Source: Rhodocyclaceae bacterium (GTDB taxonomy: Bacteria; Pseudomonadota; Gammaproteobacteria; Burkholderiales; Rhodocyclaceae). Taken from it: a stretch of 64,000 nt of DNA. Below the pieces are notes generated by a model, which was not told where the DNA came from, searched no databases, and was given only the letters and a program-made list of their open reading frames with translations. The DNA lies in assembly GCA_019455325.1 (NCBI GenBank), contig JACFMQ010000007.1:62001-126000 (forward strand), in the 5' to 3' direction. Shown here one piece after another: positions 1 to 64,000 of this stretch (its first letter is position 1; each line of letters starts with the position of its first letter). Both the position numbers and the translations under genes were made by a program.

Positions 1-1565
1 TCGACGAAATCCTGCGTATGGCGCAGATAGACGTTGGCGCCGAGCACGCCGCCGCTGAGGTGCCGCTCCAGCCCGGCTTCGAGGTTGGCGATGCGCTCCG
101 GCTTCAGGTTCGGGTTGCCGCCGCGGTCCGGTTCCAGCGGCGTGTTGGCCGAGGCCGCGCGCGTGGCGACGGCGGTCAGTTCGTCCAGCTTGGGGAAGCG
201 GATGGCGCCGGAGAGCGAGGTGCGCGCGACCCAGCCGCTGACCGGCTCCCAGCGCAGCGCCAGCGCCGGATCGACGGCGCCGTGGCTGCGCCTGTCGCCG
301 TCGGTGTCGATGCTCATGCGCTCGCCGCGCAGGCCGAGGGTCGCCGTCAGATCGGAACGCAGCGCCCACTCGTCCTGGAGCCAGAGCGTCCACTGCCGTT
401 CGCTGCCGGAAAAGTCGGTGGCGCCGACCACGGCGCCGGCGAATCCCTGCCGGTCGTCGCGGCGGTGCCGGGCGAAATCGACGCCGGTCGACAGGAAGTG
501 CGTGCCGACGGCGCGGTCCAGGCGCAGCGCGGCGGAGAACTCGCGGTCCTCGCGGCGCTCGGCCTCGGTCCAGGCGCTGACGGCGCCGAGCGCGTCGCGC
601 GCCACGCGGTCGCGGTCGGCGGTGCGGCGGCCCTGCATGATGGCGGCGCGGCCCGAGAGCTTCGAGTCGCCCATGCGCATCTCTCCTTCGGCGCGTACCC
701 GGGCGATGCGGATGCCGCTGTCCTCGCGGTCGTCGCGCGCGCCGCCGTTGCCGTGGTCGATGTCCGTCGCGCGCTTGCCGTCGTTGCGGTAGTAGCTCGG
801 CCAGAGCGTCAGCAGGTCGGCCCCCCGCCGCCACGAGAGCCGCGGCGAGAAGATGAATTCGTTGATCGAGTAGTCGCCGCGCTCTCTTTCCCAATCGGCG
901 CCGCTCAGGGTGGAGTCGCGCCGCAGCGTGCGGTCGACCGGCATGCCGTGGCGGTTGACGGTGATCGGCACGATCCAGGAAAACCCGCCTTCGCCGCCGC
1001 CGCGGGTGAACGTCGTCTGCCCGTTCGCCTCCGAGCCGCGCTGGCCGGCGGCGAGCTTCACGGAGGTCGAGTCGCGCGCGACCGGCTGCTTCATCACGAG
1101 GTTCACCGTCACCGGCGCGGCGCCGCCGAATTCGGCCGAGCCGCCGCGCAGGATCTCGATGCGCTCCAGCTCGCCGGACGGCATCCGCCCGACCTGGGTC
1201 AGCGCGAAGCGCGCGTTGGCCGTCGGCCGCTCGCCGTTCACCAGGAACTGCACCGCGTCGCGGCTCATGCCGCGCGCGCGCGCGCCCATGCCGCCGTCGG
1301 CGCCGTGCTCGCCGGCCTCGATGCCGGGCAGCTTGCGGATCACCTCGCCGACCGTCAGGCCGCCGAGCGCCTCGATCTCGGCGCGGTCGATCACCGTTTT
1401 CTGCGATACCGCCTCGCGCTGCTCGGCGAGCGCGTCGGAGGTCGCCGTGACGGTGACCTCCTTCAACTGGGTCGGCGCCGGTTCGGCGGCGAGCGCCGGG
1501 GCGAGGAAAGAGCAAAGGGCGACTGCTTGCAGCGTGTTTTTCGTGTTCATAGGGTTGGAAGCCAT
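1..1565 (-). CDS. TonB-dependent outer-membrane receptor, 3' end outside window
   Basis: Outer-membrane beta-barrel receptor of the TonB-dependent family. The protein starts with a typical signal peptide ending in APALAAE, then a short TonB-box-like stretch (KEVTVTAT) and a plug domain (VIDRAEIEALGGLTVGEVI, then LERIEILRG). Long alternating barrel strands follow, and the C-terminus is cut by the window edge. Translation could begin at 1565 or at the in-frame ATG at 1550; neither has a strong Shine-Dalgarno. It lies on the same strand 150 bp downstream of the chelatase gene and probably belongs to the same iron/heme unit. The ligand cannot be read from the sequence. The plus-strand frame opposite it is a shadow. 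Confidence 0.85.
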   Translation of the reverse strand, partial: MASNPMNTKNTLQAVALCSFLAPALAAEPAPTQLKEVTVTATSDALAEQREAVSQKTVIDRAEIEALGGLTVGEVIRKLPGIEAGEHGADGGMGARARGMSRDAVQFLVNGERPTANARFALTQVGRMPSGELERIEILRGGSAEFGGAAPVTVNLVMKQPVARDSTSVKLAAGQRGSEANGQTTFTRGGGEGGFSWIVPITVNRHGMPVDRTLRRDSTLSGADWERERGDYSINEFIFSPRLSWRRGADLLTLWPSYYRNDGKRATDIDHGNGGARDDREDSGIRIARVRAEGEMRMGDSKLSGRAAIMQGRRTADRDRVARDALGAVSAWTEAERREDREFSAALRLDRAVGTHFLSTGVDFARHRRDDRQGFAGAVVGATDFSGSERQWTLWLQDEWALRSDLTATLGLRGERMSIDTDGDRRSHGAVDPALALRWEPVSGWVARTSLSGAIRFPKLDELTAVATRAASANTPLEPDRGGNPNLKPERIANLEAGLERHLSGGVLGANVYLRHTQDFV

Positions 1566-1717
1566 GGGTACTTTCGCCAGAAGACAAGCCATACCCGCGC
1601 TCCTCTCTCGCAAGGGGCGGGGCGGGCAACTCGCGCCCCCGCGTGCGGCGCTCGGGCTCGACGCGGGGACACCTCTCGATTTCGCGTTCATCATGCCAGT
1701 GGCCGGTGCTGCGGCGA

Positions 1718-4700
1718 TCACCCGGCGAACCGCCGCCCCTGCCGCCATGCGCCGGCGGCCGTGACGAACGAGAGCACCAGAATCACCGCCAGGGCCAGCG
1801 AGACGACCGGCGGCGGCGTCTCGACCTTGTCGAGGCGCATGCCTTCAATGATCGGCGGCGGCTCGCTCGGCACCGGCGGCGGCACCAGGTCGGCCGCCTG
1901 CTGCGGCCGCGTCGCCGGCAGCGAGGCGAGGAGCGCCGATAGGCCGAAGCCGGGGGCGACGAATTCCTTGAACGCCTGGTTGTCGGTGACCACGTCGTGG
2001 CGGCGGGCGAGGTCGTTGTAGCGCTCGCGCAGCTCGGCGAGCGTGCGCGGATCGGCCTGCCAGTAGCCCTGGCGCGCCGCTTCGACCATGCGCTCGATGG
2101 TCTGCGCCAGCGCGTGCGGGTTGTGCTTCTCGAACCACTCCCTGAGGCCGAGCTGGTGCTTGTCGCGCACGTAGACGTCGACGAACTCCTGCCACTGGTC
2201 GTCGCGCACGATCTCGCGGGCGACCATGGTCCAGCCGGAGAAGTTGTTCACGCCGTTGAGGACGTCCAGCGTGCCGGCGTAGCCTTCGTCCATCAGCCCC
2301 TTGATGTAGCCGGGGTGGAAGTTGCGCGTGGCCAGCTCCTTGGCGAGAAAGGCGTCGGCGCCTTCGACCTTGCCGCTGCCGGCGCCGCGCAGGTTGGAGA
2401 TGTACAGCTCCGGCGCCTTGCCGTCGAGATGGCGCACGGCGAGCCCGATGCCGCCGAGGTACTGGAAGGGATCGTCGGTGGTGAGCATGCCGTAGAGGTT
2501 CGAGGAGCGCGCCAGGATGGCGCCCTCGGTGCCCTTCAGGTGCTCGGCGTAGAGATTGATCTCGGCGCCCTTGCCGCCCGCTTCGTTCGTTGCGGCGGCA
2601 TTGCCCAGGGCGCCCTGGCTGCCCCAGTCGGCCTCGTCCGCGCCGTAGGCGAACTGCATGCGCGCCAGGTACAGGTTGGCCAGCTTGCGGTCGCCCTCGG
2701 CCTTGCCCTTCCAGGTGTCGGTGGCCAGCGCCGCGTCGTCCAGCCCGGTGGTGTAGGCGCCGGATTCGGAGGAGAACATGCGCGTCTCGGCGGCCTTCGT
2801 CGCCGCTGCCTCCGGCACGCCCTGCTTCATCAGCCGGGCGGCGATGGCGCGGCTGTTCTCGAACACCGGGTTGTCCGCCTCGTCGGCGCGGGCGGCGATC
2901 TGCACGGCCGTGGCGAGCTGCTTCATGGCGTTCGGGAAATGGTCGCGGTAGAGGCCGGTGGCCGAGAGCACGACGTCGACGCGCGGCCGGCCGAGCTTGT
3001 CGCGCGGCACCAGCTTGACGCCGGAGACGCGGCCGCCGGCATCCCACACCGGCTCGACGCCCATCATCCACAGCGCCTGCGCTTCGAGCAGCCCCTGATG
3101 GCGCATGGTCTCGATCGACCACAGCGAGAAGGCGAGTTTCTTCGGGAACTTGCCGGTTTTTGCCTTGTGCGTCGCGATCAGCGCCTCGGCCGCTTCCTTG
3201 CCCGCCGCCCAGGCCTGCTTGCTCGGTACGCGCGAGGGATCGAAGCCGTAGAGGTTGCGGCCGGTGGGCAGCGCGTCCGGGTTCTTCATCGGATCGCCGC
3301 CGTAGGAGGTCGGGATGTACTTCCCGGCGAGCCCCGTGATGAGGCCGTTCATCTCGCCGGCGGCGGCGAGCTGGCCGTACCAGGTCTTGCCCTGTTCGAA
3401 GCGTTCGGCCAGCTTCTCGTCGGCGGGCCTCGCCGTGCGGCCGTCCATCCAGTCGCGGAACAGCTTGAACGGCGGCGCCTCGACGGTCTTCTCGTAGCTG
3501 TCGACGAACATCTCGTCGAGCTCGCCGGCAGCGACGCCGGCGGCCTTGGCCGCGCTTTCCCAGAAGCCCTTGCCGAGCATCAGCAGCACGGTGCCCAGGC
3601 GGTGCGTCTCCTTCGGCGGCGTGGCGAAGGTGTGCAGGCCGAGCGGCTGCGCAGTCTGTGCGAGTTCGTGCAGGTGTACGTGCAGGGCGTCGACGAAGCC
3701 GCGGAAGTCGGCGTCGATCTTCGCCTCGTTCCAGCCCATGTCCTTGTCGATGCGCTCCTTCTTCACCGCCGCCTTGAGGTCGGTGGCGATCTTCAGCTTG
3801 ACCGCCCCTTCCTCCTGCGCGACCCAGGCGTGCAGCAGGTCGTGGATCTTCACCGTCGCCTCGTGCAGGCCGGCCGGCGCGAAGGCCGGCGTCTGGTGCG
3901 TGACGATGGTGGCGCGGCCGCGGCGCTTGGCCTGCATCGCCTCGCCGATGTTGTCGACGATGTACGGGTAGACCACCGGCACGTCGCCGATGGCGAGCAT
4001 CGGGTAGTCGGTCATCGAGAGACCGCGCTCCTTGCCCGGCAGCCATTCCTGCGAGCCGTGCGTGCCGTAGTGCACCAGCGCGTCGGCCTTGAGGCGCGTG
4101 CGCACCCACAGGTACTGCGCCAGGTAGTAGTGCGAGGGAATGGACTTGGTCGAGTGGTAGATCGCCTTTTCCTTGTCCTCCCATTTCTCGCCGCGCGGCG
4201 CCTGCGGCAGGAGGAAGATCTTGCCGGCGGCGAAGCGCGGGACGACGAAGTAGGAGGCGCCGCCCTCGCGGACGACCATCGCCGATTTCTCCGGCGCGCC
4301 CCAGCGTTCGGTGACCTCGCGCTGGACGGTTTCGGGCAGGGCGGAGAACCAGGCGCGGTATTCGGCGACCGGCAGCCGGTCGGCGAGGCCGTCGGCGAGG
4401 AGCGCCGGCAACTGGCCGTCGCGGTAGAAGGGCGCGAGCAGGCGCTGGAGCTTGCCGATCAGCGCCTCTTCCTCTTCCGGCTGCGCGTCGTAGCCGGCCT
4501 GGCGCAGGCCCTGCAGCGTCGCCGCCAGGCTCTTCGGCAGGTTGAGGAAGGAGGCGGAGAGGTTCTTTTCGCCCGACGGGTAGTTCCAGAACATCAGCGC
4601 GACCTTCTTGTCGGCGTTTGGCAGACGCTGCAGGCGCACCTGGTTGATCGCCTTGTTGACGACGGCGTCCGACTGCGCGCCGATCACCGTCACCGCGTCG

Positions 4701-5689
4701 TCGCCCTTGGTCTGTGCGCCGGCGACGACCGCGTCGGTGATGCCGGCGTATTCGCCCTGGGCGAGGAAGAAGGGCACGTCGATCAGCGGCACGCCCTGCG
4801 GGTCGGCGCGCCAGTCGGCCTCGTCGCCCTTGCGGTAGGAGAGCGCCTGCATGACCGGGATGCCGAGCGCCTCCAGCTCCTTGCGGCGCCCCTCCGGGTC
4901 GAGGACGATCTGCGTGTTGATGATGGCATCGGCGATGAGTTTGCCGTTCAGCCTGAGCAGGCCGCCCTGCGGCCCCATCACCGGTGCGTACCAGGCGAGC
5001 GGCACGGCGCCGGCGGCCTCGATGCGCGCGATCAGGTCGTCGATGAAGGCGGTCTGCTCGCTGCCGATATAGGTCTGGTGCACCGAGACGGCGATCACCG
5101 GCGGCTTCTTCGCCGGGTCGACCTGCTTCCAGCGCAGGTAGTCGGCGGTGTCGGCGAAGACGAGGCCGGGCGCCTGCGGGTGGTAGATCGCCGCCTTCGG
5201 AAAGACGATCGGCGCCGGGATGCCGTCCGTCGGCTGCCCCTTGCGCCAGGCGGCCAGCGTGCGGAAGAAGTTCTCGAAGTTCGGCCGCGCGCCGTTCACG
5301 TAATAGGCATGCAGGCGGTCGGCGATTTCCTTGGGGAAGCCCTCGGCCTTCGGCTTCGCGTCGTGCATCCAGATGTGCGGCGCGGTGAGGCCGGGCAGCG
5401 CCTTGGCGACCTTGCCGCGCACCGCTTCCTGCAGGTGGTCGCGCGGCGCGTCGAAGAAGACGAAGTCGGCGCCCCGCCACAGCGAGGCGTCCTGGTCGGC
5501 CGGCAGTTTCTCGGCCTGCACGGAATCGACGGTGAAGCCGTGCGCCGCGCCGATCTCGGCGAGGCGGGTGAACTTGCCGTGCGGCACCGGGCTGATGGAG
5601 ACGAAGCGCACGGTGTCCGCCAGGGCGGTATTGAGGACAAGGGCGGAGGCGGCGAGCAGGACGTGGCGAAGCAATCGGGCAAAAGGCAT
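1718..5689 (-). CDS. Exported, membrane-anchored CobN/HmuS-family chelatase
   Basis: 1323-residue member of the CobN/BchH large-subunit chelatase family, which moves metal ions into or out of tetrapyrrole rings. The family core is clear around residues 535-600 (HYGTHGSQEWLPGKERGLS, then DNIGEAMQAKRRGRATIV). Unlike cytoplasmic CobN it begins with a signal peptide (LLAASALVLNTALAD, residues 10-25) and ends with one hydrophobic helix (about 1292-1312) followed by RQGRRF. The body should therefore sit in the periplasm with the tail in the inner membrane. No cobS, cobT or other B12-synthesis gene is nearby; the upstream gene is a heme-type receptor. This matches the architecture and context reported for HmuS of Bacteroidota heme operons, a CobN relative that releases iron from heme. 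Function here is inferred; automated pipelines would probably call it cobaltochelatase CobN. Confidence 0.85.
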   Translation of the reverse strand: MPFARLLRHVLLAASALVLNTALADTVRFVSISPVPHGKFTRLAEIGAAHGFTVDSVQAEKLPADQDASLWRGADFVFFDAPRDHLQEAVRGKVAKALPGLTAPHIWMHDAKPKAEGFPKEIADRLHAYYVNGARPNFENFFRTLAAWRKGQPTDGIPAPIVFPKAAIYHPQAPGLVFADTADYLRWKQVDPAKKPPVIAVSVHQTYIGSEQTAFIDDLIARIEAAGAVPLAWYAPVMGPQGGLLRLNGKLIADAIINTQIVLDPEGRRKELEALGIPVMQALSYRKGDEADWRADPQGVPLIDVPFFLAQGEYAGITDAVVAGAQTKGDDAVTVIGAQSDAVVNKAINQVRLQRLPNADKKVALMFWNYPSGEKNLSASFLNLPKSLAATLQGLRQAGYDAQPEEEEALIGKLQRLLAPFYRDGQLPALLADGLADRLPVAEYRAWFSALPETVQREVTERWGAPEKSAMVVREGGASYFVVPRFAAGKIFLLPQAPRGEKWEDKEKAIYHSTKSIPSHYYLAQYLWVRTRLKADALVHYGTHGSQEWLPGKERGLSMTDYPMLAIGDVPVVYPYIVDNIGEAMQAKRRGRATIVTHQTPAFAPAGLHEATVKIHDLLHAWVAQEEGAVKLKIATDLKAAVKKERIDKDMGWNEAKIDADFRGFVDALHVHLHELAQTAQPLGLHTFATPPKETHRLGTVLLMLGKGFWESAAKAAGVAAGELDEMFVDSYEKTVEAPPFKLFRDWMDGRTARPADEKLAERFEQGKTWYGQLAAAGEMNGLITGLAGKYIPTSYGGDPMKNPDALPTGRNLYGFDPSRVPSKQAWAAGKEAAEALIATHKAKTGKFPKKLAFSLWSIETMRHQGLLEAQALWMMGVEPVWDAGGRVSGVKLVPRDKLGRPRVDVVLSATGLYRDHFPNAMKQLATAVQIAARADEADNPVFENSRAIAARLMKQGVPEAAATKAAETRMFSSESGAYTTGLDDAALATDTWKGKAEGDRKLANLYLARMQFAYGADEADWGSQGALGNAAATNEAGGKGAEINLYAEHLKGTEGAILARSSNLYGMLTTDDPFQYLGGIGLAVRHLDGKAPELYISNLRGAGSGKVEGADAFLAKELATRNFHPGYIKGLMDEGYAGTLDVLNGVNNFSGWTMVAREIVRDDQWQEFVDVYVRDKHQLGLREWFEKHNPHALAQTIERMVEAARQGYWQADPRTLAELRERYNDLARRHDVVTDNQAFKEFVAPGFGLSALLASLPATRPQQAADLVPPPVPSEPPPIIEGMRLDKVETPPPVVSLALAVILVLSFVTAAGAWRQGRRFAG

Positions 5690-5714
5690 GGGACGTTGGC
5701 TTGCTGGTCGTGGA

Positions 5715-6008
5715 TCAATGCAGCGACTGGCTGGCGGCGGGCAGGGCGGCGGGATGGTCGTTCCGGTCGGCGTGATCAGGGTGGTCGGAAATGGCGAACT
5801 GAAGCTGCGCCCATTCGCGTTCGAGGCGGGCGGCGAGCTGCTTGAGCGGCGGCGACATCTCGTCGTCGGGGTAATGCTGCAGGAGCGCCAGGCTGCGCCG
5901 GATGCGGCCGGCCAGCCGCGGGCAGCCGAGGCAGGAAAAGCGCGTCATCATCGACATCAGCGCGGCGACGAGGGCCGTCGGGTCGGGTAATCGGGGTCGC
6001 GGATCCAT
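5715..6008 (-). CDS. Small CxxC protein between heme receptor and chelatase
   Basis: 97-residue protein that I do not recognise. A good ribosome binding site (AAAGGAG, about 5 nt before the ATG) and a gap of only 25 bp to the chelatase start support it as real and co-translated. The sequence has a SCLGCPRLAGRIRRSL segment (CxxC followed by a basic helix) around residues 25-41, then an amphipathic acidic/basic helix (KQLAARLEREWAQLQ) and a polar His/Asp-containing tail. No signal peptide or membrane helix is obvious, so it is probably cytoplasmic. Its position between a heme receptor and a chelatase-like protein suggests a heme or iron-sulfur binding accessory, but that is inference from context only. 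Confidence 0.65.
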   Translation of the reverse strand: MDPRPRLPDPTALVAALMSMMTRFSCLGCPRLAGRIRRSLALLQHYPDDEMSPPLKQLAARLEREWAQLQFAISDHPDHADRNDHPAALPAASQSLH

Positions 6009-6029
6009 CGGGTCTCCTTTTGGTGAAAT

Positions 6030-6057
6030 GCCCCGGCACGCTCGCGCGTGCCGGGGC
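6030..6057 (-). terminator. Strong GC hairpin between receptor and small CxxC gene
   Basis: A perfect 12-bp inverted repeat (GCCCCGGCACGC and its complement around a TCGC loop) lies just after the receptor stop and before the small gene's ribosome binding site. No U-run follows on the minus strand, so it may be an attenuator or an mRNA-stabilising stem that lowers expression of the downstream genes relative to the receptor. Confidence 0.5.
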
Positions 6058-6083
6058 CTGTCTCCTTCTTCCTTCCGCAGGGC

Positions 6084-8558
6084 TTAGAAGTCGGCCTGGA
6101 AGGCGACGCGGAGGTTGCGGCCGGGCTGCGAGTAGTAATCGACGCCGGCCGTGGTGCTCAACACGCTCATGTGACGAATGTCGCTCCACACCCAGTACTT
6201 CTTGTCGAACACGTTGTTCAGCGCCACGGTCACGCGCGTATCGCGGCTCGGCTTGATCCAGGCGGCCAGATCGAACACGCCGTAGCCGGGGGTGCGGTAG
6301 TAGGAGGTGGTGCTGTCATCGACGCGCGACTTGCGCGCGGCGGCGCGCAGGCGGCTCTCCGCGCCCCAGGTGCCGGTGGCGTAGCTGACGCCGAGGCTGG
6401 CGCGCAGCGGGTCGACGCTGTTCAGCGGCTCGTTGGCGCCCTCGTCGGTGCCGTGCGCGTAGGCGATGGCACCGTCTGCCTGCCAGCCCGGCGCGAAGTC
6501 CCAACTGCCGCGCAGTTCCATACCGTAGATGCGAACCTTGCTCAGGTTCCGGGACTGGGAGGTGCCGTTGGCGAGGCCGGGGATGCAATCGGGGTCGGCC
6601 GGACAGTTGAGGTCTACCATGGTGATGAAGTCCTTGTAGCGGTTGTTGAACACCGCCACCTGTCCGTGCGTCTTCTCGCCCCTGGCGCGCAGCCCGAGTT
6701 CGAGACCGACGCTGGTTTCCGGCTTCAGATCCGGGTTCGGGATGACGCCGTAGCCGATGTTGATGTTGCGCAGGGACTGGTTGACCTCGCTGTAGTTCGG
6801 CGCGCGGAAGCCGCTGGCGATCTGGCCGTAGGTTGCCACCGCCGGCGTGAATTTCCACTGCCAGCCGAGCTTCGGCGAGATGCGGTCATAGGTCTGCGAA
6901 GAGGCCGTCCGACCGTTGGCAGTGAGCGATCCGGCAGCCAGCGCGTCCACATCCGGCTTGAGCCGGGACCAGTCGTAGCGGATGCCGGGGGTCAGCGTCA
7001 GGCGGTCGCCGAGGAAGCTGATTTCATCCTGCGCGAAGATGCCGAAGGTGTCCGTCGTGCCGTTCGGGAAGTAGCGCAGCGGGTATACCTCGCCATTGTT
7101 GTTCTTGGTGACGGTGCCGACGGGCGGCGGCGTCAGCGTGTTGACGCCGACCGGCCGCGGGAAGGCGCCGAAGGCGGCGGGGGGGATGCCGGCAAGGGTG
7201 GAGGTGAGGGTGATCGTCGTGTCGCTCTTCGTTTCGACTTCCTGGCGCATCAGGTCGGCGCCGTAGGTGAGGAGGTGCGAAACGCCGGCGAGCGTGAAGG
7301 CCGACTCCAGTTGAAGGTTGAGCGCGGTCTGCGTCTGCTCCATCTCGAACTTCTGATCCACGTCGCAGTTGGCGTTGGCCCAGCCGCGCGGGTCGAACGG
7401 CATCACGGCGGGCATGTACACGGGGCTGAAGGCGCCCGTTCCCCGCGCTGCACAGCCGGTGCCGCTGAAGTAATAGAGGGTTCTTTCGCGTTTCTGGTAG
7501 TTGTTGTTGTCGGTCTTCGTACTTTGATGCGACAGACGCGCCGTCAGCCGGTCGTAGAAGGCGCCGGTCGGCTTGTGCTCGTATTCGAGGCTGGCGCGCA
7601 GGCGCGAAGTTTCGTCATCGCCCTTCTGCGATGCGATCCGGTTGTATTCCGACTGATCCAGGCGAAGGATGTCCGATTCCGTCTGCTGGTAGCGGCCGTC
7701 CAGGGTCGCCGTCACGCGGTGGCCGGCGGCGGGCTTGAGGATCAGCTTGGCGATGCCGCCACGGTCGTTGCTGTGGAGTTCGTTGGGCTTGGTGCGATTC
7801 CCGGTGATGCGGCTGTTGGGGAGGGCGGGGCGTGTAGGGTCGGTAGAGGGGGTGCCGGTGCTGTGGCCCTCGTTGTCGAATTCATTGCTGCGGATTTGCG
7901 AATAGCCGAGCAGCAGTTCGGCGGCGTCGCCGCGCCAGGCGCCGATCACCGTGCCGGTCAGGCCGTCGTTGGCGCCCGTCCAGCTCCCCTTGAGGCGCAG
8001 GCCGGTGCGGGCGTCGCCGCGCAGGATGTCCGAGGGGTTCAGCGTCAGGTAGCCGACGACGCCGCCGAGCGCGTCCGAACCGTAGAGGCTGGAAGCCGGG
8101 CCGCGCACGATTTCGACCTGGCGCAGGAAGTCCGGCATCACCCCGAGCGGATTGTTCACCTGGAAGTTGGTCGGGCCGTAGGTGTAGAAATCGGCCATGC
8201 GCACACCGTCGACGGTCTGCACGATGCGGTTGTCCTCGATGCCGCGGATGTTTACCGACGCCGCACCGTGCCGGCGCAGGTCGCGGTTCATGACGATGTC
8301 CGGGTCGTCGCGGAAGAGGTCGGCTTCGTCCAGCGCCGGCCGGCGATCCATGTCCTCGCGCGTGACGGCGGTGACGGTCACCGGCAGGTCGTCGATGGCC
8401 GCTTCGCTGCGCGTGGCGGTGACGACGGTCTCGCGCATCTCCTGGTCGGCGGCGAAGGTCGGGGGGACGGCGACGGCGAGCGCTGCGGCCACGGCGGTGG
8501 CGAGCGGGCGAGGACGAACGGTGAACAAACGGCGCGTGCGTGCGCGAACGGTAGACAT
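6084..8558 (-). CDS. TonB-dependent heme/hemoglobin-type receptor
   Basis: 824-residue outer-membrane receptor that resembles the TonB heme / hemoglobin-transferrin-lactoferrin receptor group. It has a signal peptide (AAALAVAVPPTFAAD), a TonB box and plug (RETVVTATRSE, VEIVRGPASSLYGSDALGGVVGY), a long barrel (GYLTLNP, FRAPNYSEVNQS, NPDLKPETS), and a C-terminus typical of heme receptors (NNVFDKKYWVWSDIR, ending in F). An in-frame ATG lies 18 bp upstream, but the start at 8558 is chosen because AGGAGG lies 5 nt before it. A Fur-like site sits about 160 bp upstream. The small CxxC gene and the chelatase follow on the same strand. Heme as ligand is inferred from overall family resemblance; no residue-level proof is possible here. 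Confidence 0.85.
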   Translation of the reverse strand: MSTVRARTRRLFTVRPRPLATAVAAALAVAVPPTFAADQEMRETVVTATRSEAAIDDLPVTVTAVTREDMDRRPALDEADLFRDDPDIVMNRDLRRHGAASVNIRGIEDNRIVQTVDGVRMADFYTYGPTNFQVNNPLGVMPDFLRQVEIVRGPASSLYGSDALGGVVGYLTLNPSDILRGDARTGLRLKGSWTGANDGLTGTVIGAWRGDAAELLLGYSQIRSNEFDNEGHSTGTPSTDPTRPALPNSRITGNRTKPNELHSNDRGGIAKLILKPAAGHRVTATLDGRYQQTESDILRLDQSEYNRIASQKGDDETSRLRASLEYEHKPTGAFYDRLTARLSHQSTKTDNNNYQKRERTLYYFSGTGCAARGTGAFSPVYMPAVMPFDPRGWANANCDVDQKFEMEQTQTALNLQLESAFTLAGVSHLLTYGADLMRQEVETKSDTTITLTSTLAGIPPAAFGAFPRPVGVNTLTPPPVGTVTKNNNGEVYPLRYFPNGTTDTFGIFAQDEISFLGDRLTLTPGIRYDWSRLKPDVDALAAGSLTANGRTASSQTYDRISPKLGWQWKFTPAVATYGQIASGFRAPNYSEVNQSLRNINIGYGVIPNPDLKPETSVGLELGLRARGEKTHGQVAVFNNRYKDFITMVDLNCPADPDCIPGLANGTSQSRNLSKVRIYGMELRGSWDFAPGWQADGAIAYAHGTDEGANEPLNSVDPLRASLGVSYATGTWGAESRLRAAARKSRVDDSTTSYYRTPGYGVFDLAAWIKPSRDTRVTVALNNVFDKKYWVWSDIRHMSVLSTTAGVDYYSQPGRNLRVAFQADF

Positions 8559-8718
8559 GCGGGCCTCCTGAGTCATACTTCTTCTCGGCTGGCTGGCGCG
8601 TGGCTGGCTGGCTTTGGTTGGTCGGTAAGAATCCGGCGCGACAACGGTGCCGCGCTCCGTTCTCGGGGGGCGCGGGGGCGGCTCCGATCCGCCTCCATCG
8701 CTCCGCCTGAGCGAAAAT

Positions 8719-8737
8719 GAGAACGGATCGCATTATA
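8719..8737 (-). promoter_or_regulatory. Fur-box-like operator upstream of heme receptor
   Basis: GAGAACGGATCGCATTATA matches about 11 of 19 positions of the classical Fur box. It is nearly identical to the site before the next receptor (10936-10954) and similar to the site at 16880-16898. Repetition of one pattern before three receptor genes is the main support. Confidence 0.55.
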
Positions 8738-8802
8738 CGGATGGCCGGTCTTTTCGCAAGCGCCGCGCGGTCCGCGACCGGGGGCGTGTTGCGCCGGCCC
8801 CA

Positions 8803-8837
8803 CACCTGCCGCCGGCGCGTGCGTCCGGCGGCAGGTG
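8803..8837 (-). terminator. Perfect 13-bp hairpin after catecholate-type receptor
   Basis: CACCTGCCGCCGG and its exact complement enclose a 9-nt loop, starting 11 bp past the stop codon of the receptor gene at 8848. No U-tract follows on the minus strand, so it is terminator-like rather than a textbook intrinsic terminator. It separates the two receptor units. Confidence 0.5.
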
Positions 8838-8847
8838 CGGCGGGCGG

Positions 8848-10779
8848 TCAGAAGTCGGCGCGCAGATTGACGTAGACCGTCCGCCCCGGCTCGGCGTAGC
8901 CGAACAGCGGCGAACGTTCGGCGAGGCGAACATCGCTCAGGTTGTTGACGCCGGCGCGGACGGCGAAGATCTTGTTCAGCTTCTTGCCGACGCTGGCGTT
9001 CCACAGCGTATAGCTCGGCAGGGAAGCGTTGGTGCTGTCCTTCGTATCGCCGTTGTATTCGGCGCCGATGCGCGCGCTCCAGCCGTCGCCCGGCTTCCAG
9101 TCGAGGCTGGAGGCGACGGTCAGGTCGGCGCGGTTGGGCAGGTCGTTGCCGGTGGCCTCGTCCTTGGTGCGCAGGCGGGTGAGATCGAGATGCCACGACA
9201 GGCTGGGGACGATGGTCCAGGTGAAACCGGCTTCCAGGCCGGCGAGAGTGGCCTTGTTGATGTTGTCGTAGAGATAGGTGCGGCGAGTGCCGACGATGTA
9301 CAGCACGCGGGAGGTGATCAGATCCTCGACGCGCGAGCGGAAGAGCGTCGAGCGCAGGGCGAGCGGACCGCTCTGCCAGTCGGCGGAAATCTCGAAGGTG
9401 TCGGAGCTTTCCGGCTTGATGTCGTCGTTGCCGAGGAAGGTGTGCGGCCCCTCGGCGCCGACGTAGGCCGACGACGCCTGCTTCAGCGTCGGCGCCTTGA
9501 AGGCGTGGCCGTAGCCGCCCTTGAGCACGAGTTCCGGGGTCGGCTGCCAGACGAGGTAGGCGCGCGGACTCGTCTCCGAGCCGAAGATTTCGTGCCTGTC
9601 GAAGCGGACGCCGGCGGTCAGGGCGAGGGTGTCGGTCAGGAAGAACTCGTCCTGGACGAACAGCGCCTTGTGCGTGGCATCGTCCTTGCCGCCGATGAGG
9701 CCGTTGTTCTCCAGCGTCTCTTCGCGGAATTCGCCGCCGAAGGTCAGCTCGTGCCGGCCGAGACGCAGCGCCGCGAAGCCGTCGACGACCTCGTCGCGCA
9801 GGTTCTGCGGACGGGTGGCGGAGACGCCGTTGGTGCGGGTGTTCTTGATGTCGATCTCGCTGAAGTAGGCGCGCAACTGTCCGCGCCAGCCGTCGAAATT
9901 GCCTTTCCAGGCGATGCTGCCCTGCTCGCGGTCGATATGGTAGGTGTTCTCGTAGCGGCCGCGCGTGGCATTGACGTCGTCGTACCAGCGCCTGTCTTGC
10001 CCGGTCTGCCAGTCGGCCTCGATGTATTGCTGCGCGCTCAGGCGCAGCGAGCCGCCGACGCCGAAGCTGTCGGTGCGGCGGCCTTCGATTTCCGAATAGC
10101 GGCGGTCGTCGATCTGGCCGACCGGCGAGAGGCGCGAACTCTCGCCGTTGAAGCGCAGCGTCACCGCGTCGCCGACCGGGCCGGCGGCGAAGAACGAGGC
10201 GCGCGCGCCGTCGCCGCTCGGGCCGGTGGTGTTGTTCGAGCCGCCGACTTCCAGCGAGCCGGTCCAGGCGTCGGTCGGCCGGCGCAGGATCATGTTGACC
10301 ACGCCGCCCAGCGCCTCCGAGCCGTAGAGCGTCGACATCGGGCCGCGGATCACCTCGATGCGCTCGATGGCGGAGACCGGCAGCCAGCCGTACTGGTAGT
10401 CCGAGTGGCCGACGACGTCGTCCGAGGGGGAGATGCGGCGCCCGTCGACGAGCGTCAGCGTGTGCTTGCCCTCGAAGCCGCGCAGGGCGATCGTCTTGCG
10501 GCCGCCGACCTGGCGCGGCATCAGCGTGATGCCGGGCGTGCCGCGCAGCGCGTCGAGCAGGTCGCTCGCGTTGCGGGTTTCGAGCTCCTCGCGCGTGATC
10601 GTCGTCACCGAGGCGGGCGCGGTGCGCGTCTCGTGCTCGGTGAGCGTGGCGGTGACCACGGTTTCACGCAACTGCTGCTCGGCGGCGGCGGCCGGCATGG
10701 CGGCGAGGGTCGCGGCGACGGCGACGAACAGCGGACAAAGGGCGAGGCGATGCTGCGGATGAGCACGAAGGGGGGACAT
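8848..10779 (-). CDS. TonB-dependent receptor, catecholate siderophore type
   Basis: 643-residue outer-membrane receptor. Signal peptide near residues 10-32 (VAVAATLAAMPAAAAEQ), TonB box (RETVVTATLTEHE), and plug with LRGTPGITLMPRQVGG, LVDGRRISPSD and IERIEVIRGPMSTLYGSEALGGVVNMI. The barrel includes GYGHAFKAPTLKQ, and the protein ends in VNLRADF. The plug pattern resembles the IrgA/CirA-like receptors for ferric catecholates and their breakdown products. A GGAG ribosome site precedes the start. It has its own Fur-like site upstream and a hairpin downstream, so it is probably a single-gene unit. The exact ligand is uncertain. Confidence 0.85.
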   Translation of the reverse strand: MSPLRAHPQHRLALCPLFVAVAATLAAMPAAAAEQQLRETVVTATLTEHETRTAPASVTTITREELETRNASDLLDALRGTPGITLMPRQVGGRKTIALRGFEGKHTLTLVDGRRISPSDDVVGHSDYQYGWLPVSAIERIEVIRGPMSTLYGSEALGGVVNMILRRPTDAWTGSLEVGGSNNTTGPSGDGARASFFAAGPVGDAVTLRFNGESSRLSPVGQIDDRRYSEIEGRRTDSFGVGGSLRLSAQQYIEADWQTGQDRRWYDDVNATRGRYENTYHIDREQGSIAWKGNFDGWRGQLRAYFSEIDIKNTRTNGVSATRPQNLRDEVVDGFAALRLGRHELTFGGEFREETLENNGLIGGKDDATHKALFVQDEFFLTDTLALTAGVRFDRHEIFGSETSPRAYLVWQPTPELVLKGGYGHAFKAPTLKQASSAYVGAEGPHTFLGNDDIKPESSDTFEISADWQSGPLALRSTLFRSRVEDLITSRVLYIVGTRRTYLYDNINKATLAGLEAGFTWTIVPSLSWHLDLTRLRTKDEATGNDLPNRADLTVASSLDWKPGDGWSARIGAEYNGDTKDSTNASLPSYTLWNASVGKKLNKIFAVRAGVNNLSDVRLAERSPLFGYAEPGRTVYVNLRADF

Positions 10780-10935
10780 GCGAGTCTCCAGTCAGGCGTT
10801 TCGATGTTGGCTGGCGCGCGGCTGGCTGGGATTCTTTCGGCGGGGAGGCCGGGGGCGGCGCCGGCGAAGCGGCGCTGCGACCCGTTTTCCGCCGGCTGCG
10901 GGCGCCGGCTTCGGCCGGCGCCCGATGTCGCAAAT

Positions 10936-10954
10936 GAGAACGGGTGGCATTATA
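10936..10954 (-). promoter_or_regulatory. Fur-box-like operator upstream of catecholate receptor
   Basis: GAGAACGGGTGGCATTATA, preceded by AAAT. It differs at only two positions from the site before the heme receptor. It lies about 160 bp before the start of the gene at 10779, the same distance as in the neighbouring unit, so the two promoter regions may share a common origin. Confidence 0.55.
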
Positions 10955-11059
10955 TGTTGTGGCGAATGCTCGGGCAAGCGTCTTTCGCTTCGGGCGCGCC
11001 GGGCGGCGCGTAGAACGGGGCGGCGGTGGCGATGGCGACCCTTGGCGCCGGTTGCAGTC

Positions 11060-11120
11060 AATAAAAATAATTCTCATCTATCTTGACTTTCCGTTTTGCA
11101 TGGTTGAGAATTGTTCTCAA
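11060..11120 (+). promoter_or_regulatory. Promoter with two Fur-like sites for the DUF2325 unit
   Basis: An AT-rich island in GC-rich DNA. AATAAAAATAATTCTCATC (11060-11078) matches 13 of 19 Fur-box positions. TTGACT (11083-11088) is a good -35, and GAGAAT 17 bp later (11106-11111) is a fair -10. That -10 lies inside a perfect 7-bp inverted repeat, TTGAGAA-TTG-TTCTCAA (11104-11120). Sites just before the -35 and over the -10 would allow tight iron-dependent repression. The rest of the 397-base gap (10780-11176) holds only the divergent receptor's leader. Confidence 0.6.
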
Positions 11121-11176
11121 CAATCATCCAGCCAGCGACGAGTACGCCAGCCAGCAATCGAACCCACGGAGGCAAC

Positions 11177-11356
11177 ATGCGACATCAAAGCGAAAACGCG
11201 ATCCTTCCCCGGCGCGGCGAGGTTCCTTCGCTGCCCGCCGGTGGCGCCCATGCACCATCGCGCCGGACGCGGCGGCCGGCGGTCCTCGCCGACAGCCTTT
11301 ATCTGAATATCGCCGTTGCCGCCGGTCTGCTCTGGCTGGCGCTGCGCTCGGTCTGA
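11177..11356 (+). CDS. Small single-pass membrane protein, first gene of DUF2325 unit
   Basis: 59-residue protein of unknown function. The ATG at 11177 has GGAGG 5 nt upstream, much better than upstream alternatives. The first 37 residues are polar and rich in Arg and Pro. The C-terminal 20 residues form one hydrophobic helix (SLYLNIAVAAGLLWLALRSV), so it is likely a tail-anchored inner-membrane peptide. It is the first gene after the iron-type promoter and lies 11 bp before the next ORF. No family is recognised. Confidence 0.55.
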   Translation: MRHQSENAILPRRGEVPSLPAGGAHAPSRRTRRPAVLADSLYLNIAVAAGLLWLALRSV

Positions 11357-11367
11357 GGAGGCACTGC

Positions 11368-11577
11368 ATGCCGACGAGTGATCTCTGGGCGGGCGCCCTC
11401 AGCCAGTTGCTGATCCATCAGGAGACCGGCTGTCCGCATTCCGCCCGTCACGCCATCCGCCTGCTCGACCGCCTGTGCGAGTGCGACGACCTCGACGCCG
11501 AGGTGCGCGTGCTGTGCGAGCGCGCCAGCCATCGCCTCGAACGCCACGTGGAGGGCCGTCATGCTTGCGCCGCTTGA
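11368..11577 (+). CDS. Small His/Cys-rich protein of DUF2325 unit
   Basis: 69-residue protein, not recognised. The start at 11368 follows GAGGAGG with 7 nt spacing. It is predicted mostly helical, with three cysteines in the body (GCPHSARH, LCECDD, VLCERASHRLERH), a further cysteine in the HACAA tail, and many histidines. That composition would suit metal or heme binding. Its end overlaps the next gene by 17 bp, which argues for translational coupling. Confidence 0.6.
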   Translation: MPTSDLWAGALSQLLIHQETGCPHSARHAIRLLDRLCECDDLDAEVRVLCERASHRLERHVEGRHACAA

Positions 11578-11974
11578 GAACCGGGGCATCCGCCAGCGCG
11601 AGGAGGGCGAGGCGGAGGAGCTTCATGGCTCGCTCGTCGCCCTGCGCCGCGAGCGCGATTTCGATCTGCGCACGAGCGTGCGGCGGATCGCCGCCCTCAG
11701 CGACGAAGTGGCGCGGCTGCGCGCGCTCTGCGAGGAGCAGCGTCAGCAGCTCGTCGCCTATGCCTCGGGCGAGGCGATCGTCAGCCTCGGGCGCCGGCTG
11801 ATGGCGCTGAGCGCCGCCAACGACGGTCTGCGCGAGGCCGCGGAACGGGCGCGCACGCTGCAGGCGCTGCTCGACGCGACGCGCGACGAATACCGCCGCC
11901 TCGCCGCCGAACGCGACGCGCTGGCGGCGGCCCTCGCCGCGGCGGCTGGAGACGGGCGGGAGGTGCTGCGATGA
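11561..11974 (+). CDS. Coiled-coil protein of DUF2325 unit
   Basis: 137-residue protein that is almost entirely charged coiled coil. Heptad-like Leu/Ala with Glu/Arg runs from about residue 20 to 130 (IAALSDEVARLRALCEEQ, LLDATRDEYRRLAAERDALA). No signal peptide or membrane segment. It overlaps the previous gene by 17 bp and the next by 4 bp (ATGA). The following gene product also contains a long coiled coil, so the two may pair. Function unknown. Confidence 0.65.
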   Translation: MLAPLENRGIRQREEGEAEELHGSLVALRRERDFDLRTSVRRIAALSDEVARLRALCEEQRQQLVAYASGEAIVSLGRRLMALSAANDGLREAAERARTLQALLDATRDEYRRLAAERDALAAALAAAAGDGREVLR

Positions 11975-13230
11975 GCGCCGCCTTCCCCTTCGCCGTGCTC
12001 GGCAACGTCGCCGGCCTGGTGCGTCGCGCCGGCGTCGCCGCGTCGCCGGTCGACGGCCTGCTGCCGCCGCCGCGTCCGGCCGGCTCGCGCCGCCGCCGGC
12101 TGTGGGAGCTGCCGCACAAGTTCCACTGCCCGCTGGTCGGCGTCTGCTTCGACTGCCAGGAACTGCGGACGCTGATGAAGAAGGTCATGCATTTCCCGCC
12201 GGGGACCACCGATTTCGTCCTGCACACCACCGCGGTCGGCGCCTGCGAGGAGCGCACGCCGCTCGCCGAGGCGATGCAGAAGACCCTGGAGCAGCGCTAC
12301 CGTCTCGCCGTGCGCGGGCTCGCCGGCCTGCGCGACACGGACGGCCTGCGCAACGCCTGGCGCCAGGTGGTTGCCGACGGCACCGCCATTCCGGCGACGC
12401 TCTGGGCCTGCTGGACGCATCCGGCGATGGACGCGGAGCTGGAGCAGGAAATCTTCGCCGACATCCACATGATCCAGCACCAGGTCGGCGCCGGCACGCG
12501 TGCCGACCTGCAGGCGATGGAGCGCCTGCGCCGCGACAACGCCGAACTGCGCCGGCAACTCGCCGCGCAGGGCGCCGAACTGGACGAGGCGCGCGCCGGC
12601 CGCGTCGCCGCGACGCAGGCGGCGGCGAAGGAGACCGCCGGACTGCGCGCCGAGCTGGCCGCGGCCGAGGCCGCCGGTGCACGGGTGGCGAAGGAGCTGG
12701 CCGAGCTGCGCGCGCGCATCGTCGATCTCGATACGCGCGAAACGCTGGCGCGGCGCGCCGCTGCCGCGGAGGCGCGGGAGGCCGCCGAACGCCGGCGCGC
12801 CGAGGGGCTGGCCGGGGAGCTTGCCCGGCTGCGCGCCACCGTGCGGCCGCCGGAGCCGCCGCCGGCCGCCGAAATCGACGCCGAGGAGGAGGCCGCCGAG
12901 CTGCCGGCCACCCGCGATCTCGCCGGCAAGTGCGTACTCTGCGTCGGCGGGCGTACCGGCGCCGTCGATTCCTATCGCGAGGTGGTCGAGCAGTCGGGCG
13001 GCCGTTTCGTACACCACGACGGCGGCGTCGAGGAGAACCTGCAGCGCATCGACAGCGCGCTGGCTGCGGCCGACATCGTCATCTGCCAGGTCGGCTGCAT
13101 CAGCCACAACGCCTATTGGCGCGTGAAGGCACAGTGCAAGCGCACCGGCAAGCCGTGCATGTTCGTGAAGAGCGCCGGCGTCTCCAGCTTCGGCCGCGCG
13201 GTCGAGGCCGTCGGCCGGCAGGAGGCGTAG
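11971..13230 (+). CDS. DUF2325-domain protein with Cys/His N-terminal region and coiled coil
   Basis: 419-residue protein in three parts. Residues 1-170 form a conserved-looking region with clustered His and Cys (LPHKFHCPLVGVCFDCQEL near residue 50, WACWTHPAMD near 150, IHMIQHQ). Residues 175-300 are coiled coil. Residues 310-410 match DUF2325 in character (KCVLCVGGRTGAVDSYREVVE, then HHDGGVEENLQRIDSAL and ADIVICQVGCISHNAYWRVK), a small Rossmann-like domain of unknown function. It is the last gene of the iron-type operon, overlapping the previous one by 4 bp. The Cys/His cluster could bind heme or metal. No published role is known to me. Confidence 0.8.
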   Translation: MSAAFPFAVLGNVAGLVRRAGVAASPVDGLLPPPRPAGSRRRRLWELPHKFHCPLVGVCFDCQELRTLMKKVMHFPPGTTDFVLHTTAVGACEERTPLAEAMQKTLEQRYRLAVRGLAGLRDTDGLRNAWRQVVADGTAIPATLWACWTHPAMDAELEQEIFADIHMIQHQVGAGTRADLQAMERLRRDNAELRRQLAAQGAELDEARAGRVAATQAAAKETAGLRAELAAAEAAGARVAKELAELRARIVDLDTRETLARRAAAAEAREAAERRRAEGLAGELARLRATVRPPEPPPAAEIDAEEEAAELPATRDLAGKCVLCVGGRTGAVDSYREVVEQSGGRFVHHDGGVEENLQRIDSALAAADIVICQVGCISHNAYWRVKAQCKRTGKPCMFVKSAGVSSFGRAVEAVGRQEA

Positions 13231-13432
13231 CCCGCCCCCGGCCGAAGATGCCTTTCCCCTGCTCCTGACGCCGCCTGCCGCGAGGCGGTGGTGGCGGGAG
13301 CGATTGACCCTATAATGGTCCTCGACGCACCACCGTGGTGCGCCGCTTCGCGATGGCTGCCAGCAGGCCATCGATACATAACAAGGATCAAGGGCAGTCC
13401 GGATCGTCCGGCGCTTGCCCGGGGGAGGGGAG

Positions 13433-15786
13433 ATGTTGAACAACCTGAAAATCGGCGTTCGTCTGAGCGCCCTCATCGCTGTCGTCCTGGCGTTTCTCGT
13501 GGCGATCTCGCTCTTCGCGCTGCAGAACCTGAAAACCTCGCGGACCGATCTTTACGTCACCAACCGCGAAAAGCTGGAACCGACCGCGATTGCCGGGCGC
13601 ATCCAGAGCATGCTGGTCAATACCCAGTTGCAAAGCCTGCTGGTCATGCAGCACGATCCGAAATCGGAATTCGCCCGCATGCACGACCATCCGGCGACCG
13701 TGCATTTCGATGCCATACGCAAGTCTCAGGAGGATCTGGCGGCAGCGCTGAAGACCCTCCAGGCGCGCGAGGGCATCGGCGACGAAGAGCGGCGCCTGCT
13801 GACGGAAATGCAGAAGGCGGTCGATGCCTACTTTCTCAGGGTTTGACGCCGACCGTCAGGCTTTTGCTCGAAGGCGATTTCTCCCTCGCCAACATGACCC
13901 TGCTGCAGCAGATGAATCCGCGCATGCGCGAGTTCCAGGCGGCGATCGGCAAGCTGCAGTCCTTCTACGACGAAAGCGCCGGGGCGCTCTTCAGGGCCTC
14001 CGACGCGCGGACCGACCGGGCGCAGAATCTTTCCCTGGCGCTCGGCGCGGCTGCGTTCCTGCTGGCTTTCGTGCTCGGCTTCATCATTCTGCGCAGCATC
14101 ACGCGGCCGATCGGCGAGGTGGTGGAGGCGGCGCGCAAGATGACCGTCGGCGACTTCGACTTCAAGCTCGCCAGCGACGCGAAGGACGAGGTCGGCGAAG
14201 TGGTCCGCGCCGTCGCCGGCGTCCAGGGCGCCGTCCAGTCCATGGTCGCCGACGCCAATACCCTGGCCAAGGCCGCGGTCGACGGCAAGCTCTCCACCCG
14301 CGCCGACGCCGCGCGCCACCAGGGCGACTTCCACCGCATCGTCGCCGGCGTCAATCAGACGCTGGACGCGGTGATCGGCCCGCTGAACGTGGCCGCCAAC
14401 TACGTCGACCGCATCTCCAAGGGCGACATCCCGGAGAAGATCACCGACGCCTACAACGGCGACTTCAACACCATCAAGAACAACCTCAACACCTGCATCG
14501 ACGCCGTCGGCCGGCTCATCGCCGACGCCCGCCTGCTCTCCGCCGCCGCGGTGGCCGGCAAGCTTTCCACCCGCGCCGACGCCACCCAGCACCAGGGCGA
14601 CTTCCGCAAGATCGTCGAGGGCGTCAATGAAACCCTCGACGCCGTCATCGGCCCGCTCAACGTCGCCGCCAGCTACGTCGACCGCATCTCCAAGGGCGAC
14701 ATCCCGCCCCGCATCACCGATGCCTACAACGGCGACTTCAACGCCATCAAGAACAACCTCAACACCTGCATCGACGCCGTCAACGAACTCGTCGCCGACG
14801 CCAACATGCTCTCCGCCGCCGCCGTCGCCGGCAAGCTCGACACCCGCGCCGACGCCGGCAAGCATCAGGGCGACTTCCGCCGCATCGTCCAGGGCGTCAA
14901 CGACACGCTCGACGCCGTCGTCTCCCCGATCCAGGACGTGCAGCGCGTCATGGGCGCCATGGAGCGCGGCGACATGACGCAGACCATCACCCAGTCGTAT
15001 CAGGGCGACTTCGCCACCCTCAAGGAGGCGATCAACAACACCATCGGCCGCCTCTCCGAGACCATCGCCCAGATCATCACCGCGGCCGATGCCCTCTCCA
15101 ACGCCTCCGGCCAAGTGTCGGCGACGGCGCAGTCGCTCAGCCAGGCTTCCTCCGAACAGGCGGCCTCGGTGGAAGAAACGACGGCCAGCCTGGAAGAGAT
15201 GACCGCCTCGGTGTCGCAGAACACCGAGAACGCCAAGGTGACCGACAACATGGCCTCGAAGGCGGCGAAGGAAGCCGGCGAAGGGGGAGAAGCGGTGTCG
15301 AAGACGGTCGATGCGATGAAGTCGATCGCCGACAAGATCGGCATCATCGACGACATCGCCTACCAGACGAACCTGCTGGCGCTGAACGCGGCGATCGAGG
15401 CGGCGCGGGCCGGGGAGCACGGCAAGGGCTTCGCGGTGGTAGCCGCCGAGGTGAGGAAGCTCGCGGAGCGCAGCCAGGTGGCGGCGCAGGAGATCGGGGA
15501 GCTGGCCGGCTCGTCGGTGAAGATGGCCGAGCGGGCGGGCACGCTGCTGACGGAAATGGTGCCGACGATCCAGAAGACCTCGGACCTGGTGCAGGAGATC
15601 GCCTCGGCGTCGGAAGAGCAGTCGAGCGGCGTGGCGCAGATCAACAATGCGATGGGCCAGTTGAACAAGGCGACGCAGCAGAACGCGTCGGCCTCGGAGG
15701 AGCTGGCGGCGACGGCCGAGGAGCTGGGCGGTCAGGCCGGTCAGTTGCAGGAGCTGACGGACTTTTTCACGGTCAAGCAGGACTGA
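13433..15786 (+). pseudogene. Methyl-accepting chemotaxis protein, frameshifted
   Basis: Transmembrane chemoreceptor that would be about 784 residues if intact. It starts at 13433 after GGGGAGGGGAG. Order: membrane helix (residues 10-30), periplasmic helical sensor, second helix ([20 protein letters not shown]), HAMP, tandem HAMP-like repeats, and a full signalling tip ([20 protein letters not shown]). The frame breaks at a GGG run (13839-13841). The first frame stops at 13846 and the rest continues in the next frame; one extra G would restore [14 protein letters not shown]. Either a homopolymer sequencing error or a recent inactivation; the undamaged downstream frame favours error or a very young event. 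The ligand is unknown. Confidence 0.85.
14248..14940 (+). repeat. Tandem 273-bp repeat encoding HAMP-like modules
   Basis: Two full units (14248-14520 and 14521-14793) and about half of a third begin with GCCGACGCC at exactly 273-bp spacing (91 codons). Protein units share [31 protein letters not shown] and [16 protein letters not shown] identity between units is high, suggesting recent duplication or ongoing gene conversion inside the chemoreceptor gene. Confidence 0.9.
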
Positions 15787-15818
15787 CGCCGCCGCCCGGC
15801 GCGGCGTAGCCGGCCGGG

Positions 15819-16817
15819 CTACAGCGGGGTGCGCACCTGCTTCGGCGTCAGCCCGAAGCGGCGGCGGAAGGCCGTCGAGAAATTCGCCTGGCTGCTGTAG
15901 CCGGCGATCTCGGCGGCCTGCGCCACGGATACGCCGCGCCGCTGCAGCGCCTCGGCGGCGCGCTGCAGCCGACAGTTGCGCTGGTAGTCGAAGATCGTCG
16001 TGCCGAAAGCCTTGCGGAAGTGGTGCTGCAGCGTCGTCGCATTGCAGGCCAGTGCCTGGGCGATGTCATCCATCGTGAAGCGGTCGAAGTCGCCGCCCTG
16101 CAGGTGCCGGCGCAGACGCTGCACGCGCGCGAATTCCGCCGGCTGCAGTTCGGTCGGCCGCATCGCCTCGCCGCCGCCGGTGCGCGCCAGCGCCTCGCCG
16201 ATCAGTTCCAGCGCCCGGCTCTCCTGATAGAGCGAAAGCAACTGGCCGGCGAAGACCTCCGGCCGGACGAGCTGTTCGGCGATGGCGACGGCCCGCGCCG
16301 ACGGCTGCCAGCGCGCCACCTCCAGGTGCCGGCGCGTGCATGTCTCGGCGAGCCCGCTCGCTTCCAGCCATTCCTGCGCCAGCGTCAGCACCACCATGCG
16401 TTCGTGCGTGCCGGCGCGGGCGCGGCGCTCGAAATCCTCGGGCACGGCGAGGGCGAGAACCGCGCCGCAGGGTGTGGCGGCGGGGCCGTGGCCGGCGTCG
16501 AGGCTGATCGGCACGCCGCCGAAGCTGATCTCGGCGCTGCTTTCCAGCCGGAGCATGATCTTGATGCCGCCTTCGTGCGTGGCGAAGCCGGTGTGTATGT
16601 CGCGCAGGTACTCGACGTCGGTGCAGTGCAGGTAGAGCCCCTCGCGCAGGCGCGAAAGGCTGAAGCGTCCGGCCATCGGCGGCGCCTCCTGGGCCGGGTC
16701 GGGCTGCACCTGGCGCAGGCCGGCGCCGACCGTTTCCGCCAGTTGCGCGGGGCGGATCGTCCGCGTCACGGCGCCCGGTCGACAGGCGGCGAATGCCCGG
16801 GATGCTGCGTCAAACAT
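15819..16817 (-). CDS. AraC-family regulator, PchR-like
   Basis: 332-residue transcription factor. The C-terminal 100 residues hold two helix-turn-helix motifs (MDDIAQALACNATTLQHHFRKAFG and AAEIAGYSSQANFSTAFRRRFGLTPKQV). The N-terminal part (GLYLHCTDVEY, GIKIMLRLE) is like the ligand domain of PchR-type regulators that sense ferric siderophores. An open frame extends to 16892, but 16817 has a good ribosome site (ACGAGGAAT). It is transcribed away from the receptor gene at 16949, with a Fur-like site between them, a standard arrangement for a siderophore receptor and its activator. Convergent with the chemoreceptor gene. Confidence 0.85.
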   Translation of the reverse strand: MFDAASRAFAACRPGAVTRTIRPAQLAETVGAGLRQVQPDPAQEAPPMAGRFSLSRLREGLYLHCTDVEYLRDIHTGFATHEGGIKIMLRLESSAEISFGGVPISLDAGHGPAATPCGAVLALAVPEDFERRARAGTHERMVVLTLAQEWLEASGLAETCTRRHLEVARWQPSARAVAIAEQLVRPEVFAGQLLSLYQESRALELIGEALARTGGGEAMRPTELQPAEFARVQRLRRHLQGGDFDRFTMDDIAQALACNATTLQHHFRKAFGTTIFDYQRNCRLQRAAEALQRRGVSVAQAAEIAGYSSQANFSTAFRRRFGLTPKQVRTPL

Positions 16818-16879
16818 ATTCCTCGTTCCGGCAAACAAAACGCGGATGCGTTTCTGGGATACTGCCGCCGCATTCATTT

Positions 16880-16898
16880 GATAACGATTCACATTATA
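16880..16898. promoter_or_regulatory. Fur-box-like operator between AraC regulator and receptor
   Basis: GATAACGATTCACATTATA agrees with the Fur consensus at about 14 of 19 positions, the best match in the window. It lies in the 131-bp gap between divergent genes and could control both. Confidence 0.7.
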
Positions 16899-16948
16899 TC
16901 GCCATCGATGCGGCCTTCGGCCGCCCCCGTCCCAGTCGGAGTGTCCCT

Positions 16949-18973
16949 ATGAAGAAAATGTCCGGTTCGCCGAACCGCCCGCGCCTTTCCCCGCGCCCCC
17001 TGACCCTCGCCATGCTGACCCTGTTCGCCGGCCACGCGCTGGCGCAGGAGCGCACGCTGTCGACCGTCGTCGTCAGCGAGCAAGCCTACAGCGACACCAC
17101 CGCCGTCGTTTCGTCCGAGGACATCGCTGCCCGCGCGCCGCGCGACACGCGCGAGACGCTGCAGAACGAGACCGGCGTCGCCGTCGGCGGCGGCGGCGCG
17201 ACGATCGCCCAGAAGATCTACGTGCGCGAGATCGAGGACACGCTGCTCACCGTCACGCTCGACGGCGTGCCGCAGGGCGGCAACGTCTTCCACCACCAGG
17301 GCCGCGTGCTGATCGAGCCGGAGCTGCTCAGGCGCATCGAGATCGACAAGGGCGGCACAGTCTCCAGCGTCAGCCCCGGCGGCCTGGCCGGCTCGGTGCG
17401 GATGACGACCAGGGATGCGCGCGACCTGCTGCGTCCGGGCCAGTCCTTCGGCGCCATGCTGAGCGGCGGCGTCGCCTCGAACGACGGCTGGCGCGGCGGC
17501 GCGACGGTCTACGGCGCGCCGGGCGGCGGCCTCGACTTCCTCGTCCACGCCAAGCGCAACAAGACGGACGACTACGAGGACGGCCGCGGCCGGACGCAGA
17601 AGCACAGCGGCTCGACGCAGGACAGCCGGCTCGCCAAGCTGAATTTCGAGGTCGCGCCGGGGCACAAGCTGTTCGCCAGCTACCAGTCGCTGGAGGACGA
17701 GGGCGTGCGCTTCCTGCGGCCGCACATGCCGGGCATCGTGAACGGCCCGGCGACGCCGCAGAAGCTGGAGCAGGAGACGGTGACGGCGGGCTACCGCTTC
17801 GCCGGCGGCAACGGCCTGCCGGAAGGCGAGCTGACGTTCTTCTCCGACGAAACCACCAACATGCGGACCAACACCACGGCCGTCTTCGCCAAGCCGATCG
17901 GCTATCGCTACGGCGAGCGCATCGAGGCCAGCGGCCTCAACCTGACGCTGAACTCGAAGCTCGGCGCGGCCAGCGTGCGCTACGGCCTCAACCACCACCG
18001 CCGCGACCTGGAGGCGGTCAACGCCAACCGGATCGGCGTGAACGGCAACACCGGCAAGGAGAAGAGCGAGGTCAGCGGCCTCTTCGCCGAGGGCAGCATC
18101 CCGCTCGGCTCGATGTTCCTGCTCGGCCTGGGCGGGCGCTACGACTGGTATTCGTACGAGGACAACCATCGCCAGGACTTCGACAGCAGCGGCTTCTCGC
18201 CGAACGCCAGCCTGACGCTGCAGGCCACCGACGCGCTCAGCTTCCGCCTCGGCGCCTCGCGCACCGTGCGCGGCGCCGGGCTGAAGGAAGCCTTCATGAT
18301 CGACAACGGCCCCGGCCCGCTGATCTATCGCAACGTCGCCAACCTCAAGGAGGAGACGGCGAAGAACGTCGAACTCGGCTTCAACTACGGCCAGGGGCCG
18401 TGGTCGTTCAAGGGCTCGGTCTTCCGCATGACCATCGACGACTACATCAACCTCGTCTATCGCAACGGTCCGCCGGCGACGGCGACGCGCGAGAACGCCG
18501 GCAAGGCCAGGTCGCACGGCTACGAGCTGGGCGGCGGCTGGAACAACGGCACCGTCCGCCTCGGCCTGTCGGTGTCCGACGCCAAGCCGGAGCTGAACGG
18601 CTTCGACCTCGGCGACGGCGACTTCAGCCTCGGCACGACGCTCGGCCGCACCTGGCTGGCCAGCGCCGGCTACTCCTTCGCCGCGTGGAACCTCGACCTC
18701 GGCTGGAACGTGCGCCGCGTCGACAGCGTCAGCTACCGGCCGGCCGGCTTTGCCGCCAGCGTGAAGAAGGACGGCTACACGGTGCACGATGTCCAGGCCA
18801 ACTGGCAGCCGTGGGGCAGGGAGCGCGTGCGCGTCACCCTCAGCGTGCGCAACCTGTTCGACAAGTTCTACTACGATCAGGCGACCTACGGCGTGCAGGC
18901 GATCAATGGGCCGATCCTCGGCTACGCCGAACCGGGCCGCGACGTACGCCTCGATCTGAACTGGAAATTCTGA
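16949..18973 (+). CDS. TonB-dependent receptor, probable siderophore uptake
   Basis: 674-residue outer-membrane receptor. Start at 16949 after GGAGTG. Signal peptide ends HALAQE near residue 33. TonB box region (STVVVSEQ), plug (DTRETLQNETGVAV, YVREIEDTLLTVTLDGVPQGG, LLRRIEIDKGGTVSSVSPGG) and barrel ending in NLFDKFYYDQATYG, GYAEPGRDVRLDLNWKF. The divergent AraC/PchR-like regulator and the Fur-like site suggest that a specific iron complex induces it. The ligand cannot be named. Confidence 0.85.
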   Translation: MKKMSGSPNRPRLSPRPLTLAMLTLFAGHALAQERTLSTVVVSEQAYSDTTAVVSSEDIAARAPRDTRETLQNETGVAVGGGGATIAQKIYVREIEDTLLTVTLDGVPQGGNVFHHQGRVLIEPELLRRIEIDKGGTVSSVSPGGLAGSVRMTTRDARDLLRPGQSFGAMLSGGVASNDGWRGGATVYGAPGGGLDFLVHAKRNKTDDYEDGRGRTQKHSGSTQDSRLAKLNFEVAPGHKLFASYQSLEDEGVRFLRPHMPGIVNGPATPQKLEQETVTAGYRFAGGNGLPEGELTFFSDETTNMRTNTTAVFAKPIGYRYGERIEASGLNLTLNSKLGAASVRYGLNHHRRDLEAVNANRIGVNGNTGKEKSEVSGLFAEGSIPLGSMFLLGLGGRYDWYSYEDNHRQDFDSSGFSPNASLTLQATDALSFRLGASRTVRGAGLKEAFMIDNGPGPLIYRNVANLKEETAKNVELGFNYGQGPWSFKGSVFRMTIDDYINLVYRNGPPATATRENAGKARSHGYELGGGWNNGTVRLGLSVSDAKPELNGFDLGDGDFSLGTTLGRTWLASAGYSFAAWNLDLGWNVRRVDSVSYRPAGFAASVKKDGYTVHDVQANWQPWGRERVRVTLSVRNLFDKFYYDQATYGVQAINGPILGYAEPGRDVRLDLNWKF

Positions 18974-18986
18974 TCCCGTGCGCGGG

Positions 18987-19015
18987 GACGCCGTCGGCGC
19001 GGAGCCGGCGGCGTC
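18987..19015. terminator. Hairpin between convergent receptor and TehA-like genes
   Basis: A 12-bp stem with one G-U pair (GACGCCGTCGGC, 5-nt loop, GCCGGCGGCGTC). It lies 14 bp past the receptor stop and touches the stop of the opposing gene at 19014, so it can serve both strands. No clear U-run. Confidence 0.5.
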
Positions 19016-19952
19016 AGCGCAGAAATCGCCCGCGCACGACGAGTGCGGCCGTCCTGATCGCGAGGTAGCCGATGAAGGCGTTGGCGCACACGAAGATGGG
19101 CAGGGCCAGGACGCGCGCTGAATCGACGCCGCTGATGGCGAGCTTCAGCGCGCAGATCGTGGTGGCCGCGATACCGAAGGTGTACGACCAGTAAGACATC
19201 GCGAACGGCTGTTCGCCCAGCCACGGCCGCATCCGCAGACCCAGCAGCAACTGGAACAGCCCGTAGCCCCACAGCATCAGCAGCCAGGGCTCATGGGCGC
19301 CGGGCGACAGCATCAGGCAGGCCATGCCGCACACGACCGGCGGCGCGAACTGAATGCCGACCAGCGGACGCTGCGGCACGGGCAGGGGCTCGGGGCCGAG
19401 CATGCGGTGGATCATCAGCGATTCGAGCGCGAGCCACGAGAACACCCCGGCGCCGAGAAAGAGCCATCCCCACGACGCCAGCCCGAGCGCGCCGAGCACG
19501 GCGCCGCTCGTGAAATTGCCCGCCACCGTCGGCAGGTACACTGTGGGCACCGTGTCCTGGTGGCTGCGCCCGCCGCGCCACACCGTTCCCGTGTGCCACA
19601 GCGAAAACGACAGGTGTCCCGCCAGCGCAACGGCGGCCAGGAATTCGGCGGCGGTGCGCGAATACGGCAGCACCGCCATGGCGATGAGCATGGTGGCGAT
19701 GGCCATGAGGGCGGGCGTGCCGCCTTGCACCGGATGTTCGGCCTCGGCGCGCACGGACTGGGGGTGCCGCAGCGCCTGGCGCAGATAGGTCAGCAGCAGC
19801 GAGGCCCAGATCAGCGTGGCCAGCAGCAGCACGCCTTCGCCGATGGCCCGGGGCAGCCCCCAGAGCACGGTGGCGGCTCGCCATGCCTGCCCCATGCCCG
19901 CAAGCCCAAGGATCATGCCGAAGTAGGAGGCAGGAAGGCGGGCGGGCGGCAT
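19014..19952 (-). CDS. tehA: TehA/SLAC1-family membrane transporter
   Basis: 312-residue polytopic membrane protein with about ten hydrophobic helices, in the tellurite-resistance/dicarboxylate transporter (TDT, TehA, SLAC1) family of anion channels. Family features include the conserved TVPTVYLPTVAGNFTSG segment, FSLWHTGTVW and the late FAMSYWSYTFGIAA helix. The start at 19952 (MPPARLPASYFGMILGLAGM) fits the family N-terminus, though no clear ribosome site precedes it. An AT-rich stretch near 20030-20065 may hold its promoter. The substrate is unknown; the tellurite label is historical. Confidence 0.8.
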   Translation of the reverse strand: MPPARLPASYFGMILGLAGMGQAWRAATVLWGLPRAIGEGVLLLATLIWASLLLTYLRQALRHPQSVRAEAEHPVQGGTPALMAIATMLIAMAVLPYSRTAAEFLAAVALAGHLSFSLWHTGTVWRGGRSHQDTVPTVYLPTVAGNFTSGAVLGALGLASWGWLFLGAGVFSWLALESLMIHRMLGPEPLPVPQRPLVGIQFAPPVVCGMACLMLSPGAHEPWLLMLWGYGLFQLLLGLRMRPWLGEQPFAMSYWSYTFGIAATTICALKLAISGVDSARVLALPIFVCANAFIGYLAIRTAALVVRGRFLR

Positions 19953-20130
19953 GGTCGATCGATCGGGATTGAGGTGGTTTCGGCGGAGGCGCCACGAAAT
20001 GACGCGTGTTCGACTCGGGATCAACCCGGATTATCTCTATATCTATTTGTATATAACAAACCTTTTCGCGACGTGGATTCGCGCCGCTTCCTCGGGGCGC
20101 GCCGGACGCGGCGTCCACCCATGCCCGTAA

Positions 20131-21561
20131 TCAGGCGTAGGGCGAGAAGCTGCGCGAGTTCTCGTCCACCGCCGGCGCGCCGCCGGCCTGCGGAAAGGCG
20201 CGCTGCGGGCAGTTGTCGCGCGGGCACACCTTGCAGCCGGCACCGATCGGAATGAAACGCTCGCTCGCCTTCAGGTCCAGCCCCCGGCTGTAGACCAGCC
20301 GTTCGGCGTGGCGCAGGTCGCAACCGAGGCCGATCGAGAAAATCCGGCCCGGCGCGCCGAAGCCGCCGTAGCTGCGCGAGACGGTGCGCGCCACCCACAG
20401 GTAGGCGCGGCCGTCGGGCATGGCGGCGAGCTGCGTGAGGATTTTTCCGGGCTGGGCGAAGGCTTCGTAGACGTTCCACAGCGGGCAGGTGCCGCCGATG
20501 CGCGAGAAGTGGAAATCGGTCGCCGACTGGCGCTTCGAGATGTTGCCGGCGCGGTCGACGCGCACGAAGAAGAAGGGCACGCCGCGCGCCTCCGGCCGCT
20601 GCAGCGTCGACAGCCGGTGGCAGGTGGTCTCGAAGCCGACGCCGAAGCCGCGGCCGAGCAGTTCGATGTCGTAGCGCAGTTGCTCGGCGCGTTCGAGGAA
20701 TGGCCGGTAGGGCAGGATCAGGGCGCCGGCGAAGTAGTTGGCCAGCCCGATGCGGGCCAGCCGGCGGGCTTCGCCGCCGGAGAGTTCGGCCTTGTCCGTC
20801 TGCGCGTCGATCAGCGGTGCGGCTTCGAGGAAGGCGAGCTGCGTCGCCATCTGGAACGCCGCCTGGCTGCCGCTCAGCCGCGGCGACAGCGTGAGGATCT
20901 TCTGCTCCGGGTCGAAATGACGTTGAACTTCACGGCGTTGTGCCTCACCGTCGCCGTCCTGCCACGCGCCGCGCACGACGCGGATGCCGTGCGCGTGCGT
21001 CAGCCGCTTTTCCAGCCCGTCGGCCGCGTCGCCGGGGCGCAGCAGCCAGGCGGCGGCCAGCCGCTCGGCCAGTTCGTCGAGTTCGGCGATGTGGTTGTGG
21101 CGGGCGTAGAAGAAATCGCGCACTTCCTCGAACGGCATCGGCTTGGCCGCACCGCGTTCGCTGCGGTCGAGGCCGAGCCGGGCGGCCCAGGCTTCCTCGC
21201 GCTCCTGCGCCTCGCGCTGGCGGCGGGCCAGCCGCAGCAGCGTGCGCGCCACCGCCGGCATGTTCGCCGCCAGTTCGCGGATTTCGGCGAGCGCGACGCC
21301 TTCGCCCGCTGCTTCCTCGTCGAAGACCTCGCGCAGGTCGGTGATCAGGCGCGCCTCGTCGTCCTCGGAGAAGCGCTGCACGTCGACGCCGAAGACGGCG
21401 TTGAGCTTCAGGAGCACCGGCACGGTCAGCGGCCGCTGGTTCTGTTCGAGCTGGTTCAGGTAGCTCGGCGACAGTTCGAGCGCGCGCGCCAGCGCCACCT
21501 GCGTCAGGCCGCGTTCTTCGCGCAGGCGCTTCAGGCGCACGCCCATGAAGGTCTTTTTCAT
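20131..21561 (-). CDS. Short-chain acyl-CoA-responsive regulator of the prp genes (RamB/PrpR type)
   Basis: 476-residue regulator. Residues 5-60 are an XRE-type helix-turn-helix ([31 protein letters not shown]), followed by an IrrE-like middle and a C-terminal domain with a Cys cluster ([15 protein letters not shown]). The family includes RamB and mycobacterial PrpR, in which a C-terminal iron-sulfur cluster and CoA-ester binding have been reported. The start at 21561 follows GAGAGA. It is divergent from prpC with several TTTGCAAA/TTCGCAA elements between, so it most likely controls the propionate operon and perhaps itself. This is not the sigma-54-type PrpR of enterobacteria. Confidence 0.85.
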
Positions 21562-21577
21562 TTCTCTCTCGTCGATG

Positions 21578-21669
21578 TTCGCAAGATTTGCAAATTCGCA
21601 GACGCTTGTTCGCAAAACTCCGCCTTTTCAGGACTGTATTGGAGTTTTCATCTGCGTATATTGCGAAAA
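21578..21669. promoter_or_regulatory. Cluster of TTTGCAAA-like operators between regulator and prpC
   Basis: TTCGCAA (21578), TTTGCAAA (21587-21594), TTCGCA (21595), TTCGCAAAA (21609-21617) and the opposite-strand TTGCGAAAA (21661-21669) lie in the 172-bp divergent gap. The central palindrome TTTGCAAA resembles the site reported for RamB/PrpR regulators. Two sites overlap the likely prpC promoter region. Confidence 0.65.
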
Positions 21670-21733
21670 ACCGACGCCGCAGGCAAGCCCCGAAGCAGCG
21701 CGGTTCCACTTCAACCGATCCGAGGAGATGAAC

Positions 21734-22888
21734 ATGAGCGCAGTCCAGGAAAGCAGCTTCAAGCCGAAGAAGTCCGTCGCCCTGTCCGGCGTCACCGCCG
21801 GCAACACCGCCCTGTGCACGGTCGGCAAGACCGGCAACGATCTGCACTACCGCGGCTACGACATCCTCGACGTCGCCGAACGCTGCGAATTCGAGGAGGT
21901 CGCGCATCTGCTGGTGCACGGCAAGCTGCCGACAGCCGCCGAGCTGAAGGCGTACAAGGCCAGGCTGAAGTCCATGCGCGGCCTGCCGACCAGCGTTCGG
22001 GAGGCGCTCGAATCGCTGCCGGCCTCGGCGCACCCGATGGACGTCATGCGCACCGGCGTCTCGGCGCTCGGCTGCGCGCTGCCGGAGAAGGACGACCACA
22101 ACGTTCCCGGCGCCCGCGACATCGCTGACCGGCTGATGGCCTCGCTCGGCTCGATGCTGCTCTACTGGTATCACTGGGCGACCAACGGCAAGCGCATCGA
22201 TGTCGAGACCGACGACGATTCGATCGGCGCCCACTTCCTGCACCTGCTGCACGGCGAGACGCCGTCGGCGCTGTGGGAGCGCGCCATGCACACCTCGCTG
22301 ATCCTCTACGCCGAGCACGAGTTCAACGCCTCGACCTTCACCGGCCGCGTCATCGCCGGCACCGGCTCCGACGTGTATTCGGCGATCACCGGCGCCATCG
22401 GCGCGCTGCGCGGGCCGAAGCACGGCGGCGCCAACGAGGTGGCGTTCGAGATCCAGAAGCGCTACGACAGCCCGGACGAGGCGGAGGCCGACATCCGCCG
22501 CCGCGTCGAGGCCAAGGAAGTGGTGATCGGCTTCGGCCACCCGGTCTATACCGTGTCCGACCCGCGCAACGAGGTGATCAAGGGCGTCGCCCGCCAGCTT
22601 TCCGAGGCGGCCGGCTCGACCAAGATGTTCGACATCGCCGAGCGGCTGGAAAGCGTGATGTGGGAGGTGAAGAAGATGTTCCCCAACCTCGACTGGTTCA
22701 GCGCGGTGAGCTACCACATGATGGGCGTGCCGACCGCGATGTTCACGCCGCTCTTCGTCATCGCCCGCACCTCGGGCTGGGCCGCGCACATCGTCGAGCA
22801 GCGCATCGACAACAAGATCATCCGGCCGAGCGCCAACTACGTCGGGCCGGAAGACCGCGTGTTCGTGCCGATCGAGCAGCGCCAGTAG
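21734..22888 (+). CDS. prpC: 2-methylcitrate synthase
   Basis: 384-residue citrate-synthase-family enzyme that condenses propionyl-CoA with oxaloacetate to 2-methylcitrate. Length is that of PrpC rather than the longer GltA. Family motifs include [44 protein letters not shown] with the active-site His, [13 protein letters not shown] and [19 protein letters not shown]. Two ATGs are close; 21734 is chosen because GAGGAG lies 6 nt upstream. It heads the prp operon, 13 bp before acnD. Confidence 0.97.
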
Positions 22889-22901
22889 GATCGGGCGCGC
22901 C

Positions 22902-25523
22902 ATGAACAACGCTTACCGCAAGCCGCTGCCCGGCACGTCGCTCGACTACTTCGACGCGCGCGCGGCGGTCGACGCCATCCGGCCGGGCGCCTGGGACGGG
23001 CTACCCTACGTGTCGCGCGTGCTCGCCGAGCAACTGGTGCGCCGCTGCGAGCCGGCGCTCTTGACTGACGCGCTGAAGCAACTGGTCGAGCGCAAGCGCG
23101 ATCTCGACTTCCCGTGGTATCCGGCGCGCGTCGTCTGCCACGACATCCTCGGCCAGACTGCGCTGGTCGACCTCGCCGGCCTGCGTGACGCCATCGCCGA
23201 ACAGGGCGGCGACCCGGCCAGGGTGAATCCGGTGGTGCCGACGCAGTTGATCGTCGACCATTCGCTCGCCGTCGAGTACGGCGGCTGCGATCCGGATGCC
23301 TTCGAGAAGAACCGCGCGGTGGAAGACCGCCGCAACGAGGACCGCTTCCACTTCATCGAATGGACGAAGCGCGCCTTCGAGAACGTGGACGTGATCCCGG
23401 CCGGCAACGGCATCATGCACCAGATCAATCTGGAGAAAATGTCGCCGGTCGTGCAGGTGCGTGACGGGGTGGCTTTCCCGGACACCTGCGTCGGCACCGA
23501 CAGCCATACGCCGCACGTCGATGCGCTCGGCGTCATCGCCATCGGCGTCGGCGGGCTGGAAGCCGAAACCGTGATGCTCGGCCGCCCCTCGATGATGCGG
23601 CTGCCGGACATCGTCGGCGTCAGGCTCGCCGGCAGGCGCCAGCCGGGTATCACTGCCACCGACATCGTGCTGGCCCTCACCGAGTTCCTGCGCAAGGAAA
23701 AGGTGGTTGGCGCCTGGGTCGAGTTCTTCGGCGAGGGTGCGGACAGCCTGTCCATCGGCGACCGCGCGACGATCTCCAACATGTGCCCGGAATACGGCGC
23801 CACCGCCGCGATGTTCCACATCGACCGGCAGACCATCGACTACCTCAGGCTGACCGGCCGCGAACCGGAGCAGGTGGCGCTGGTCGAGCACTATGCGAAG
23901 ACCGCCGGCCTGTGGGGCGATGCGCTGAAAACCGCCGAGTACGAGCGCGTGCTCGAATTCGACCTGTCGACCGTGGTGCGCAACATGGCCGGCCCGTCCA
24001 ACCCGCACAGGCGGCTGCCGACCTCGGCCCTGAAGGAGCGCGGCATCGCCGTCAATCTCGACCGGGCCTGGATCGAGGAGCGCGGCGGCCTGCTGCCGGA
24101 CGGGGCGGTGATCATCGCCGCCATCACCAGTTGCACGAACACGTCGAACCCGCGCAACGTCGTCGCCGCCGGCCTGCTGGCGAAGAAGGCGAACGCTTTG
24201 GGCCTCGCGCGCAAGCCCTGGGTCAAGACCTCGTTCGCGCCCGGCTCCAAGGTCGCCCGGCTGTATCTGGAAGAAGCCGGCCTGCTGCCGGAGCTGGAAA
24301 AGCTCGGCTTCGGCATCGTCGCCTACGCCTGCACCACCTGCAACGGCATGTCCGGCGCGCTCGATCCGAAGATCCAGCAGGAGATCATCGAACGCGACGT
24401 CTACGCGACCGCCGTACTCTCCGGCAACCGCAACTTCGACGGCCGCATCCATCCCTACGCCAAGCAGGCTTTTCTCGCCTCGCCGCCGCTGGTCGTCGCC
24501 TACGCCATCGCCGGCACGGTGCGCTTCGACATCGAGCAGGACGTGCTCGGCACCGTCGACGGCAGGGAAATCCGCCTGAAGGACCTGTGGCCGTCCGACG
24601 AGGAGATCGACGCCATCGTCGCCGCCTGCGTCAAGCCCGAGCAGTTCCGCCAGGTGTATGAGCCGATGTTTGCGCTGCATCGCGACAGCGGCGGAAAGAC
24701 CAGCCCGCTCTACGACTGGCGGCCGACGTCTACCTACATCCGCCGTCCGCCGTACTGGGACACCGAAGGCGTCGGTGCGCTGGCAGCCAATCCGCGTACG
24801 CTCAAGAACATGCGTCCGCTGGCGGTGCTGCCGGACAATATCACCACCGACCACCTGTCGCCGTCCAACGCCATCCTGGCGAGTTCCGCGGCCGGCGAAT
24901 ACCTGGCGAAAATGGGCCTGCCGGAGGAAGACTTCAACTCCTACGCGACGCACCGCGGCGACCACCTGACGGCCATGCGTGCCACCTTTGCCAACCCGCA
25001 ACTGGTGAACGAAATGGCCGTGGTCGATGGCGCGGTGAAGAAGGGCTCGCTGACCCGCGTCGAGCCGGACGGCAAGGTCGTGCGCATGTGGGAGGCGATC
25101 GAGACCTACCTGCAGCGCCGGCAGCCGCTGATCGTCGTCGCCGGCGCCGATTACGGGCAGGGGTCGAGCCGCGACTGGGCGGCCAAGGGCGTGCGGCTGG
25201 CCGGGGTGGAAGCCATCGTCGCCGAGGGCTTCGAGCGCATCCACCGCACCAACCTGATCGGCATGGGCGTGCTGCCGCTGGAGTTCAAGCCGGGCACGAC
25301 GCGGCTGACGCTCGGGCTGGACGGTTCCGAAACCTACGACGTGGAAGGCGACCGCAAGCCGTGTGCCGACCTGACGCTGGTCGTTCGTCGCAGGAACGGT
25401 GAGACGCTGGAAGTGCCGGTGACCTGCCGGCTGGATACCGCCGAGGAAGTGTCGATCTACGAGGCCGGCGGCGTGCTGCAACGCTTCGCCCAGGATTTTC
25501 TGGCTTCGGGAAGGGCTGCTTGA
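22902..25523 (+). CDS. acnD: 2-methylcitrate dehydratase AcnD, Fe/S dependent
   Basis: 873-residue aconitase-family enzyme that dehydrates 2-methylcitrate. With PrpF it replaces PrpD. Ligands for the [4Fe-4S] cluster are visible as Cys411 (SCTNTSNP) and Cys477/Cys480 (CTTCNG). The swivel domain carries GADYGQGSSRDWAAKG. Position between prpC and prpF distinguishes it from AcnA. The gene is intact; its stop codon is followed within 20 bp by an inverted-repeat element. Confidence 0.96.
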   Translation: MNNAYRKPLPGTSLDYFDARAAVDAIRPGAWDGLPYVSRVLAEQLVRRCEPALLTDALKQLVERKRDLDFPWYPARVVCHDILGQTALVDLAGLRDAIAEQGGDPARVNPVVPTQLIVDHSLAVEYGGCDPDAFEKNRAVEDRRNEDRFHFIEWTKRAFENVDVIPAGNGIMHQINLEKMSPVVQVRDGVAFPDTCVGTDSHTPHVDALGVIAIGVGGLEAETVMLGRPSMMRLPDIVGVRLAGRRQPGITATDIVLALTEFLRKEKVVGAWVEFFGEGADSLSIGDRATISNMCPEYGATAAMFHIDRQTIDYLRLTGREPEQVALVEHYAKTAGLWGDALKTAEYERVLEFDLSTVVRNMAGPSNPHRRLPTSALKERGIAVNLDRAWIEERGGLLPDGAVIIAAITSCTNTSNPRNVVAAGLLAKKANALGLARKPWVKTSFAPGSKVARLYLEEAGLLPELEKLGFGIVAYACTTCNGMSGALDPKIQQEIIERDVYATAVLSGNRNFDGRIHPYAKQAFLASPPLVVAYAIAGTVRFDIEQDVLGTVDGREIRLKDLWPSDEEIDAIVAACVKPEQFRQVYEPMFALHRDSGGKTSPLYDWRPTSTYIRRPPYWDTEGVGALAANPRTLKNMRPLAVLPDNITTDHLSPSNAILASSAAGEYLAKMGLPEEDFNSYATHRGDHLTAMRATFANPQLVNEMAVVDGAVKKGSLTRVEPDGKVVRMWEAIETYLQRRQPLIVVAGADYGQGSSRDWAAKGVRLAGVEAIVAEGFERIHRTNLIGMGVLPLEFKPGTTRLTLGLDGSETYDVEGDRKPCADLTLVVRRRNGETLEVPVTCRLDTAEEVSIYEAGGVLQRFAQDFLASGRAA

Positions 25524-25541
25524 TGATGTCGGGGGCCTTTT

Positions 25542-25581
25542 CCCCCTCTCCCCCGGCCCCTCTCCCGCAAGGGGAGAGGGG
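25542..25581 (+). repeat. GC palindromic element, copy 1
   Basis: CCCTCTCCCCC-GGCCCCTCTCCCGCAAGGGGAGAGGGG type element: a stem of CCCCTCTCCC/GGGGAGAGGGG around GCAA. It is the first of four copies bracketing the DUF559 gene and lies head-to-head with copy 2, 65 bp on. Confidence 0.85.
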
Positions 25582-25646
25582 AGTGCGCGTGGCGGAATAT
25601 GCTATATGGTTTGGGAAGCCATTTGCCGGCCAGCATACAGAGTCAG

Positions 25647-25685
25647 CCCCTCTCCCCTTGCGGGAGAGGGGTTGGGGAGAGGGGG
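25647..25685 (-). repeat. GC palindromic element, copy 2 (inverted)
   Basis: Same element in opposite orientation (CCCCTCTCCCCTTGCGGGAGAGGGG, then TTGGGGAGAGGG). It ends 2 bp before the DUF559 start codon, so the gene's ribosome site lies in the repeat (GGGGAGAGGG). Confidence 0.85.
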
Positions 25686-25687
25686 CC

Positions 25688-26152
25688 ATGGAACAAAAAC
25701 AATTCGCCAAAAAACTGCGCCAAGACATGACCGACGCCGAACGCCTGCTCTGGCGCCACCTGCGTGCCCATCGCCTAGTCGGCGAGAAATTCCGCCGGCA
25801 ACAGCCGCTCGGCCCGTACGTCGTGGACTTCGTGCATTTCGGTGCGCGGCTGGTCATCGAGGTCGACGGCGGGCAGCACAACGGCAGCGAGCGCGACCGG
25901 CTGCGCGATGCCTGGCTGAAGGCGCAGGGCTTCAAGGTCGTGCGCTTCTGGAACGATGAGGTGCTGTTGCGCACGGAGGATGTTCTGGCGGCCATTTGGG
26001 GAGCGCTTGCCTCACCCTCTCCCCCAACCCCTCTCCCGTCAAGGGAGAGGGGGGCAGATAGCGGCGCCACGTCCTCACTCCCCTCTCCCCTCGCGGGAGA
26101 GGGGCTGGGGGAGAGGGGGCGCCCGACAAGCAAAAGGACGAAAGACCAATGA
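25688..26152 (+). CDS. DUF559 (Vsr-like) endonuclease-domain protein inside prp operon
   Basis: 154-residue protein. Residues 1-113 are a DUF559 domain of the PD-(D/E)XK/Vsr-like nuclease fold (MTDAERLLWRHLRAHRLVGEKFRRQQPLG, then YVVDFVHFGARLVIEVDGGQH with the acidic and Q catalytic-type residues, KVVRFWNDEVL). Residues 114-154 are translated from two copies of the palindromic repeat (PTPLPSRERG, PSPLAGEGLGERG) and are probably not part of the fold. The stop overlaps the prpF start (ATGA). The gene has no metabolic link to its neighbours; paired inverted repeats on each side suggest insertion as a module. Confidence 0.8.
   Translation: MEQKQFAKKLRQDMTDAERLLWRHLRAHRLVGEKFRRQQPLGPYVVDFVHFGARLVIEVDGGQHNGSERDRLRDAWLKAQGFKVVRFWNDEVLLRTEDVLAAIWGALASPSPPTPLPSRERGADSGATSSLPSPLAGEGLGERGRPTSKRTKDQ
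26013..26053 (+). repeat. GC palindromic element, copy 3
   Basis: Same element as copy 1, same orientation, inside the 3' end of the DUF559 frame. The stem here has the loop GTCA in place of GCAA. Confidence 0.85.
26079..26120 (-). repeat. GC palindromic element, copy 4 (inverted)
   Basis: Inverted copy pairing with copy 3. It ends about 28 bp before the prpF start. Copies 3 and 4 repeat the head-to-head arrangement of copies 1 and 2. Confidence 0.85.
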
Positions 26153-27339
26153 CCCACACACCGCAAATCAGAATCCCCGCCACCTACATGCGCGGCGGCA
26201 CCAGCAAGGGCGTGTTCTTCCGCCTGGAAGACCTGCCGGAAAGCTGCCGTGTGCCGGGCGAGGCGCGCAACCGGCTGTTCCAGCGCGTGATCGGCAGCCC
26301 CGATCCCTACGCCAAGCACATCGACGGCATGGGCGGGGCGACCTCCAGCACCAGCAAGTGCGTGGTCCTCTCGAAGAGCGCGCGGCCGGGCCATGACGTC
26401 GACTACCTCTACGGTCAGGTGGCCATCGACACCGATTTCGTCGACTGGTCCGGCAACTGCGGCAACCTGTCGACGGCGGCCGGCGCCTTCGCCATCCACG
26501 CCGGCTACGTCGATCCGGAGCGCGCGCAGAACGGCGTGTGCGTCGTGCGCATCTGGCAGGCCAACATCGGCAAGACCATCGTCGCCCACGTGCCGGTCGC
26601 CGACGGCCGGGTGCAGGAAACCGGCGACTTCGATCTGGACGGCGTGACCTTCCCGGCCGCCGAGATCGTGCTCGAATTCGTCGATCCGGCGGACGAGGGC
26701 GGTTCGACGTTCCCGACCGGGAATCTCATCGACGAACTCGACGTGCCCGAGTCGCTCGTCACCGGCGGCAGGCTGAAGGCGACGCTGATCAACGCCGGCA
26801 TCCCGACCATCTTCGTGAACGCCGAGGACATCGGCTACGCCGGCAGCGAATTGCAGGACGCGATCAACAATGATGCCGAGGCACTGGCCGGCTTCGAGAC
26901 GCTGCGCGCCATCGGGGCGTTGAAGATGGGCCTGATCGACAAACTGGAAGACGCTGCCAGGCGCCAGCACACGCCGAAGATCGCCTTCGTCGCGCCGCCG
27001 ATCGACTACGTCGCATCGAGCGGAAAAACCGTGCAGGCGAGCGACGTCGACCTGCTGGTGCGCGCGCTGTCCATGGGCAAGCTGCACCACGCGATGATGG
27101 GCACGGCAGCGGTCGCTATCGGCACGGCGGCGGCGATTCCCGGCACGCTGGTCAACCTCGCGGCCGGCGGCGGCGGCGAGCGCAGCGCGGTGCGCTTCGG
27201 GCATCCGTCCGGCACGCTGCGCGTCGGCGCCGAGGCGAAATTCGAGAGCGGCCAATGGACCGTGACCAAGGCCATCATGAGCCGCAGCGCCCGCATCCTG
27301 ATGGAAGGCTGGGTGCGCGTGCCCGGCGATTCGTTCTGA
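26149..27339 (+). CDS. prpF: 2-methylaconitate cis-trans isomerase
   Basis: 396-residue PrpF-family isomerase (diaminopimelate-epimerase fold) that converts trans- to cis-2-methylaconitate, allowing AcnD to work in the cycle. Family start TYMRGGTSKGVFF, then FIDGMGG-like IDGMGGATSSTSK and SGNCGNLS with the conserved Cys, and late GHPSGTLRVGAEA. It overlaps the DUF559 stop by 4 bp, so its translation may now depend on read-through from the inserted ORF. prpB follows after 14 bp. Confidence 0.96.
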   Translation: MTHTPQIRIPATYMRGGTSKGVFFRLEDLPESCRVPGEARNRLFQRVIGSPDPYAKHIDGMGGATSSTSKCVVLSKSARPGHDVDYLYGQVAIDTDFVDWSGNCGNLSTAAGAFAIHAGYVDPERAQNGVCVVRIWQANIGKTIVAHVPVADGRVQETGDFDLDGVTFPAAEIVLEFVDPADEGGSTFPTGNLIDELDVPESLVTGGRLKATLINAGIPTIFVNAEDIGYAGSELQDAINNDAEALAGFETLRAIGALKMGLIDKLEDAARRQHTPKIAFVAPPIDYVASSGKTVQASDVDLLVRALSMGKLHHAMMGTAAVAIGTAAAIPGTLVNLAAGGGGERSAVRFGHPSGTLRVGAEAKFESGQWTVTKAIMSRSARILMEGWVRVPGDSF

Positions 27340-27353
27340 TCGAGGAATTCACC

Positions 27354-28214
27354 ATGTCCACCCGCAGGAAACTCAAGGAACTGGTCGCCGCCAAGCGCGG
27401 CGTCATCGTGCCCGGCGCGTTCAATGCGCTGTCGGCCAGGGTCGTCGCCGATCTCGGCTTCGAGGCCATCTACGTCACCGGCGCCGGCGTCACCAACATG
27501 TGGTTCGGCATGCCCGACCAGGGCTTCATGGGGCTCGCCGAGATCGCCGACCATACGGCGCGCATCCGCGACGCCGTCGAAGTGCCGCTGATCGTCGACG
27601 CCGACACCGGCTTCGGCAACGCGCTCAACGTCTATCACACGGTGCGCACGCTCGAACGCGCCGGCGCCGACTGCATCCAGCTCGAAGACCAGGTGGCGCC
27701 CAAGCGCTGCGGCCACTTCGCCGGCAAGGACGTGATCGCCACCGAGGAAGCCGTCGGCAAGATCAAGGCCGCGGTCGACGCCCGCCGCGATCCGGATTTC
27801 CTGATCATGGCGCGCACCGACGCCGCCGCCGTGCACGGCTTCGAGGCCGCCGTCGAGCGCGCGCAGAAGTTCGCCGAGGCCGGCGCCGACATCCTGTTCG
27901 TCGAGGCCGTGACCACCGCCGACGAAATCCGCGCGCTGCCGCAGCGCCTCGCCGCGCCGCAGTTGATGAACATGGTCATCGGCGGCAAGACGCCGATCTT
28001 CAACGCCGGCGAACTCGGCGAGCTGGGCTTCGGCATCGTGCTCTACGCCAACGCCGCGCTGCAGGGCGCGGTGATGGGCATGCAGAAGGCGCTGACCGTG
28101 CTGCGCGACGAGAAGGAGGTGAAGGAATCCAGCGGTCTGGTGACCCCCTTCGCCGAGCGCCAGCGCCTGGTCGGCAAGCCCGAGTGGGACGCGCTGGAAA
28201 GGCGCTATAGCTGA
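27354..28214 (+). CDS. prpB: Methylisocitrate lyase
   Basis: 286-residue PEP-mutase/isocitrate-lyase superfamily enzyme that cleaves 2-methylisocitrate to pyruvate and succinate. Shows IYVTGAGVTNMWFGMPD, the Mg-binding DADTGFGN, and the catalytic loop KRCGHFAGK with Cys119. The start at 27354 is preceded by GAGGA. Last of the core prp genes; unlike many operons the order is prpC-acnD-prpF-prpB. Confidence 0.96.
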   Translation: MSTRRKLKELVAAKRGVIVPGAFNALSARVVADLGFEAIYVTGAGVTNMWFGMPDQGFMGLAEIADHTARIRDAVEVPLIVDADTGFGNALNVYHTVRTLERAGADCIQLEDQVAPKRCGHFAGKDVIATEEAVGKIKAAVDARRDPDFLIMARTDAAAVHGFEAAVERAQKFAEAGADILFVEAVTTADEIRALPQRLAAPQLMNMVIGGKTPIFNAGELGELGFGIVLYANAALQGAVMGMQKALTVLRDEKEVKESSGLVTPFAERQRLVGKPEWDALERRYS

Positions 28215-28222
28215 CCCGAAAA

Positions 28223-28247
28223 CTCCCCTCTCCCGCAAGGCGGGAGG
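28223..28247. repeat. Single partial palindromic element after prpB
   Basis: CCCCTCTCCCGCAAGGCGGGAGGG, an isolated and partly degraded copy of the element around the DUF559 gene. It lies between prpB and pyc and could form a small hairpin in the transcript. Confidence 0.7.
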
Positions 28248-28281
28248 GCGTCAACCCATGCCGTGCATCGAGGACATGCCC

Positions 28282-31200
28282 ATGAGAAAAATCCGCAGCA
28301 TCCTGGTCGCCAACCGCAGCGAGATCGCCATCCGCATCATGCGCGCGGCGACCGAGCTGGGCATGCGCACGGTGGCGATCTACGCCAACGAGGACCGCTT
28401 CGCGCTGCACCGCTTCAAGGCGGACGAGAGCTACCTGGTCGGCGACGGCAAGAAGCCGATCGCCGCCTATCTCGACACCGCCGACATCATCCGCATCGCC
28501 AGGCAGGCGAAGGTGGACGCCATCCACCCCGGCTACGGCTTCCTCTCCGAAAACCCGGACTTCGCCGAAGCCTGCGCCAGGGCCGGCATCGTCTTCATCG
28601 GCCCGAAGCCGGAAGTGATGCGCGAACTCGGCAACAAGGTGGCGGCGCGCGCGCTGGCCGAGAAGGTCGGCGTGCCGGTGGTGCCGGCGACCGGCGCGCT
28701 TCCGTACGACGCCGAGGAATGCCGCCGCCTCGCCGTCGGCATCGGCTATCCGTTGATGCTGAAGGCGAGCTGGGGCGGCGGCGGCCGCGGCATGCGCGCG
28801 ATCGACGATGAAAGCGAACTGCTGCCGGCGATCGAGGTCGCCCGCCGCGAAGCCGCCGCCGCCTTCGGCAACGACGAGGTCTACCTGGAAAAAATGGTCG
28901 TGCGCGCCCGCCACGTCGAGGTGCAGATCCTCGGCGACCTGCACGGCCAGCGCGTGCACCTGTTCGAGCGCGACTGCTCGGTGCAGCGGCGCAACCAGAA
29001 GGTCGTCGAGCGCGCGCCGGCGCCGTATCTCTCGGCCGGGCAGCGCGAGGCCCTGTGCGCCGCCGCCTTGAAGCTCGCCGCCGGCGTCGGCTACACGCAC
29101 GCCGGCACCGTCGAATTCCTGATGGACGCCGACAGCGGCGCCTTCTACTTCATCGAGGTCAATCCGCGTATCCAGGTCGAGCACACGGTGACCGAGGAAG
29201 TGACCGGCATCGACCTGGTCAAGGCGCAGATCGTCGTCAGCGAGGGCGGGAAAATCGGCGACAGCGACTTCCTGCCGGCGCAGGCCGACATCCGCCTCTC
29301 CGGCCACGCGCTGCAGTGCCGGGTGACGACCGAAGACCCGGAGAAGGGCTTCGCGCCCGACTACGGCAAGCTCACCGCCTACCGCAGCGCGGCCGGCGCC
29401 GGCATCCGGCTCGACGCCGGCACCGCCTACACCGGCGCCATCATCACGCCTTACTACGATTCGCTGCTGGTCAAGGTCACCGCCCGCGGCCACGACGCCG
29501 ACGAGGCCATCCGCCGCATGGACCGGGCGCTGCGCGAATTCCGCATCCGCGGCGTGTCGACCAATCTCGCCTTCCTGGAAAACGTCATCGGCCATGCGTC
29601 GTTCCGGAACGGCGAATGCACGACGCGCTTCATCGACACCACGCCCGAACTGTTCAACTTCAAGCCGCGCCGCGACCGGGCGACGCGCCTCTTGCGCTTC
29701 GTCGGCGACGTGACGGTCAACGGCAACCCGGAGATGGCCGGCCGCGCGAAGCCTGGCCAGCCCCTGCCGAAGCCGCCGCTGCCCAGGATAGAGGCCGACG
29801 TGCCGCCGCTGCCGGGCAGCCGCGACCGCCTGCGCGAACTCGGCGCGCAAGGCTTTTCGCGCTGGATGCGCGAGCAGAAGCGCGTGCTGCTCACCGACAC
29901 GACGATGCGCGACGCGCACCAGTCGCTGTTCGCGACGCGCATGCGCACCGCCGACATGCTCGCCGTGGCGCCGCATTACGCGCGCCTCCTGCCCGACCTG
30001 TTCTCGCTCGAATGCTGGGGCGGCGCGACCTTCGACGTGGCCATGCGCTTCCTCAAGGAAGACCCGTGGCAGCGCCTCGACCGGCTGCGCGAGGCGGTGC
30101 CCAACGTGCTCTTCCAGATGTTGCTGCGCGCCTCCAACGCGGTCGGCTACACCAACTACGCCGACAACGTCGTGCGCCATTTCGTGCAGCAGGCAGCAAA
30201 GCATGGCATGGACGTCTTCCGCGTCTTCGATTCGCTGAACTGGGTGGACAACATGCGCGTCGCCATGGACGCGGTGATCGACACGGGCGCGCTGTGCGAA
30301 GGCGCCATCTGCTACACCGGCGACCTGTTCGACCCGGCGCGCAGCAAGTACCACCTCAAGTACTACGTCGACATGGCGAAGCAACTGGAAAAGGCCGGCG
30401 CCCACATCCTCGGCATCAAGGACATGGCCGGCGTCTGCCGGCCGCCGGCGGCGCGGGCGCTGGTCAGGGCGCTGAAGGAGGAGGTCGGCCTGCCGATCCA
30501 CTTCCACACGCACGACACCAGCGGCGGCTCGGTCGCCTCGGTGCTGGCGGCGGTGGAGGCCGGCGTCGACGCGGTCGACGGCGCCATGGACGCGATGAGC
30601 GGACTCACCTCGCAGCCGAGCCTCGGCGCCATCGTCGCCGCGTTGGAGAACACCGAGCGCGACACCGGCCTGACCCACGGCCGCATCGCGCCGTTCTCGC
30701 GCTACTGGGAAGGCGTGCGCCGCTGCTACGCGCCCTTCGAGGCCGACATCCGCGCCGGCACTTCCGACGTCTATCGCCACGAGATGCCCGGCGGCCAATA
30801 CACCAACCTGCGCGAGCAGGCGCGGGCGATGGGCCTGGAACACCGCTGGAACGAGGTGGCGCAGGCCTACGCCGACGTGAACCGGCTGTTCGGCGACATC
30901 GTCAAGGTGACGCCGTCGTCCAAGGTGGTCGGCGACCTGGCGCTGTTCATGGTGGCCAACGAGCTGACGCCGGAGGACGTGGCGAATCCGGACAAGGAGA
31001 TCGGCTTCCCGGATTCCGTGGTCTCGATGATGCGCGGCGAACTCGGCTACCCGGCCGACGGTTTTCCGAAGGGCATCCAGGCGCGCATCCTCAAGGGGCG
31101 GACGCCGGTCGAAGGCCGCGTCGGCGCGCACCTGCCGCCGGTCGACCTGGAAAAGGAACGGAAGGCGGCCGAGAAGGCGGTGGGGCACCAGATCGGCGAT

Positions 31201-31734
31201 GCCGATCTCGCCAGTTGGCTGATGTATCCGAAGGTGTTCGCTGAATTCGCCGAGCACCGGCGCCGCTACGGCGACGTCTCGGTGCTGCCGACGCCGGTGT
31301 TCTTCTACGGCCTCGGCCGGGGCGGCGAAGGGGGCGAGATGGCCGTCGAGATCGACCAGGGCAAGACCCTGGTCGTCCGCCTGCTCGGCGAGAGCGAGGC
31401 GCCGGAAGACGGCGAAACCCGGCTGTTCTTCGAGCTGAACGGCCAGCCGCGCCCGATGCGCATCGCCCGCGCCGGGCAGCAGGCGAAGAAGCACGCCCGG
31501 CGGAAGGCCGAGGAAGGCAATCCGGCGCACGTCGCCGCGCCGATGCCCGGCATGGTCGCCACCGTCGCGGTCAAGCCGGGCCAGAAGGTGACGAAGGGCA
31601 GCCCGCTGCTGTCCGTGGAGGCGATGAAGATGGAAACGGCGATCACCGCCGAGCGCGACGCCACCGTCGCCCGCGTCCACGTGGCGCCGGGCGAGCGGGT
31701 CGATGCCAAGGATCTTTTGCTGGAGCTGTCATGA
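28282..31734 (+). CDS. pyc: Pyruvate carboxylase
   Basis: 1150-residue biotin enzyme making oxaloacetate from pyruvate, bicarbonate and ATP. Biotin carboxylase domain about 1-450 (ILVANRSEIAIRI, KASWGGGGRGMR, EVNPRIQVEHTVTEEVTG), carboxyltransferase about 520-820 (LTDTTMRDAHQSLFATR, VFDSLNWVDNM), and biotin carrier at the end (VEAMKMETAI, Lys1116). All domains on one chain identify Pyc. Start 28282 is chosen from three close ATGs for the GAGGA 7 nt upstream. Downstream of prpB it can turn cycle product pyruvate into the oxaloacetate needed by PrpC. Overlaps the next gene by 4 bp. Confidence 0.95.
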   Translation: MRKIRSILVANRSEIAIRIMRAATELGMRTVAIYANEDRFALHRFKADESYLVGDGKKPIAAYLDTADIIRIARQAKVDAIHPGYGFLSENPDFAEACARAGIVFIGPKPEVMRELGNKVAARALAEKVGVPVVPATGALPYDAEECRRLAVGIGYPLMLKASWGGGGRGMRAIDDESELLPAIEVARREAAAAFGNDEVYLEKMVVRARHVEVQILGDLHGQRVHLFERDCSVQRRNQKVVERAPAPYLSAGQREALCAAALKLAAGVGYTHAGTVEFLMDADSGAFYFIEVNPRIQVEHTVTEEVTGIDLVKAQIVVSEGGKIGDSDFLPAQADIRLSGHALQCRVTTEDPEKGFAPDYGKLTAYRSAAGAGIRLDAGTAYTGAIITPYYDSLLVKVTARGHDADEAIRRMDRALREFRIRGVSTNLAFLENVIGHASFRNGECTTRFIDTTPELFNFKPRRDRATRLLRFVGDVTVNGNPEMAGRAKPGQPLPKPPLPRIEADVPPLPGSRDRLRELGAQGFSRWMREQKRVLLTDTTMRDAHQSLFATRMRTADMLAVAPHYARLLPDLFSLECWGGATFDVAMRFLKEDPWQRLDRLREAVPNVLFQMLLRASNAVGYTNYADNVVRHFVQQAAKHGMDVFRVFDSLNWVDNMRVAMDAVIDTGALCEGAICYTGDLFDPARSKYHLKYYVDMAKQLEKAGAHILGIKDMAGVCRPPAARALVRALKEEVGLPIHFHTHDTSGGSVASVLAAVEAGVDAVDGAMDAMSGLTSQPSLGAIVAALENTERDTGLTHGRIAPFSRYWEGVRRCYAPFEADIRAGTSDVYRHEMPGGQYTNLREQARAMGLEHRWNEVAQAYADVNRLFGDIVKVTPSSKVVGDLALFMVANELTPEDVANPDKEIGFPDSVVSMMRGELGYPADGFPKGIQARILKGRTPVEGRVGAHLPPVDLEKERKAAEKAVGHQIGDADLASWLMYPKVFAEFAEHRRRYGDVSVLPTPVFFYGLGRGGEGGEMAVEIDQGKTLVVRLLGESEAPEDGETRLFFELNGQPRPMRIARAGQQAKKHARRKAEEGNPAHVAAPMPGMVATVAVKPGQKVTKGSPLLSVEAMKMETAITAERDATVARVHVAPGERVDAKDLLLELS

Positions 31735-32399
31735 ACCAGGACAGCGCAACCGAAATCCTGCGCCCGCGCATGCTCTACGAGGCGCTGGCCGATGCCCTGC
31801 GCGAGCGCATCTTCAGGCACGAACTGGCGCCCGGCGAGCCGATCGACGAATTCAGGCTGGCCAGCGGCTACGGCGTCAGCCGCACGCCGCTGCGCGAGGC
31901 GCTGAAAGTGCTGGACAGCGAAGGGGTCGTCGAACTGCGCGCCCGCCAGGGCTGTTTCGTCGCGCGGCTGGTTTGGGAGGACGTGGTCCAGTTGTTCGAC
32001 GTCCTCGATTTGCTGGAGGACTTTGCTGTCCGCGAGGCGGTGAAGGCGCGGGCCGCGATTGCGCCGGACGGCGATTTCCATCGGGCTCTTGCCGAGGCCT
32101 CCGGGAACGGCTACCTGCCCGATCTGATCGAGCGGCTCGTCGACAAGCTGCGCTTGGCTTTCGGTCCGCACTTCGATGCGCCGGAAATGCGGCCGTCGCC
32201 GGAGTTTCGCGTTGCGCTGGGGTACGCGGTCGAGAGCGGCGGCGTAGATGGGGCGCTTGGTTTGCTGCGCGATCAAGGGATGCGGCGCCGGTCCGCCGGG
32301 CGGGCGCTTTTTGCCCGCGTCGGACAGGTGATCACGGAAAAGGCCGGGGAGGGCGAGGCGGCCGGGTTGCTGCAAGATCAGGCCGCTACCGACGGATAG
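31731..32399 (+). CDS. GntR-family regulator with FCD-type ligand domain
   Basis: 222-residue regulator. Residues 15-80 are a GntR winged helix (ALADALRERIFRHELAPGEPIDEFRLASGYGVSRTPLREALKVL). The rest is a short all-helical FCD-like effector domain (FHRALAEASGNGYLPDLIERL). ATGA overlap with pyc indicates one transcript and suggests it regulates carbon flux at this locus. The effector is unknown; organic acids are usual in the family. The C-terminal 60 residues look less conserved than typical. Confidence 0.8.
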   Translation: MNQDSATEILRPRMLYEALADALRERIFRHELAPGEPIDEFRLASGYGVSRTPLREALKVLDSEGVVELRARQGCFVARLVWEDVVQLFDVLDLLEDFAVREAVKARAAIAPDGDFHRALAEASGNGYLPDLIERLVDKLRLAFGPHFDAPEMRPSPEFRVALGYAVESGGVDGALGLLRDQGMRRRSAGRALFARVGQVITEKAGEGEAAGLLQDQAATDG

Positions 32400-32491
32400 C
32401 CGGATTTGATGCCCGACCGTTCCGAGGATGACGAAGTTTGGTAAGGGTTGGCTGGGTTGCCGCGGCCGGCTGGCTTTTATGCCATGCCGCG

Positions 32492-33382
32492 TCAAATCTG
32501 CCGCATCCGGCCGGCCTGCTCGATGAATGCCTTGAGGTAGTCGATTTCGCCGTCCGCCTCGCGGATGCCGAGAAAGATCTGTTTGGCCACGCCCCGCCTG
32601 CCGAGCCGCACCGGCACGACGTCGAGTGCGTCGGCGTATTCCTCGGCCAGCCAGCGCGGCAGCGCGCTGACGCCGCGGCCGCTGGCGACCATCTGCAGCA
32701 GGATGTCGGTGGTTTCGATGGTCTTGTGGCGCTTCGGTGCGACGCCGGCCGGCAGCAGGAAGAGGTTGTAGATGTCGAGCCGCTCGACGGCGACCGGGTA
32801 GGTGATCAGCACTTCGCCGGTCAACTGCGCCGGCTCGACGAAATCCGCGCCGGCCAGCGGGTGGTCGCGGCTGACCACGAGCACCTGCTCGTAGTCGAAG
32901 ACCGGCCGGAAGGCGAGGCCCGGCTTGAACAGCGGGTCCGGCGTCACCAGCAGGTCGATCTCGTAGGCGAACAGCGCGCCGATGCCGCCGAACTGGAATT
33001 TCTGCTTGACGTCGACATCCACGTCCGGCCAGGCGGCGAGGTAGGGGGCGACGACCTTGAGCAGCCACTGGTAGCACGGATGGCACTCCATGCCGATGCG
33101 CAGCGTGCCGCGCTCGCCCTGGGCGAACTGGCGCAGGCGCTCCTCGGCCAGCGACAGTTGCGGCAATACCCGGTTGGCGACGGCGAGCAGGTGCTGGCCG
33201 GCCTGGGTCAGCCGCAGGCTGCGCCCCTCGCGCAGCCAGATGTCGGTGCCCAGTTGCTGTTCCAGCTTGCGCATGCTGTGGCTCAAGGCCGACTGGGTCA
33301 GGCACAGCACGCCGGCGGCGGCGGTCAGCGAGCCCTGTCTTTCCACTTCCCGGATGATGTTCAGGTGGATTCGTTCCAGCAT
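32492..33382 (-). CDS. metR: LysR-family regulator MetR
   Basis: 296-residue LysR-type regulator that in known systems activates metE with homocysteine as co-effector. N-terminal helix-turn-helix (GSLTAAAGVLCLTQSALSHSMRKLEQQLG), effector domain with the MetR-like GMECHPCYQWL segment and TPDPLFKPGL. Divergent from metE with a 99-bp gap, the canonical arrangement. Convergent with the GntR gene. Confidence 0.92.
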   Translation of the reverse strand: MLERIHLNIIREVERQGSLTAAAGVLCLTQSALSHSMRKLEQQLGTDIWLREGRSLRLTQAGQHLLAVANRVLPQLSLAEERLRQFAQGERGTLRIGMECHPCYQWLLKVVAPYLAAWPDVDVDVKQKFQFGGIGALFAYEIDLLVTPDPLFKPGLAFRPVFDYEQVLVVSRDHPLAGADFVEPAQLTGEVLITYPVAVERLDIYNLFLLPAGVAPKRHKTIETTDILLQMVASGRGVSALPRWLAEEYADALDVVPVRLGRRGVAKQIFLGIREADGEIDYLKAFIEQAGRMRQI

Positions 33383-33481
33383 TTTCGATGTGTTAGATTC
33401 ATCGTTTGTTGAAATAAGACCATTTTACTTCATGGATTGCCGGCCATACGATGCAGCCACCGTTCATCAGAGGTAGTCGGC
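33383..33481. promoter_or_regulatory. metR-metE divergent control region
   Basis: AT-rich gap holding TTCA-N8-TGAA (33398-33413) and TGAA (33410) to TTCA spaced 15 bp. MetR sites in E. coli read TGAA-N5-TTCA; the half-sites are present here but with different spacing, so the assignment rests mostly on gene order. Confidence 0.45.
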
Positions 33482-35776
33482 ATGACCACGATCCACACGC
33501 TCGGTTTCCCCCGCATGGGCGCCCAACGCGAACTGAAGTTCGCCCTCGAACGCCACTGGCGCGGCGAGATCGCCGCCGACGAACTGGCCGCCGTCGGCCG
33601 CGCGCTGCGCGCCCGGCACTGGCAGTTGCAGCGCGACGCCGGCCTCGATTTCGTCACCGTCGGCGATTTCGCCTATTACGACCACGTCGCCAACCACATC
33701 CAGTTGCTCGGCTGCGAGCCGGCCCGTTTCGGCTTTTCCGGCGACGAGCCGGCGCTGGCCCGCTACTTCACGCTGGCCCGCGGCGTCGCCCGCGAGGCCG
33801 GCGCTTCGGAAGCCGGCAGCCCGGCGCTGGAAATGACCAAGTGGTTCGACACCAACTACCACTACCTGGTCCCGGAATTCACCCCGGAAACGACCTTCTC
33901 GCTGGCCGACGAGCGCCTGTTCGCGGAAGTGGACGAAGCCCTGGCCCTCGGCCATCCGGTCAAGGCCGTGCTGCTCGGGCCGCTCTCCTTCCTGTGGCTG
34001 GGTAAGGAGAAGTCGGCCGGCTTCGCGCGCCTCGACCTGCTCGACCGGCTGCTGCCGGTCTATGGGGCGATCCTCGCCCGGCTGAAGGCGCAGGGCGTGC
34101 AGTGGGTGCAGATCGACGAGCCGATCCTCGGCCTCGACCTGCCGCCGGCCTGGCGGCAGGCGTTCGAGCCGGCCTATGCCCATCTGGCGGGCGCCGGCGT
34201 GTCGCTGCTGCTCGCCACCTATTTCTCGCCGCTGCAGGAGAACCTCGGCCTGGCCTGCCGGCTGCCGGTGCACGGCCTGCACGTGGACGGCGTGCGCGCG
34301 CCCGAGGAAATCGCCGCCGTCGCCGACTGGCTGCCGTCGCACAAGGCGCTGTCGCTCGGCGTCGTCGACGGCCGCAACGTCTGGCGCACCGACCTCGACG
34401 CCGCGCTGCGGCTGCTGCGCGGGCTGCACGAAGTGCGCGGCGGCAGCCTGTGGCTGGCACCGTCGTGCTCGCTGCTGCACGTACCGTTCAGCGTCGCGGA
34501 CGAGACCGGGCTGGACGAGGAACTGCGCGGCTGGCTGGCTTTCGCCGTCGACAAGCTCGACGAACTGCGCGTGCTCAAGCAGGCGCTGGCCGGCGATCCG
34601 GCCGCCGAAGCGCCGCTGGCGCAGGCCCGCGCCGCGATCCAGTCGCGCCGCGCCAGCCGCCGCGTGAACGACCCGGCGGTGGCCGAGCGCCTTGCCTCGC
34701 TGCCGGCCGACGCCGACCGCCGCCGCTCGCCGTTCCCGCAGCGCCAGAGCGCGCAGCGCGATCGCTTCGGGCTGCCGCCGCTGCCGACGACGACCATCGG
34801 CTCCTTCCCGCAGACCGCCGAGATTCGCGCCGCGCGCGCCGCGTTCAAGCGCGGCGAACTGAACGCGGCCGACTATCGGAAGGCGATGGAGAAGGAAATC
34901 GCCCACGCCGTCGCCGTCCAGGAAGCACTGGGCCTCGACGTGCTGGTGCACGGCGAAGCCGAGCGCAACGACATGGTCGAGTATTTCGGCGAGCAACTGG
35001 CCGGCTTCTGCTTCACCGGCAACGGCTGGGTGCAGTCCTACGGATCGCGCTGCGTCAAGCCGCCGATCATCTACGGCGACGTGTCGCGCTCGCGGCCGAT
35101 GACCGTGGACTGGACGGTCTACGCCCAGAGCCTGACGAAGAAGCCGATGAAGGGCATGCTGACCGGGCCGATCACCACCCTGCAATGGTCCTTCGTGCGC
35201 GACGATCAGCCGCGCTCGACGACCGCCGCGCAGATCGCGCTGGCCGTGCGCGACGAGGTCAGCGATCTGGAAAGGGCCGGCATCGGCATCGTCCAGATCG
35301 ACGAGCCGGCGATCCGCGAGGGCCTGCCGCTGCGCCGCGAGGCCTGGCGCGACTACCTCGCTTGGGCGACCCGCGCCTTCCGTCTGGCGGCCTCCGGCGT
35401 CGCCGACGAGACGCAGATCCACACACACATGTGCTACTCGGAGTTCAACGACATCCTGCCCGAGATCGCGGCCATGGACGCCGACGTCATCACCATCGAG
35501 ACCAGCCGCTCGGACATGGAGCTGCTGCACGCCTTCGGCGAGTTCAAGTATCCGAACGAGATCGGCCCCGGCGTCTACGACATCCACTCGCCGCGCGTGC
35601 CGTCGACGGAAGAGATGACGCGCCTGCTCGACAAGGCGCTGGCGGTGATCCCGGCCGGCAATCTCTGGGTCAACCCGGACTGCGGCCTGAAGACCCGCGG
35701 CTGGCCGGAAACCGAGGCGGCGCTGCGGGCGATGGTGGCGGCGGCAAGGGCGGCACGGGAGCGCCTGGGCGGCTGA
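33482..35776 (+). CDS. metE: Cobalamin-independent methionine synthase
   Basis: 764-residue enzyme that methylates homocysteine from 5-methyltetrahydropteroyltriglutamate without B12. N-terminal barrel begins [15 protein letters not shown]. The C-terminal barrel carries the zinc site: HTHMC (Cys651) and [11 protein letters not shown] (Cys734). Length is normal (E. coli 753). Start 33482 follows GAGGTAG. Presence of MetE, like the riboswitch-controlled nrd genes downstream, shows the cell has a set of enzymes for B12-poor conditions. Confidence 0.97.
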
Positions 35777-35784
35777 GCGAGGCC

Positions 35785-35803
35785 GTCCGTTTAGACCGGC
35801 GTC
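35785..35803 (+). repeat. 19-bp direct repeat, left copy
   Basis: GTCCGTTTAGACCGGCGTC, 9 bp past the metE stop. An 18/19 match occurs at 37049-37067 in the same orientation, on the other side of dinD. Confidence 0.7.
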
Positions 35804-36081
35804 GGGCGCTGGTCGCCGGCGTCGCCCGGCAGCTAGGCGACGGCGTAGCCGCTGCTTCTGGCCTGCGCCGTTCCGCCCGCGAGGGCGAACGCGCGGATCA
35901 GTTCAGAACGTAAACACGCTCGGCTCGGCAGCTTGTAAACGGCATGGTGCTTGGCGCCGGCGCGTCAAGTGCGGTGGCGTGCATTTTCTGACTCCCTGAA
36001 TGAACCGCCCAATGCCAAGGCGAGATGCCGGACGGGCCAAGGCCGCGGCAGGCCGAAATGCGGTCGCAGTACGTTCGCGAC
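35804..36081. other. Gene-free stretch between metE and dinD
   Basis: About 280 bases with no convincing gene on either strand. Codon patterns of the open frames look random, and no terminator with a U-run is visible. Possibly remnant DNA from the insertion that brought dinD. Confidence 0.5.
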
Positions 36082-36945
36082 CTATTCTTCGTCTTTCGGG
36101 GCAGGCAGCGTTCCCGACTGCCGGACGAGCTTCTTTTCCTCGGCCTTGACTCGCCGTTCCAGCTTCTTGATGTCTTCTTCCGGCGGCAGCCGTTCCGGCT
36201 TGATGCCACGCTGGCCGAGCATGTCGCGCACGCTTTCGTTGTTCTGCACATGCTCGCGGGCGATGGCAGACTCTCCCTGCAAGTCGTCCTGACTGACGTT
36301 GTGATTGGTGATTTCGGTTGCCAGATTCTTGGCGGCAATGGTCAGGGTGGGCAGAAAGTCGGCCAGGGGACGGGCCTTGGCAATGCCGAAACGCTCTTTC
36401 ATCGCCTGTGTGCCATGCCCGCCGAAAAGCGCCGCATCCCCTTTGGAGCGAATACGTCCGAATCCGGCGTCGTCGACGCCGCGTTCGTAAATGTTCTGGG
36501 AAAGCGTCTTTTCCGATTCGCGCAGGCGTTCGCGGGCATCCAGCCGGGCTTGCAGGCGCATGCGATCTTCGATCAGCTCCTGCTTGCGCGTCTGGATGGC
36601 GAAGTAGCTTTGGGCAAAAGCGATGGGCTCCTTGCGCGGGTCGCCGTTCTGGGCGATGAGGTAACAGGCGTAGCGGGTGAGCATGAGATCGTCGATGGGT
36701 CGTTCCGCGCTGCTGCCAAGCTTGACCATTTTCGTGACGCCACGAAAATGGTCATCTATCTTGTAACCCGTTGTTTCGCAAGACTCGATGGCCCGCTTGA
36801 TGGCGCTCTGGAAATTCTCCCAGCGGGCGTACCCGAGGGGCTCCATGAGGTCGCGGGCGAACCAGAATTCGACGCCTTCGTCCGGGGTGCGCTGGCTCAA
36901 GGCATCGAAGTGGTTTTTCAACACTTGAATGGCTCCGGATTGCAT
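36082..36945 (-). CDS. dinD: DNA-damage-inducible protein D
   Basis: 287-residue DinD-family protein (E. coli 274), an SOS-linked protein reported to act on RecA filaments. Clear family features: FWFARDLMEPLGYARWENFQ near the start (a Bro-N/antirepressor-like module), MLTRYACYLIAQNGDPRKEPIAFAQSYFAIQTRKQE, then MKERFGI and the charged C-terminus. AAAGGAG lies 5 nt before the ATG. Codon usage is visibly less GC-rich than in the neighbours. No LexA-type CTGT-N8-ACAG is seen upstream. Flanked by 19-bp direct repeats, which supports lateral gain. Confidence 0.93.
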   Translation of the reverse strand: MQSGAIQVLKNHFDALSQRTPDEGVEFWFARDLMEPLGYARWENFQSAIKRAIESCETTGYKIDDHFRGVTKMVKLGSSAERPIDDLMLTRYACYLIAQNGDPRKEPIAFAQSYFAIQTRKQELIEDRMRLQARLDARERLRESEKTLSQNIYERGVDDAGFGRIRSKGDAALFGGHGTQAMKERFGIAKARPLADFLPTLTIAAKNLATEITNHNVSQDDLQGESAIAREHVQNNESVRDMLGQRGIKPERLPPEEDIKKLERRVKAEEKKLVRQSGTLPAPKDEE

Positions 36946-37048
36946 GGTGCTCCTTTGTCTCTATTCGGCGGTTTGCGGTTTTAACGTAAGCGACGATGAT
37001 AAATGAATGAACGGCAGGCTTGCATGCCTGTGTTCTAGCCGATGAGTG

Positions 37049-37067
37049 GTCCGTTCAGACCGGCGTC
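37049..37067 (+). repeat. 19-bp direct repeat, right copy
   Basis: GTCCGTTCAGACCGGCGTC, one mismatch to the copy at 35785-35803. The two enclose 1.25 kb containing only dinD. The rest of 36946-37239 has a 7-bp inverted repeat (37146-37164, CGATTGT/ACAATCG) and no gene. Confidence 0.7.
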
Positions 37068-37239
37068 ACTCGGCGGCGGCAGCGGGTGCGTTCCAGAATT
37101 CAGGTCCGAGGCGATGGCATGGCTCATTCGCTCCATGATAGGGAACGATTGTTGGCGACAATCGCTTCGGGAACAAGGCCGCCGCGTCGTTCCCGGCGCC
37201 GCCGGCCGCGGCGCGTGCTTCGCTCGCCCTGGGGTGAGG

Positions 37240-37286
37240 GCACTATATATAGTGGTTTTTTCCTTTGCACATACTACCTGTTGTGT
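37240..37286 (+). promoter_or_regulatory. Pair of NrdR boxes
   Basis: CACTATATATAGTG (37241-37254) fits the NrdR core CACWATATATWGTG exactly. A second degenerate box, ATACTACCTGTTGTGT (37271-37286), matches 11 of 16 consensus positions with centres 31 bp apart, the three-helical-turn spacing usual for paired NrdR boxes. They lie just upstream of the -35. NrdR would repress the nrd operon when dATP is high. Confidence 0.85.
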
Positions 37287-37294
37287 TCTTTCGC

Positions 37295-37324
37295 TTGACA
37301 GCGCAAAACGGCGTGAACTAGACT
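37295..37324 (+). promoter_or_regulatory. Sigma-70-type promoter of the nrd operon
   Basis: TTGACA (37295-37300), 18-bp spacer, TAGACT (37319-37324). Predicted start near 37331, exactly where the riboswitch begins. Confidence 0.7.
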
Positions 37325-37331
37325 GAGCGCC

Positions 37332-37507
37332 GTCGAAGGTTCCCCGAAGGGGAACAATAGGGAATCCGGTGCCAGGTCGCAGACCTCAACCCGGAACTGC
37401 CCCCGCAACTGTAATCGGCAAGCGCTGCGCCGACACGTGCCACTGGATTTCTTCCGGGAAGGCAGGCGAAGCGCGTCGAGCCGAGAGTCAGGAGACCTGC
37501 CTTCGAC
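37332..37507 (+). promoter_or_regulatory. Cobalamin (B12) riboswitch
   Basis: Clear adenosylcobalamin-type aptamer. P1 is a perfect 8-bp stem, GTCGAAGG (37332-37339) with CCTTCGAC (37500-37507). Conserved parts in order: GGGAATCCGGTG, the CCCCCGCAACTGTAA core, the B12 box GCCACTG (37439-37445), and the closing GAGTCAGGAGACCTGCC. It controls the ribonucleotide reductase genes downstream, presumably switching them off when B12 is plentiful. Confidence 0.97.
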
Positions 37508-37756
37508 ACTTCCTTAATCCAGTTTTGGGGCGGGGTGTCCCCAACGTGAGGTCGAGCATGAGTCTTCCGTCTGCCGCCGCTCGCGCACCGGTCCTTGGGC
37601 CGCTGCGGTCCGTCCCCGCCCGTTTTGGCGGAGACGGTCGATGCCGGCGCAACCAGCTTCCTTCCTGAACGGCGAATCAGCGTTTGTACCCGTGCGCGCC
37701 CGTCGCGGCCGCGCGGCCGTCCCGCATTCCGATTTCCCCAACTGAAGGATAAATAA
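37508..37756 (+). promoter_or_regulatory. nrd leader / riboswitch expression platform
   Basis: A 249-base leader between aptamer and nrdA. It holds a stable imperfect stem near 37608-37640 (GTCCGTCCCCGCC opposite GGCGGAGACGGTC, loop CGTTTT) with no U-run after it. A 36-codon frame at 37558-37668 has no ribosome site. The nrdA ribosome site GAAGGA lies just before the ATG. How B12 binding is transmitted (Rho, stem occlusion) cannot be told by eye. Confidence 0.5.
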
Positions 37757-40519
37757 ATGGATCGAGACAGGACCGATTTCTCCGTCGCCGGGCTGCAGGT
37801 GATCCGCCGCAACGGCAGCGTTGCGGCCTTCGACAGCGGCAAGATCGCGCTGGCGATGAGCAAGGCGTTCATCGCCGTCGAGGGCGCGCACGGTGGTGTA
37901 CAGGTGCCGCCGTCCGGCCGCATCCGCGAGCAGGTGGCGCGGCTCACCGAGACCGTGGTGGCGGCGCTGCTGCGCCGGCTGCCGGCCGGCGGCACGGTGC
38001 ACATCGAGGCCATCCAGGACCAGGTCGAGCTGGCGCTGATGCGCGCCGGCGAGCAGGACGTGGCGCGCGCCTACGTGCTCTACCGCGAGAAGCGCGCCGC
38101 CGAGCGGGCGGCGACCGAGGTGGCGCCGGCGCCGCTCCTGCACGTCGTCGACGGCGGCGTGCGCCGGCCGCTCGAACGCGCCGCGCTCGACGCATTGGCC
38201 GCCGAGGCGTGCGTCGGGATCGGTGAGGCGGTGTCGCCGGCACCGGTCGTCGAGCAGGCGCTGCGCGACGTCTACGACGGCATCGAATACGCCGAGGTCG
38301 AGCGCGCGCTGGTGCTCGCCGCGCGCAACCTGATCGAGCGCGATCCGGGCTACGACCGGGTGACGGCGCGGCTGCAGCTGCACGCGCTGCGCCGCGAGGT
38401 GCTGGGCGAAGCGGTGTCGCAGGCGGCGATGGGCGAGCGCTACGGCGCTTACCTGCCCGAGTTCGTGCGCATCGGCATCAATGCCGGCCGCCTCGACCCG
38501 CGGCTGGCCGACTTCGACCTGGCGCGGCTCGCCGCCGCGCTCGACGCCGGCCGCGACCTGCAGTTCCGCTACCTCGGCCTGCAGACGCTCTGCGACCGCT
38601 ATTTCCTGCACGTCGACGGCCGCCGCATCGAGCTGCCGCAGGTCTTCTTCATGCGCGTGGCCATGGGCCTGGCGATCAACGAGATCGACCGCGAGGCACG
38701 CGCCATCGAGTTCTACGACCTGCTCTCGCGCTTCGACTTCATGAGCTCGACGCCGACGCTGTTCAACGCCGGCACGCCGCATCCGCAGCTCTCGTCGTGC
38801 TACCTGACGACGGTGCCGGACGACCTTGACGGCATCTTCTCGGCGGTCCGCGAGAACGCGCTGCTGCAGAAGTACGCCGGCGGCCTCGGCAACGACTGGA
38901 CGCCGGTGCGCGCTCTCGGCGCGCACATCCGCGGCACCAACGGCAGCAGCCAGGGCGTGATCCCCTTCCTCAAGGTGGTGAACGACACGGCCGTGGCGGT
39001 TAACCAGGGCGGCAAGCGCAAGGGCGCGGTCTGCGCCTACCTCGAAACCTGGCACCTCGACATCGAGGAGTTCCTCGACCTGCGCAAGAACACCGGCGAC
39101 GACCGCCGCCGCACGCACGACATGAACACCGCGCACTGGGTGCCCGATCTCTTCATGCAGTACGTGATCGAGGACGGCGAGTGGACGCTGTTCTCGCCGT
39201 CCGACGTGCCCGACCTGCACGACAAGGTCGGCCGCGCCTTCGAGGACGCCTACCTGCGCCACGTGGAGCGGGCCGAGCGCGGCGAGATCCGCCTGTTCAA
39301 GAAGCTGCCGGCGCGCCAGCTCTGGCGGAAGATGCTGACCATGCTGTTCGAGACCGGGCATCCGTGGATCGCCTTCAAGGATGCCTGCAACCTGCGCTCG
39401 CCGCAGCGGCACGCCGGCGTCGTGCACAGCTCGAACCTGTGCACCGAGATCACGCTGAACACCTCGGACGAGGAGACGGCGGTGTGCAACCTCGGCTCGG
39501 TGAACCTGCCGGCGCACCTCCGCGCGGACGGCACGCTCGACCACGACAAGCTGCGACGCACGGTGGCCACGGCCATGCGCATGCTCGACAACGTCGTCGA
39601 CATCAACTACTACGCGGTCGGCAAGGCGCGCAACGCCAACCTGCGGCACCGGCCTGTCGGGCTCGGCATCATGGGTTTCCAGGACTGCCTGCACCGGCTC
39701 GGCATTGCCTATGCGTCAGAAGCCGCCGTCGACTTCGCCGACCGCTCGATGGAGGCCGTCGCCTACCACGCCTACGAGGCGTCCAGCCGGCTGGCCGAGG
39801 AGCGCGGCGTCTATTCGAGCTACCGCGGCAGCCTGTGGCAGCGCGGTATCCTGCCGCCCGACTCGATCGACCTGCTTTCCGCCGAGCGCGCGACGCCGGT
39901 CGAGGTGGACCGCTCGTCCACCCTCGACTGGGCCGCGCTGCGGGAGCGCATCGCGGCCCACGGCATGCGCAACTCGAACTGCCTGGCGATCGCGCCGACG
40001 GCGACCATCGCCAACATCGTCGGCGTCTCGGCGAGCATCGAGCCGGCCTACCAGAACCTGTACGTGAAATCGAACCTCTCCGGCGAGTTCACGATGGTCG
40101 GCGAGGCGCTGGTCGCCGACCTCAAGGCGCTCGGTCTGTGGGACGAGGTGATGATCGCCGACCTCAAGTACTACCACGGCTCGCTGGCGAAGATCGAACG
40201 CGTGCCGGCCGAGCTGAAGGCGCGCTACGCGACCGCCTTCGAGATCGACCCGACCTGGCTGGTCGAGGCGGCGGCGCGGCGCCAGAAGTGGATCGACCAG
40301 GCGCAGTCGCTCAACCTCTACGTCGCCGGCGCCTCCGGCCGCCAGCTCGACGCGCTCTACCAGCTCGCCTGGCGGCGCGGACTGAAAACCACCTACTACC
40401 TGCGCTCGCTCGGCGCCACCGGCATGGAGGTCGGCGACGGCGAACGCGTCGCCGCGCCGCCCGCCGAGGAGCCGCGCTTCTGCGCCATCGACGACCCTGA
40501 ATGTGAGGCTTGCCAATGA
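37757..40519 (+). CDS. nrdA: Class Ia ribonucleotide reductase alpha chain
   Basis: 920-residue catalytic subunit reducing ribonucleoside diphosphates with NrdB. An ATP-cone lies at residues 12-100 (VIRRNGSVAAFDSGKIALAM). Active site: Cys348 (SSCYL) and Cys577 redox pair, Asn560-Cys562-Glu564 (NLCTE), Tyr880-Tyr881 radical path (TTYYLR), and C-terminal CEACQ shuttle cysteines (916, 919). It is longer than E. coli NrdA (761), largely through the N-terminal region. First gene of the operon; stop overlaps nrdD by 4 bp. Confidence 0.95.
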   Translation: MDRDRTDFSVAGLQVIRRNGSVAAFDSGKIALAMSKAFIAVEGAHGGVQVPPSGRIREQVARLTETVVAALLRRLPAGGTVHIEAIQDQVELALMRAGEQDVARAYVLYREKRAAERAATEVAPAPLLHVVDGGVRRPLERAALDALAAEACVGIGEAVSPAPVVEQALRDVYDGIEYAEVERALVLAARNLIERDPGYDRVTARLQLHALRREVLGEAVSQAAMGERYGAYLPEFVRIGINAGRLDPRLADFDLARLAAALDAGRDLQFRYLGLQTLCDRYFLHVDGRRIELPQVFFMRVAMGLAINEIDREARAIEFYDLLSRFDFMSSTPTLFNAGTPHPQLSSCYLTTVPDDLDGIFSAVRENALLQKYAGGLGNDWTPVRALGAHIRGTNGSSQGVIPFLKVVNDTAVAVNQGGKRKGAVCAYLETWHLDIEEFLDLRKNTGDDRRRTHDMNTAHWVPDLFMQYVIEDGEWTLFSPSDVPDLHDKVGRAFEDAYLRHVERAERGEIRLFKKLPARQLWRKMLTMLFETGHPWIAFKDACNLRSPQRHAGVVHSSNLCTEITLNTSDEETAVCNLGSVNLPAHLRADGTLDHDKLRRTVATAMRMLDNVVDINYYAVGKARNANLRHRPVGLGIMGFQDCLHRLGIAYASEAAVDFADRSMEAVAYHAYEASSRLAEERGVYSSYRGSLWQRGILPPDSIDLLSAERATPVEVDRSSTLDWAALRERIAAHGMRNSNCLAIAPTATIANIVGVSASIEPAYQNLYVKSNLSGEFTMVGEALVADLKALGLWDEVMIADLKYYHGSLAKIERVPAELKARYATAFEIDPTWLVEAAARRQKWIDQAQSLNLYVAGASGRQLDALYQLAWRRGLKTTYYLRSLGATGMEVGDGERVAAPPAEEPRFCAIDDPECEACQ

Positions 40520-42558
40520 ACGTCACTGAAACGAAATCCCCCCTCGGCGCCGCCCAGTCGCCGGCGCTGCCCGCCCGCATCGTCCGCCGCGACGGCGCCG
40601 ACGCGCCCTTCGAGCCGGCGCGCATCGCCTCGGCGCTGGCGCGCGCCGGCGCCGCCAGCGGCGAGTTCGACGCGGACGAGGCGCAGCTCCTGACCGCGCG
40701 CGTGCTCAAGTTCATCCGCCACCGCTACGGCGCCTCGTCGCCGACGGTCGAGCAGGTGCAGGACATCGTCGAGCAGACGCTGGTCGACGCCAACCACCTC
40801 GCCACCTTCCGCGCCTACGTCGCCTACCGCGACCAGCACCGCCGGCTGCGCGAGGACCGCCGCACCCTGGTCGACGTCGGCTCCGCCATCGACGAGTACG
40901 TCGACCGCGCCGACTGGCGCGTGCGCGCCAACGCCAACCAGGGCTATTCGCTCGGCGGGCTGATCCTCAACGTCTCCGGCAAGGTGGTCGCCAACTACTG
41001 GCTGTCGCACGTCTATCCGCCGGAGATCGGCCAGGCGCACCGCGACGCCGACGTTCACATCCACGACCTCGACATGCTCTCCGGCTACTGCGCCGGCTGG
41101 TCGCTGCGCCAGTTGCTGTTCGAGGGCTTCAACGGCGTGCCCGGCAAGCCCGAGGCCGATCCGCCGAAGCATTTTTCGAGCGCGCTCGGCCAGATGGTGA
41201 ACTTCCTCGGCACGCTGCAGAACGAGTGGGCCGGCGCGCAGGCGTTCAGCTCCTTCGACACCTACCTGGCGCCCTTCGTGAAGAAGGACGGGCTTTCCTT
41301 CGACCAGGTGCGCCAGGGCATGCAGGAGTTCATCTACAACCTCAACGTGCCCTCGCGCTGGGGCACGCAGACGCCCTTTACCAACCTCACCTTCGACTGG
41401 GTCTGCCCGGAAGACCTGCGCGAGCAGGTGCCGGTGATCGGCGGCGTCGAGATGCCCTTCGCCTACGGCGATCTGCAGGCCGAGATGGACCTGATCAACC
41501 GCGCCTACATTGAGGTGATGAGCGCCGGCGACCGGCGCGGCCGCGCCTTCACCTTCCCGATCCCGACCTACAACGTCACGCACGACTTCCCGTGGGAGTC
41601 GGAGAACGCCGAGCGCCTGTTCGCCATGACCGCCAAGTACGGCCTGCCGTACTTCCAGAACTTCCTCAACTCGGACATGAAGCCGAACCAGATCCGCTCG
41701 ATGTGCTGCCGCCTGCAGCTCGACCTGCGCGAACTCCTGAAGCGCGGCAACGGCCTGTTCGGCTCGGCCGAGCAGACCGGCTCGATCGGCGTCGTGACGA
41801 TCAACTGCGCGCGCCTCGGCTTCCTGCACGCCGGCGACGAGGCGGCGCTGATGGCCCGCATCGACCGCCTCGCCGACATGGCGAAGGAGAGCCTGGAGAT
41901 CAAGCGCAAGGTCGTGCAGCGGCTGATGGACGACGGCCTTTTTCCGTACACCAAGCGCTACCTCGGCACGCTGCGCAACCATTTCTCGACCATCGGCGTG
42001 AACGGCCTGAACGAGATGGTGCGGAACTTCACCGGCGGCGCCGCCGACATCACGCACCCGGAAGGGCACGCACTGGCGCTCGCCGTGCTCGACCGCCTGC
42101 GCGACAAGATGCGCAATTATCAGGAAGAGACCGGCAACCTCTACAACCTGGAGGCGACGCCGGCCGAGGGCACCACCTACCGCTTCGCCAAGGAGGACAG
42201 GAAGCGCTGGCCCGGCATCCTGCAGGCGGGCACGACGGAGAAGCCCTACTACACCAACTCCTCGCAGTTGCCGGTCGGCTTCACCGACGACCCGTTCGAG
42301 GCGCTGCTGCGCCAGGACGAACTGCAGACGCGCTACACCGGCGGCACCGTGCTGCATCTCTACATGCGCGAACGCATCTCGACGCCGGCCGCCTGCCGGC
42401 AACTGGTGCGCACGGCGCTTTCCCGCTTCCGCCTGCCGTACATCACGATCACGCCGACCTTCTCGATCTGCCCGAAGCACGGCTACCTCGCCGGCGAGCA
42501 CGAGTTCTGCCCGAAGTGCGACGAAGAGATTCTCGCCCGGCGCGCGGCCGCACACTGA
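40516..42558 (+). CDS. nrdD: Class III anaerobic ribonucleotide reductase, catalytic chain without glycyl-radical tail
   Basis: 680-residue oxygen-sensitive reductase for strictly anaerobic dNTP synthesis. N-terminal ATP-cone (IVRRDGADAPFEPARIASALARAG), NrdD core (ANANQGYSLGGLILNVSGKVVANYWL, DVHIHDLDMLSGYCAGWSL, RSMCCRLQLD). It ends in a zinc-type knuckle, Cys652, His655, Cys665, Cys668. The expected C-terminal glycyl-radical segment (RVxGY...FNxGK) is missing and appears as the separate next ORF. ATGA overlap with nrdA. Confidence 0.95.
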   Translation: MNVTETKSPLGAAQSPALPARIVRRDGADAPFEPARIASALARAGAASGEFDADEAQLLTARVLKFIRHRYGASSPTVEQVQDIVEQTLVDANHLATFRAYVAYRDQHRRLREDRRTLVDVGSAIDEYVDRADWRVRANANQGYSLGGLILNVSGKVVANYWLSHVYPPEIGQAHRDADVHIHDLDMLSGYCAGWSLRQLLFEGFNGVPGKPEADPPKHFSSALGQMVNFLGTLQNEWAGAQAFSSFDTYLAPFVKKDGLSFDQVRQGMQEFIYNLNVPSRWGTQTPFTNLTFDWVCPEDLREQVPVIGGVEMPFAYGDLQAEMDLINRAYIEVMSAGDRRGRAFTFPIPTYNVTHDFPWESENAERLFAMTAKYGLPYFQNFLNSDMKPNQIRSMCCRLQLDLRELLKRGNGLFGSAEQTGSIGVVTINCARLGFLHAGDEAALMARIDRLADMAKESLEIKRKVVQRLMDDGLFPYTKRYLGTLRNHFSTIGVNGLNEMVRNFTGGAADITHPEGHALALAVLDRLRDKMRNYQEETGNLYNLEATPAEGTTYRFAKEDRKRWPGILQAGTTEKPYYTNSSQLPVGFTDDPFEALLRQDELQTRYTGGTVLHLYMRERISTPAACRQLVRTALSRFRLPYITITPTFSICPKHGYLAGEHEFCPKCDEEILARRAAAH

Positions 42559-42587
42559 TTTTTTCACCGACCAAGAAAGGAAACGCC

Positions 42588-42761
42588 ATGTCCGAAAAGC
42601 ACCGCTCCCCCGACCTGCCGGAACACGAACGTCAGCGCTGCGAAGTGTGGACGCGCGTCATGGGCTACCACCGGCCCGTGTCCGAGTTCAACCCCGGCAA
42701 GCAGGGCGAGCACGGCGAGCGCCGGCACTTCGTTGAACCCTGCCAGGCTGTGCATGCCTGA
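42588..42761 (+). CDS. Detached glycyl-radical domain of NrdD
   Basis: 57-residue protein carrying CEVWTRVMGYHRPVSEFN and GKQGEHGERR, which align with the glycyl-radical end of NrdD (RVCGY, then FNAGKQEEVKRR in E. coli). The glycine of RVMGY would be the radical site installed by NrdG. It has its own ribosome site (AAAGGAAA) 29 bp after the nrdD stop, so it is a separate polypeptide rather than a frameshift. It probably docks on NrdD as YfiD docks on pyruvate formate-lyase. Overlaps nrdG by 8 bp. Confidence 0.85.
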   Translation: MSEKHRSPDLPEHERQRCEVWTRVMGYHRPVSEFNPGKQGEHGERRHFVEPCQAVHA

Positions 42762-43359
42762 ACCCGTGCTGGCGGTGGGCGGCCTGGTGCCGTTTACCAC
42801 CATCGACTTCCCCGGCCGGCTGGCCGCCGTGGTCTTCTGCCAGGGCTGCCCGTGGCGCTGCACCTATTGCCACAACCCGCACCTGCTGCCGCCGGGCGGC
42901 GGCGAGCGGCCGTGGGCCGAGGTGCTGGCCTGGCTGGAAAGCCGGCGCGGCCTGCTCGACGGCGTCGTCTTCAGCGGCGGCGAGCCGCTGCTGCAACGCG
43001 GCCTGCCGGCGGCGCTCGCCGAGGTGCGCGCGCTCGGTTTCGCCACCGCGCTGCATACCGCCGGCATCTATCCGCAGCGGCTCGCCGCCGTGCTGCCGCT
43101 GCTCGACTGGGTCGGCTTCGACGTCAAGGCGCCGTTCGCCGAGTACGCGCGCATCGTCGGCAGCGACGGCGGCGGCGCGGCCCGCGCCGCGCTCGAAACG
43201 CTGCTCGCCTCGGGCGTGGACCACGAGATCCGCCTCACCGTCGCGCCGGAGCTGGACGCGGCCGCGGTCGAGCGCCTGCGCGGCGAACTCGCCGAGCTTG
43301 GAATCATCCGGCTGTCCTTGCAGACGTACCGGCCGCCCGTGGCTGCGATGGCTTCCTGA
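42754..43359 (+). CDS. nrdG: Anaerobic ribonucleotide reductase activating protein (radical SAM)
   Basis: 201-residue radical-SAM activase that uses S-adenosylmethionine and a [4Fe-4S] cluster to place the glycyl radical. Motif CPWRCTYCHNP gives the CxxxCxxC cluster ligands; SGGEPLLQ is the SAM-binding GGE motif. Start ATG 42754 overlaps the small ORF; a TTG at 42733 is less likely. Later residues (VGFDVKAPFAEYARIVG) fit the glycyl-radical-enzyme activase group. Confidence 0.93.
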   Translation: MPEPVLAVGGLVPFTTIDFPGRLAAVVFCQGCPWRCTYCHNPHLLPPGGGERPWAEVLAWLESRRGLLDGVVFSGGEPLLQRGLPAALAEVRALGFATALHTAGIYPQRLAAVLPLLDWVGFDVKAPFAEYARIVGSDGGGAARAALETLLASGVDHEIRLTVAPELDAAAVERLRGELAELGIIRLSLQTYRPPVAAMAS

Positions 43360-43389
43360 TTCCCCCGAAATCCCGCAGAGGAGAGATTC

Positions 43390-44445
43390 ATGACCCCGAC
43401 CCTGAGCTTCGACGAACCGGAAATCGCCACGCCCGCCGCGCTGCGCCCGGTCGACGCCGAGGACAAGCGCGTGGTGAACGGCCACGCCGACATCAACCAG
43501 CTTGCGCCGTTCAAGTACCCGTGGGCCTGGCAGTTCTTCCTGAACGCCAACCGCAACCACTGGACGCCGCTGGAGATCAGCATGGCGCAGGACGTGCACG
43601 ACTACGCGCACCGCCTGACGCCGGCCGAGCGGCACGTGTTCGAGAACGTGCTCGCCTACCTGACCACCTCCGACATCCTCGCCATGCGCAACATCGGCCT
43701 CGCGGTGATGGAGAAGATGAGCGCGCCGGAACTGCAGATCTACCAGGCGCGGCAGGTCTTCGAGGAATCGCTGCACACCTGGACCTACCAGCACTGCATC
43801 GAGACGTTGGGCATCGATCAGCGCGAGATCTACAACCGCTACCGCGTGGTGCCCGAGATCCACGGCAAGATCGCGCTGTCCAACCGGCGCCTGTCGGCGA
43901 TCCTGCGTTCGGACCTCGATCTGACCGACCGCGACACGCTGCACGAATTCGCGCTTTCGTATTTTTTCTTCGCCGCGATCTTCGAGGGCTGCTGGTTCTA
44001 CAACGGCTTCTCGCCGATCTTCGCGCTGCAGCGGCGCGGGCTGATGAAGGGCACGGCCGAGCAGTTGCAGTACATCATGCGCGACGAGGTGATGCACTGC
44101 GCCTTCGGCATCCGCGTCGTGCGCCAGTTGGTCGCCGAGGAGAACCTGCGCCTCGACGAACGCGCCATCGCCGCGCTGTGGGAGGAGTGCGACGCGGCCG
44201 AGGCGGCCTACGCCCGCTACATCCTGCGCGAGCCGATCCTCGGCTACTCGGCCGAGCTGCACGTCGAGCAGTTCCGCCACGTCGCCAATCGGCGCGCGCG
44301 CCAGCTCGGCCTCGCCGAACCCTTCTCCGGCGCGGCGAACGTGCTGCCGTGGCTCGACGAGCAGGTGAATCTCCGGAAGGAGAAGAACTTCTTCGAGACG
44401 CGCGTGACCGAGTACCAGACGGGCGGGGCGCTGACCTGGGATTGA
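43390..44445 (+). CDS. nrdB: Class Ia ribonucleotide reductase beta chain
   Basis: 351-residue ferritin-like subunit that holds the di-iron centre and tyrosyl radical for NrdA. Metal ligands in DILAMRN, EESLHTW, EGCWFYNGF and DEVMHC. The tyrosine seven residues after the EESLH glutamate (HTWTY) occupies the radical position, so this is class Ia rather than the Phe-bearing class Ic. Ribosome site GAGGAGAG. It is separated from its partner nrdA by the class III genes, so one promoter and riboswitch serve both enzymes. Confidence 0.95.
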   Translation: MTPTLSFDEPEIATPAALRPVDAEDKRVVNGHADINQLAPFKYPWAWQFFLNANRNHWTPLEISMAQDVHDYAHRLTPAERHVFENVLAYLTTSDILAMRNIGLAVMEKMSAPELQIYQARQVFEESLHTWTYQHCIETLGIDQREIYNRYRVVPEIHGKIALSNRRLSAILRSDLDLTDRDTLHEFALSYFFFAAIFEGCWFYNGFSPIFALQRRGLMKGTAEQLQYIMRDEVMHCAFGIRVVRQLVAEENLRLDERAIAALWEECDAAEAAYARYILREPILGYSAELHVEQFRHVANRRARQLGLAEPFSGAANVLPWLDEQVNLRKEKNFFETRVTEYQTGGALTWD

Positions 44446-44532
44446 CGGAACCACGCCGCCGTCCGGCCGTCTACCGATTCCCGCCGGCCGCTCCCGGTAT
44501 GATCTAGGTTTGTTGTCGGTCAGAGGCAAGCG

Positions 44533-45828
<1,296 letters not shown>

Positions 45829-45848
45829 GCGGGGACGGCGTTACCCGC

Positions 45849-46526
45849 TCATTCCGGCGCGTACTTGTAGCCGACGCCGTAGACCGAGCGGATGAGTTCG
45901 GCTTCCGGCGCGACCTCGGCGATCTTGCGCCGTATCTTCTTGATGTGGCTGTCCACCGTCCGGTCGGCGACGATGCGGTCGGTGCCGTGCATCGCATCCA
46001 TGAGCTGCTCCCGGCTGAATATCCGTCCCGGCTGGTCGACCATCTGCTTGAGCAGCCTGAATTCGATGGCGGTCAGCCCGAGGTCGCGGCCGTGCCAGCT
46101 CGCCTGCCAGCGTTCGAGGTCGAGTTCCAGCCCCGTTCTGCCGCCGGCGTTCGGGCGCGTGCGGCGCAGCACGGCCTTCACCCGGGCGACGACCTCGCGC
46201 GGGCTGAAGGGCTTACAGATGTAGTCGTCGGCGCCGAGTTCGAGGCCGAGCAGGCGGTCCGATTCCTCGATGCGCGCGGTGGTCATGATGATCGCGGCAT
46301 TGCCGGCAAGCCCGCTCGCACGCAGCTCGCGGCAGATTTCGAGGCCGGAGACGCCGGGCAGCATCAGGTCGAGCAGGACGAGGTCGACGGCATGCCCGCG
46401 CAGCCAAGGGAGCACTTCGTCGCCGCGCTGCAGGCGGTGCGTGGCGTAGCCTTCGCGGGCCAGGTAGTCGCACAGGATGTCGGCGATCTTGGCTTCGTCC
46501 TCGACGATCAGGATGCGCTCGTTCAT
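45849..46526 (-). CDS. OmpR-family response regulator, BaeR-like
   Basis: 225-residue two-component regulator. Receiver with acidic pair (IVEDEAK), phospho-Asp in LVLLDLMLP and conserved Lys in YICKPFSPREV; C-terminal winged helix (LTAIEFRLLKQMVDQPGRIFSREQLMD, VDSHIKKIRRKI, SVYGVGYKY). It overlaps the partner kinase by 4 bp. The pair is divergent from the macAB pump, the position BaeSR-type systems hold next to the exporters they control. Confidence 0.88.
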   Translation of the reverse strand: MNERILIVEDEAKIADILCDYLAREGYATHRLQRGDEVLPWLRGHAVDLVLLDLMLPGVSGLEICRELRASGLAGNAAIIMTTARIEESDRLLGLELGADDYICKPFSPREVVARVKAVLRRTRPNAGGRTGLELDLERWQASWHGRDLGLTAIEFRLLKQMVDQPGRIFSREQLMDAMHGTDRIVADRTVDSHIKKIRRKIAEVAPEAELIRSVYGVGYKYAPE

Positions 46527-47980
46527 GCCGGCTCCGCCGCGGCCAGGGGGAGCCGGATCTGCCAGCACAGGCCGCCGAGCGGACTGTGCCCGCATGCCAG
46601 GCCGCCGCCGTGTCCCTCGACGATCGCCTTGGCGATCGCCAGTCCGAGGCCGGCGCCGCCGCTCGCCCGGGCGCGGGATTCGTCGACCCGGTACAGGCGT
46701 TCGGTCAGGCTGGCCAGGTGCTGCTCGTCGACGCCGGGCGCGGAGTCCTGCCAGCGCACGTGCGCGAAGCCGTCCTGCCGGCTCAGTTCGATGCGCAGGC
46801 GGCGCGGCGGGTCGGTGTAGCGCAGGGTGTTCTGCAGCAGGTTGCCGAACACCTGGCCGAGGCGGGCGCCGTCGCCGCGGATCGACAGGTCCGGCGCCAG
46901 CGAGAGTTCCACGGCCAGTTCCTGCTCGGCGATCGTCTGCCGGCTGGCATCGAGACAGTCGCGTATCAGCTCGCCGAGGTCGAGCGGGGCGAAGCGATAG
47001 CTCAATGCGCCGAGGTCGGACAGCGAGAGCAGGTGCAGGTCGTCGACCAGCCGCGTCAGGCGGCCGATTTCCTGGGCCAGCGAATTGACGCCGGCCGGCG
47101 TCAGCGGCCTGACGCCGTCCTGCAGCGCCTCGACCTCTGCGCGCAATGTGGTCAGCGGCGTGCGCAGCTCGTGGGCGATGTCGGCGATCCACTGCCGGCG
47201 GGAGTGCCGGGCCTGCTCCAGGGCGCTGGCCAGGTCGTTGAAGTCGGTGGCGAGCTGGGCGAATTCGTCGTGGCCGACGACGGCGATGCGCATGCCGTAG
47301 TCGCCCTCGGCCAGGCGGTTGGCGCCGTGGCGCAGGGCTTCGAGGCGGCGCGACAGCCAGTGCGCGATCAGGGCCGCATTGATCAGCACGGCCGCCAGCA
47401 TGCCGATGGCGATGGCCAGGAAACGGTGCGCCTGCTGCTCCTGGAAGACCTGTTCCAGCGATTCGATCATCGCCAGCCGCGGAATGTAGGCGAGGTAGCC
47501 GACGACCTGGCCGTCGACCTCGATCGGCCTGCGCTGGGCATGGCCGGCGCGCTCGGTCGAGCCGATCAGGACCGTGCCCCCGGCGTCGAGCAGCAGCATG
47601 CGCGGATCGATGGTCAGGGTCGGCGGCGGTTCGGGCCGGCCGGCGTCCGCGGGCGCCGGCGGTCCGCCGGGAGGGCGCAGGAAGCGGCTGTTGCCGAGCA
47701 CTTCGCGCAGCATGCCCTGCCAGCGCTGCCGGTCTTCGGCGACCCAGGCCCAGTCCCCATGCTCGCGATAGCCGTCGGCGAGCCGCTGGATCAGCGGCGT
47801 CAGGCGCGCTTCGTCGGCCTTGTTCAGGTATTCGACCAGCCCCCGGTCGAAGCTGCTGCTGTAGATCTGGTAGGCGGCGACGACGAGGACGATGTTCGCG
47901 CCGGCGATCGCCAGGAACAGCTTGATGCCCAGCGAGTGCAGGTAGCGGCGCCAGCCGGCGGCGTGAGTGGAGGAGGGCAT
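46523..47980 (-). CDS. Sensor histidine kinase, BaeS-like
   Basis: 485-residue membrane kinase. First helix about 17-38 (LGIKLFLAIAGANIVLVVAAYQI), periplasmic sensor to about 185, second helix (IAIGMLAAVLINAALIAHWL), HAMP, H-box IAHELRTPLTTL (His near 270), and catalytic ATPase motifs (NLLQNTLRYTD, GGAGLGLAIAKAIVEGHGG). The sensed signal is not readable. Faces macA with a 113-bp gap holding a Fur-like site. Confidence 0.88.
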   Translation of the reverse strand: MPSSTHAAGWRRYLHSLGIKLFLAIAGANIVLVVAAYQIYSSSFDRGLVEYLNKADEARLTPLIQRLADGYREHGDWAWVAEDRQRWQGMLREVLGNSRFLRPPGGPPAPADAGRPEPPPTLTIDPRMLLLDAGGTVLIGSTERAGHAQRRPIEVDGQVVGYLAYIPRLAMIESLEQVFQEQQAHRFLAIAIGMLAAVLINAALIAHWLSRRLEALRHGANRLAEGDYGMRIAVVGHDEFAQLATDFNDLASALEQARHSRRQWIADIAHELRTPLTTLRAEVEALQDGVRPLTPAGVNSLAQEIGRLTRLVDDLHLLSLSDLGALSYRFAPLDLGELIRDCLDASRQTIAEQELAVELSLAPDLSIRGDGARLGQVFGNLLQNTLRYTDPPRRLRIELSRQDGFAHVRWQDSAPGVDEQHLASLTERLYRVDESRARASGGAGLGLAIAKAIVEGHGGGLACGHSPLGGLCWQIRLPLAAAEPA

Positions 47981-48010
47981 GCCGTGCTCGGGGAGAAAAC
48001 GTAACAGGGC

Positions 48011-48029
48011 GTAAATGATAATTCATCCG
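48011..48029. promoter_or_regulatory. Fur-box-like site in kinase-macA gap
   Basis: GTAAATGATAATTCATCCG, with the core AATGATAAT, agrees at about 11 of 19 positions with the Fur box. It is centred 75 bp before macA and 40 bp before the kinase start, so it could control either or both. Confidence 0.5.
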
Positions 48030-48093
48030 AATTGTTTCCTTAATTGCCTGCTAATTTCCCGCCCGTTGATCGGATTTCTTTGAGCGGAGCGGT

Positions 48094-49929
48094 ATGGAAA
48101 AGAAAAAAGAGGGTCGGGGCTGGTTGCGCACGCAGGCCGATCGGGCGCTCGCCCGCGTTTCACCGCCCGTTCTCGGGCTCCTGATCGTTCTGATCGGCGG
48201 CGGGCTGTCCCTGGCGGCATGGTCGTGGAGCAAGCACGGCGGCAGCGCGCAGGAGGTCATCGGCGTGGAGGTCCGCAGGGGCGACATCGAAGACCTCGTC
48301 GCCGCCACCGGCACCCTGCAGCCGCGGGATTACGTCGACGTCGGCGCGCAGGTGTCGGGGCAACTGGAGAAGATCCACGTCGAAGTCGGGCAGTCGGTCA
48401 AGGAGGGCGAACTGCTCGCCGAGATCGATGCCGAGCAGTCGGCGGCGCGGGTCGAGGCCAGTCTGGCCCAGATGCGCTCGCTGGAAGCCCAACTGGAGCA
48501 GCGGCGCCTGAGCCTGGTCAAGGCCGAGCGCGATCTGGCGCGCTACCGCAACCTGGTGGCCGAGGAGGCGGCGACGCTGGAAAGCCTGCAGAACGCCGAG
48601 ACCGAGGCCGCCAACATGCGCGCCCAGATGGCCCAGTTGCGCGCCCAGATCGACCAGTTGCGGGCGAGCACCCGGGTCGAGGAAGCCAACCTGAAATACA
48701 CCAGGATCTATGCGCCGATGGCCGGCACCGTGGTCAGCATCGCCGCCAAGAAGGGGCAGACGCTGAACACCAACCAGCAGGCGCCGACGCTGATGCGGAT
48801 CGCCGACCTGGCGGTGATGAACGTCCAGACCCAGGTTTCCGAGGCCGACGTGAGCAAGCTGCGGTCCGGCATGGCGGCCTACTTCACGACGCTGGGCGGG
48901 CAGGGGCGGCGGTGGTACGGCAAGCTGGACAAGATCGAGCCGACGCCGACCGTGACCAACAACGTCGTCCTCTACAACGCCCTGTTCGAGGTGCCGAACG
49001 AGAGCGGCACCTTGATGACCCAGATGACCGCCCAGGTGTTTTTCGTCGTCGCGCAGGTGCACGATGTGCTGCTGGTGCCGATGTCGGCGCTGAACCAGTC
49101 CGCTTCCGGCCCGCGGCGGCAGAACGCCGCCGGGCCGGAGGCGCAGCGCGGGGCGGCCGGCGAGGCCGCTGCCGTTCGCCCGGTCGCCGGCGCGCAGGTG
49201 GAAGGCGAGGCCAGGGGCGCGCGCCGCCGCGCCCAGGGCGGCGAAGACGCGCGGATGCCTGGCGAGGCGCGGGGCGCCCGCCGCGATGCTGCCGCCGGCG
49301 AGGCGGCCGGCGAAGCGCCAGGAATGCGTCGCGGCCAGGGCGGCGAGGACGAGCGGGGACGCCGCCAGCAGGACGGCGAGGCCCGGAGCCCCCGCCGCGA
49401 CGCCGCCGGTGAGGCGGCAGCGCCGCGCAACGGGGCGGCCGGCGAAGCGTCCGCAATGCGCCGCGGCCAGAGCGGCGAAGGCGGGCAGGAACGCCGCCGA
49501 CCGGACGGCGAGGCCCGCAATGTCCGCCGCGACGCCGCCGGCGATGCCGCGGCCGTCCGCCCGGTCTCCGCCCAGGCGCAGGACGAGGGGAGCGAAGCGC
49601 GCCGTCGGACGGCGGGCGAGCGGAACGGCAGCGCCGCGGCGTCCTTGGCGGGCGGAGCCGGCGCGTCGTCGGAAGCGCGGCAGCGCGAGGCCCGCGTCAA
49701 GGTGATCCTGCCGGACGGCAGCATCGAGGAACGGCAGGTGACGGTCGGCGTCAGCAACCGCATCCATGCCGAAGTGATCTCCGGTCTGGCGCAGGGGGAA
49801 CGGGTGGTGGCCGGCGTGCGCGAGCAGGAAAAGGCGCGCTCCGAGTCTTCGTCGAACAACCGCCAGCCGCAGTCCCAGATACCGGGCATGCCCGGCGGCG
49901 CGCCCGTCGGCGTGCCCAGGGGCCGCTAG
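48094..49929 (+). CDS. macA: MacA-type periplasmic adaptor with large low-complexity insert
   Basis: 611-residue membrane-fusion protein linking MacB to the outer-membrane channel. Membrane helix at about 27-46; lipoyl/barrel parts ([37 protein letters not shown]); hairpin coiled coil about 100-205; beta-barrel ([20 protein letters not shown]). Between about 339 and 530 lies a Gly/Glu/Arg/Ala-rich repeat (units like [14 protein letters not shown] and MRRGQxGE) absent from ordinary MacA (about 370-400 residues). The membrane-proximal end then resumes ([17 protein letters not shown]). The frame is preserved through the insert, so it is probably expressed. Confidence 0.88.
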
Positions 49930-49930
49930 C

Positions 49931-51886
49931 ATGCGCGTGCAGGAAGGGCCGGCCGCGCCGCTGATCGAGCTGCGCGGCGTCACCAAGACCTATCGGAACG
50001 GGGAACTGGCCGTCGAGGTGCTGCACGGGCTGGACCTGACGATCCACGAGGGCGAGTTCGTCGCCATCGTCGGCGCTTCCGGCTCCGGCAAGTCCACGCT
50101 GATGAACATCCTCGGCTGCCTGGACCGGCCGACTTCCGGCGCCTATCTCTTTCGCGGCGAGGACGTTTCCGGGCTCGAACGCGACGCCCTGGCCGGGCTG
50201 CGGCGCGAGGACTTCGGCTTCGTCTTCCAGAGCTACAACCTGATCGCCACCGCGACCGCGGCGGAAAACGTCGAGGTGCCGGCGATGTACGCCGGCGTGC
50301 CGCCGGCCGAGCGGCACCGCCGGGCCGACGAGCTGCTGGCGGTCCTCGGGCTCTCCGACCGCGGCCACCACCGGCCGAACCAGTTGTCCGGCGGGCAGCA
50401 GCAGCGGGTCTCGATCGCCCGCGCGCTGATGAACGGCGGCCGCGTGATCCTCGCCGACGAACCGACCGGCGCCCTCGACAGCAAGAGCGGCGCCGACGTC
50501 ATGAAACTCTTGAAGGAACTGTCGGAAGCCGGCCATACGGTGATCCTGATCACGCATGCGCACGCGGTCGCCGCGCATGCGAGCCGGGTCATCGAGCTGA
50601 GCGACGGCAACGTGGTTGCCGACTCCGGCGCGCGTCCGCCCGCCCGGCTGCCGGCGCCCGAAGACCTGCCGGCGGCGCGTCCGGGCAGCGGCCTGGCGGA
50701 TCTCTACGAATCCGCGAAGAGCGCGCTGCGCGCGCTGCGGGCCAACGTCTTCCGCTCCGTTCTCACCTTGCTCGGCATCGTCATCGGCGTCGCCTCGGTG
50801 ATCGCCATGCTGGCCATCGGCGACGGCGCCAAGCAGCAGGTGCTCGACCGGATCAGCGCGATGGGCTCCAACCTGCTGCTGGTCCGCCCCGGCGCGCCCA
50901 ACCAGCGCGGCTTCCGCAACACGGCGACGCTGGTGCTGGCCGACGTCCAGGCCATCGACCGGGAGGTCCGCAACGTGCTCGCGGCCGTGCCGGAGCAGGA
51001 GAGCAGCGCGACGCTGCGCCACGAGGAATCCGACTACTCGACCAGCGTCATGGGGACCTCGGCCAAGTTCCCCCTGGCGCGCCGCTGGCACGTGGCCGAA
51101 GGCACCTTCTTCACCGACGAGGACGAAGCCGGCTACGCCACGGTCGCCGTGCTCGGCCGGACCGTGGCGCGGGCGCTGTTCCGCGACGGCCGTTCGCCGC
51201 TCGGCGAATACGTCCTGGTCAACAATCTGATCTTCCAGGTGATCGGGGTGATGGCCGAGCGCGGCGCCTCGCCGAACGGCCAGGATCAGGACGACGTCGT
51301 CCTGGTGCCCTACCAGACCAGCCAGTTGCGCCTCTCCGGCCAGCGTTTCCTGCGCAACGTGACGGTGGCGGTCGACGACGTCGCCCGCATCGACGACACC
51401 CAGGCGGAGGTCGAATCCCTGCTGGCGGCGCGGCACGGCACCGTCGACTTCCAGATCCGCAACATGGCCTCGATCATCGACGCGGCGACCGAGACGCAGA
51501 ACACGATGACCATCCTGCTCGGCTCGATTGCGGCGATCTCGCTCTTGGTCGGCGGCATCGGCGTGATGAACATCATGCTGGTCAGCGTCACCGAGCGGAC
51601 GCGGGAAATCGGCATCCGCATGGCCACCGGCGCGCGCACCGGCAACATCATGCAGCAGTTCCTGATCGAGGCGCTGGTCGTCTCGGCGCTCGGCGGCGTC
51701 GTCGGCGTGGCCTGCGGCCTGGGCGCCGCCGCGGTGATCGGGGCCTTCGGCACGCCGATCCAGTATTCGCTGCTGCCCGTGCTGCTGGCCTTCGGCTGTT
51801 CGTTCGCCACCGGGCTGGTCTTCGGCTACCTGCCGGCGCGCAAGGCGGCCGGCCTCGACCCGGTCGTGGCGCTGGCCTCCGAATAA
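49931..51886 (+). CDS. macB: MacB-type ABC exporter (ATPase plus permease)
   Basis: 651-residue fusion of ABC ATPase and four-helix permease. Walker [10 protein letters not shown] near residue 45, signature [15 protein letters not shown], Walker [17 protein letters not shown]; large periplasmic domain between helix 1 (near 275) and the C-terminal three helices ([41 protein letters not shown]). Family members export macrolides, peptides or siderophores (PvdT). One base separates it from macA. Iron context favours siderophore or peptide traffic, but this is inference. Confidence 0.94.
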
Positions 51887-51899
51887 GGAAAGAGAACCC

Positions 51900-53315
51900 A
51901 TGTCCAGGGAAAAGACGAAGCATCGCGGCCCGCTGGCAGCGGCCGTTTTCGGGCTCCTGCTCGGCGCCTGCGCGATCCAGGAGCCGTCCTCGCTGCCCAG
52001 GATGCAACTGCCGGAAAGATGGAGCGAGCCGCTGCCGCTCGGGCAGGCCGCCGCCAGCGGCGTCGCGCCCGACTGGTGGACAGGCTTCGCGTCCGCCGAA
52101 CTGAACCGCCTGGTCGGGCTTGCGCTCGCGGGCAATCCGGACCTGATGATCTCGGCCGAGCGCGTCCGCCAGGCGGAGATCGCCCTCGGCATCGCCGGCG
52201 CCGCCCGCCTGCCGAGCGTCGGCGGCAGCGCCGGCACCTCGCAGAGCCGGAGCACGCCCGACGGCGGCACGACCACCCGCCGCGACGGCAGCAGCCTCGG
52301 CCTGTCGGTGAGCTACGAGCTCGATCTGTGGGGCCGGATCGCGGCGAACGTGGCGGCCGGCGAGGCTTCGCTGCAAGCGAGCCGCTTCGATCACGAAGCC
52401 GCCCGCCTGTCGCTCGTCGCCGGCGTCGCCAGCGTCTATTTCCAGGCGCTGGCGGCGGACGAGCGCCTGCGCATCGCGCAGGAGAACCTGGCGCTGGCGC
52501 AGCGCATCCTCGCCATCGTCGAGGCGCGCCACCGCAACGGCGTCGCCACCAGCCTGGAGGTCGCGCAGCAGAGCACCACCGTGCTGTCGCAGCAGGCCGC
52601 GCTGATTCCGCTGGCCGTCCAGGTGCGCCAACTGCATTCGGCGCTGGCCCTGCTGCTCGGCCAGATACCGCAGGCGGCCGCGTTCGCCGGAGAGGACTTC
52701 GTCGGGCTGCATATTCCGGCGATCCTGCCCGAGATGCCGCCGATCCTGATCGCGCGGCGGCCGGACATCGCCGCCGTCGAGGCCGCCCTCGCCGCCAGCG
52801 ACGCCAACGTCGCCGCGGCGCGCGCCGCGCTCCTGCCGAGCGCCTCGCTGTCGGCGTCCGGCGGCCTGAGCAGCGCGGTCCTGCTCGATCTGGCGAATCC
52901 GACCCGCAGCGTCTCGATGGCGCTGTCGCTAGCCCAGAACATCTTCGACGGCGGGCGCCTGCGCCTGCAGACCGAAAGCGCGCGCTCGCAGCGGGCGGTG
53001 CAGATCATCAACTATTCGAAGGCGGTGCGCAGCGCGCTGAAGGAAGTCGACGACGGCCTGGGCAACGTCGAGAAGAGCGAACGCCAGGAAATCGCCCAGC
53101 GGGCCGTGCTCGAACAGGCGTCGCGCTCCCTGCGCCTGGCCGAGCTGCGCTACCGCGAGGGGGCCGGCGAACTGCTCTCGGTGCTGGAGGCGCAGCGTAC
53201 CGTCTTCTCCGCCCGCGACCAGTTGGTCACGCTGCGGCTGTCGCGGCTGCAGGCGGCGATCGACCTGAGCAAGGCGCTCGGCGGCGGCTGGAAGGCGGCG
53301 GAAGCCGGCGCCTGA
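51900..53315 (+). CDS. Outer-membrane efflux lipoprotein, NodT/OprM type
   Basis: 471-residue TolC-like channel subunit. Lipobox LLGAC with Cys24 indicates a lipidated outer-membrane protein. Two repeats of the outer membrane efflux protein domain follow ([79 protein letters not shown]). Third gene of the MacAB operon, 13 bp after macB, completing a tripartite pump similar in layout to PvdRT-OpmQ of Pseudomonas. Confidence 0.93.
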   Translation: MSREKTKHRGPLAAAVFGLLLGACAIQEPSSLPRMQLPERWSEPLPLGQAAASGVAPDWWTGFASAELNRLVGLALAGNPDLMISAERVRQAEIALGIAGAARLPSVGGSAGTSQSRSTPDGGTTTRRDGSSLGLSVSYELDLWGRIAANVAAGEASLQASRFDHEAARLSLVAGVASVYFQALAADERLRIAQENLALAQRILAIVEARHRNGVATSLEVAQQSTTVLSQQAALIPLAVQVRQLHSALALLLGQIPQAAAFAGEDFVGLHIPAILPEMPPILIARRPDIAAVEAALAASDANVAAARAALLPSASLSASGGLSSAVLLDLANPTRSVSMALSLAQNIFDGGRLRLQTESARSQRAVQIINYSKAVRSALKEVDDGLGNVEKSERQEIAQRAVLEQASRSLRLAELRYREGAGELLSVLEAQRTVFSARDQLVTLRLSRLQAAIDLSKALGGGWKAAEAGA

Positions 53316-53355
53316 AGCAGCGGGCCGCCGTCAATTTTTTTGCACATTCTTGTTC

Positions 53356-53374
53356 GAGAATGAATCTCATTGTA
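53356..53374 (+). promoter_or_regulatory. Fur-box-like operator before DUF3649 gene
   Basis: GAGAATGAATCTCATTGTA matches 13 of 19 positions of the Fur consensus and is itself dyad-symmetric (GAATGA, TCATT). It lies 19 bp before the start codon of the small iron-locus gene. Confidence 0.65.
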
Positions 53375-53392
53375 TTCACGGAGGTGGGTTTC

Positions 53393-53707
53393 ATGGATCC
53401 GACATTCCGCTTCGTTTCGTTCGCCGACCATCGTCCGCGGCTCAACACGACCCTGCGTTCCCTGCTGGCGATCTTCGGCGGCTACGGGCTGGCCGCGCTG
53501 GCGGCGGCCACGTTTTCGCTGGCCCTGCCGCTGCCCAGGGTGGACGCGGTGATGGCCGCGGTCATGCTGGCCTTCGTCGTCTATCTGCTGGCGGCCATCT
53601 GGGTTTTCGCGGCGGCGACGCTGGTGCGCGCCTTCGCCGGCCTGCTGCTGCCGGCGGTGATTCTGGGCGCATGGCTCGGCGCCCTGCTCAGGGGAGCTGC
53701 GGCATAA
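53393..53707 (+). CDS. DUF3649 small membrane protein, iron uptake locus
   Basis: 104-residue protein with three hydrophobic helices (LLAIFGGYGLAALAAATFSLAL, AVMAAVMLAFVVYLLAAIWVFAAATLV, GLLLPAVILGAWLGALL). Fits the DUF3649 family, small membrane proteins found next to PepSY and DUF3325 proteins in siderophore loci. Start 53393 is chosen for GGAGGTGG 6 nt upstream; an ATG at 53359 lies inside the Fur-like site. Role probably in handling iron from siderophores at the inner membrane; mechanism unknown. Confidence 0.8.
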   Translation: MDPTFRFVSFADHRPRLNTTLRSLLAIFGGYGLAALAAATFSLALPLPRVDAVMAAVMLAFVVYLLAAIWVFAAATLVRAFAGLLLPAVILGAWLGALLRGAAA

Positions 53708-53739
53708 GATTCGACAAGCCGCGTCATTTCCGCCAGTCG

Positions 53740-55578
53740 ATGTCCTGGGTCCATACCTGGACCGGGCTGGTCATGGGCTGGCTGCTGTTCGCCATCTACG
53801 TGACGGGCGGGCTTTCCTACTTCCGCAATGAGATCACGTTGTGGATGCAGCCGGAGCTGCATGCGGCGGCGGCCGGCGACGACTGGCTGCCGAAGGCCCT
53901 CGGCCTGCTGGCGGAAAAGGGGGCCGGCGCGCAGCAATGGACGATCAACCCGCCCGGGCCGCGCAGCCCGGTCGTCGGTCTCTCCTACCGCGAGGCCGTG
54001 CCGCAAGGCGGGGGCGGCGGCGAGGCCCAGGAAGAGAGTGCCCTCGGCGAAACCGAGCGCAGCCGCCCGGGCCGCGCCGCCGGCGAGAGGAACGCCGAGC
54101 GTTCCGGCAGCGGCCGCGAGGCGGTGAATCCGGCGAACGGGCCGCGCGACGAGCGCGCCGCCAGCCCCGGCAACGCGGAAACGCGCGCCGGCGGCGGCGA
54201 GATGCGCCAGGGGCAGCAGGGGCCGCAGGAAAGAAACCGGGGGGTCAAACGCCTGACGATGGACCCGTCGACCGGCAGCGTCCTCGAACCGCGAGCCACG
54301 GCCGGCGGCAATTTCCTCTACCGCTTCCACTACCAGTTGCACGGCATGGACCGGACCTGGGGCCAGTGGATCGTCGGCGCCGTCACCATGCTGATGTTCG
54401 TCGCCATCGTCACCGGCGTCGTCGTGCACCGGAACATCTTCAAGGACTTCTTCACGTTCCGCCCGGCCAAGGGCAAGCGTTCGTGGCTGGACGGACACAA
54501 TGCCACCGGCGTGCTGTCGCTGCCCTTCCATGTCGTGATCACCTTCTCCGGCCTGCTGCTGCTGGCCACCCAACTGATGCCCTGGGCGGCGGACGCCGCC
54601 TACAACGGGGATCGGCGCGCCTTCAGTCAGGAACTCCGCGGCGGCGGCCGGGACGCGGCCCCCGCCGGCCAGGCGGCCGGCCGGCGCGGCGCCGACGCCG
54701 GCGGCCGGGCGACGCTGGCCGATCTTCGGCCCCTGTATCGGCAGGCCCTCGAACGATGGCCGGATCATGGCGTGGGCAACATCGTCGTGAACAATCCGGG
54801 CACGCCGCAGGCGACCGTGGAAATGCGCCAGGCCTTCGGCGAACGGCTGACGGCCCGCGGCGGCGGGCGCATGCTGTTCGACGGCGCCACCGGGAACGAG
54901 CTCGATCCGCCGGCCGCGGCGCGCCCGCCGACGACCACCCGCGCCATCTGGAACGTGTTCGTCGCCGTGCACGAGGGGCGTTTCGCCATGCCGGCGGTGC
55001 GCTGGCTGCTGTTCGTTTCCGGCGTCCTCGGCGCGCTCATGATCGCCAGCGGCCTGGTGCTCTGGCTGGCGTCGCGGCAGAAGGAGCGCGAGGCCCTGGG
55101 CTGCCTGCCGCGCGGGCACCGCTTCGTCGAGGTCATGAACGTCGGCGCCATCGCCGGCCTGATGATCGCCCTCGCCGCCTATTTCTGGGCGAACCGCTTC
55201 ATTCCGGCGGCGGCGGGCGATCGCGGCGAGCTGGAAATCCTCGGCTTCTTCGCGGTCTGGGGGCTGACCTTCGCGCATGCCGCCGTTCGCCGGCACAAGC
55301 GCGCCTGGGTCGAGCAGCTTGCGGCCGGCGCCGCGCTGTTCCTGCTCCTGCCCGCGCTCAACGGGCTGACCGGCGGCGCGCACCTGGGGCGCAGCATGCT
55401 GAACGGCCCCTGGCAGGTGGCCGGTTTCGACCTGGCCGCGCTGTTCGTCGGCGGCGCCCTGCTTTTCGTCGCCTACCGCGTGCAGCACCACGTCCCCCGG
55501 CCGGCCAGGAAAGAGGCGGGCCGGCCGGCGGCCGGCGGCAGCGCCGGCGAGCCGCATCTGTCGCTGGAAGCCAACTGA
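53740..55578 (+). CDS. PepSY-domain inner-membrane protein, probable ferrisiderophore reductase
   Basis: 612-residue PepSY-associated membrane protein of the FoxB/PiuB/FpvG kind, proposed to reduce iron from siderophores in the periplasm. Helices at MSWVHTWTGLVMGWLLFAIYVTGGLSYF, WIVGAVTMLMFVAIVTGVVVHRN, GVLSLPFHVVITFSGLLLLATQ and four nearer the C-terminus, with paired His residues typical of heme-binding diheme reductases. Residues about 85-165 are a Gly/Glu/Arg-rich low-complexity insert. The ATG at 53740 gives a short N-terminus; similar proteins start a few residues earlier, where this frame has ATA (53704) overlapping the previous stop. Confidence 0.82.
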   Translation: MSWVHTWTGLVMGWLLFAIYVTGGLSYFRNEITLWMQPELHAAAAGDDWLPKALGLLAEKGAGAQQWTINPPGPRSPVVGLSYREAVPQGGGGGEAQEESALGETERSRPGRAAGERNAERSGSGREAVNPANGPRDERAASPGNAETRAGGGEMRQGQQGPQERNRGVKRLTMDPSTGSVLEPRATAGGNFLYRFHYQLHGMDRTWGQWIVGAVTMLMFVAIVTGVVVHRNIFKDFFTFRPAKGKRSWLDGHNATGVLSLPFHVVITFSGLLLLATQLMPWAADAAYNGDRRAFSQELRGGGRDAAPAGQAAGRRGADAGGRATLADLRPLYRQALERWPDHGVGNIVVNNPGTPQATVEMRQAFGERLTARGGGRMLFDGATGNELDPPAAARPPTTTRAIWNVFVAVHEGRFAMPAVRWLLFVSGVLGALMIASGLVLWLASRQKEREALGCLPRGHRFVEVMNVGAIAGLMIALAAYFWANRFIPAAAGDRGELEILGFFAVWGLTFAHAAVRRHKRAWVEQLAAGAALFLLLPALNGLTGGAHLGRSMLNGPWQVAGFDLAALFVGGALLFVAYRVQHHVPRPARKEAGRPAAGGSAGEPHLSLEAN

Positions 55579-55594
55579 ATCCGAAGGAAGAAAC

Positions 55595-55921
55595 GTGAAT
55601 TTCCTGATCTTTGCGTCGGCCTTCGCCGGTTTCGGCGCGCTCTGCCTGAGCATGGAGCGGCACGCCAGGCAGGTGTTCGGGGCCCTGCCCGATGCGCTGC
55701 ATCGCCTGCTGGCATCGATCGTCGGCTGGGCGCTGCTGGCCTGTTCGCTGGCGCCCGCGCTGGAACGCTACGGGACGTCGATCGGCATCGCCGCCTGGCT
55801 GGGATTCCTGAACCTGGCGGCGATCGCGGTCGGCCTGCTGCTGACCTACGCGCCGCGTCCGATCCGCTATCTCGCGCCAGGGGTGCTCGTCGCCGGCGTG
55901 CTGTCCGCCTGGCTGCTTTGA
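55595..55921 (+). CDS. DUF3325 small membrane protein, iron uptake locus
   Basis: 108-residue protein with three to four hydrophobic helices (LIFASAFAGFGALCLSMERHARQVFG, LLASIVGWALLACSLAPAL, LGFLNLAAIAVGLLLTYAP). Matches the DUF3325 family that accompanies PepSY iron reductases. 16 bp after the PepSY gene, so DUF3649-PepSY-DUF3325 form one unit. Ends 1 bp before the opposing kinase gene. Confidence 0.8.
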   Translation: MNFLIFASAFAGFGALCLSMERHARQVFGALPDALHRLLASIVGWALLACSLAPALERYGTSIGIAAWLGFLNLAAIAVGLLLTYAPRPIRYLAPGVLVAGVLSAWLL

Positions 55922-55922
55922 G

Positions 55923-57266
55923 TCAGGCCGCTTCGGCGTCGGGCTGGAACGGCAGATGGATCGTCGCCGCCAGCCCGCAGTCCTCGCCGTTCTTCAGGAA
56001 GACGGAGCCGCCGTGGCGTTTGATGCAGGCGCGGACGATGCTGAGGCCCAGGCCGACGTTCCGCTGCCCTTGGCCTTTCTGCCTGTCCATGCGGATGAAG
56101 GGCTCGAAAACGCGCTCCTGCCATTCGGGCGGAATGCCGGGGCCGTCGTCCGCGATGCGGATTTCCAGTTTCTGCGGCAGGACCCGCAGGCTGATCTCCG
56201 CTCTCGAACCGTGGAACAGCGCGTTGTCGAGCAGATTGTTGATCGCTCTCGACAAGGCCAGCGGATAGCAGACGGCGAAGAATCCGCGCGGGCCGGAAAA
56301 ACCGACCCGCTGGCCCATCGCGCATCGCTGGGCGGTGATTTCCGTGAGCAGGCCGGAAACATCGACCTGCCGGCTGGCTTCCTGGGCGGCGTCGTCGCGC
56401 AGGAAGGCCAGCGCTTCGTCGACCATGCCTTGCAACTGGGCGAGGGTCTGGATCATCCCGTTCTTGTCCTCGCCGTCTTCGAGCAATTCGACGCGCAGGC
56501 GCAGGGAGGTGATCGGCGTCCTCAGGTCGTGGCTGATCGCCGCCAGCATGTAGGTCTTGTCGCGGATATGCCGGGCCAGGCTTTCCTGCATGCTGTTGAA
56601 GGCCTCGATCAGCGAGCGGATTTCCCGTGGTCCCCGCAGCGCCAGCGGATCGAAGCTTTGCCCCCGGCTGATGCGGGTGGCGGCGGTTTCGAGATCGCCC
56701 AGGGGGCGCAGCAGGCGCCGGGTGAACAGGATGACCAGCAACAAGACCGGCAACACGCTTGCCGGCAGGGAGAACAGCAGGGGACGCCACCATTTGTTCA
56801 GGATCGGCGTGCGCTGCGTCGCCACCAGCCAGCGCTCGCCAAGCCGCAGGGCGCTGGTCAGTTCGCAGTGTTCCGATGCCAGCGGGGTGAACGGCCAGTC
56901 GTTGTCGATGTCCTGAAAGACGGTGACCGAGTTCTCGGGCAGATCCGCGGCGCCCTCGATGAGCGCGGCCAGGGTCCATTCCCTGCCGTTCATCGCGTGA
57001 CCGGCGAGCGGGTTCTCCGGGCTCAGGGAAAACCTTGCCTGGCCGCGGTTGAGGCCGTGCAGCAAGGCGTCGACGTCGCATTGGCCGCATTTTTCGAAAA
57101 GACGGTAGGCGACGACGAGTCGTTCGATGGCCTGTTTTTTCTCGATCGGCGGAATGTCCCCGTAGGCCTTGTCGTTCACCAGCATGGCGATCAGGTTGGT
57201 GGCCAGCAGCCCGGCCACGAGCAGGCCGGTCAACTGGCTCGTCAGCGACAGCCGGCGGCCTGCCAC
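55923..57266 (-). CDS. pfeS: Sensor histidine kinase, PfeS-like
   Basis: 447-residue membrane kinase. Helix near 11-30, periplasmic sensor with a CGQC pair (about 68-71), second helix (LLFSLPASVLPVLLLVILF), HAMP, H-box AAISHDLRTPITSLRLRVELL, N-box NLLDNALFHG, G-boxes DDGPGIP and GLGLSIV. Downstream of its regulator (2-bp gap) and divergent from an enterobactin-type receptor, as PfeRS is to PfeA in Pseudomonas, where the kinase senses ferric enterobactin in the periplasm. Gene name is by context and similarity. Confidence 0.82.
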   Translation of the reverse strand: MAGRRLSLTSQLTGLLVAGLLATNLIAMLVNDKAYGDIPPIEKKQAIERLVVAYRLFEKCGQCDVDALLHGLNRGQARFSLSPENPLAGHAMNGREWTLAALIEGAADLPENSVTVFQDIDNDWPFTPLASEHCELTSALRLGERWLVATQRTPILNKWWRPLLFSLPASVLPVLLLVILFTRRLLRPLGDLETAATRISRGQSFDPLALRGPREIRSLIEAFNSMQESLARHIRDKTYMLAAISHDLRTPITSLRLRVELLEDGEDKNGMIQTLAQLQGMVDEALAFLRDDAAQEASRQVDVSGLLTEITAQRCAMGQRVGFSGPRGFFAVCYPLALSRAINNLLDNALFHGSRAEISLRVLPQKLEIRIADDGPGIPPEWQERVFEPFIRMDRQKGQGQRNVGLGLSIVRACIKRHGGSVFLKNGEDCGLAATIHLPFQPDAEAA

Positions 57267-57268
57267 GG

Positions 57269-57985
57269 CTAGCAGCGGACGACGTCGACGGTCAGCATGT
57301 AGCCGTCGCCCCAGACGGTACGCAGCAGGCGCGGGGTTCTCGCGTCGTCCCCGAGTTTCCGGCGCAGGCGGCTGATCTGGCTGTCGATGCTGCGGTCGAA
57401 GACGCTGTTCTCCTGGCGGCTGGTCAGGTCGAGCAGGCGCTCGCGGTTGAGCACCGTGTTCGGGTTTTCGAGCAGTGCCTGGAGCAGGCGGAATTCCGCG
57501 TTGCCGAGTTCGAGCGGCTGCCCATCGAGCTGATTGCGGACCTCGCGTTTTTCGATGTTCACCAGCCAGTCGGCGAAGCGGTAGCAGATGCCCGGCCGGG
57601 GCGCGGGGAAAGCGGTTCTGCGGGTGCGCTTGATGACGCCCTTGATGCGGGCGACCAGTTCCCTGGGGTCGAAGGGCTTGACCAGATAGTCGTCCGCGCC
57701 GATTTCCAGGCCGGCGACGCGGTCCGATATTTCTCCCAGCGCGCTGAGCAGGATCACGGGAATGTCCAGGTGCTCGCGCACGAAGCGGCAGAGCGACAGG
57801 CCGTCTTCGCCGGGCAGCATCACGTCGAGCACGATCAGGTCGAAGCGGTCGCAGGCCAGGGCTTCGCGCATCTGTTTTCCATCCTCGGCCGTCGTCACCT
57901 GATAGCCGTAGCGGCCGAGATAGGTGGCCAGGGGCTGGTAAATCTCGGGGTGGTCGTCTACGACCAGGATGCGGTCTGTGCCCAT
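57269..57985 (-). CDS. pfeR: OmpR-family response regulator, PfeR-like
   Basis: 238-residue regulator: receiver (ILVVDDHPEI, phospho-Asp in DLIVLDVMLPGEDG, YLVKPFDPREL) and winged-helix output (LELGNAEFRLLQALLENPNTVLNRERLLDL, RSIDSQISRLRRKLG, VWGDGYML). The open frame extends to 58069, but MGTDRILVV at 57985 is the normal receiver start. Divergent from the receptor gene with a 106-bp gap, so it is the probable activator of that gene. Confidence 0.85.
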   Translation of the reverse strand: MGTDRILVVDDHPEIYQPLATYLGRYGYQVTTAEDGKQMREALACDRFDLIVLDVMLPGEDGLSLCRFVREHLDIPVILLSALGEISDRVAGLEIGADDYLVKPFDPRELVARIKGVIKRTRRTAFPAPRPGICYRFADWLVNIEKREVRNQLDGQPLELGNAEFRLLQALLENPNTVLNRERLLDLTSRQENSVFDRSIDSQISRLRRKLGDDARTPRLLRTVWGDGYMLTVDVVRC

Positions 57986-58035
57986 GATCGGATTTTGTGT
58001 CGATTTGTGTCGGGGGCGAACATAGTCTGGAAAAT

Positions 58036-58054
58036 CTAATCGAGTATCGTTCTC
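58036..58054. promoter_or_regulatory. Fur-like site between pfeR and receptor
   Basis: Read on the minus strand, GAGAACGATACTCGATTAG matches 11 of 19 Fur-box positions and resembles the sites before the other receptors (GAGAACG, GATAACG). It lies in the divergent gap, within 60 bp of both start codons. Confidence 0.5.
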
Positions 58055-58091
58055 AACAAATTTTATCACTCAACATGGGAGATCGGTACAA

Positions 58092-60305
58092 ATGCAGCTG
58101 CAACAACCCCATTCGACGCTCCGCCCGCTGGCCGTTGCCGTGGGCATGATCTGCGCCTCCCCGGCGGTGCTCCTGGCCCAGCAGAATGAATCCACCCTTT
58201 CCGAAGTGCACGTGATCGGCACGGCGGAGGAAACGCTCAAGCAGATGCCCGGCGTCTCCATCATCACCGCCGAGGACATCGAGAAGCGCCCGCCGGCCAA
58301 CGACCTGTCCGACATCATCCGCCGCATGCCGGGCGTCAACCTCACCGGCAACGGTTCCACCGGCGCGCGCGGCAACAACCGCCAGATCGACCTGCGCGGC
58401 ATGGGGCCGGAGAACACCCTGATCCTGATCGACGGCAAGCCGGTCACTTCCCGCAGCTCGGTGCGCTACAGCCGGAACGGCGAGCGCGACACGCGCGGCG
58501 ACACCAACTGGGTGCCGGTCGAGGAAGTCGCCAGCATCGAGGTCATCCGCGGCCCGGCGGCGGCGCGCTACGGCAACGGCGCGGCCGGCGGCGTGGTGAA
58601 CATCATCACCAAGGGCATCCCGGAGGAACTGCGCGGCTCGCTGTCGCTTTACGCCAATCAGCCGGAGGATTCCGACGAGGGCGACACCCGGCGCGTCAAC
58701 TTCAGCGCCAGCGGGCCGATCGGCGATCGGCTGGGTTTCCGCGTCTCCGGCAACTACAACAAGACCGACAGCGATGCGCCGGACATCAACGTCAATGATG
58801 CGATCGGCACCGATGCGGCCGGCCGGGAAGGGGTGAAGAACAAGGATCTGCGGGCGCTGCTGCGCTGGCAGCCGACCACCGGCCAGACGGTGGACTTCGA
58901 GACCGGCTATTCCCGCCAGGGCAACATCTATGCGGGCGACACCAACCTGGGCGCCAGCGCCACCGACCCGGGCACGGCGACGGGCGCCAACCCGGCCTCC
59001 TTCCTCGGCAAGGAAACCAACACCATGACCCGCCGCACCTATGCGATTTCGCACAAGGGGGAATGGTCGTTCGGCAAGTCCAGCGCCTACTTCCAGTACG
59101 AGAACACGCAGAACCGGCGCCTGGGCGAGGGCGCGGCGGGCGGCGGCGAAGGCAACATCAACACCGCCGAGATGTTCACCAGCGAGCTGGACGGCTTCAC
59201 GCTCAACGGCCAGGTCGACATTCCCTTCAAGCTCGGCGTCAACCAGGTGCTGACCGCCGGCGCCGAATGGAACCGCCAGAAACTGGATGACCCGCGCTCG
59301 GTCCAGGCCGGCGTCGCGGCCGGCATCAACTGGCCCGGCGTGCTTCCCGCCAGCCTGCGTCCGACCGACATCGACGCCACCATCGTTTCCTTCTTCGCCG
59401 AAGACAACATCGAGCTGACCCAGAACCTCATCCTGACGCCGGGCGTGCGCCTGGACCGCCACAGCGAATTCGGCAGCAACTGGAGTCCGGCGCTGAACGC
59501 CTCCTGGATGATCACGCCGGAAGTCACCCTGAAGGGCGGCGTCGCCCGCACCTTCAAGGCGCCCAACCTGTACCAGATCAACCCCAACTATCTGTACAGC
59601 ACGATGGGCAACGGCTGTCCGGTCGGCTTTCCCAACCCCTGCTATGTCCTGGGCAACGAGAATCTCGATCCGGAAATCAGCGTCAACAAGGAAATCGGCA
59701 TCAACTATACCCACGACGGCTGGAACGCCGGCCTGACGTATTTCCGCAACGACTACGACAACAAGATCACTTCCGGGATGACGCGGCTGAATACCACCGG
59801 CGCGCTCGCCGGCAGCGTGCTGCAGTGGGAGAACGCCACCGATGCGGTCATCGTCGGCTACGAGGCGAATCTGCTGGTGCCGGTGACGCGCACCGTCAAC
59901 TGGAGCACCAACGTCACCTACATGTCGCGCAACGAGGATCAGTTCGGCCAGCCGCTGTCCATCATTCCGAAGTACACGGTGAATACCACGCTCGACTGGC
60001 AGGTCAGCGATGCGCTCTCCGTCATGCTCGCCGGCACTTTCTACGGCGAGCAGAAGCCGCGTACCATATCGGGCTCGACCGGAGAAGTGGTCACCGCCGC
60101 CAATTCGCTGCTGGTGCGGCCGTCCTATCATCTGTGGGGCGTCAGCGCGGGCTATGCCTTCAACAAGAACCTGAAGGTGCGGGTCGGGATCAGCAATCTG
60201 TTCGACAAGAGGCTGTACCGCCAGGGCAACGGCTCGTCGGCCGGCGCCAACACGTACAACGAGCCCGGCCGCGCGTTCTACGCTACGCTGACCACGTCGT
60301 TCTGA
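58092..60305 (+). CDS. pfeA: FepA/PfeA-type ferric enterobactin receptor
   Basis: 737-residue outer-membrane receptor with the FepA plug signature: GNNRQIDLRGMGPENTLILI, then DGKPVTSRSSVRYSRNGERD, TRGDTNWVPVEEVASIEVI and GPAAARYGNGAAGGVVNIITKG, which set this group apart from other TonB receptors. Signal peptide near 10-30 (SPAVLLAQQ). Barrel motifs FKAPNLYQINPNYLYST and SNLFDKRLYRQGN; ends in ATLTTSF. The flanking PfeRS-like pair and downstream esterase support ferric enterobactin or a close catecholate as ligand, probably scavenged since no enterobactin synthesis genes are in the window. Confidence 0.93.
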   Translation: MQLQQPHSTLRPLAVAVGMICASPAVLLAQQNESTLSEVHVIGTAEETLKQMPGVSIITAEDIEKRPPANDLSDIIRRMPGVNLTGNGSTGARGNNRQIDLRGMGPENTLILIDGKPVTSRSSVRYSRNGERDTRGDTNWVPVEEVASIEVIRGPAAARYGNGAAGGVVNIITKGIPEELRGSLSLYANQPEDSDEGDTRRVNFSASGPIGDRLGFRVSGNYNKTDSDAPDINVNDAIGTDAAGREGVKNKDLRALLRWQPTTGQTVDFETGYSRQGNIYAGDTNLGASATDPGTATGANPASFLGKETNTMTRRTYAISHKGEWSFGKSSAYFQYENTQNRRLGEGAAGGGEGNINTAEMFTSELDGFTLNGQVDIPFKLGVNQVLTAGAEWNRQKLDDPRSVQAGVAAGINWPGVLPASLRPTDIDATIVSFFAEDNIELTQNLILTPGVRLDRHSEFGSNWSPALNASWMITPEVTLKGGVARTFKAPNLYQINPNYLYSTMGNGCPVGFPNPCYVLGNENLDPEISVNKEIGINYTHDGWNAGLTYFRNDYDNKITSGMTRLNTTGALAGSVLQWENATDAVIVGYEANLLVPVTRTVNWSTNVTYMSRNEDQFGQPLSIIPKYTVNTTLDWQVSDALSVMLAGTFYGEQKPRTISGSTGEVVTAANSLLVRPSYHLWGVSAGYAFNKNLKVRVGISNLFDKRLYRQGNGSSAGANTYNEPGRAFYATLTTSF

Positions 60306-60404
60306 TCGGCTGCCGCCTGTCGCAGGGCCGCTGTCCGCGGCCTTGCGATGCTTTCCGCGTCCGGCGCGAGCCGGGCGCTTTTCGTTTTCGTCGTCCTGCC
60401 AGCG

Positions 60405-61352
60405 ATGCGTCTTTTTTCCGTCCTGTCGTTCGTCGTTCTCCTGCTGTGCGGGGGAGCGGCGATTGCCCAGCCCAGCCTCGAACCCGCTTCACAGCCGGAC
60501 ATCGTGGCCCGGGGCTCCCTGCATTACACCTTCGAGACGCTGCTGCTGGAAGCGCCCGGCGGCGAGCGCCGCTACCGCATCCAGATCGCGCGGCCGCGCC
60601 TGCCGCCGCCGACGGCGGGTTATCCGGCCGTTTTCCTGCTCGACGGCAACGCCGCCATCGAGGCGCTCGACGACGCCCTGCTGGGCGAGCTGGCGGCGGC
60701 CGGTCCGCCGGTGATCGTCACCATCGGCTACGACACGCGCCTGCGTTTCGACGTGGTCGGGCGCGCCTACGATTACACGCCGCCGCTGCCCGGCGAGGCG
60801 CCGCAGGTCGACCCGCTCGATCCCGGGCGGAAGAACGGCGGCGCCGCCGGCTTCCTCGATTTCATCCAGAACCGGATCAAGCCCGAGGTCGCCGGGCGGG
60901 TGCCGCTCGACGCCGCCCGCCAGGGTCTTTGGGGACATTCCTACGGCGGTCTGTTCGTGCTTTACGCCTTGCTGACGCGCCCGGATGCGTTCGCCTACTA
61001 TGCCGCCGCCAGCCCCGCGCTCTGGTGGCGCGACGGCTATCTGCTGACGCTGGAAGATCGCTTCGGCCATGCCTTCTCCGGCCGCCGGGCGCACCTGCTG
61101 GTGCTGCGCGGCGGCGCCGAAGGCGGCAGCGCGCGGCCGGCGCCTTCGGGGCGTGCTGCGGAGCGCGAGCGCGTCGTCGCGGCGCTGCCCGCCGACGCCC
61201 TTCCTGCATTCACCGCGCGCCTGGGCGCGGTGCCGGGGCTGCGGGCGGAATACCGCGAGCTGCCGGGCCTTGGGCATGGCCCCGTGCTGCCGGCCTCGAT
61301 CGGGCTCGCGCTGCGCTGGATGGCGGACGCGGACCGGATGGCCGCACCGTGA
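60405..61352 (+). CDS. pfeE: Periplasmic siderophore esterase, PfeE/IroE-like
   Basis: 315-residue alpha/beta-hydrolase of the esterase D/Fes-like group. Signal peptide MRLFSVLSFVVLLLCGGAAIAQ; nucleophile in GHSYGG (Ser179), preceded by VFLLDGN and followed by YYAAASPALWW; catalytic His in LGHGP. An upstream in-frame ATG (60348) gives a longer leader and cannot be excluded. Located 99 bp after the enterobactin-type receptor, as PfeE is after PfeA in Pseudomonas aeruginosa, where it hydrolyses ferric enterobactin in the periplasm. Overlaps the next start (GTGA). Confidence 0.85.
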   Translation: MRLFSVLSFVVLLLCGGAAIAQPSLEPASQPDIVARGSLHYTFETLLLEAPGGERRYRIQIARPRLPPPTAGYPAVFLLDGNAAIEALDDALLGELAAAGPPVIVTIGYDTRLRFDVVGRAYDYTPPLPGEAPQVDPLDPGRKNGGAAGFLDFIQNRIKPEVAGRVPLDAARQGLWGHSYGGLFVLYALLTRPDAFAYYAAASPALWWRDGYLLTLEDRFGHAFSGRRAHLLVLRGGAEGGSARPAPSGRAAERERVVAALPADALPAFTARLGAVPGLRAEYRELPGLGHGPVLPASIGLALRWMADADRMAAP

Positions 61353-62842
61353 ATGCCGGCCTCATGGGCGACGGCTACCATGCCGGACTCGCCTACCCGG
61401 CCCTGTTCCACCGCGAACTGACGCCCGCCTGGCTGGCCGCCACCGTCACCGCCCTCGGCCATCGCGCGCCCGGACTCGCCGCGCCCTACGCATGGTGCGA
61501 ACTGGGCTGCGGCCCCGGCCTGACGACGCTCATCGCCGCCGCCGCCAATCCCGGCGGCAGGTTCTACGGCGTGGATTTCGATCCGGCGGCCATCGCGCAC
61601 GCCGGCGCCCTGGCCGAAGAGGCCGGGATCGGCAACGCGCATTTCCAGCGGCGCAGCTTCGCGGCGCTGGCCGAGGCCGACGCGGCCGCGCTGCCGCCGC
61701 TGGACTTCATCGTGCTGCATGGCGTGCTGTCGTGGATCTCTGCCGACAACCGGCGGGCGGTGATGCGCATCGTCGAACGCTGGCTCAAGCCCGGCGGCAT
61801 CGCCTGCCTGGGCTACATGGCCCAGCCCGGCAGCGCGCCGATGATGGCGATGCAGCGCGTGCTGCGGCGCAGCGCCGAAGTCGCCGGCGCCGCCAAGGGG
61901 CTGGCGTCCGGGTTCGCGCTGTTGCGCGGCCTGCGCGACGGCGGCGCCGGCCAGTTTGCCGTGGTGCCGGAACTGGGGGCGCAGCTCGATCAGGCGGCGC
62001 GGCATTCCGCCGGTTACCTGGCCCATGAATTCCTCGGCGAGCACTGGGAGCCGCTGCACGTGGCCGACATGCTGGCGGCTGCCGGGCAGGCGGGCTGTTC
62101 GTTCGTCGGCAGCGCCACGCCGCTGGAGAACATCGACGCCGTGTCGCTGCCCGGCGGCACGCAGGCGGCGATCGGCGCGATCGCCGACACGGCGCTGCGC
62201 GAGACGGCCAAGGACATCGCCCGCAACCAGACGCTGCGCCGCGACATCCATCAACGCGGCGCGCGGCCGCTGACGGCCGCCGAACACCGCGATGCGCTGC
62301 TGGTGCAGCGGTTCGCCGCGCTGCCGGGGGCGCCGGCGGGCGGCGCGCTGCGCTTCGAGACCCGCATCGGGCCGGTCGACGGTCCGGCGGAAATGTTCGC
62401 GCCCCTGCTGGAAAGGCTGGCCGGCGCCGGCTCGGCTTCCTTCCGCGATCTGCTGGCGTCGCCCGGCTACGCGGGGCGCGGCGGCCTGCTCAATCAGGCC
62501 TGCCAGATGCTGCTGTGGGCGGGATACCTCCATCCCTGCCAGAGCGTATCGGACGCGGCGCCGGCGCAGGCGCTCAACCGGGCCTTGTGGCGCCGGGCCG
62601 CCGCCGGGCACGACTATGCCTGGGTGGCGGCGCCGGCCGTCGGTTCCGGCCTGCCCGCCGGGCGTGCGGCAATGCTTGCCGCGCATGCGCTGGACAACGA
62701 TCCTTCCCTGCGCGGCCCGGCGCTCGTCGCGGCGGTGCGTGCGCTCGACGCAGGGGCGGCGGACGCCCGGACGCTCGCCGCCTTCGAACACGACGCGCTG
62801 CCTGCCTGGCGGCGGCTGGGCGTATTGCCGGAAAGGGGCTGA
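61349..62842 (+). CDS. SAM-dependent methyltransferase with PKMT-type regulatory domain
   Basis: 497-residue protein. Residues 45-170 are a class I methyltransferase (CELGCGPGLTTLIAAAANPGG, the SAM-binding glycine motif; DFIVLHGVLSWISADNR). Residues about 210-310 match the methyltransferase regulatory domain of rickettsial-type protein lysine methyltransferases (YLAHEFLGEHWEPLHVADM), followed by a helical C-terminal domain. A GTG start at 61349 overlaps the esterase stop; ATG 61364 is the alternative. Relatives modify outer-membrane proteins, so a receptor could be the substrate, but this is speculation from position. Confidence 0.8.
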   Translation: MNAGLMGDGYHAGLAYPALFHRELTPAWLAATVTALGHRAPGLAAPYAWCELGCGPGLTTLIAAAANPGGRFYGVDFDPAAIAHAGALAEEAGIGNAHFQRRSFAALAEADAAALPPLDFIVLHGVLSWISADNRRAVMRIVERWLKPGGIACLGYMAQPGSAPMMAMQRVLRRSAEVAGAAKGLASGFALLRGLRDGGAGQFAVVPELGAQLDQAARHSAGYLAHEFLGEHWEPLHVADMLAAAGQAGCSFVGSATPLENIDAVSLPGGTQAAIGAIADTALRETAKDIARNQTLRRDIHQRGARPLTAAEHRDALLVQRFAALPGAPAGGALRFETRIGPVDGPAEMFAPLLERLAGAGSASFRDLLASPGYAGRGGLLNQACQMLLWAGYLHPCQSVSDAAPAQALNRALWRRAAAGHDYAWVAAPAVGSGLPAGRAAMLAAHALDNDPSLRGPALVAAVRALDAGAADARTLAAFEHDALPAWRRLGVLPERG

Positions 62843-62933
62843 AAAGGTCGGTCGGTATTGCCCGGCCCAGGACCGACTCGACCGCGTGCCGATGGCGGAA
62901 CATCGGGCGCGGCCATGGCAAGGTCCGCGCCGT

Positions 62934-63992
62934 TCACCCCGGCCCTCCCGGCTCCTCGCAGGCGCTGCACTGCTGCACTTCGATGATGGGGTGGTGAATG
63001 CCCGCCAGGCCGTGCAGGCGGGCGCGGTAGTCGGCCGGCGAGGCCGGCGCGTGGCTGACCACGCTGGCCACCAGCGTCCACGCGCCCTGTCCCACGGACC
63101 ACAGGTGCAGGTCGACGACGCGCGTGCCGGCGACGCTCTCCAGCCGCTCGCGCACCTGGCCGCGCAGGCCGTCCGGGCCTTCGGCGTCGAGCAGCACCGC
63201 GCCGGTCTGGCGCAGCAGGCCGACCGCCCAGCGCAGGATCACCAGCGAGGCCACCAGCGCGATCGCCGGGTCCAGCCACTGCCAGCCCCATAGCCAGGCC
63301 GCGAGCAGGCCGACGATGGCGGCCACCGAGGTCACCGCATCGGCGATCACGTGCACCAGCGCGGCCCTGAGATTGTTGTCCTGCCGGGGGCCGTGGTCGT
63401 GCCCGGCATCGGCGGGGGCGTGCCCGTGCGCGTCGCAGTGGTCGTGTTCGTGACGATGCTCGTCGTCGTGTCTATGCGCGTGGCCGTGGTGGTGCGCATG
63501 CCCGTGCCCGCCCGCCAGCAGCCAGGCGGACAGCAGGTTGACGACCAGGCCGGCGACCGCCACCGTCATCGCCTCGGCCGCCATCAGCGGCTGCGGGTGC
63601 AGCAGGCGCTGGATGGACTCGGCCACCAGCCACAGCGTGCTCGCGCCGAGAAACAGCGCGCTGGTATAGGCGGCGAGGTCGCCGATCTTGCCGCTGCCCA
63701 GGCTCAGGCGGCGGTTGCCGGCATGGCGGCGGGCCAGGTAGTAGGCCGCGGCGGCCAGCCCCAGCGCCAGCGCGTGGCCGGCCATGTGGATGCCGTCGGC
63801 GAGCAGCGCCATCGAGGCGGTGAGCCAGCCGCCGATCACTTCCGCCACCATGGTGACGAGGGTCAGCAGCGTCACCCACAGGGCGCGCGTTTCCGCCCGC
63901 TGCTTGCGGCCCTGGCCGAAATCGTGCGGGTGCCGGGTGTGCAGCTCGGTTTCGCAGGGGGGATGCCGGGGCGGCAGCGTTTCGCTGGCCAT
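62934..63992 (-). CDS. dmeF: Cation diffusion facilitator, DmeF-type Co/Ni exporter
   Basis: 352-residue CDF-family exporter. The N-terminal HPHDFGQGRKQRAETRALWVT and MALLADGIHMAGHALALGLAAAAYYLARRH are typical of DmeF, which exports cobalt and nickel. Six membrane helices, with the metal site pairs HxxxH/D in helices 2 and 5 (DGIHMAGH, VHVIADAV). A His-rich loop of about 45 residues (HGHAHHHGHAHRHDDEHRHE) lies between helices 4 and 5; cytoplasmic C-terminal domain. Start 63992 lies 8 bp inside the window edge, so its promoter and possible RcnR-like partner are not visible. Confidence 0.9.
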   Translation of the reverse strand: MASETLPPRHPPCETELHTRHPHDFGQGRKQRAETRALWVTLLTLVTMVAEVIGGWLTASMALLADGIHMAGHALALGLAAAAYYLARRHAGNRRLSLGSGKIGDLAAYTSALFLGASTLWLVAESIQRLLHPQPLMAAEAMTVAVAGLVVNLLSAWLLAGGHGHAHHHGHAHRHDDEHRHEHDHCDAHGHAPADAGHDHGPRQDNNLRAALVHVIADAVTSVAAIVGLLAAWLWGWQWLDPAIALVASLVILRWAVGLLRQTGAVLLDAEGPDGLRGQVRERLESVAGTRVVDLHLWSVGQGAWTLVASVVSHAPASPADYRARLHGLAGIHHPIIEVQQCSACEEPGGPG

Positions 63993-64000
63993 GTCGTTTT

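Follow-up and report, generated by a model that had tools for sequence, protein, structure and literature searches.

An exported, membrane-anchored CobN-like protein among TonB receptors in a Rhodocyclaceae genome: a candidate metal-scavenging unit of the BtuS/HmuS kind

The gene unit described here is a real and conserved CobN-like system of the periplasm. We give about an even chance to a more specific reading of the sequence, in which the unit would scavenge metal under the control of Fur, as a system of the BtuS/HmuS kind, and CobN1, its CobN/ChlH-superfamily protein, would be a periplasmic dechelatase for heme or another iron tetrapyrrole; heme is the likely substrate. Given that residues of HmuS are missing in CobN1, the unit was filed under the BtuS/HmuS kind and not as HmuS.

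The window, i.e. the whole stretch of 64,000 nucleotides that was analysed (contig C23, positions 62001-126000), belongs to a genome of 4.46 Mb with a stated completeness of 100% and a contamination of 2.03%, and the nearest full-length relatives of CobN1 were found in Rhodocyclaceae/Rhodocyclales MAGs at 80-81% identity. The genes of the unit lie on the minus strand and are, in order of transcription, the TonB receptor TBDT_C (8848-10779), the heme/hemoglobin-family TonB receptor TBDT_H (6084-8576), a 97-aa protein with a CLGC motif (5715-6008), which ends 25 bp before CobN1, the putative dechelatase CobN1 itself (1718-5689, 1323 aa) and a third TonB receptor, TBDT2, which is cut by the window edge, its N-terminal part lying at 1-1550. 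Past this edge the same contig encodes, one after the other, CobN2 (1380 aa), a protein resembling ExbB (PF01618, 28.3 bits with a cut-off of 22.9) and a DUF2149 protein, with one receptor and CobN2 lying between CobN1 and ExbB. The CobN-like protein, the 97-aa peptide and the TonB receptor noticed in an earlier, sequence-only reading were all found in their places, and the single unit of receptor, peptide and chelatase that it proposed is present but larger, with one receptor before it and four genes after it. The genome has four CobN-superfamily genes; in addition to CobN1 and CobN2 these are CobN3, which is 62% identical to CobN1 and stands behind a heme-family receptor and near a FecI-like sigma factor and a FecR relative, and CobN4 (locus L008), which stands behind ZrgA.

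PF02514 matched CobN1 at 997.8 bits over residues 127-1216. By hydropathy, evaluated with our own thresholds rather than with a dedicated predictor, the protein has an N-terminal signal peptide and, at its C-terminus, a hydrophobic helix followed by basic residues (KD19 2.53). Of 56 sequences of the CobN1/CobN3 group, some of them on contigs that are cut short, 53 have the N-terminal segment and 41 the C-terminal helix. Both segments were present in 8/8 epsilonproteobacterial relatives and 2/2 HmuS, and neither was present in 8 CobN and 2 BchH sequences. The sequence-only reading had claimed a signal peptide and a C-terminal anchor that CobN lacks, to be checked by topology prediction, and hydropathy clearly gave both the export signal and the anchor. 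The body of CobN1 is predicted to adopt the full class I chelatase fold: an AF2 model of residues 110-1240 (33 sequences) had a pLDDT of 87.6 and a pTM of 0.86, and Foldseek with this model returned first the CobN structure 7c6o (TM 0.81/0.79), next the HmuS structures 9d26 (TM 0.80/0.73) and 9p4s (0.82/0.82) and then ChlH, for which full chains gave TM 0.74-0.77 by query length.

The equivalog NF004644, "cobaltochelatase subunit CobN", matched CobN1 above its cut-off (1419.5 bits) and a CobN-like DD motif is present, both of which would fit a true cobaltochelatase for the aerobic route to B12 whose position near receptors is a coincidence. That CobN1 is such an enzyme is extremely improbable given its signal peptide and anchor, its exclusion from the CobN clade and the gene content of the genome. 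In a FastTree phylogeny of 81 sequences, from which open reading frames outside 1150-1480 aa were left out, the 69 proteobacterial exported-type proteins formed one clade (support 1.0). An IQ-TREE phylogeny of 24 sequences placed CobN and BchH apart from all exported types including HmuS (99.8/99), and forcing the family of the window into CobN was rejected (delta lnL 45.7, AU p = 0.0009). The annotated CobN and BchH comparators are located in cob or bch clusters, except that of Tsukamurella, and an unannotated Kovacikia sequence within the CobN clade was counted as CobN. A position of HmuS with BchH was also rejected (p = 0.013), and HmuS as the nearest sister of the window family was too weak to be retained (SH-aLRT 67-70, UFBoot 59-63). 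Neither CobT nor CbiC was found in the genome, which means that B12 synthesis is not the role of CobN1, and Rfam gave no riboswitch for the portion of the unit that lies inside the window. The sequence-only reading had suggested a phylogeny with CobN and BchH, and had named a position within true CobN, with cobS/cobT elsewhere in the genome, as speaking against it; CobN1 was found outside both clades, and the claim that cobS and cobT are missing from the surroundings held for CobT across the whole genome. The NCBIfam name looks misleading for proteins of the CobN1 type. A B12 role was considered and dropped; the only Rfam match in the window, a cobalamin riboswitch (37320-37518), precedes ribonucleotide reductase genes. 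The CbiX gene of the genome adjoins, as judged by eye, a Rieske-like open reading frame and is uninformative on CobN.

To describe the surroundings in other genomes we used one contig scan, which gave 69 loci, 62 of them with a CobN1/CobN3-type gene (L064, L065 and five others were set aside). The order TBDT-CobN-ExbB-DUF2149 recurs in Betaproteobacteria. A TonB receptor was found upstream in 51 of the 55 loci with enough sequence (missing in L042, L043, L052 and L054), and a script found ExbB and DUF2149 downstream in 41 of the 43 loci with at least 4.3 kb of downstream sequence; in the two misses, L023 and L072, ExbB is present in over-long frames. In two Bacteroidota hmu records the order is HmuY, receptor, HmuS, ExbB and DUF2149, with a hypothetical protein at the HmuT position between HmuS and ExbB.

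Among 398 Pseudomonadota genomes, our own included, DUF2149 was found in 17 (18 genes) and PF02514 in 134, all 17 being among the 134. Each of the 18 DUF2149 genes has a CobN-superfamily gene no more than about 2.5 kb away, as judged from listed coordinates for 12 of them and from the fetched stretches L125-L130 for the other six. The window's own genome has one DUF2149 gene. Among 14 named control genomes DUF2149 was found only in Methanosarcina acetivorans, an organism without an outer membrane, where PF02514 is also present. The DUF2149 and CobN genes share a few bases in three Campylobacterota loci (L064, L065 and L070). In L064 and L070 the receptor lies at a distance of more than 1.1 kb, whereas in L059 and L061 CobN follows it directly. 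An Asp at the head of the DUF2149 membrane helix (NLIDIFLV type) was found in 61 of 62 sequences by pattern and in the last one by eye, and ExbD carries such a membrane-helix Asp. Given the constant proximity of DUF2149 to CobN, the distant receptors in L064 and L070 and the DUF2149 gene of M. acetivorans, we considered that ExbB and the ExbD-like DUF2149 might be the CobN-like protein's own motor, replacing ChlI/ChlD or CobS/CobT. Such proteins would then be a proton-motive-force-driven chelatase family with branches for particular metals (iron, zinc), each removing its metal from a different chelate by means of a His/Asp active site and of a metal-handling His set in domain IV, a tentative proposal to which we give a modest chance. 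The pair as a constant partner of CobN was rejected, as CobN3, CobN4 and L061 have no such pair nearby, and DUF2149 could not be equated with ExbD by profile, since of three members scanned only one gave a match, at E = 0.056 and under the cut-off. AF2 modelled DUF2149 poorly (pLDDT 63.4). In Bacteroidota, HmuU and HmuV have been assigned to the powering of heme import (PMC12583661).

The heme-type receptor proposed ahead of the chelatase was borne out, TBDT_H passing both TIGR01785 (435.1 bits, cut-off 316.85) and TIGR01786 (441.1 bits, cut-off 323.75). Among 56 receptors (52 from relatives and 4 of our own), 43 matched each of two heme-family models at E <= 1e-94. The best models for TBDT_C were CirA-like and below their cut-offs, and in 11 of 55 loci the last receptor ahead of CobN is a relative of TBDT_C. 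Classic heme receptors are described as having a conserved His on the FRAP/NPNL loop (PMC6449446, PMC3832793), with Hma as an exception that has a Tyr instead (PMC3832793). No His was found between FRAP and NPDL in TBDT_H. FRAP-like and NPxL boxes were both present in 37 of 58 receptors (the 56 and two HmuR sequences, in which the pattern found no box), and 35 of these 37 have no His between them. Both the CirA-like receptors and the lack of the loop His would fit a machine of the same kind with another substrate, in which iron is stripped not from heme b but from a corrinoid, from a tetrapyrrole of the siroheme or coproporphyrin type, or from a chelator that is not a tetrapyrrole. Set against the many receptors in the heme/hemoglobin families and a gene order that is that of hmuRSUV, we regard this as possible though on the unlikely side, even with the support that it draws from ZrgA beside the paralogue CobN4, ZrgA being a zinc protein, from the reported Zur control of the TonB receptor/CobN-like/ExbD-like operon PA1922-PA1925 (PMC4542158) and from one active-site residue (see below).

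Relatives of the 97-aa protein were found by BLAST in 12 other loci, between receptor and CobN, and no Pfam or NCBIfam family matched it. The CxxC motif to which the earlier reading had drawn attention is present as CLGC but is not conserved, the first Cys being missing in 4 of 13 distinct sequences (L011, L023, L034 and L051).

The unit is probably under iron control, with Fur as the candidate regulator. A candidate Fur-like operator matching AATGAGAACnnnnnGCATTATA was found twice in the window, at 8716-8737 upstream of TBDT_H and at 10933-10954 upstream of TBDT_C (no strand assigned), with 0 matches in 100 shuffles; the 22-bp pattern was built from those same two sites, and the leader of the second copy is similar to 8577-8770, the two leaders being duplicates and the sites therefore not independent. 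Scored against the E. coli Fur consensus, both sites matched at 12/19. Of 53 receptor upstream regions, 52 taken from relatives and one, that of CobN3, from our own genome, 25 had a match of at least 13/19, compared with 2.5% of mononucleotide shuffles, and 8 of these 25 sites are identical and thus not independent. About half of the relatives' regions have no match at 13/19, and those of the closest relatives were below it (12, 11 and 9 of 19 for L009, L010 and L049). From the Fur-like site of the earlier reading there thus stand the pattern before both receptors and the Fur-type sites in relatives, and what is weaker are the unit's own sites with their 12/19 and duplicated leaders. The proposed survey of neighbours gave heme-family receptors and Fur-type sites beside the relatives. 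No Zur site above shuffle level was found in four regions before loci of the ZrgA-CobN4 type.

The residues of the predicted cleft agree with HmuS in part. Turnover by HmuS is reported to need His538, with His1209 opposite (PMC12583661). His538 corresponds to H544 in CobN1 (HYGTHG) and is His in 72/72 sequences of exported non-Bacteroidota types; in L125-L130 the His is kept and the motif changed (GRHS, GTHA). Glu577 corresponds to E583 in a gap-free alignment, and H544, E583 and the equivalent of Ser1199 are invariant in the CobN1/CobN3 group. The HmuS motif LSLDHxxEFMGG reads LTTDDPFQYLGG in CobN1, where His1209 is replaced by Asp (D1073). This column is Asp in the same 72/72 and a further 6/6 exported non-Bacteroidota types, as well as in 21/22 CobN, and His in 2/2 HmuS and 2/2 BchH; an Asp as in corrin chelatases, in 78/78 sequences, is the residue that favours another substrate. 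Glu1212 is replaced by Gln, and Gln1198 and Trp1202 of the HmuS cleft are not conserved either. His254 and Met79 are the heme ligands of site 1 in HmuS, and the His254 column is Ile in 57/57 CobN1/CobN3-type sequences. The stretch from HxGxHG to GGD has 251 residues with 8 Met in CobN1, 416 with 35 Met in HmuS of P. nigrescens and only 308 with 13 Met in that of B. finegoldii. In the Met79 column, where the N-terminal alignment is weak, P was found in 29, A in 12, a gap in 12 and G in 3 of 56 sequences, Met not being among the commonest letters, and this position was set aside as evidence. H864 of the exported set is Thr, Ser or Gly in HmuS, CobN and BchH and Gln in L132, and H1125 is Asn in HmuS, CobN and BchH and also in Cupriavidus. 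In these counts 16 of the 30 loci L095-L124, which failed the filter, the wrong-frame row L129_8818 and the second Cupriavidus copy were left out, and L082_10686 was assigned to neither group.

Given that the second axial His of HmuS is lost, CobN1 could also be non-catalytic, binding or ferrying an iron tetrapyrrole or released iron in the periplasm or regulating another dechelatase. A B. fragilis btuS1 btuS2 double mutant is reported still to make PPIX and to keep, even raise, its dechelatase activity (PMC6460266), which would fit such a role. The invariant H544, E583 and Ser1199 equivalent, the predicted full chelatase fold and the reported dependence of B. theta HmuS on His538 for its dechelatase activity (PMC12583661) speak for catalysis, and we consider a non-catalytic CobN1 improbable. 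Since the branch of CobN1 has the first but not the second axial His of HmuS, it could serve as a natural experiment on the residues required for dechelation.

Domain IV has a His set of its own. Positions 616, 620, 670 and 674 are all His in 57/57 CobN1/CobN3-type sequences, H-H-H-D in four CobN4-like sequences (COBN4, L014, L131 and L132), D-E-H-H in Cupriavidus and Glu-Asp-Asp-Cys in 20-21 of 22 CobN, and the set was not found in CobN2, the epsilon types, HmuS or BchH. In the AF2 model 616/620 lie on the helix 501-515 and 670/674 on the helix 553-569 (fragment numbering), each pair spaced i, i+4, which would suit a metal site. As a code for the type of metal the set was rejected, since every branch forms a single clade and the set is missing in CobN2, which belongs to the same operon as CobN1. 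Four His where CobN has Glu-Asp-Asp-Cys might also be taken for a chelatase that works forward, inserting or exchanging metal in the periplasm, metal insertion being the reaction known from the cytoplasmic superfamily members. The Fur-type sites and the receptors beside CobN agree with iron uptake rather than with the assembly of a cofactor, and we think a forward reaction very improbable.

For the reading as a periplasmic dechelatase, architecture, topology, gene order, operator, family position and the absence of CobT and CbiC were taken from the sequence; substrate, reaction direction, energy source and oxygen independence are what we infer. The TonB receptors would admit to the periplasm a tetrapyrrole that carries iron, in all likelihood heme or a closely related compound, and the anchored CobN1 would bind it in its class I chelatase cleft. 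CobN1 would run the chelatase reaction backwards and release Fe(II), which could enter the cell by the ferrous importer FeoB, of which the genome has one. ExbB and DUF2149 may take the place of the ATP-driven partner that cytoplasmic CobN and BchH have, and bring the energy of the proton gradient to the receptor, the chelatase or both, and CobN1 might work independently of oxygen. No heme oxygenase of PF01126, HemS or PF10615 was found in the genome. The separate route for heme iron at the periplasmic face proposed in the sequence-only reading thus stood as far as a non-B12, exported protein with heme-family receptors is concerned, the likeness to the HmuS active site did not, and heme as the substrate is likely only. 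Biological heme dechelation is reported to have been first directly demonstrated in 2025, with the hmu operon described as primarily found in Bacteroidota (PMC12583661). A conserved betaproteobacterial version, several of whose carriers have cultured strains (culturable carriers include Azospira oryzae DSM 21223, L021, and Zoogloea oleivorans, L028), would bring environmental bacteria, and perhaps iron sources beyond host heme, into the range of dechelation, and the company of ExbB and DUF2149 raises the question of how a class I chelatase works in a compartment without ATP.

A literature search, mostly below full-text level, found no account of the betaproteobacterial unit, and the known systems resemble it to different degrees. 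HmuS of the Bacteroidota hmuYRSTUV operon (PMC12583661; 9d26, 9p4s; for P. gingivalis see PMC13227078) shares with CobN1 the export signal, the C-terminal transmembrane helix, the class I chelatase fold, His538 and Glu577, and the order receptor-chelatase-ExbB-DUF2149 is that of hmuR-S-U-V. It differs in that His1209, His254, Glu1212 and the Met-rich insertion are all missing in CobN1, which has four conserved domain IV His of its own; the best BLAST segments have 33-34% identity over 475-486 residues. BLAST found no relative of HmuY or HmuT in the window, in L006 or in the 69 loci, a set without a positive control. The HmuS-like architecture put forward from the sequence alone is therefore seen in gene order and topology and not in the active site.

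CobN of CobNST (7c6o), for which AAA+ partners are described (PMC7689651), and BchH/ChlH have the fold and the HxGxHG motif of CobN1 but neither export signal nor anchor, and are separated from it in the tree (99.8/99). BtuS, reported as a third CobN type, is a relative of CobN that is exported and anchored in B. fragilis; it has been linked to the use of heme iron, and a part in the salvage of metalloporphyrins has been proposed for it (PMC6460266). It comes from Bacteroides and has been named in Methanosarcina barkeri (PMC10846266), whereas CobN1 represents a betaproteobacterial branch with residues of its own. CobN1 fits BtuS in a broad sense, as an exported and anchored member of the CobN superfamily outside the CobN and ChlH clades, a class set by description and not by the BtuS1/BtuS2 sequences. 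PA1922-PA1925 of P. aeruginosa likewise combines TonB receptor, CobN-like and ExbD-like genes in one metalloregulated operon (PMC4542158, PMC8531726), which is reported to belong to the Zur/zinc regulon and not to that of iron; judged by context and not by sequence, CobN4 beside ZrgA may be its nearer counterpart.

In the window, the heme-type and the CirA-like receptor genes have leader sequences (8577-8770 and 10780-10975, respectively) that resemble each other over most of their length, and the Fur-like operator is part of this similarity. A gene for a DUF2325 protein (11971-13230, plus strand) is divergent from the receptor/CobN-like unit, and a half site, ATTCTCAT, was observed near 11070.

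Elsewhere in the window, a cobalamin riboswitch (37320-37518, plus strand, 121.6 bits) is followed downstream by the gene for the large subunit of a ribonucleotide reductase (37757-40519) and by that for an anaerobic NrdD (40516-42558), and a B12-independent methionine synthase is encoded at 33482-35776. The region 53671-60305, which contains a TonB receptor relative (58092-60305), a PepSY_TM protein and open reading frames that by eye resemble a two-component pair, is perhaps an additional metal-uptake cluster.

The paralogue CobN4 of the same genome (L008:9251-13365, contig G000:C24) lies behind the zinc protein gene ZrgA, and the N-terminal part of CobN4 is apparently in a different reading frame than the remainder, which appears to reflect either disruption of the gene or an error in sequencing. 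In Azonexus hydrophilus (L014:14442-19715) a ZrgA-ExbB-DUF2149-CobN4 group directly adjoins the iron-type operon on the opposite strand.

Two CobN-like proteins per locus, with a receptor in between, were observed in Sulfurospirillum and Sulfurovum MAGs (L064, L065). A divergent CobN-like group was seen at five further loci (L125-L129, in genomes G368, G342, G288, G360 and G282), with frames of 1433-1568 aa that begin with a hydrophobic N-terminus and contain the motifs GRHSTYEF and NND, and these genes are adjoined by ExbB and DUF2149.
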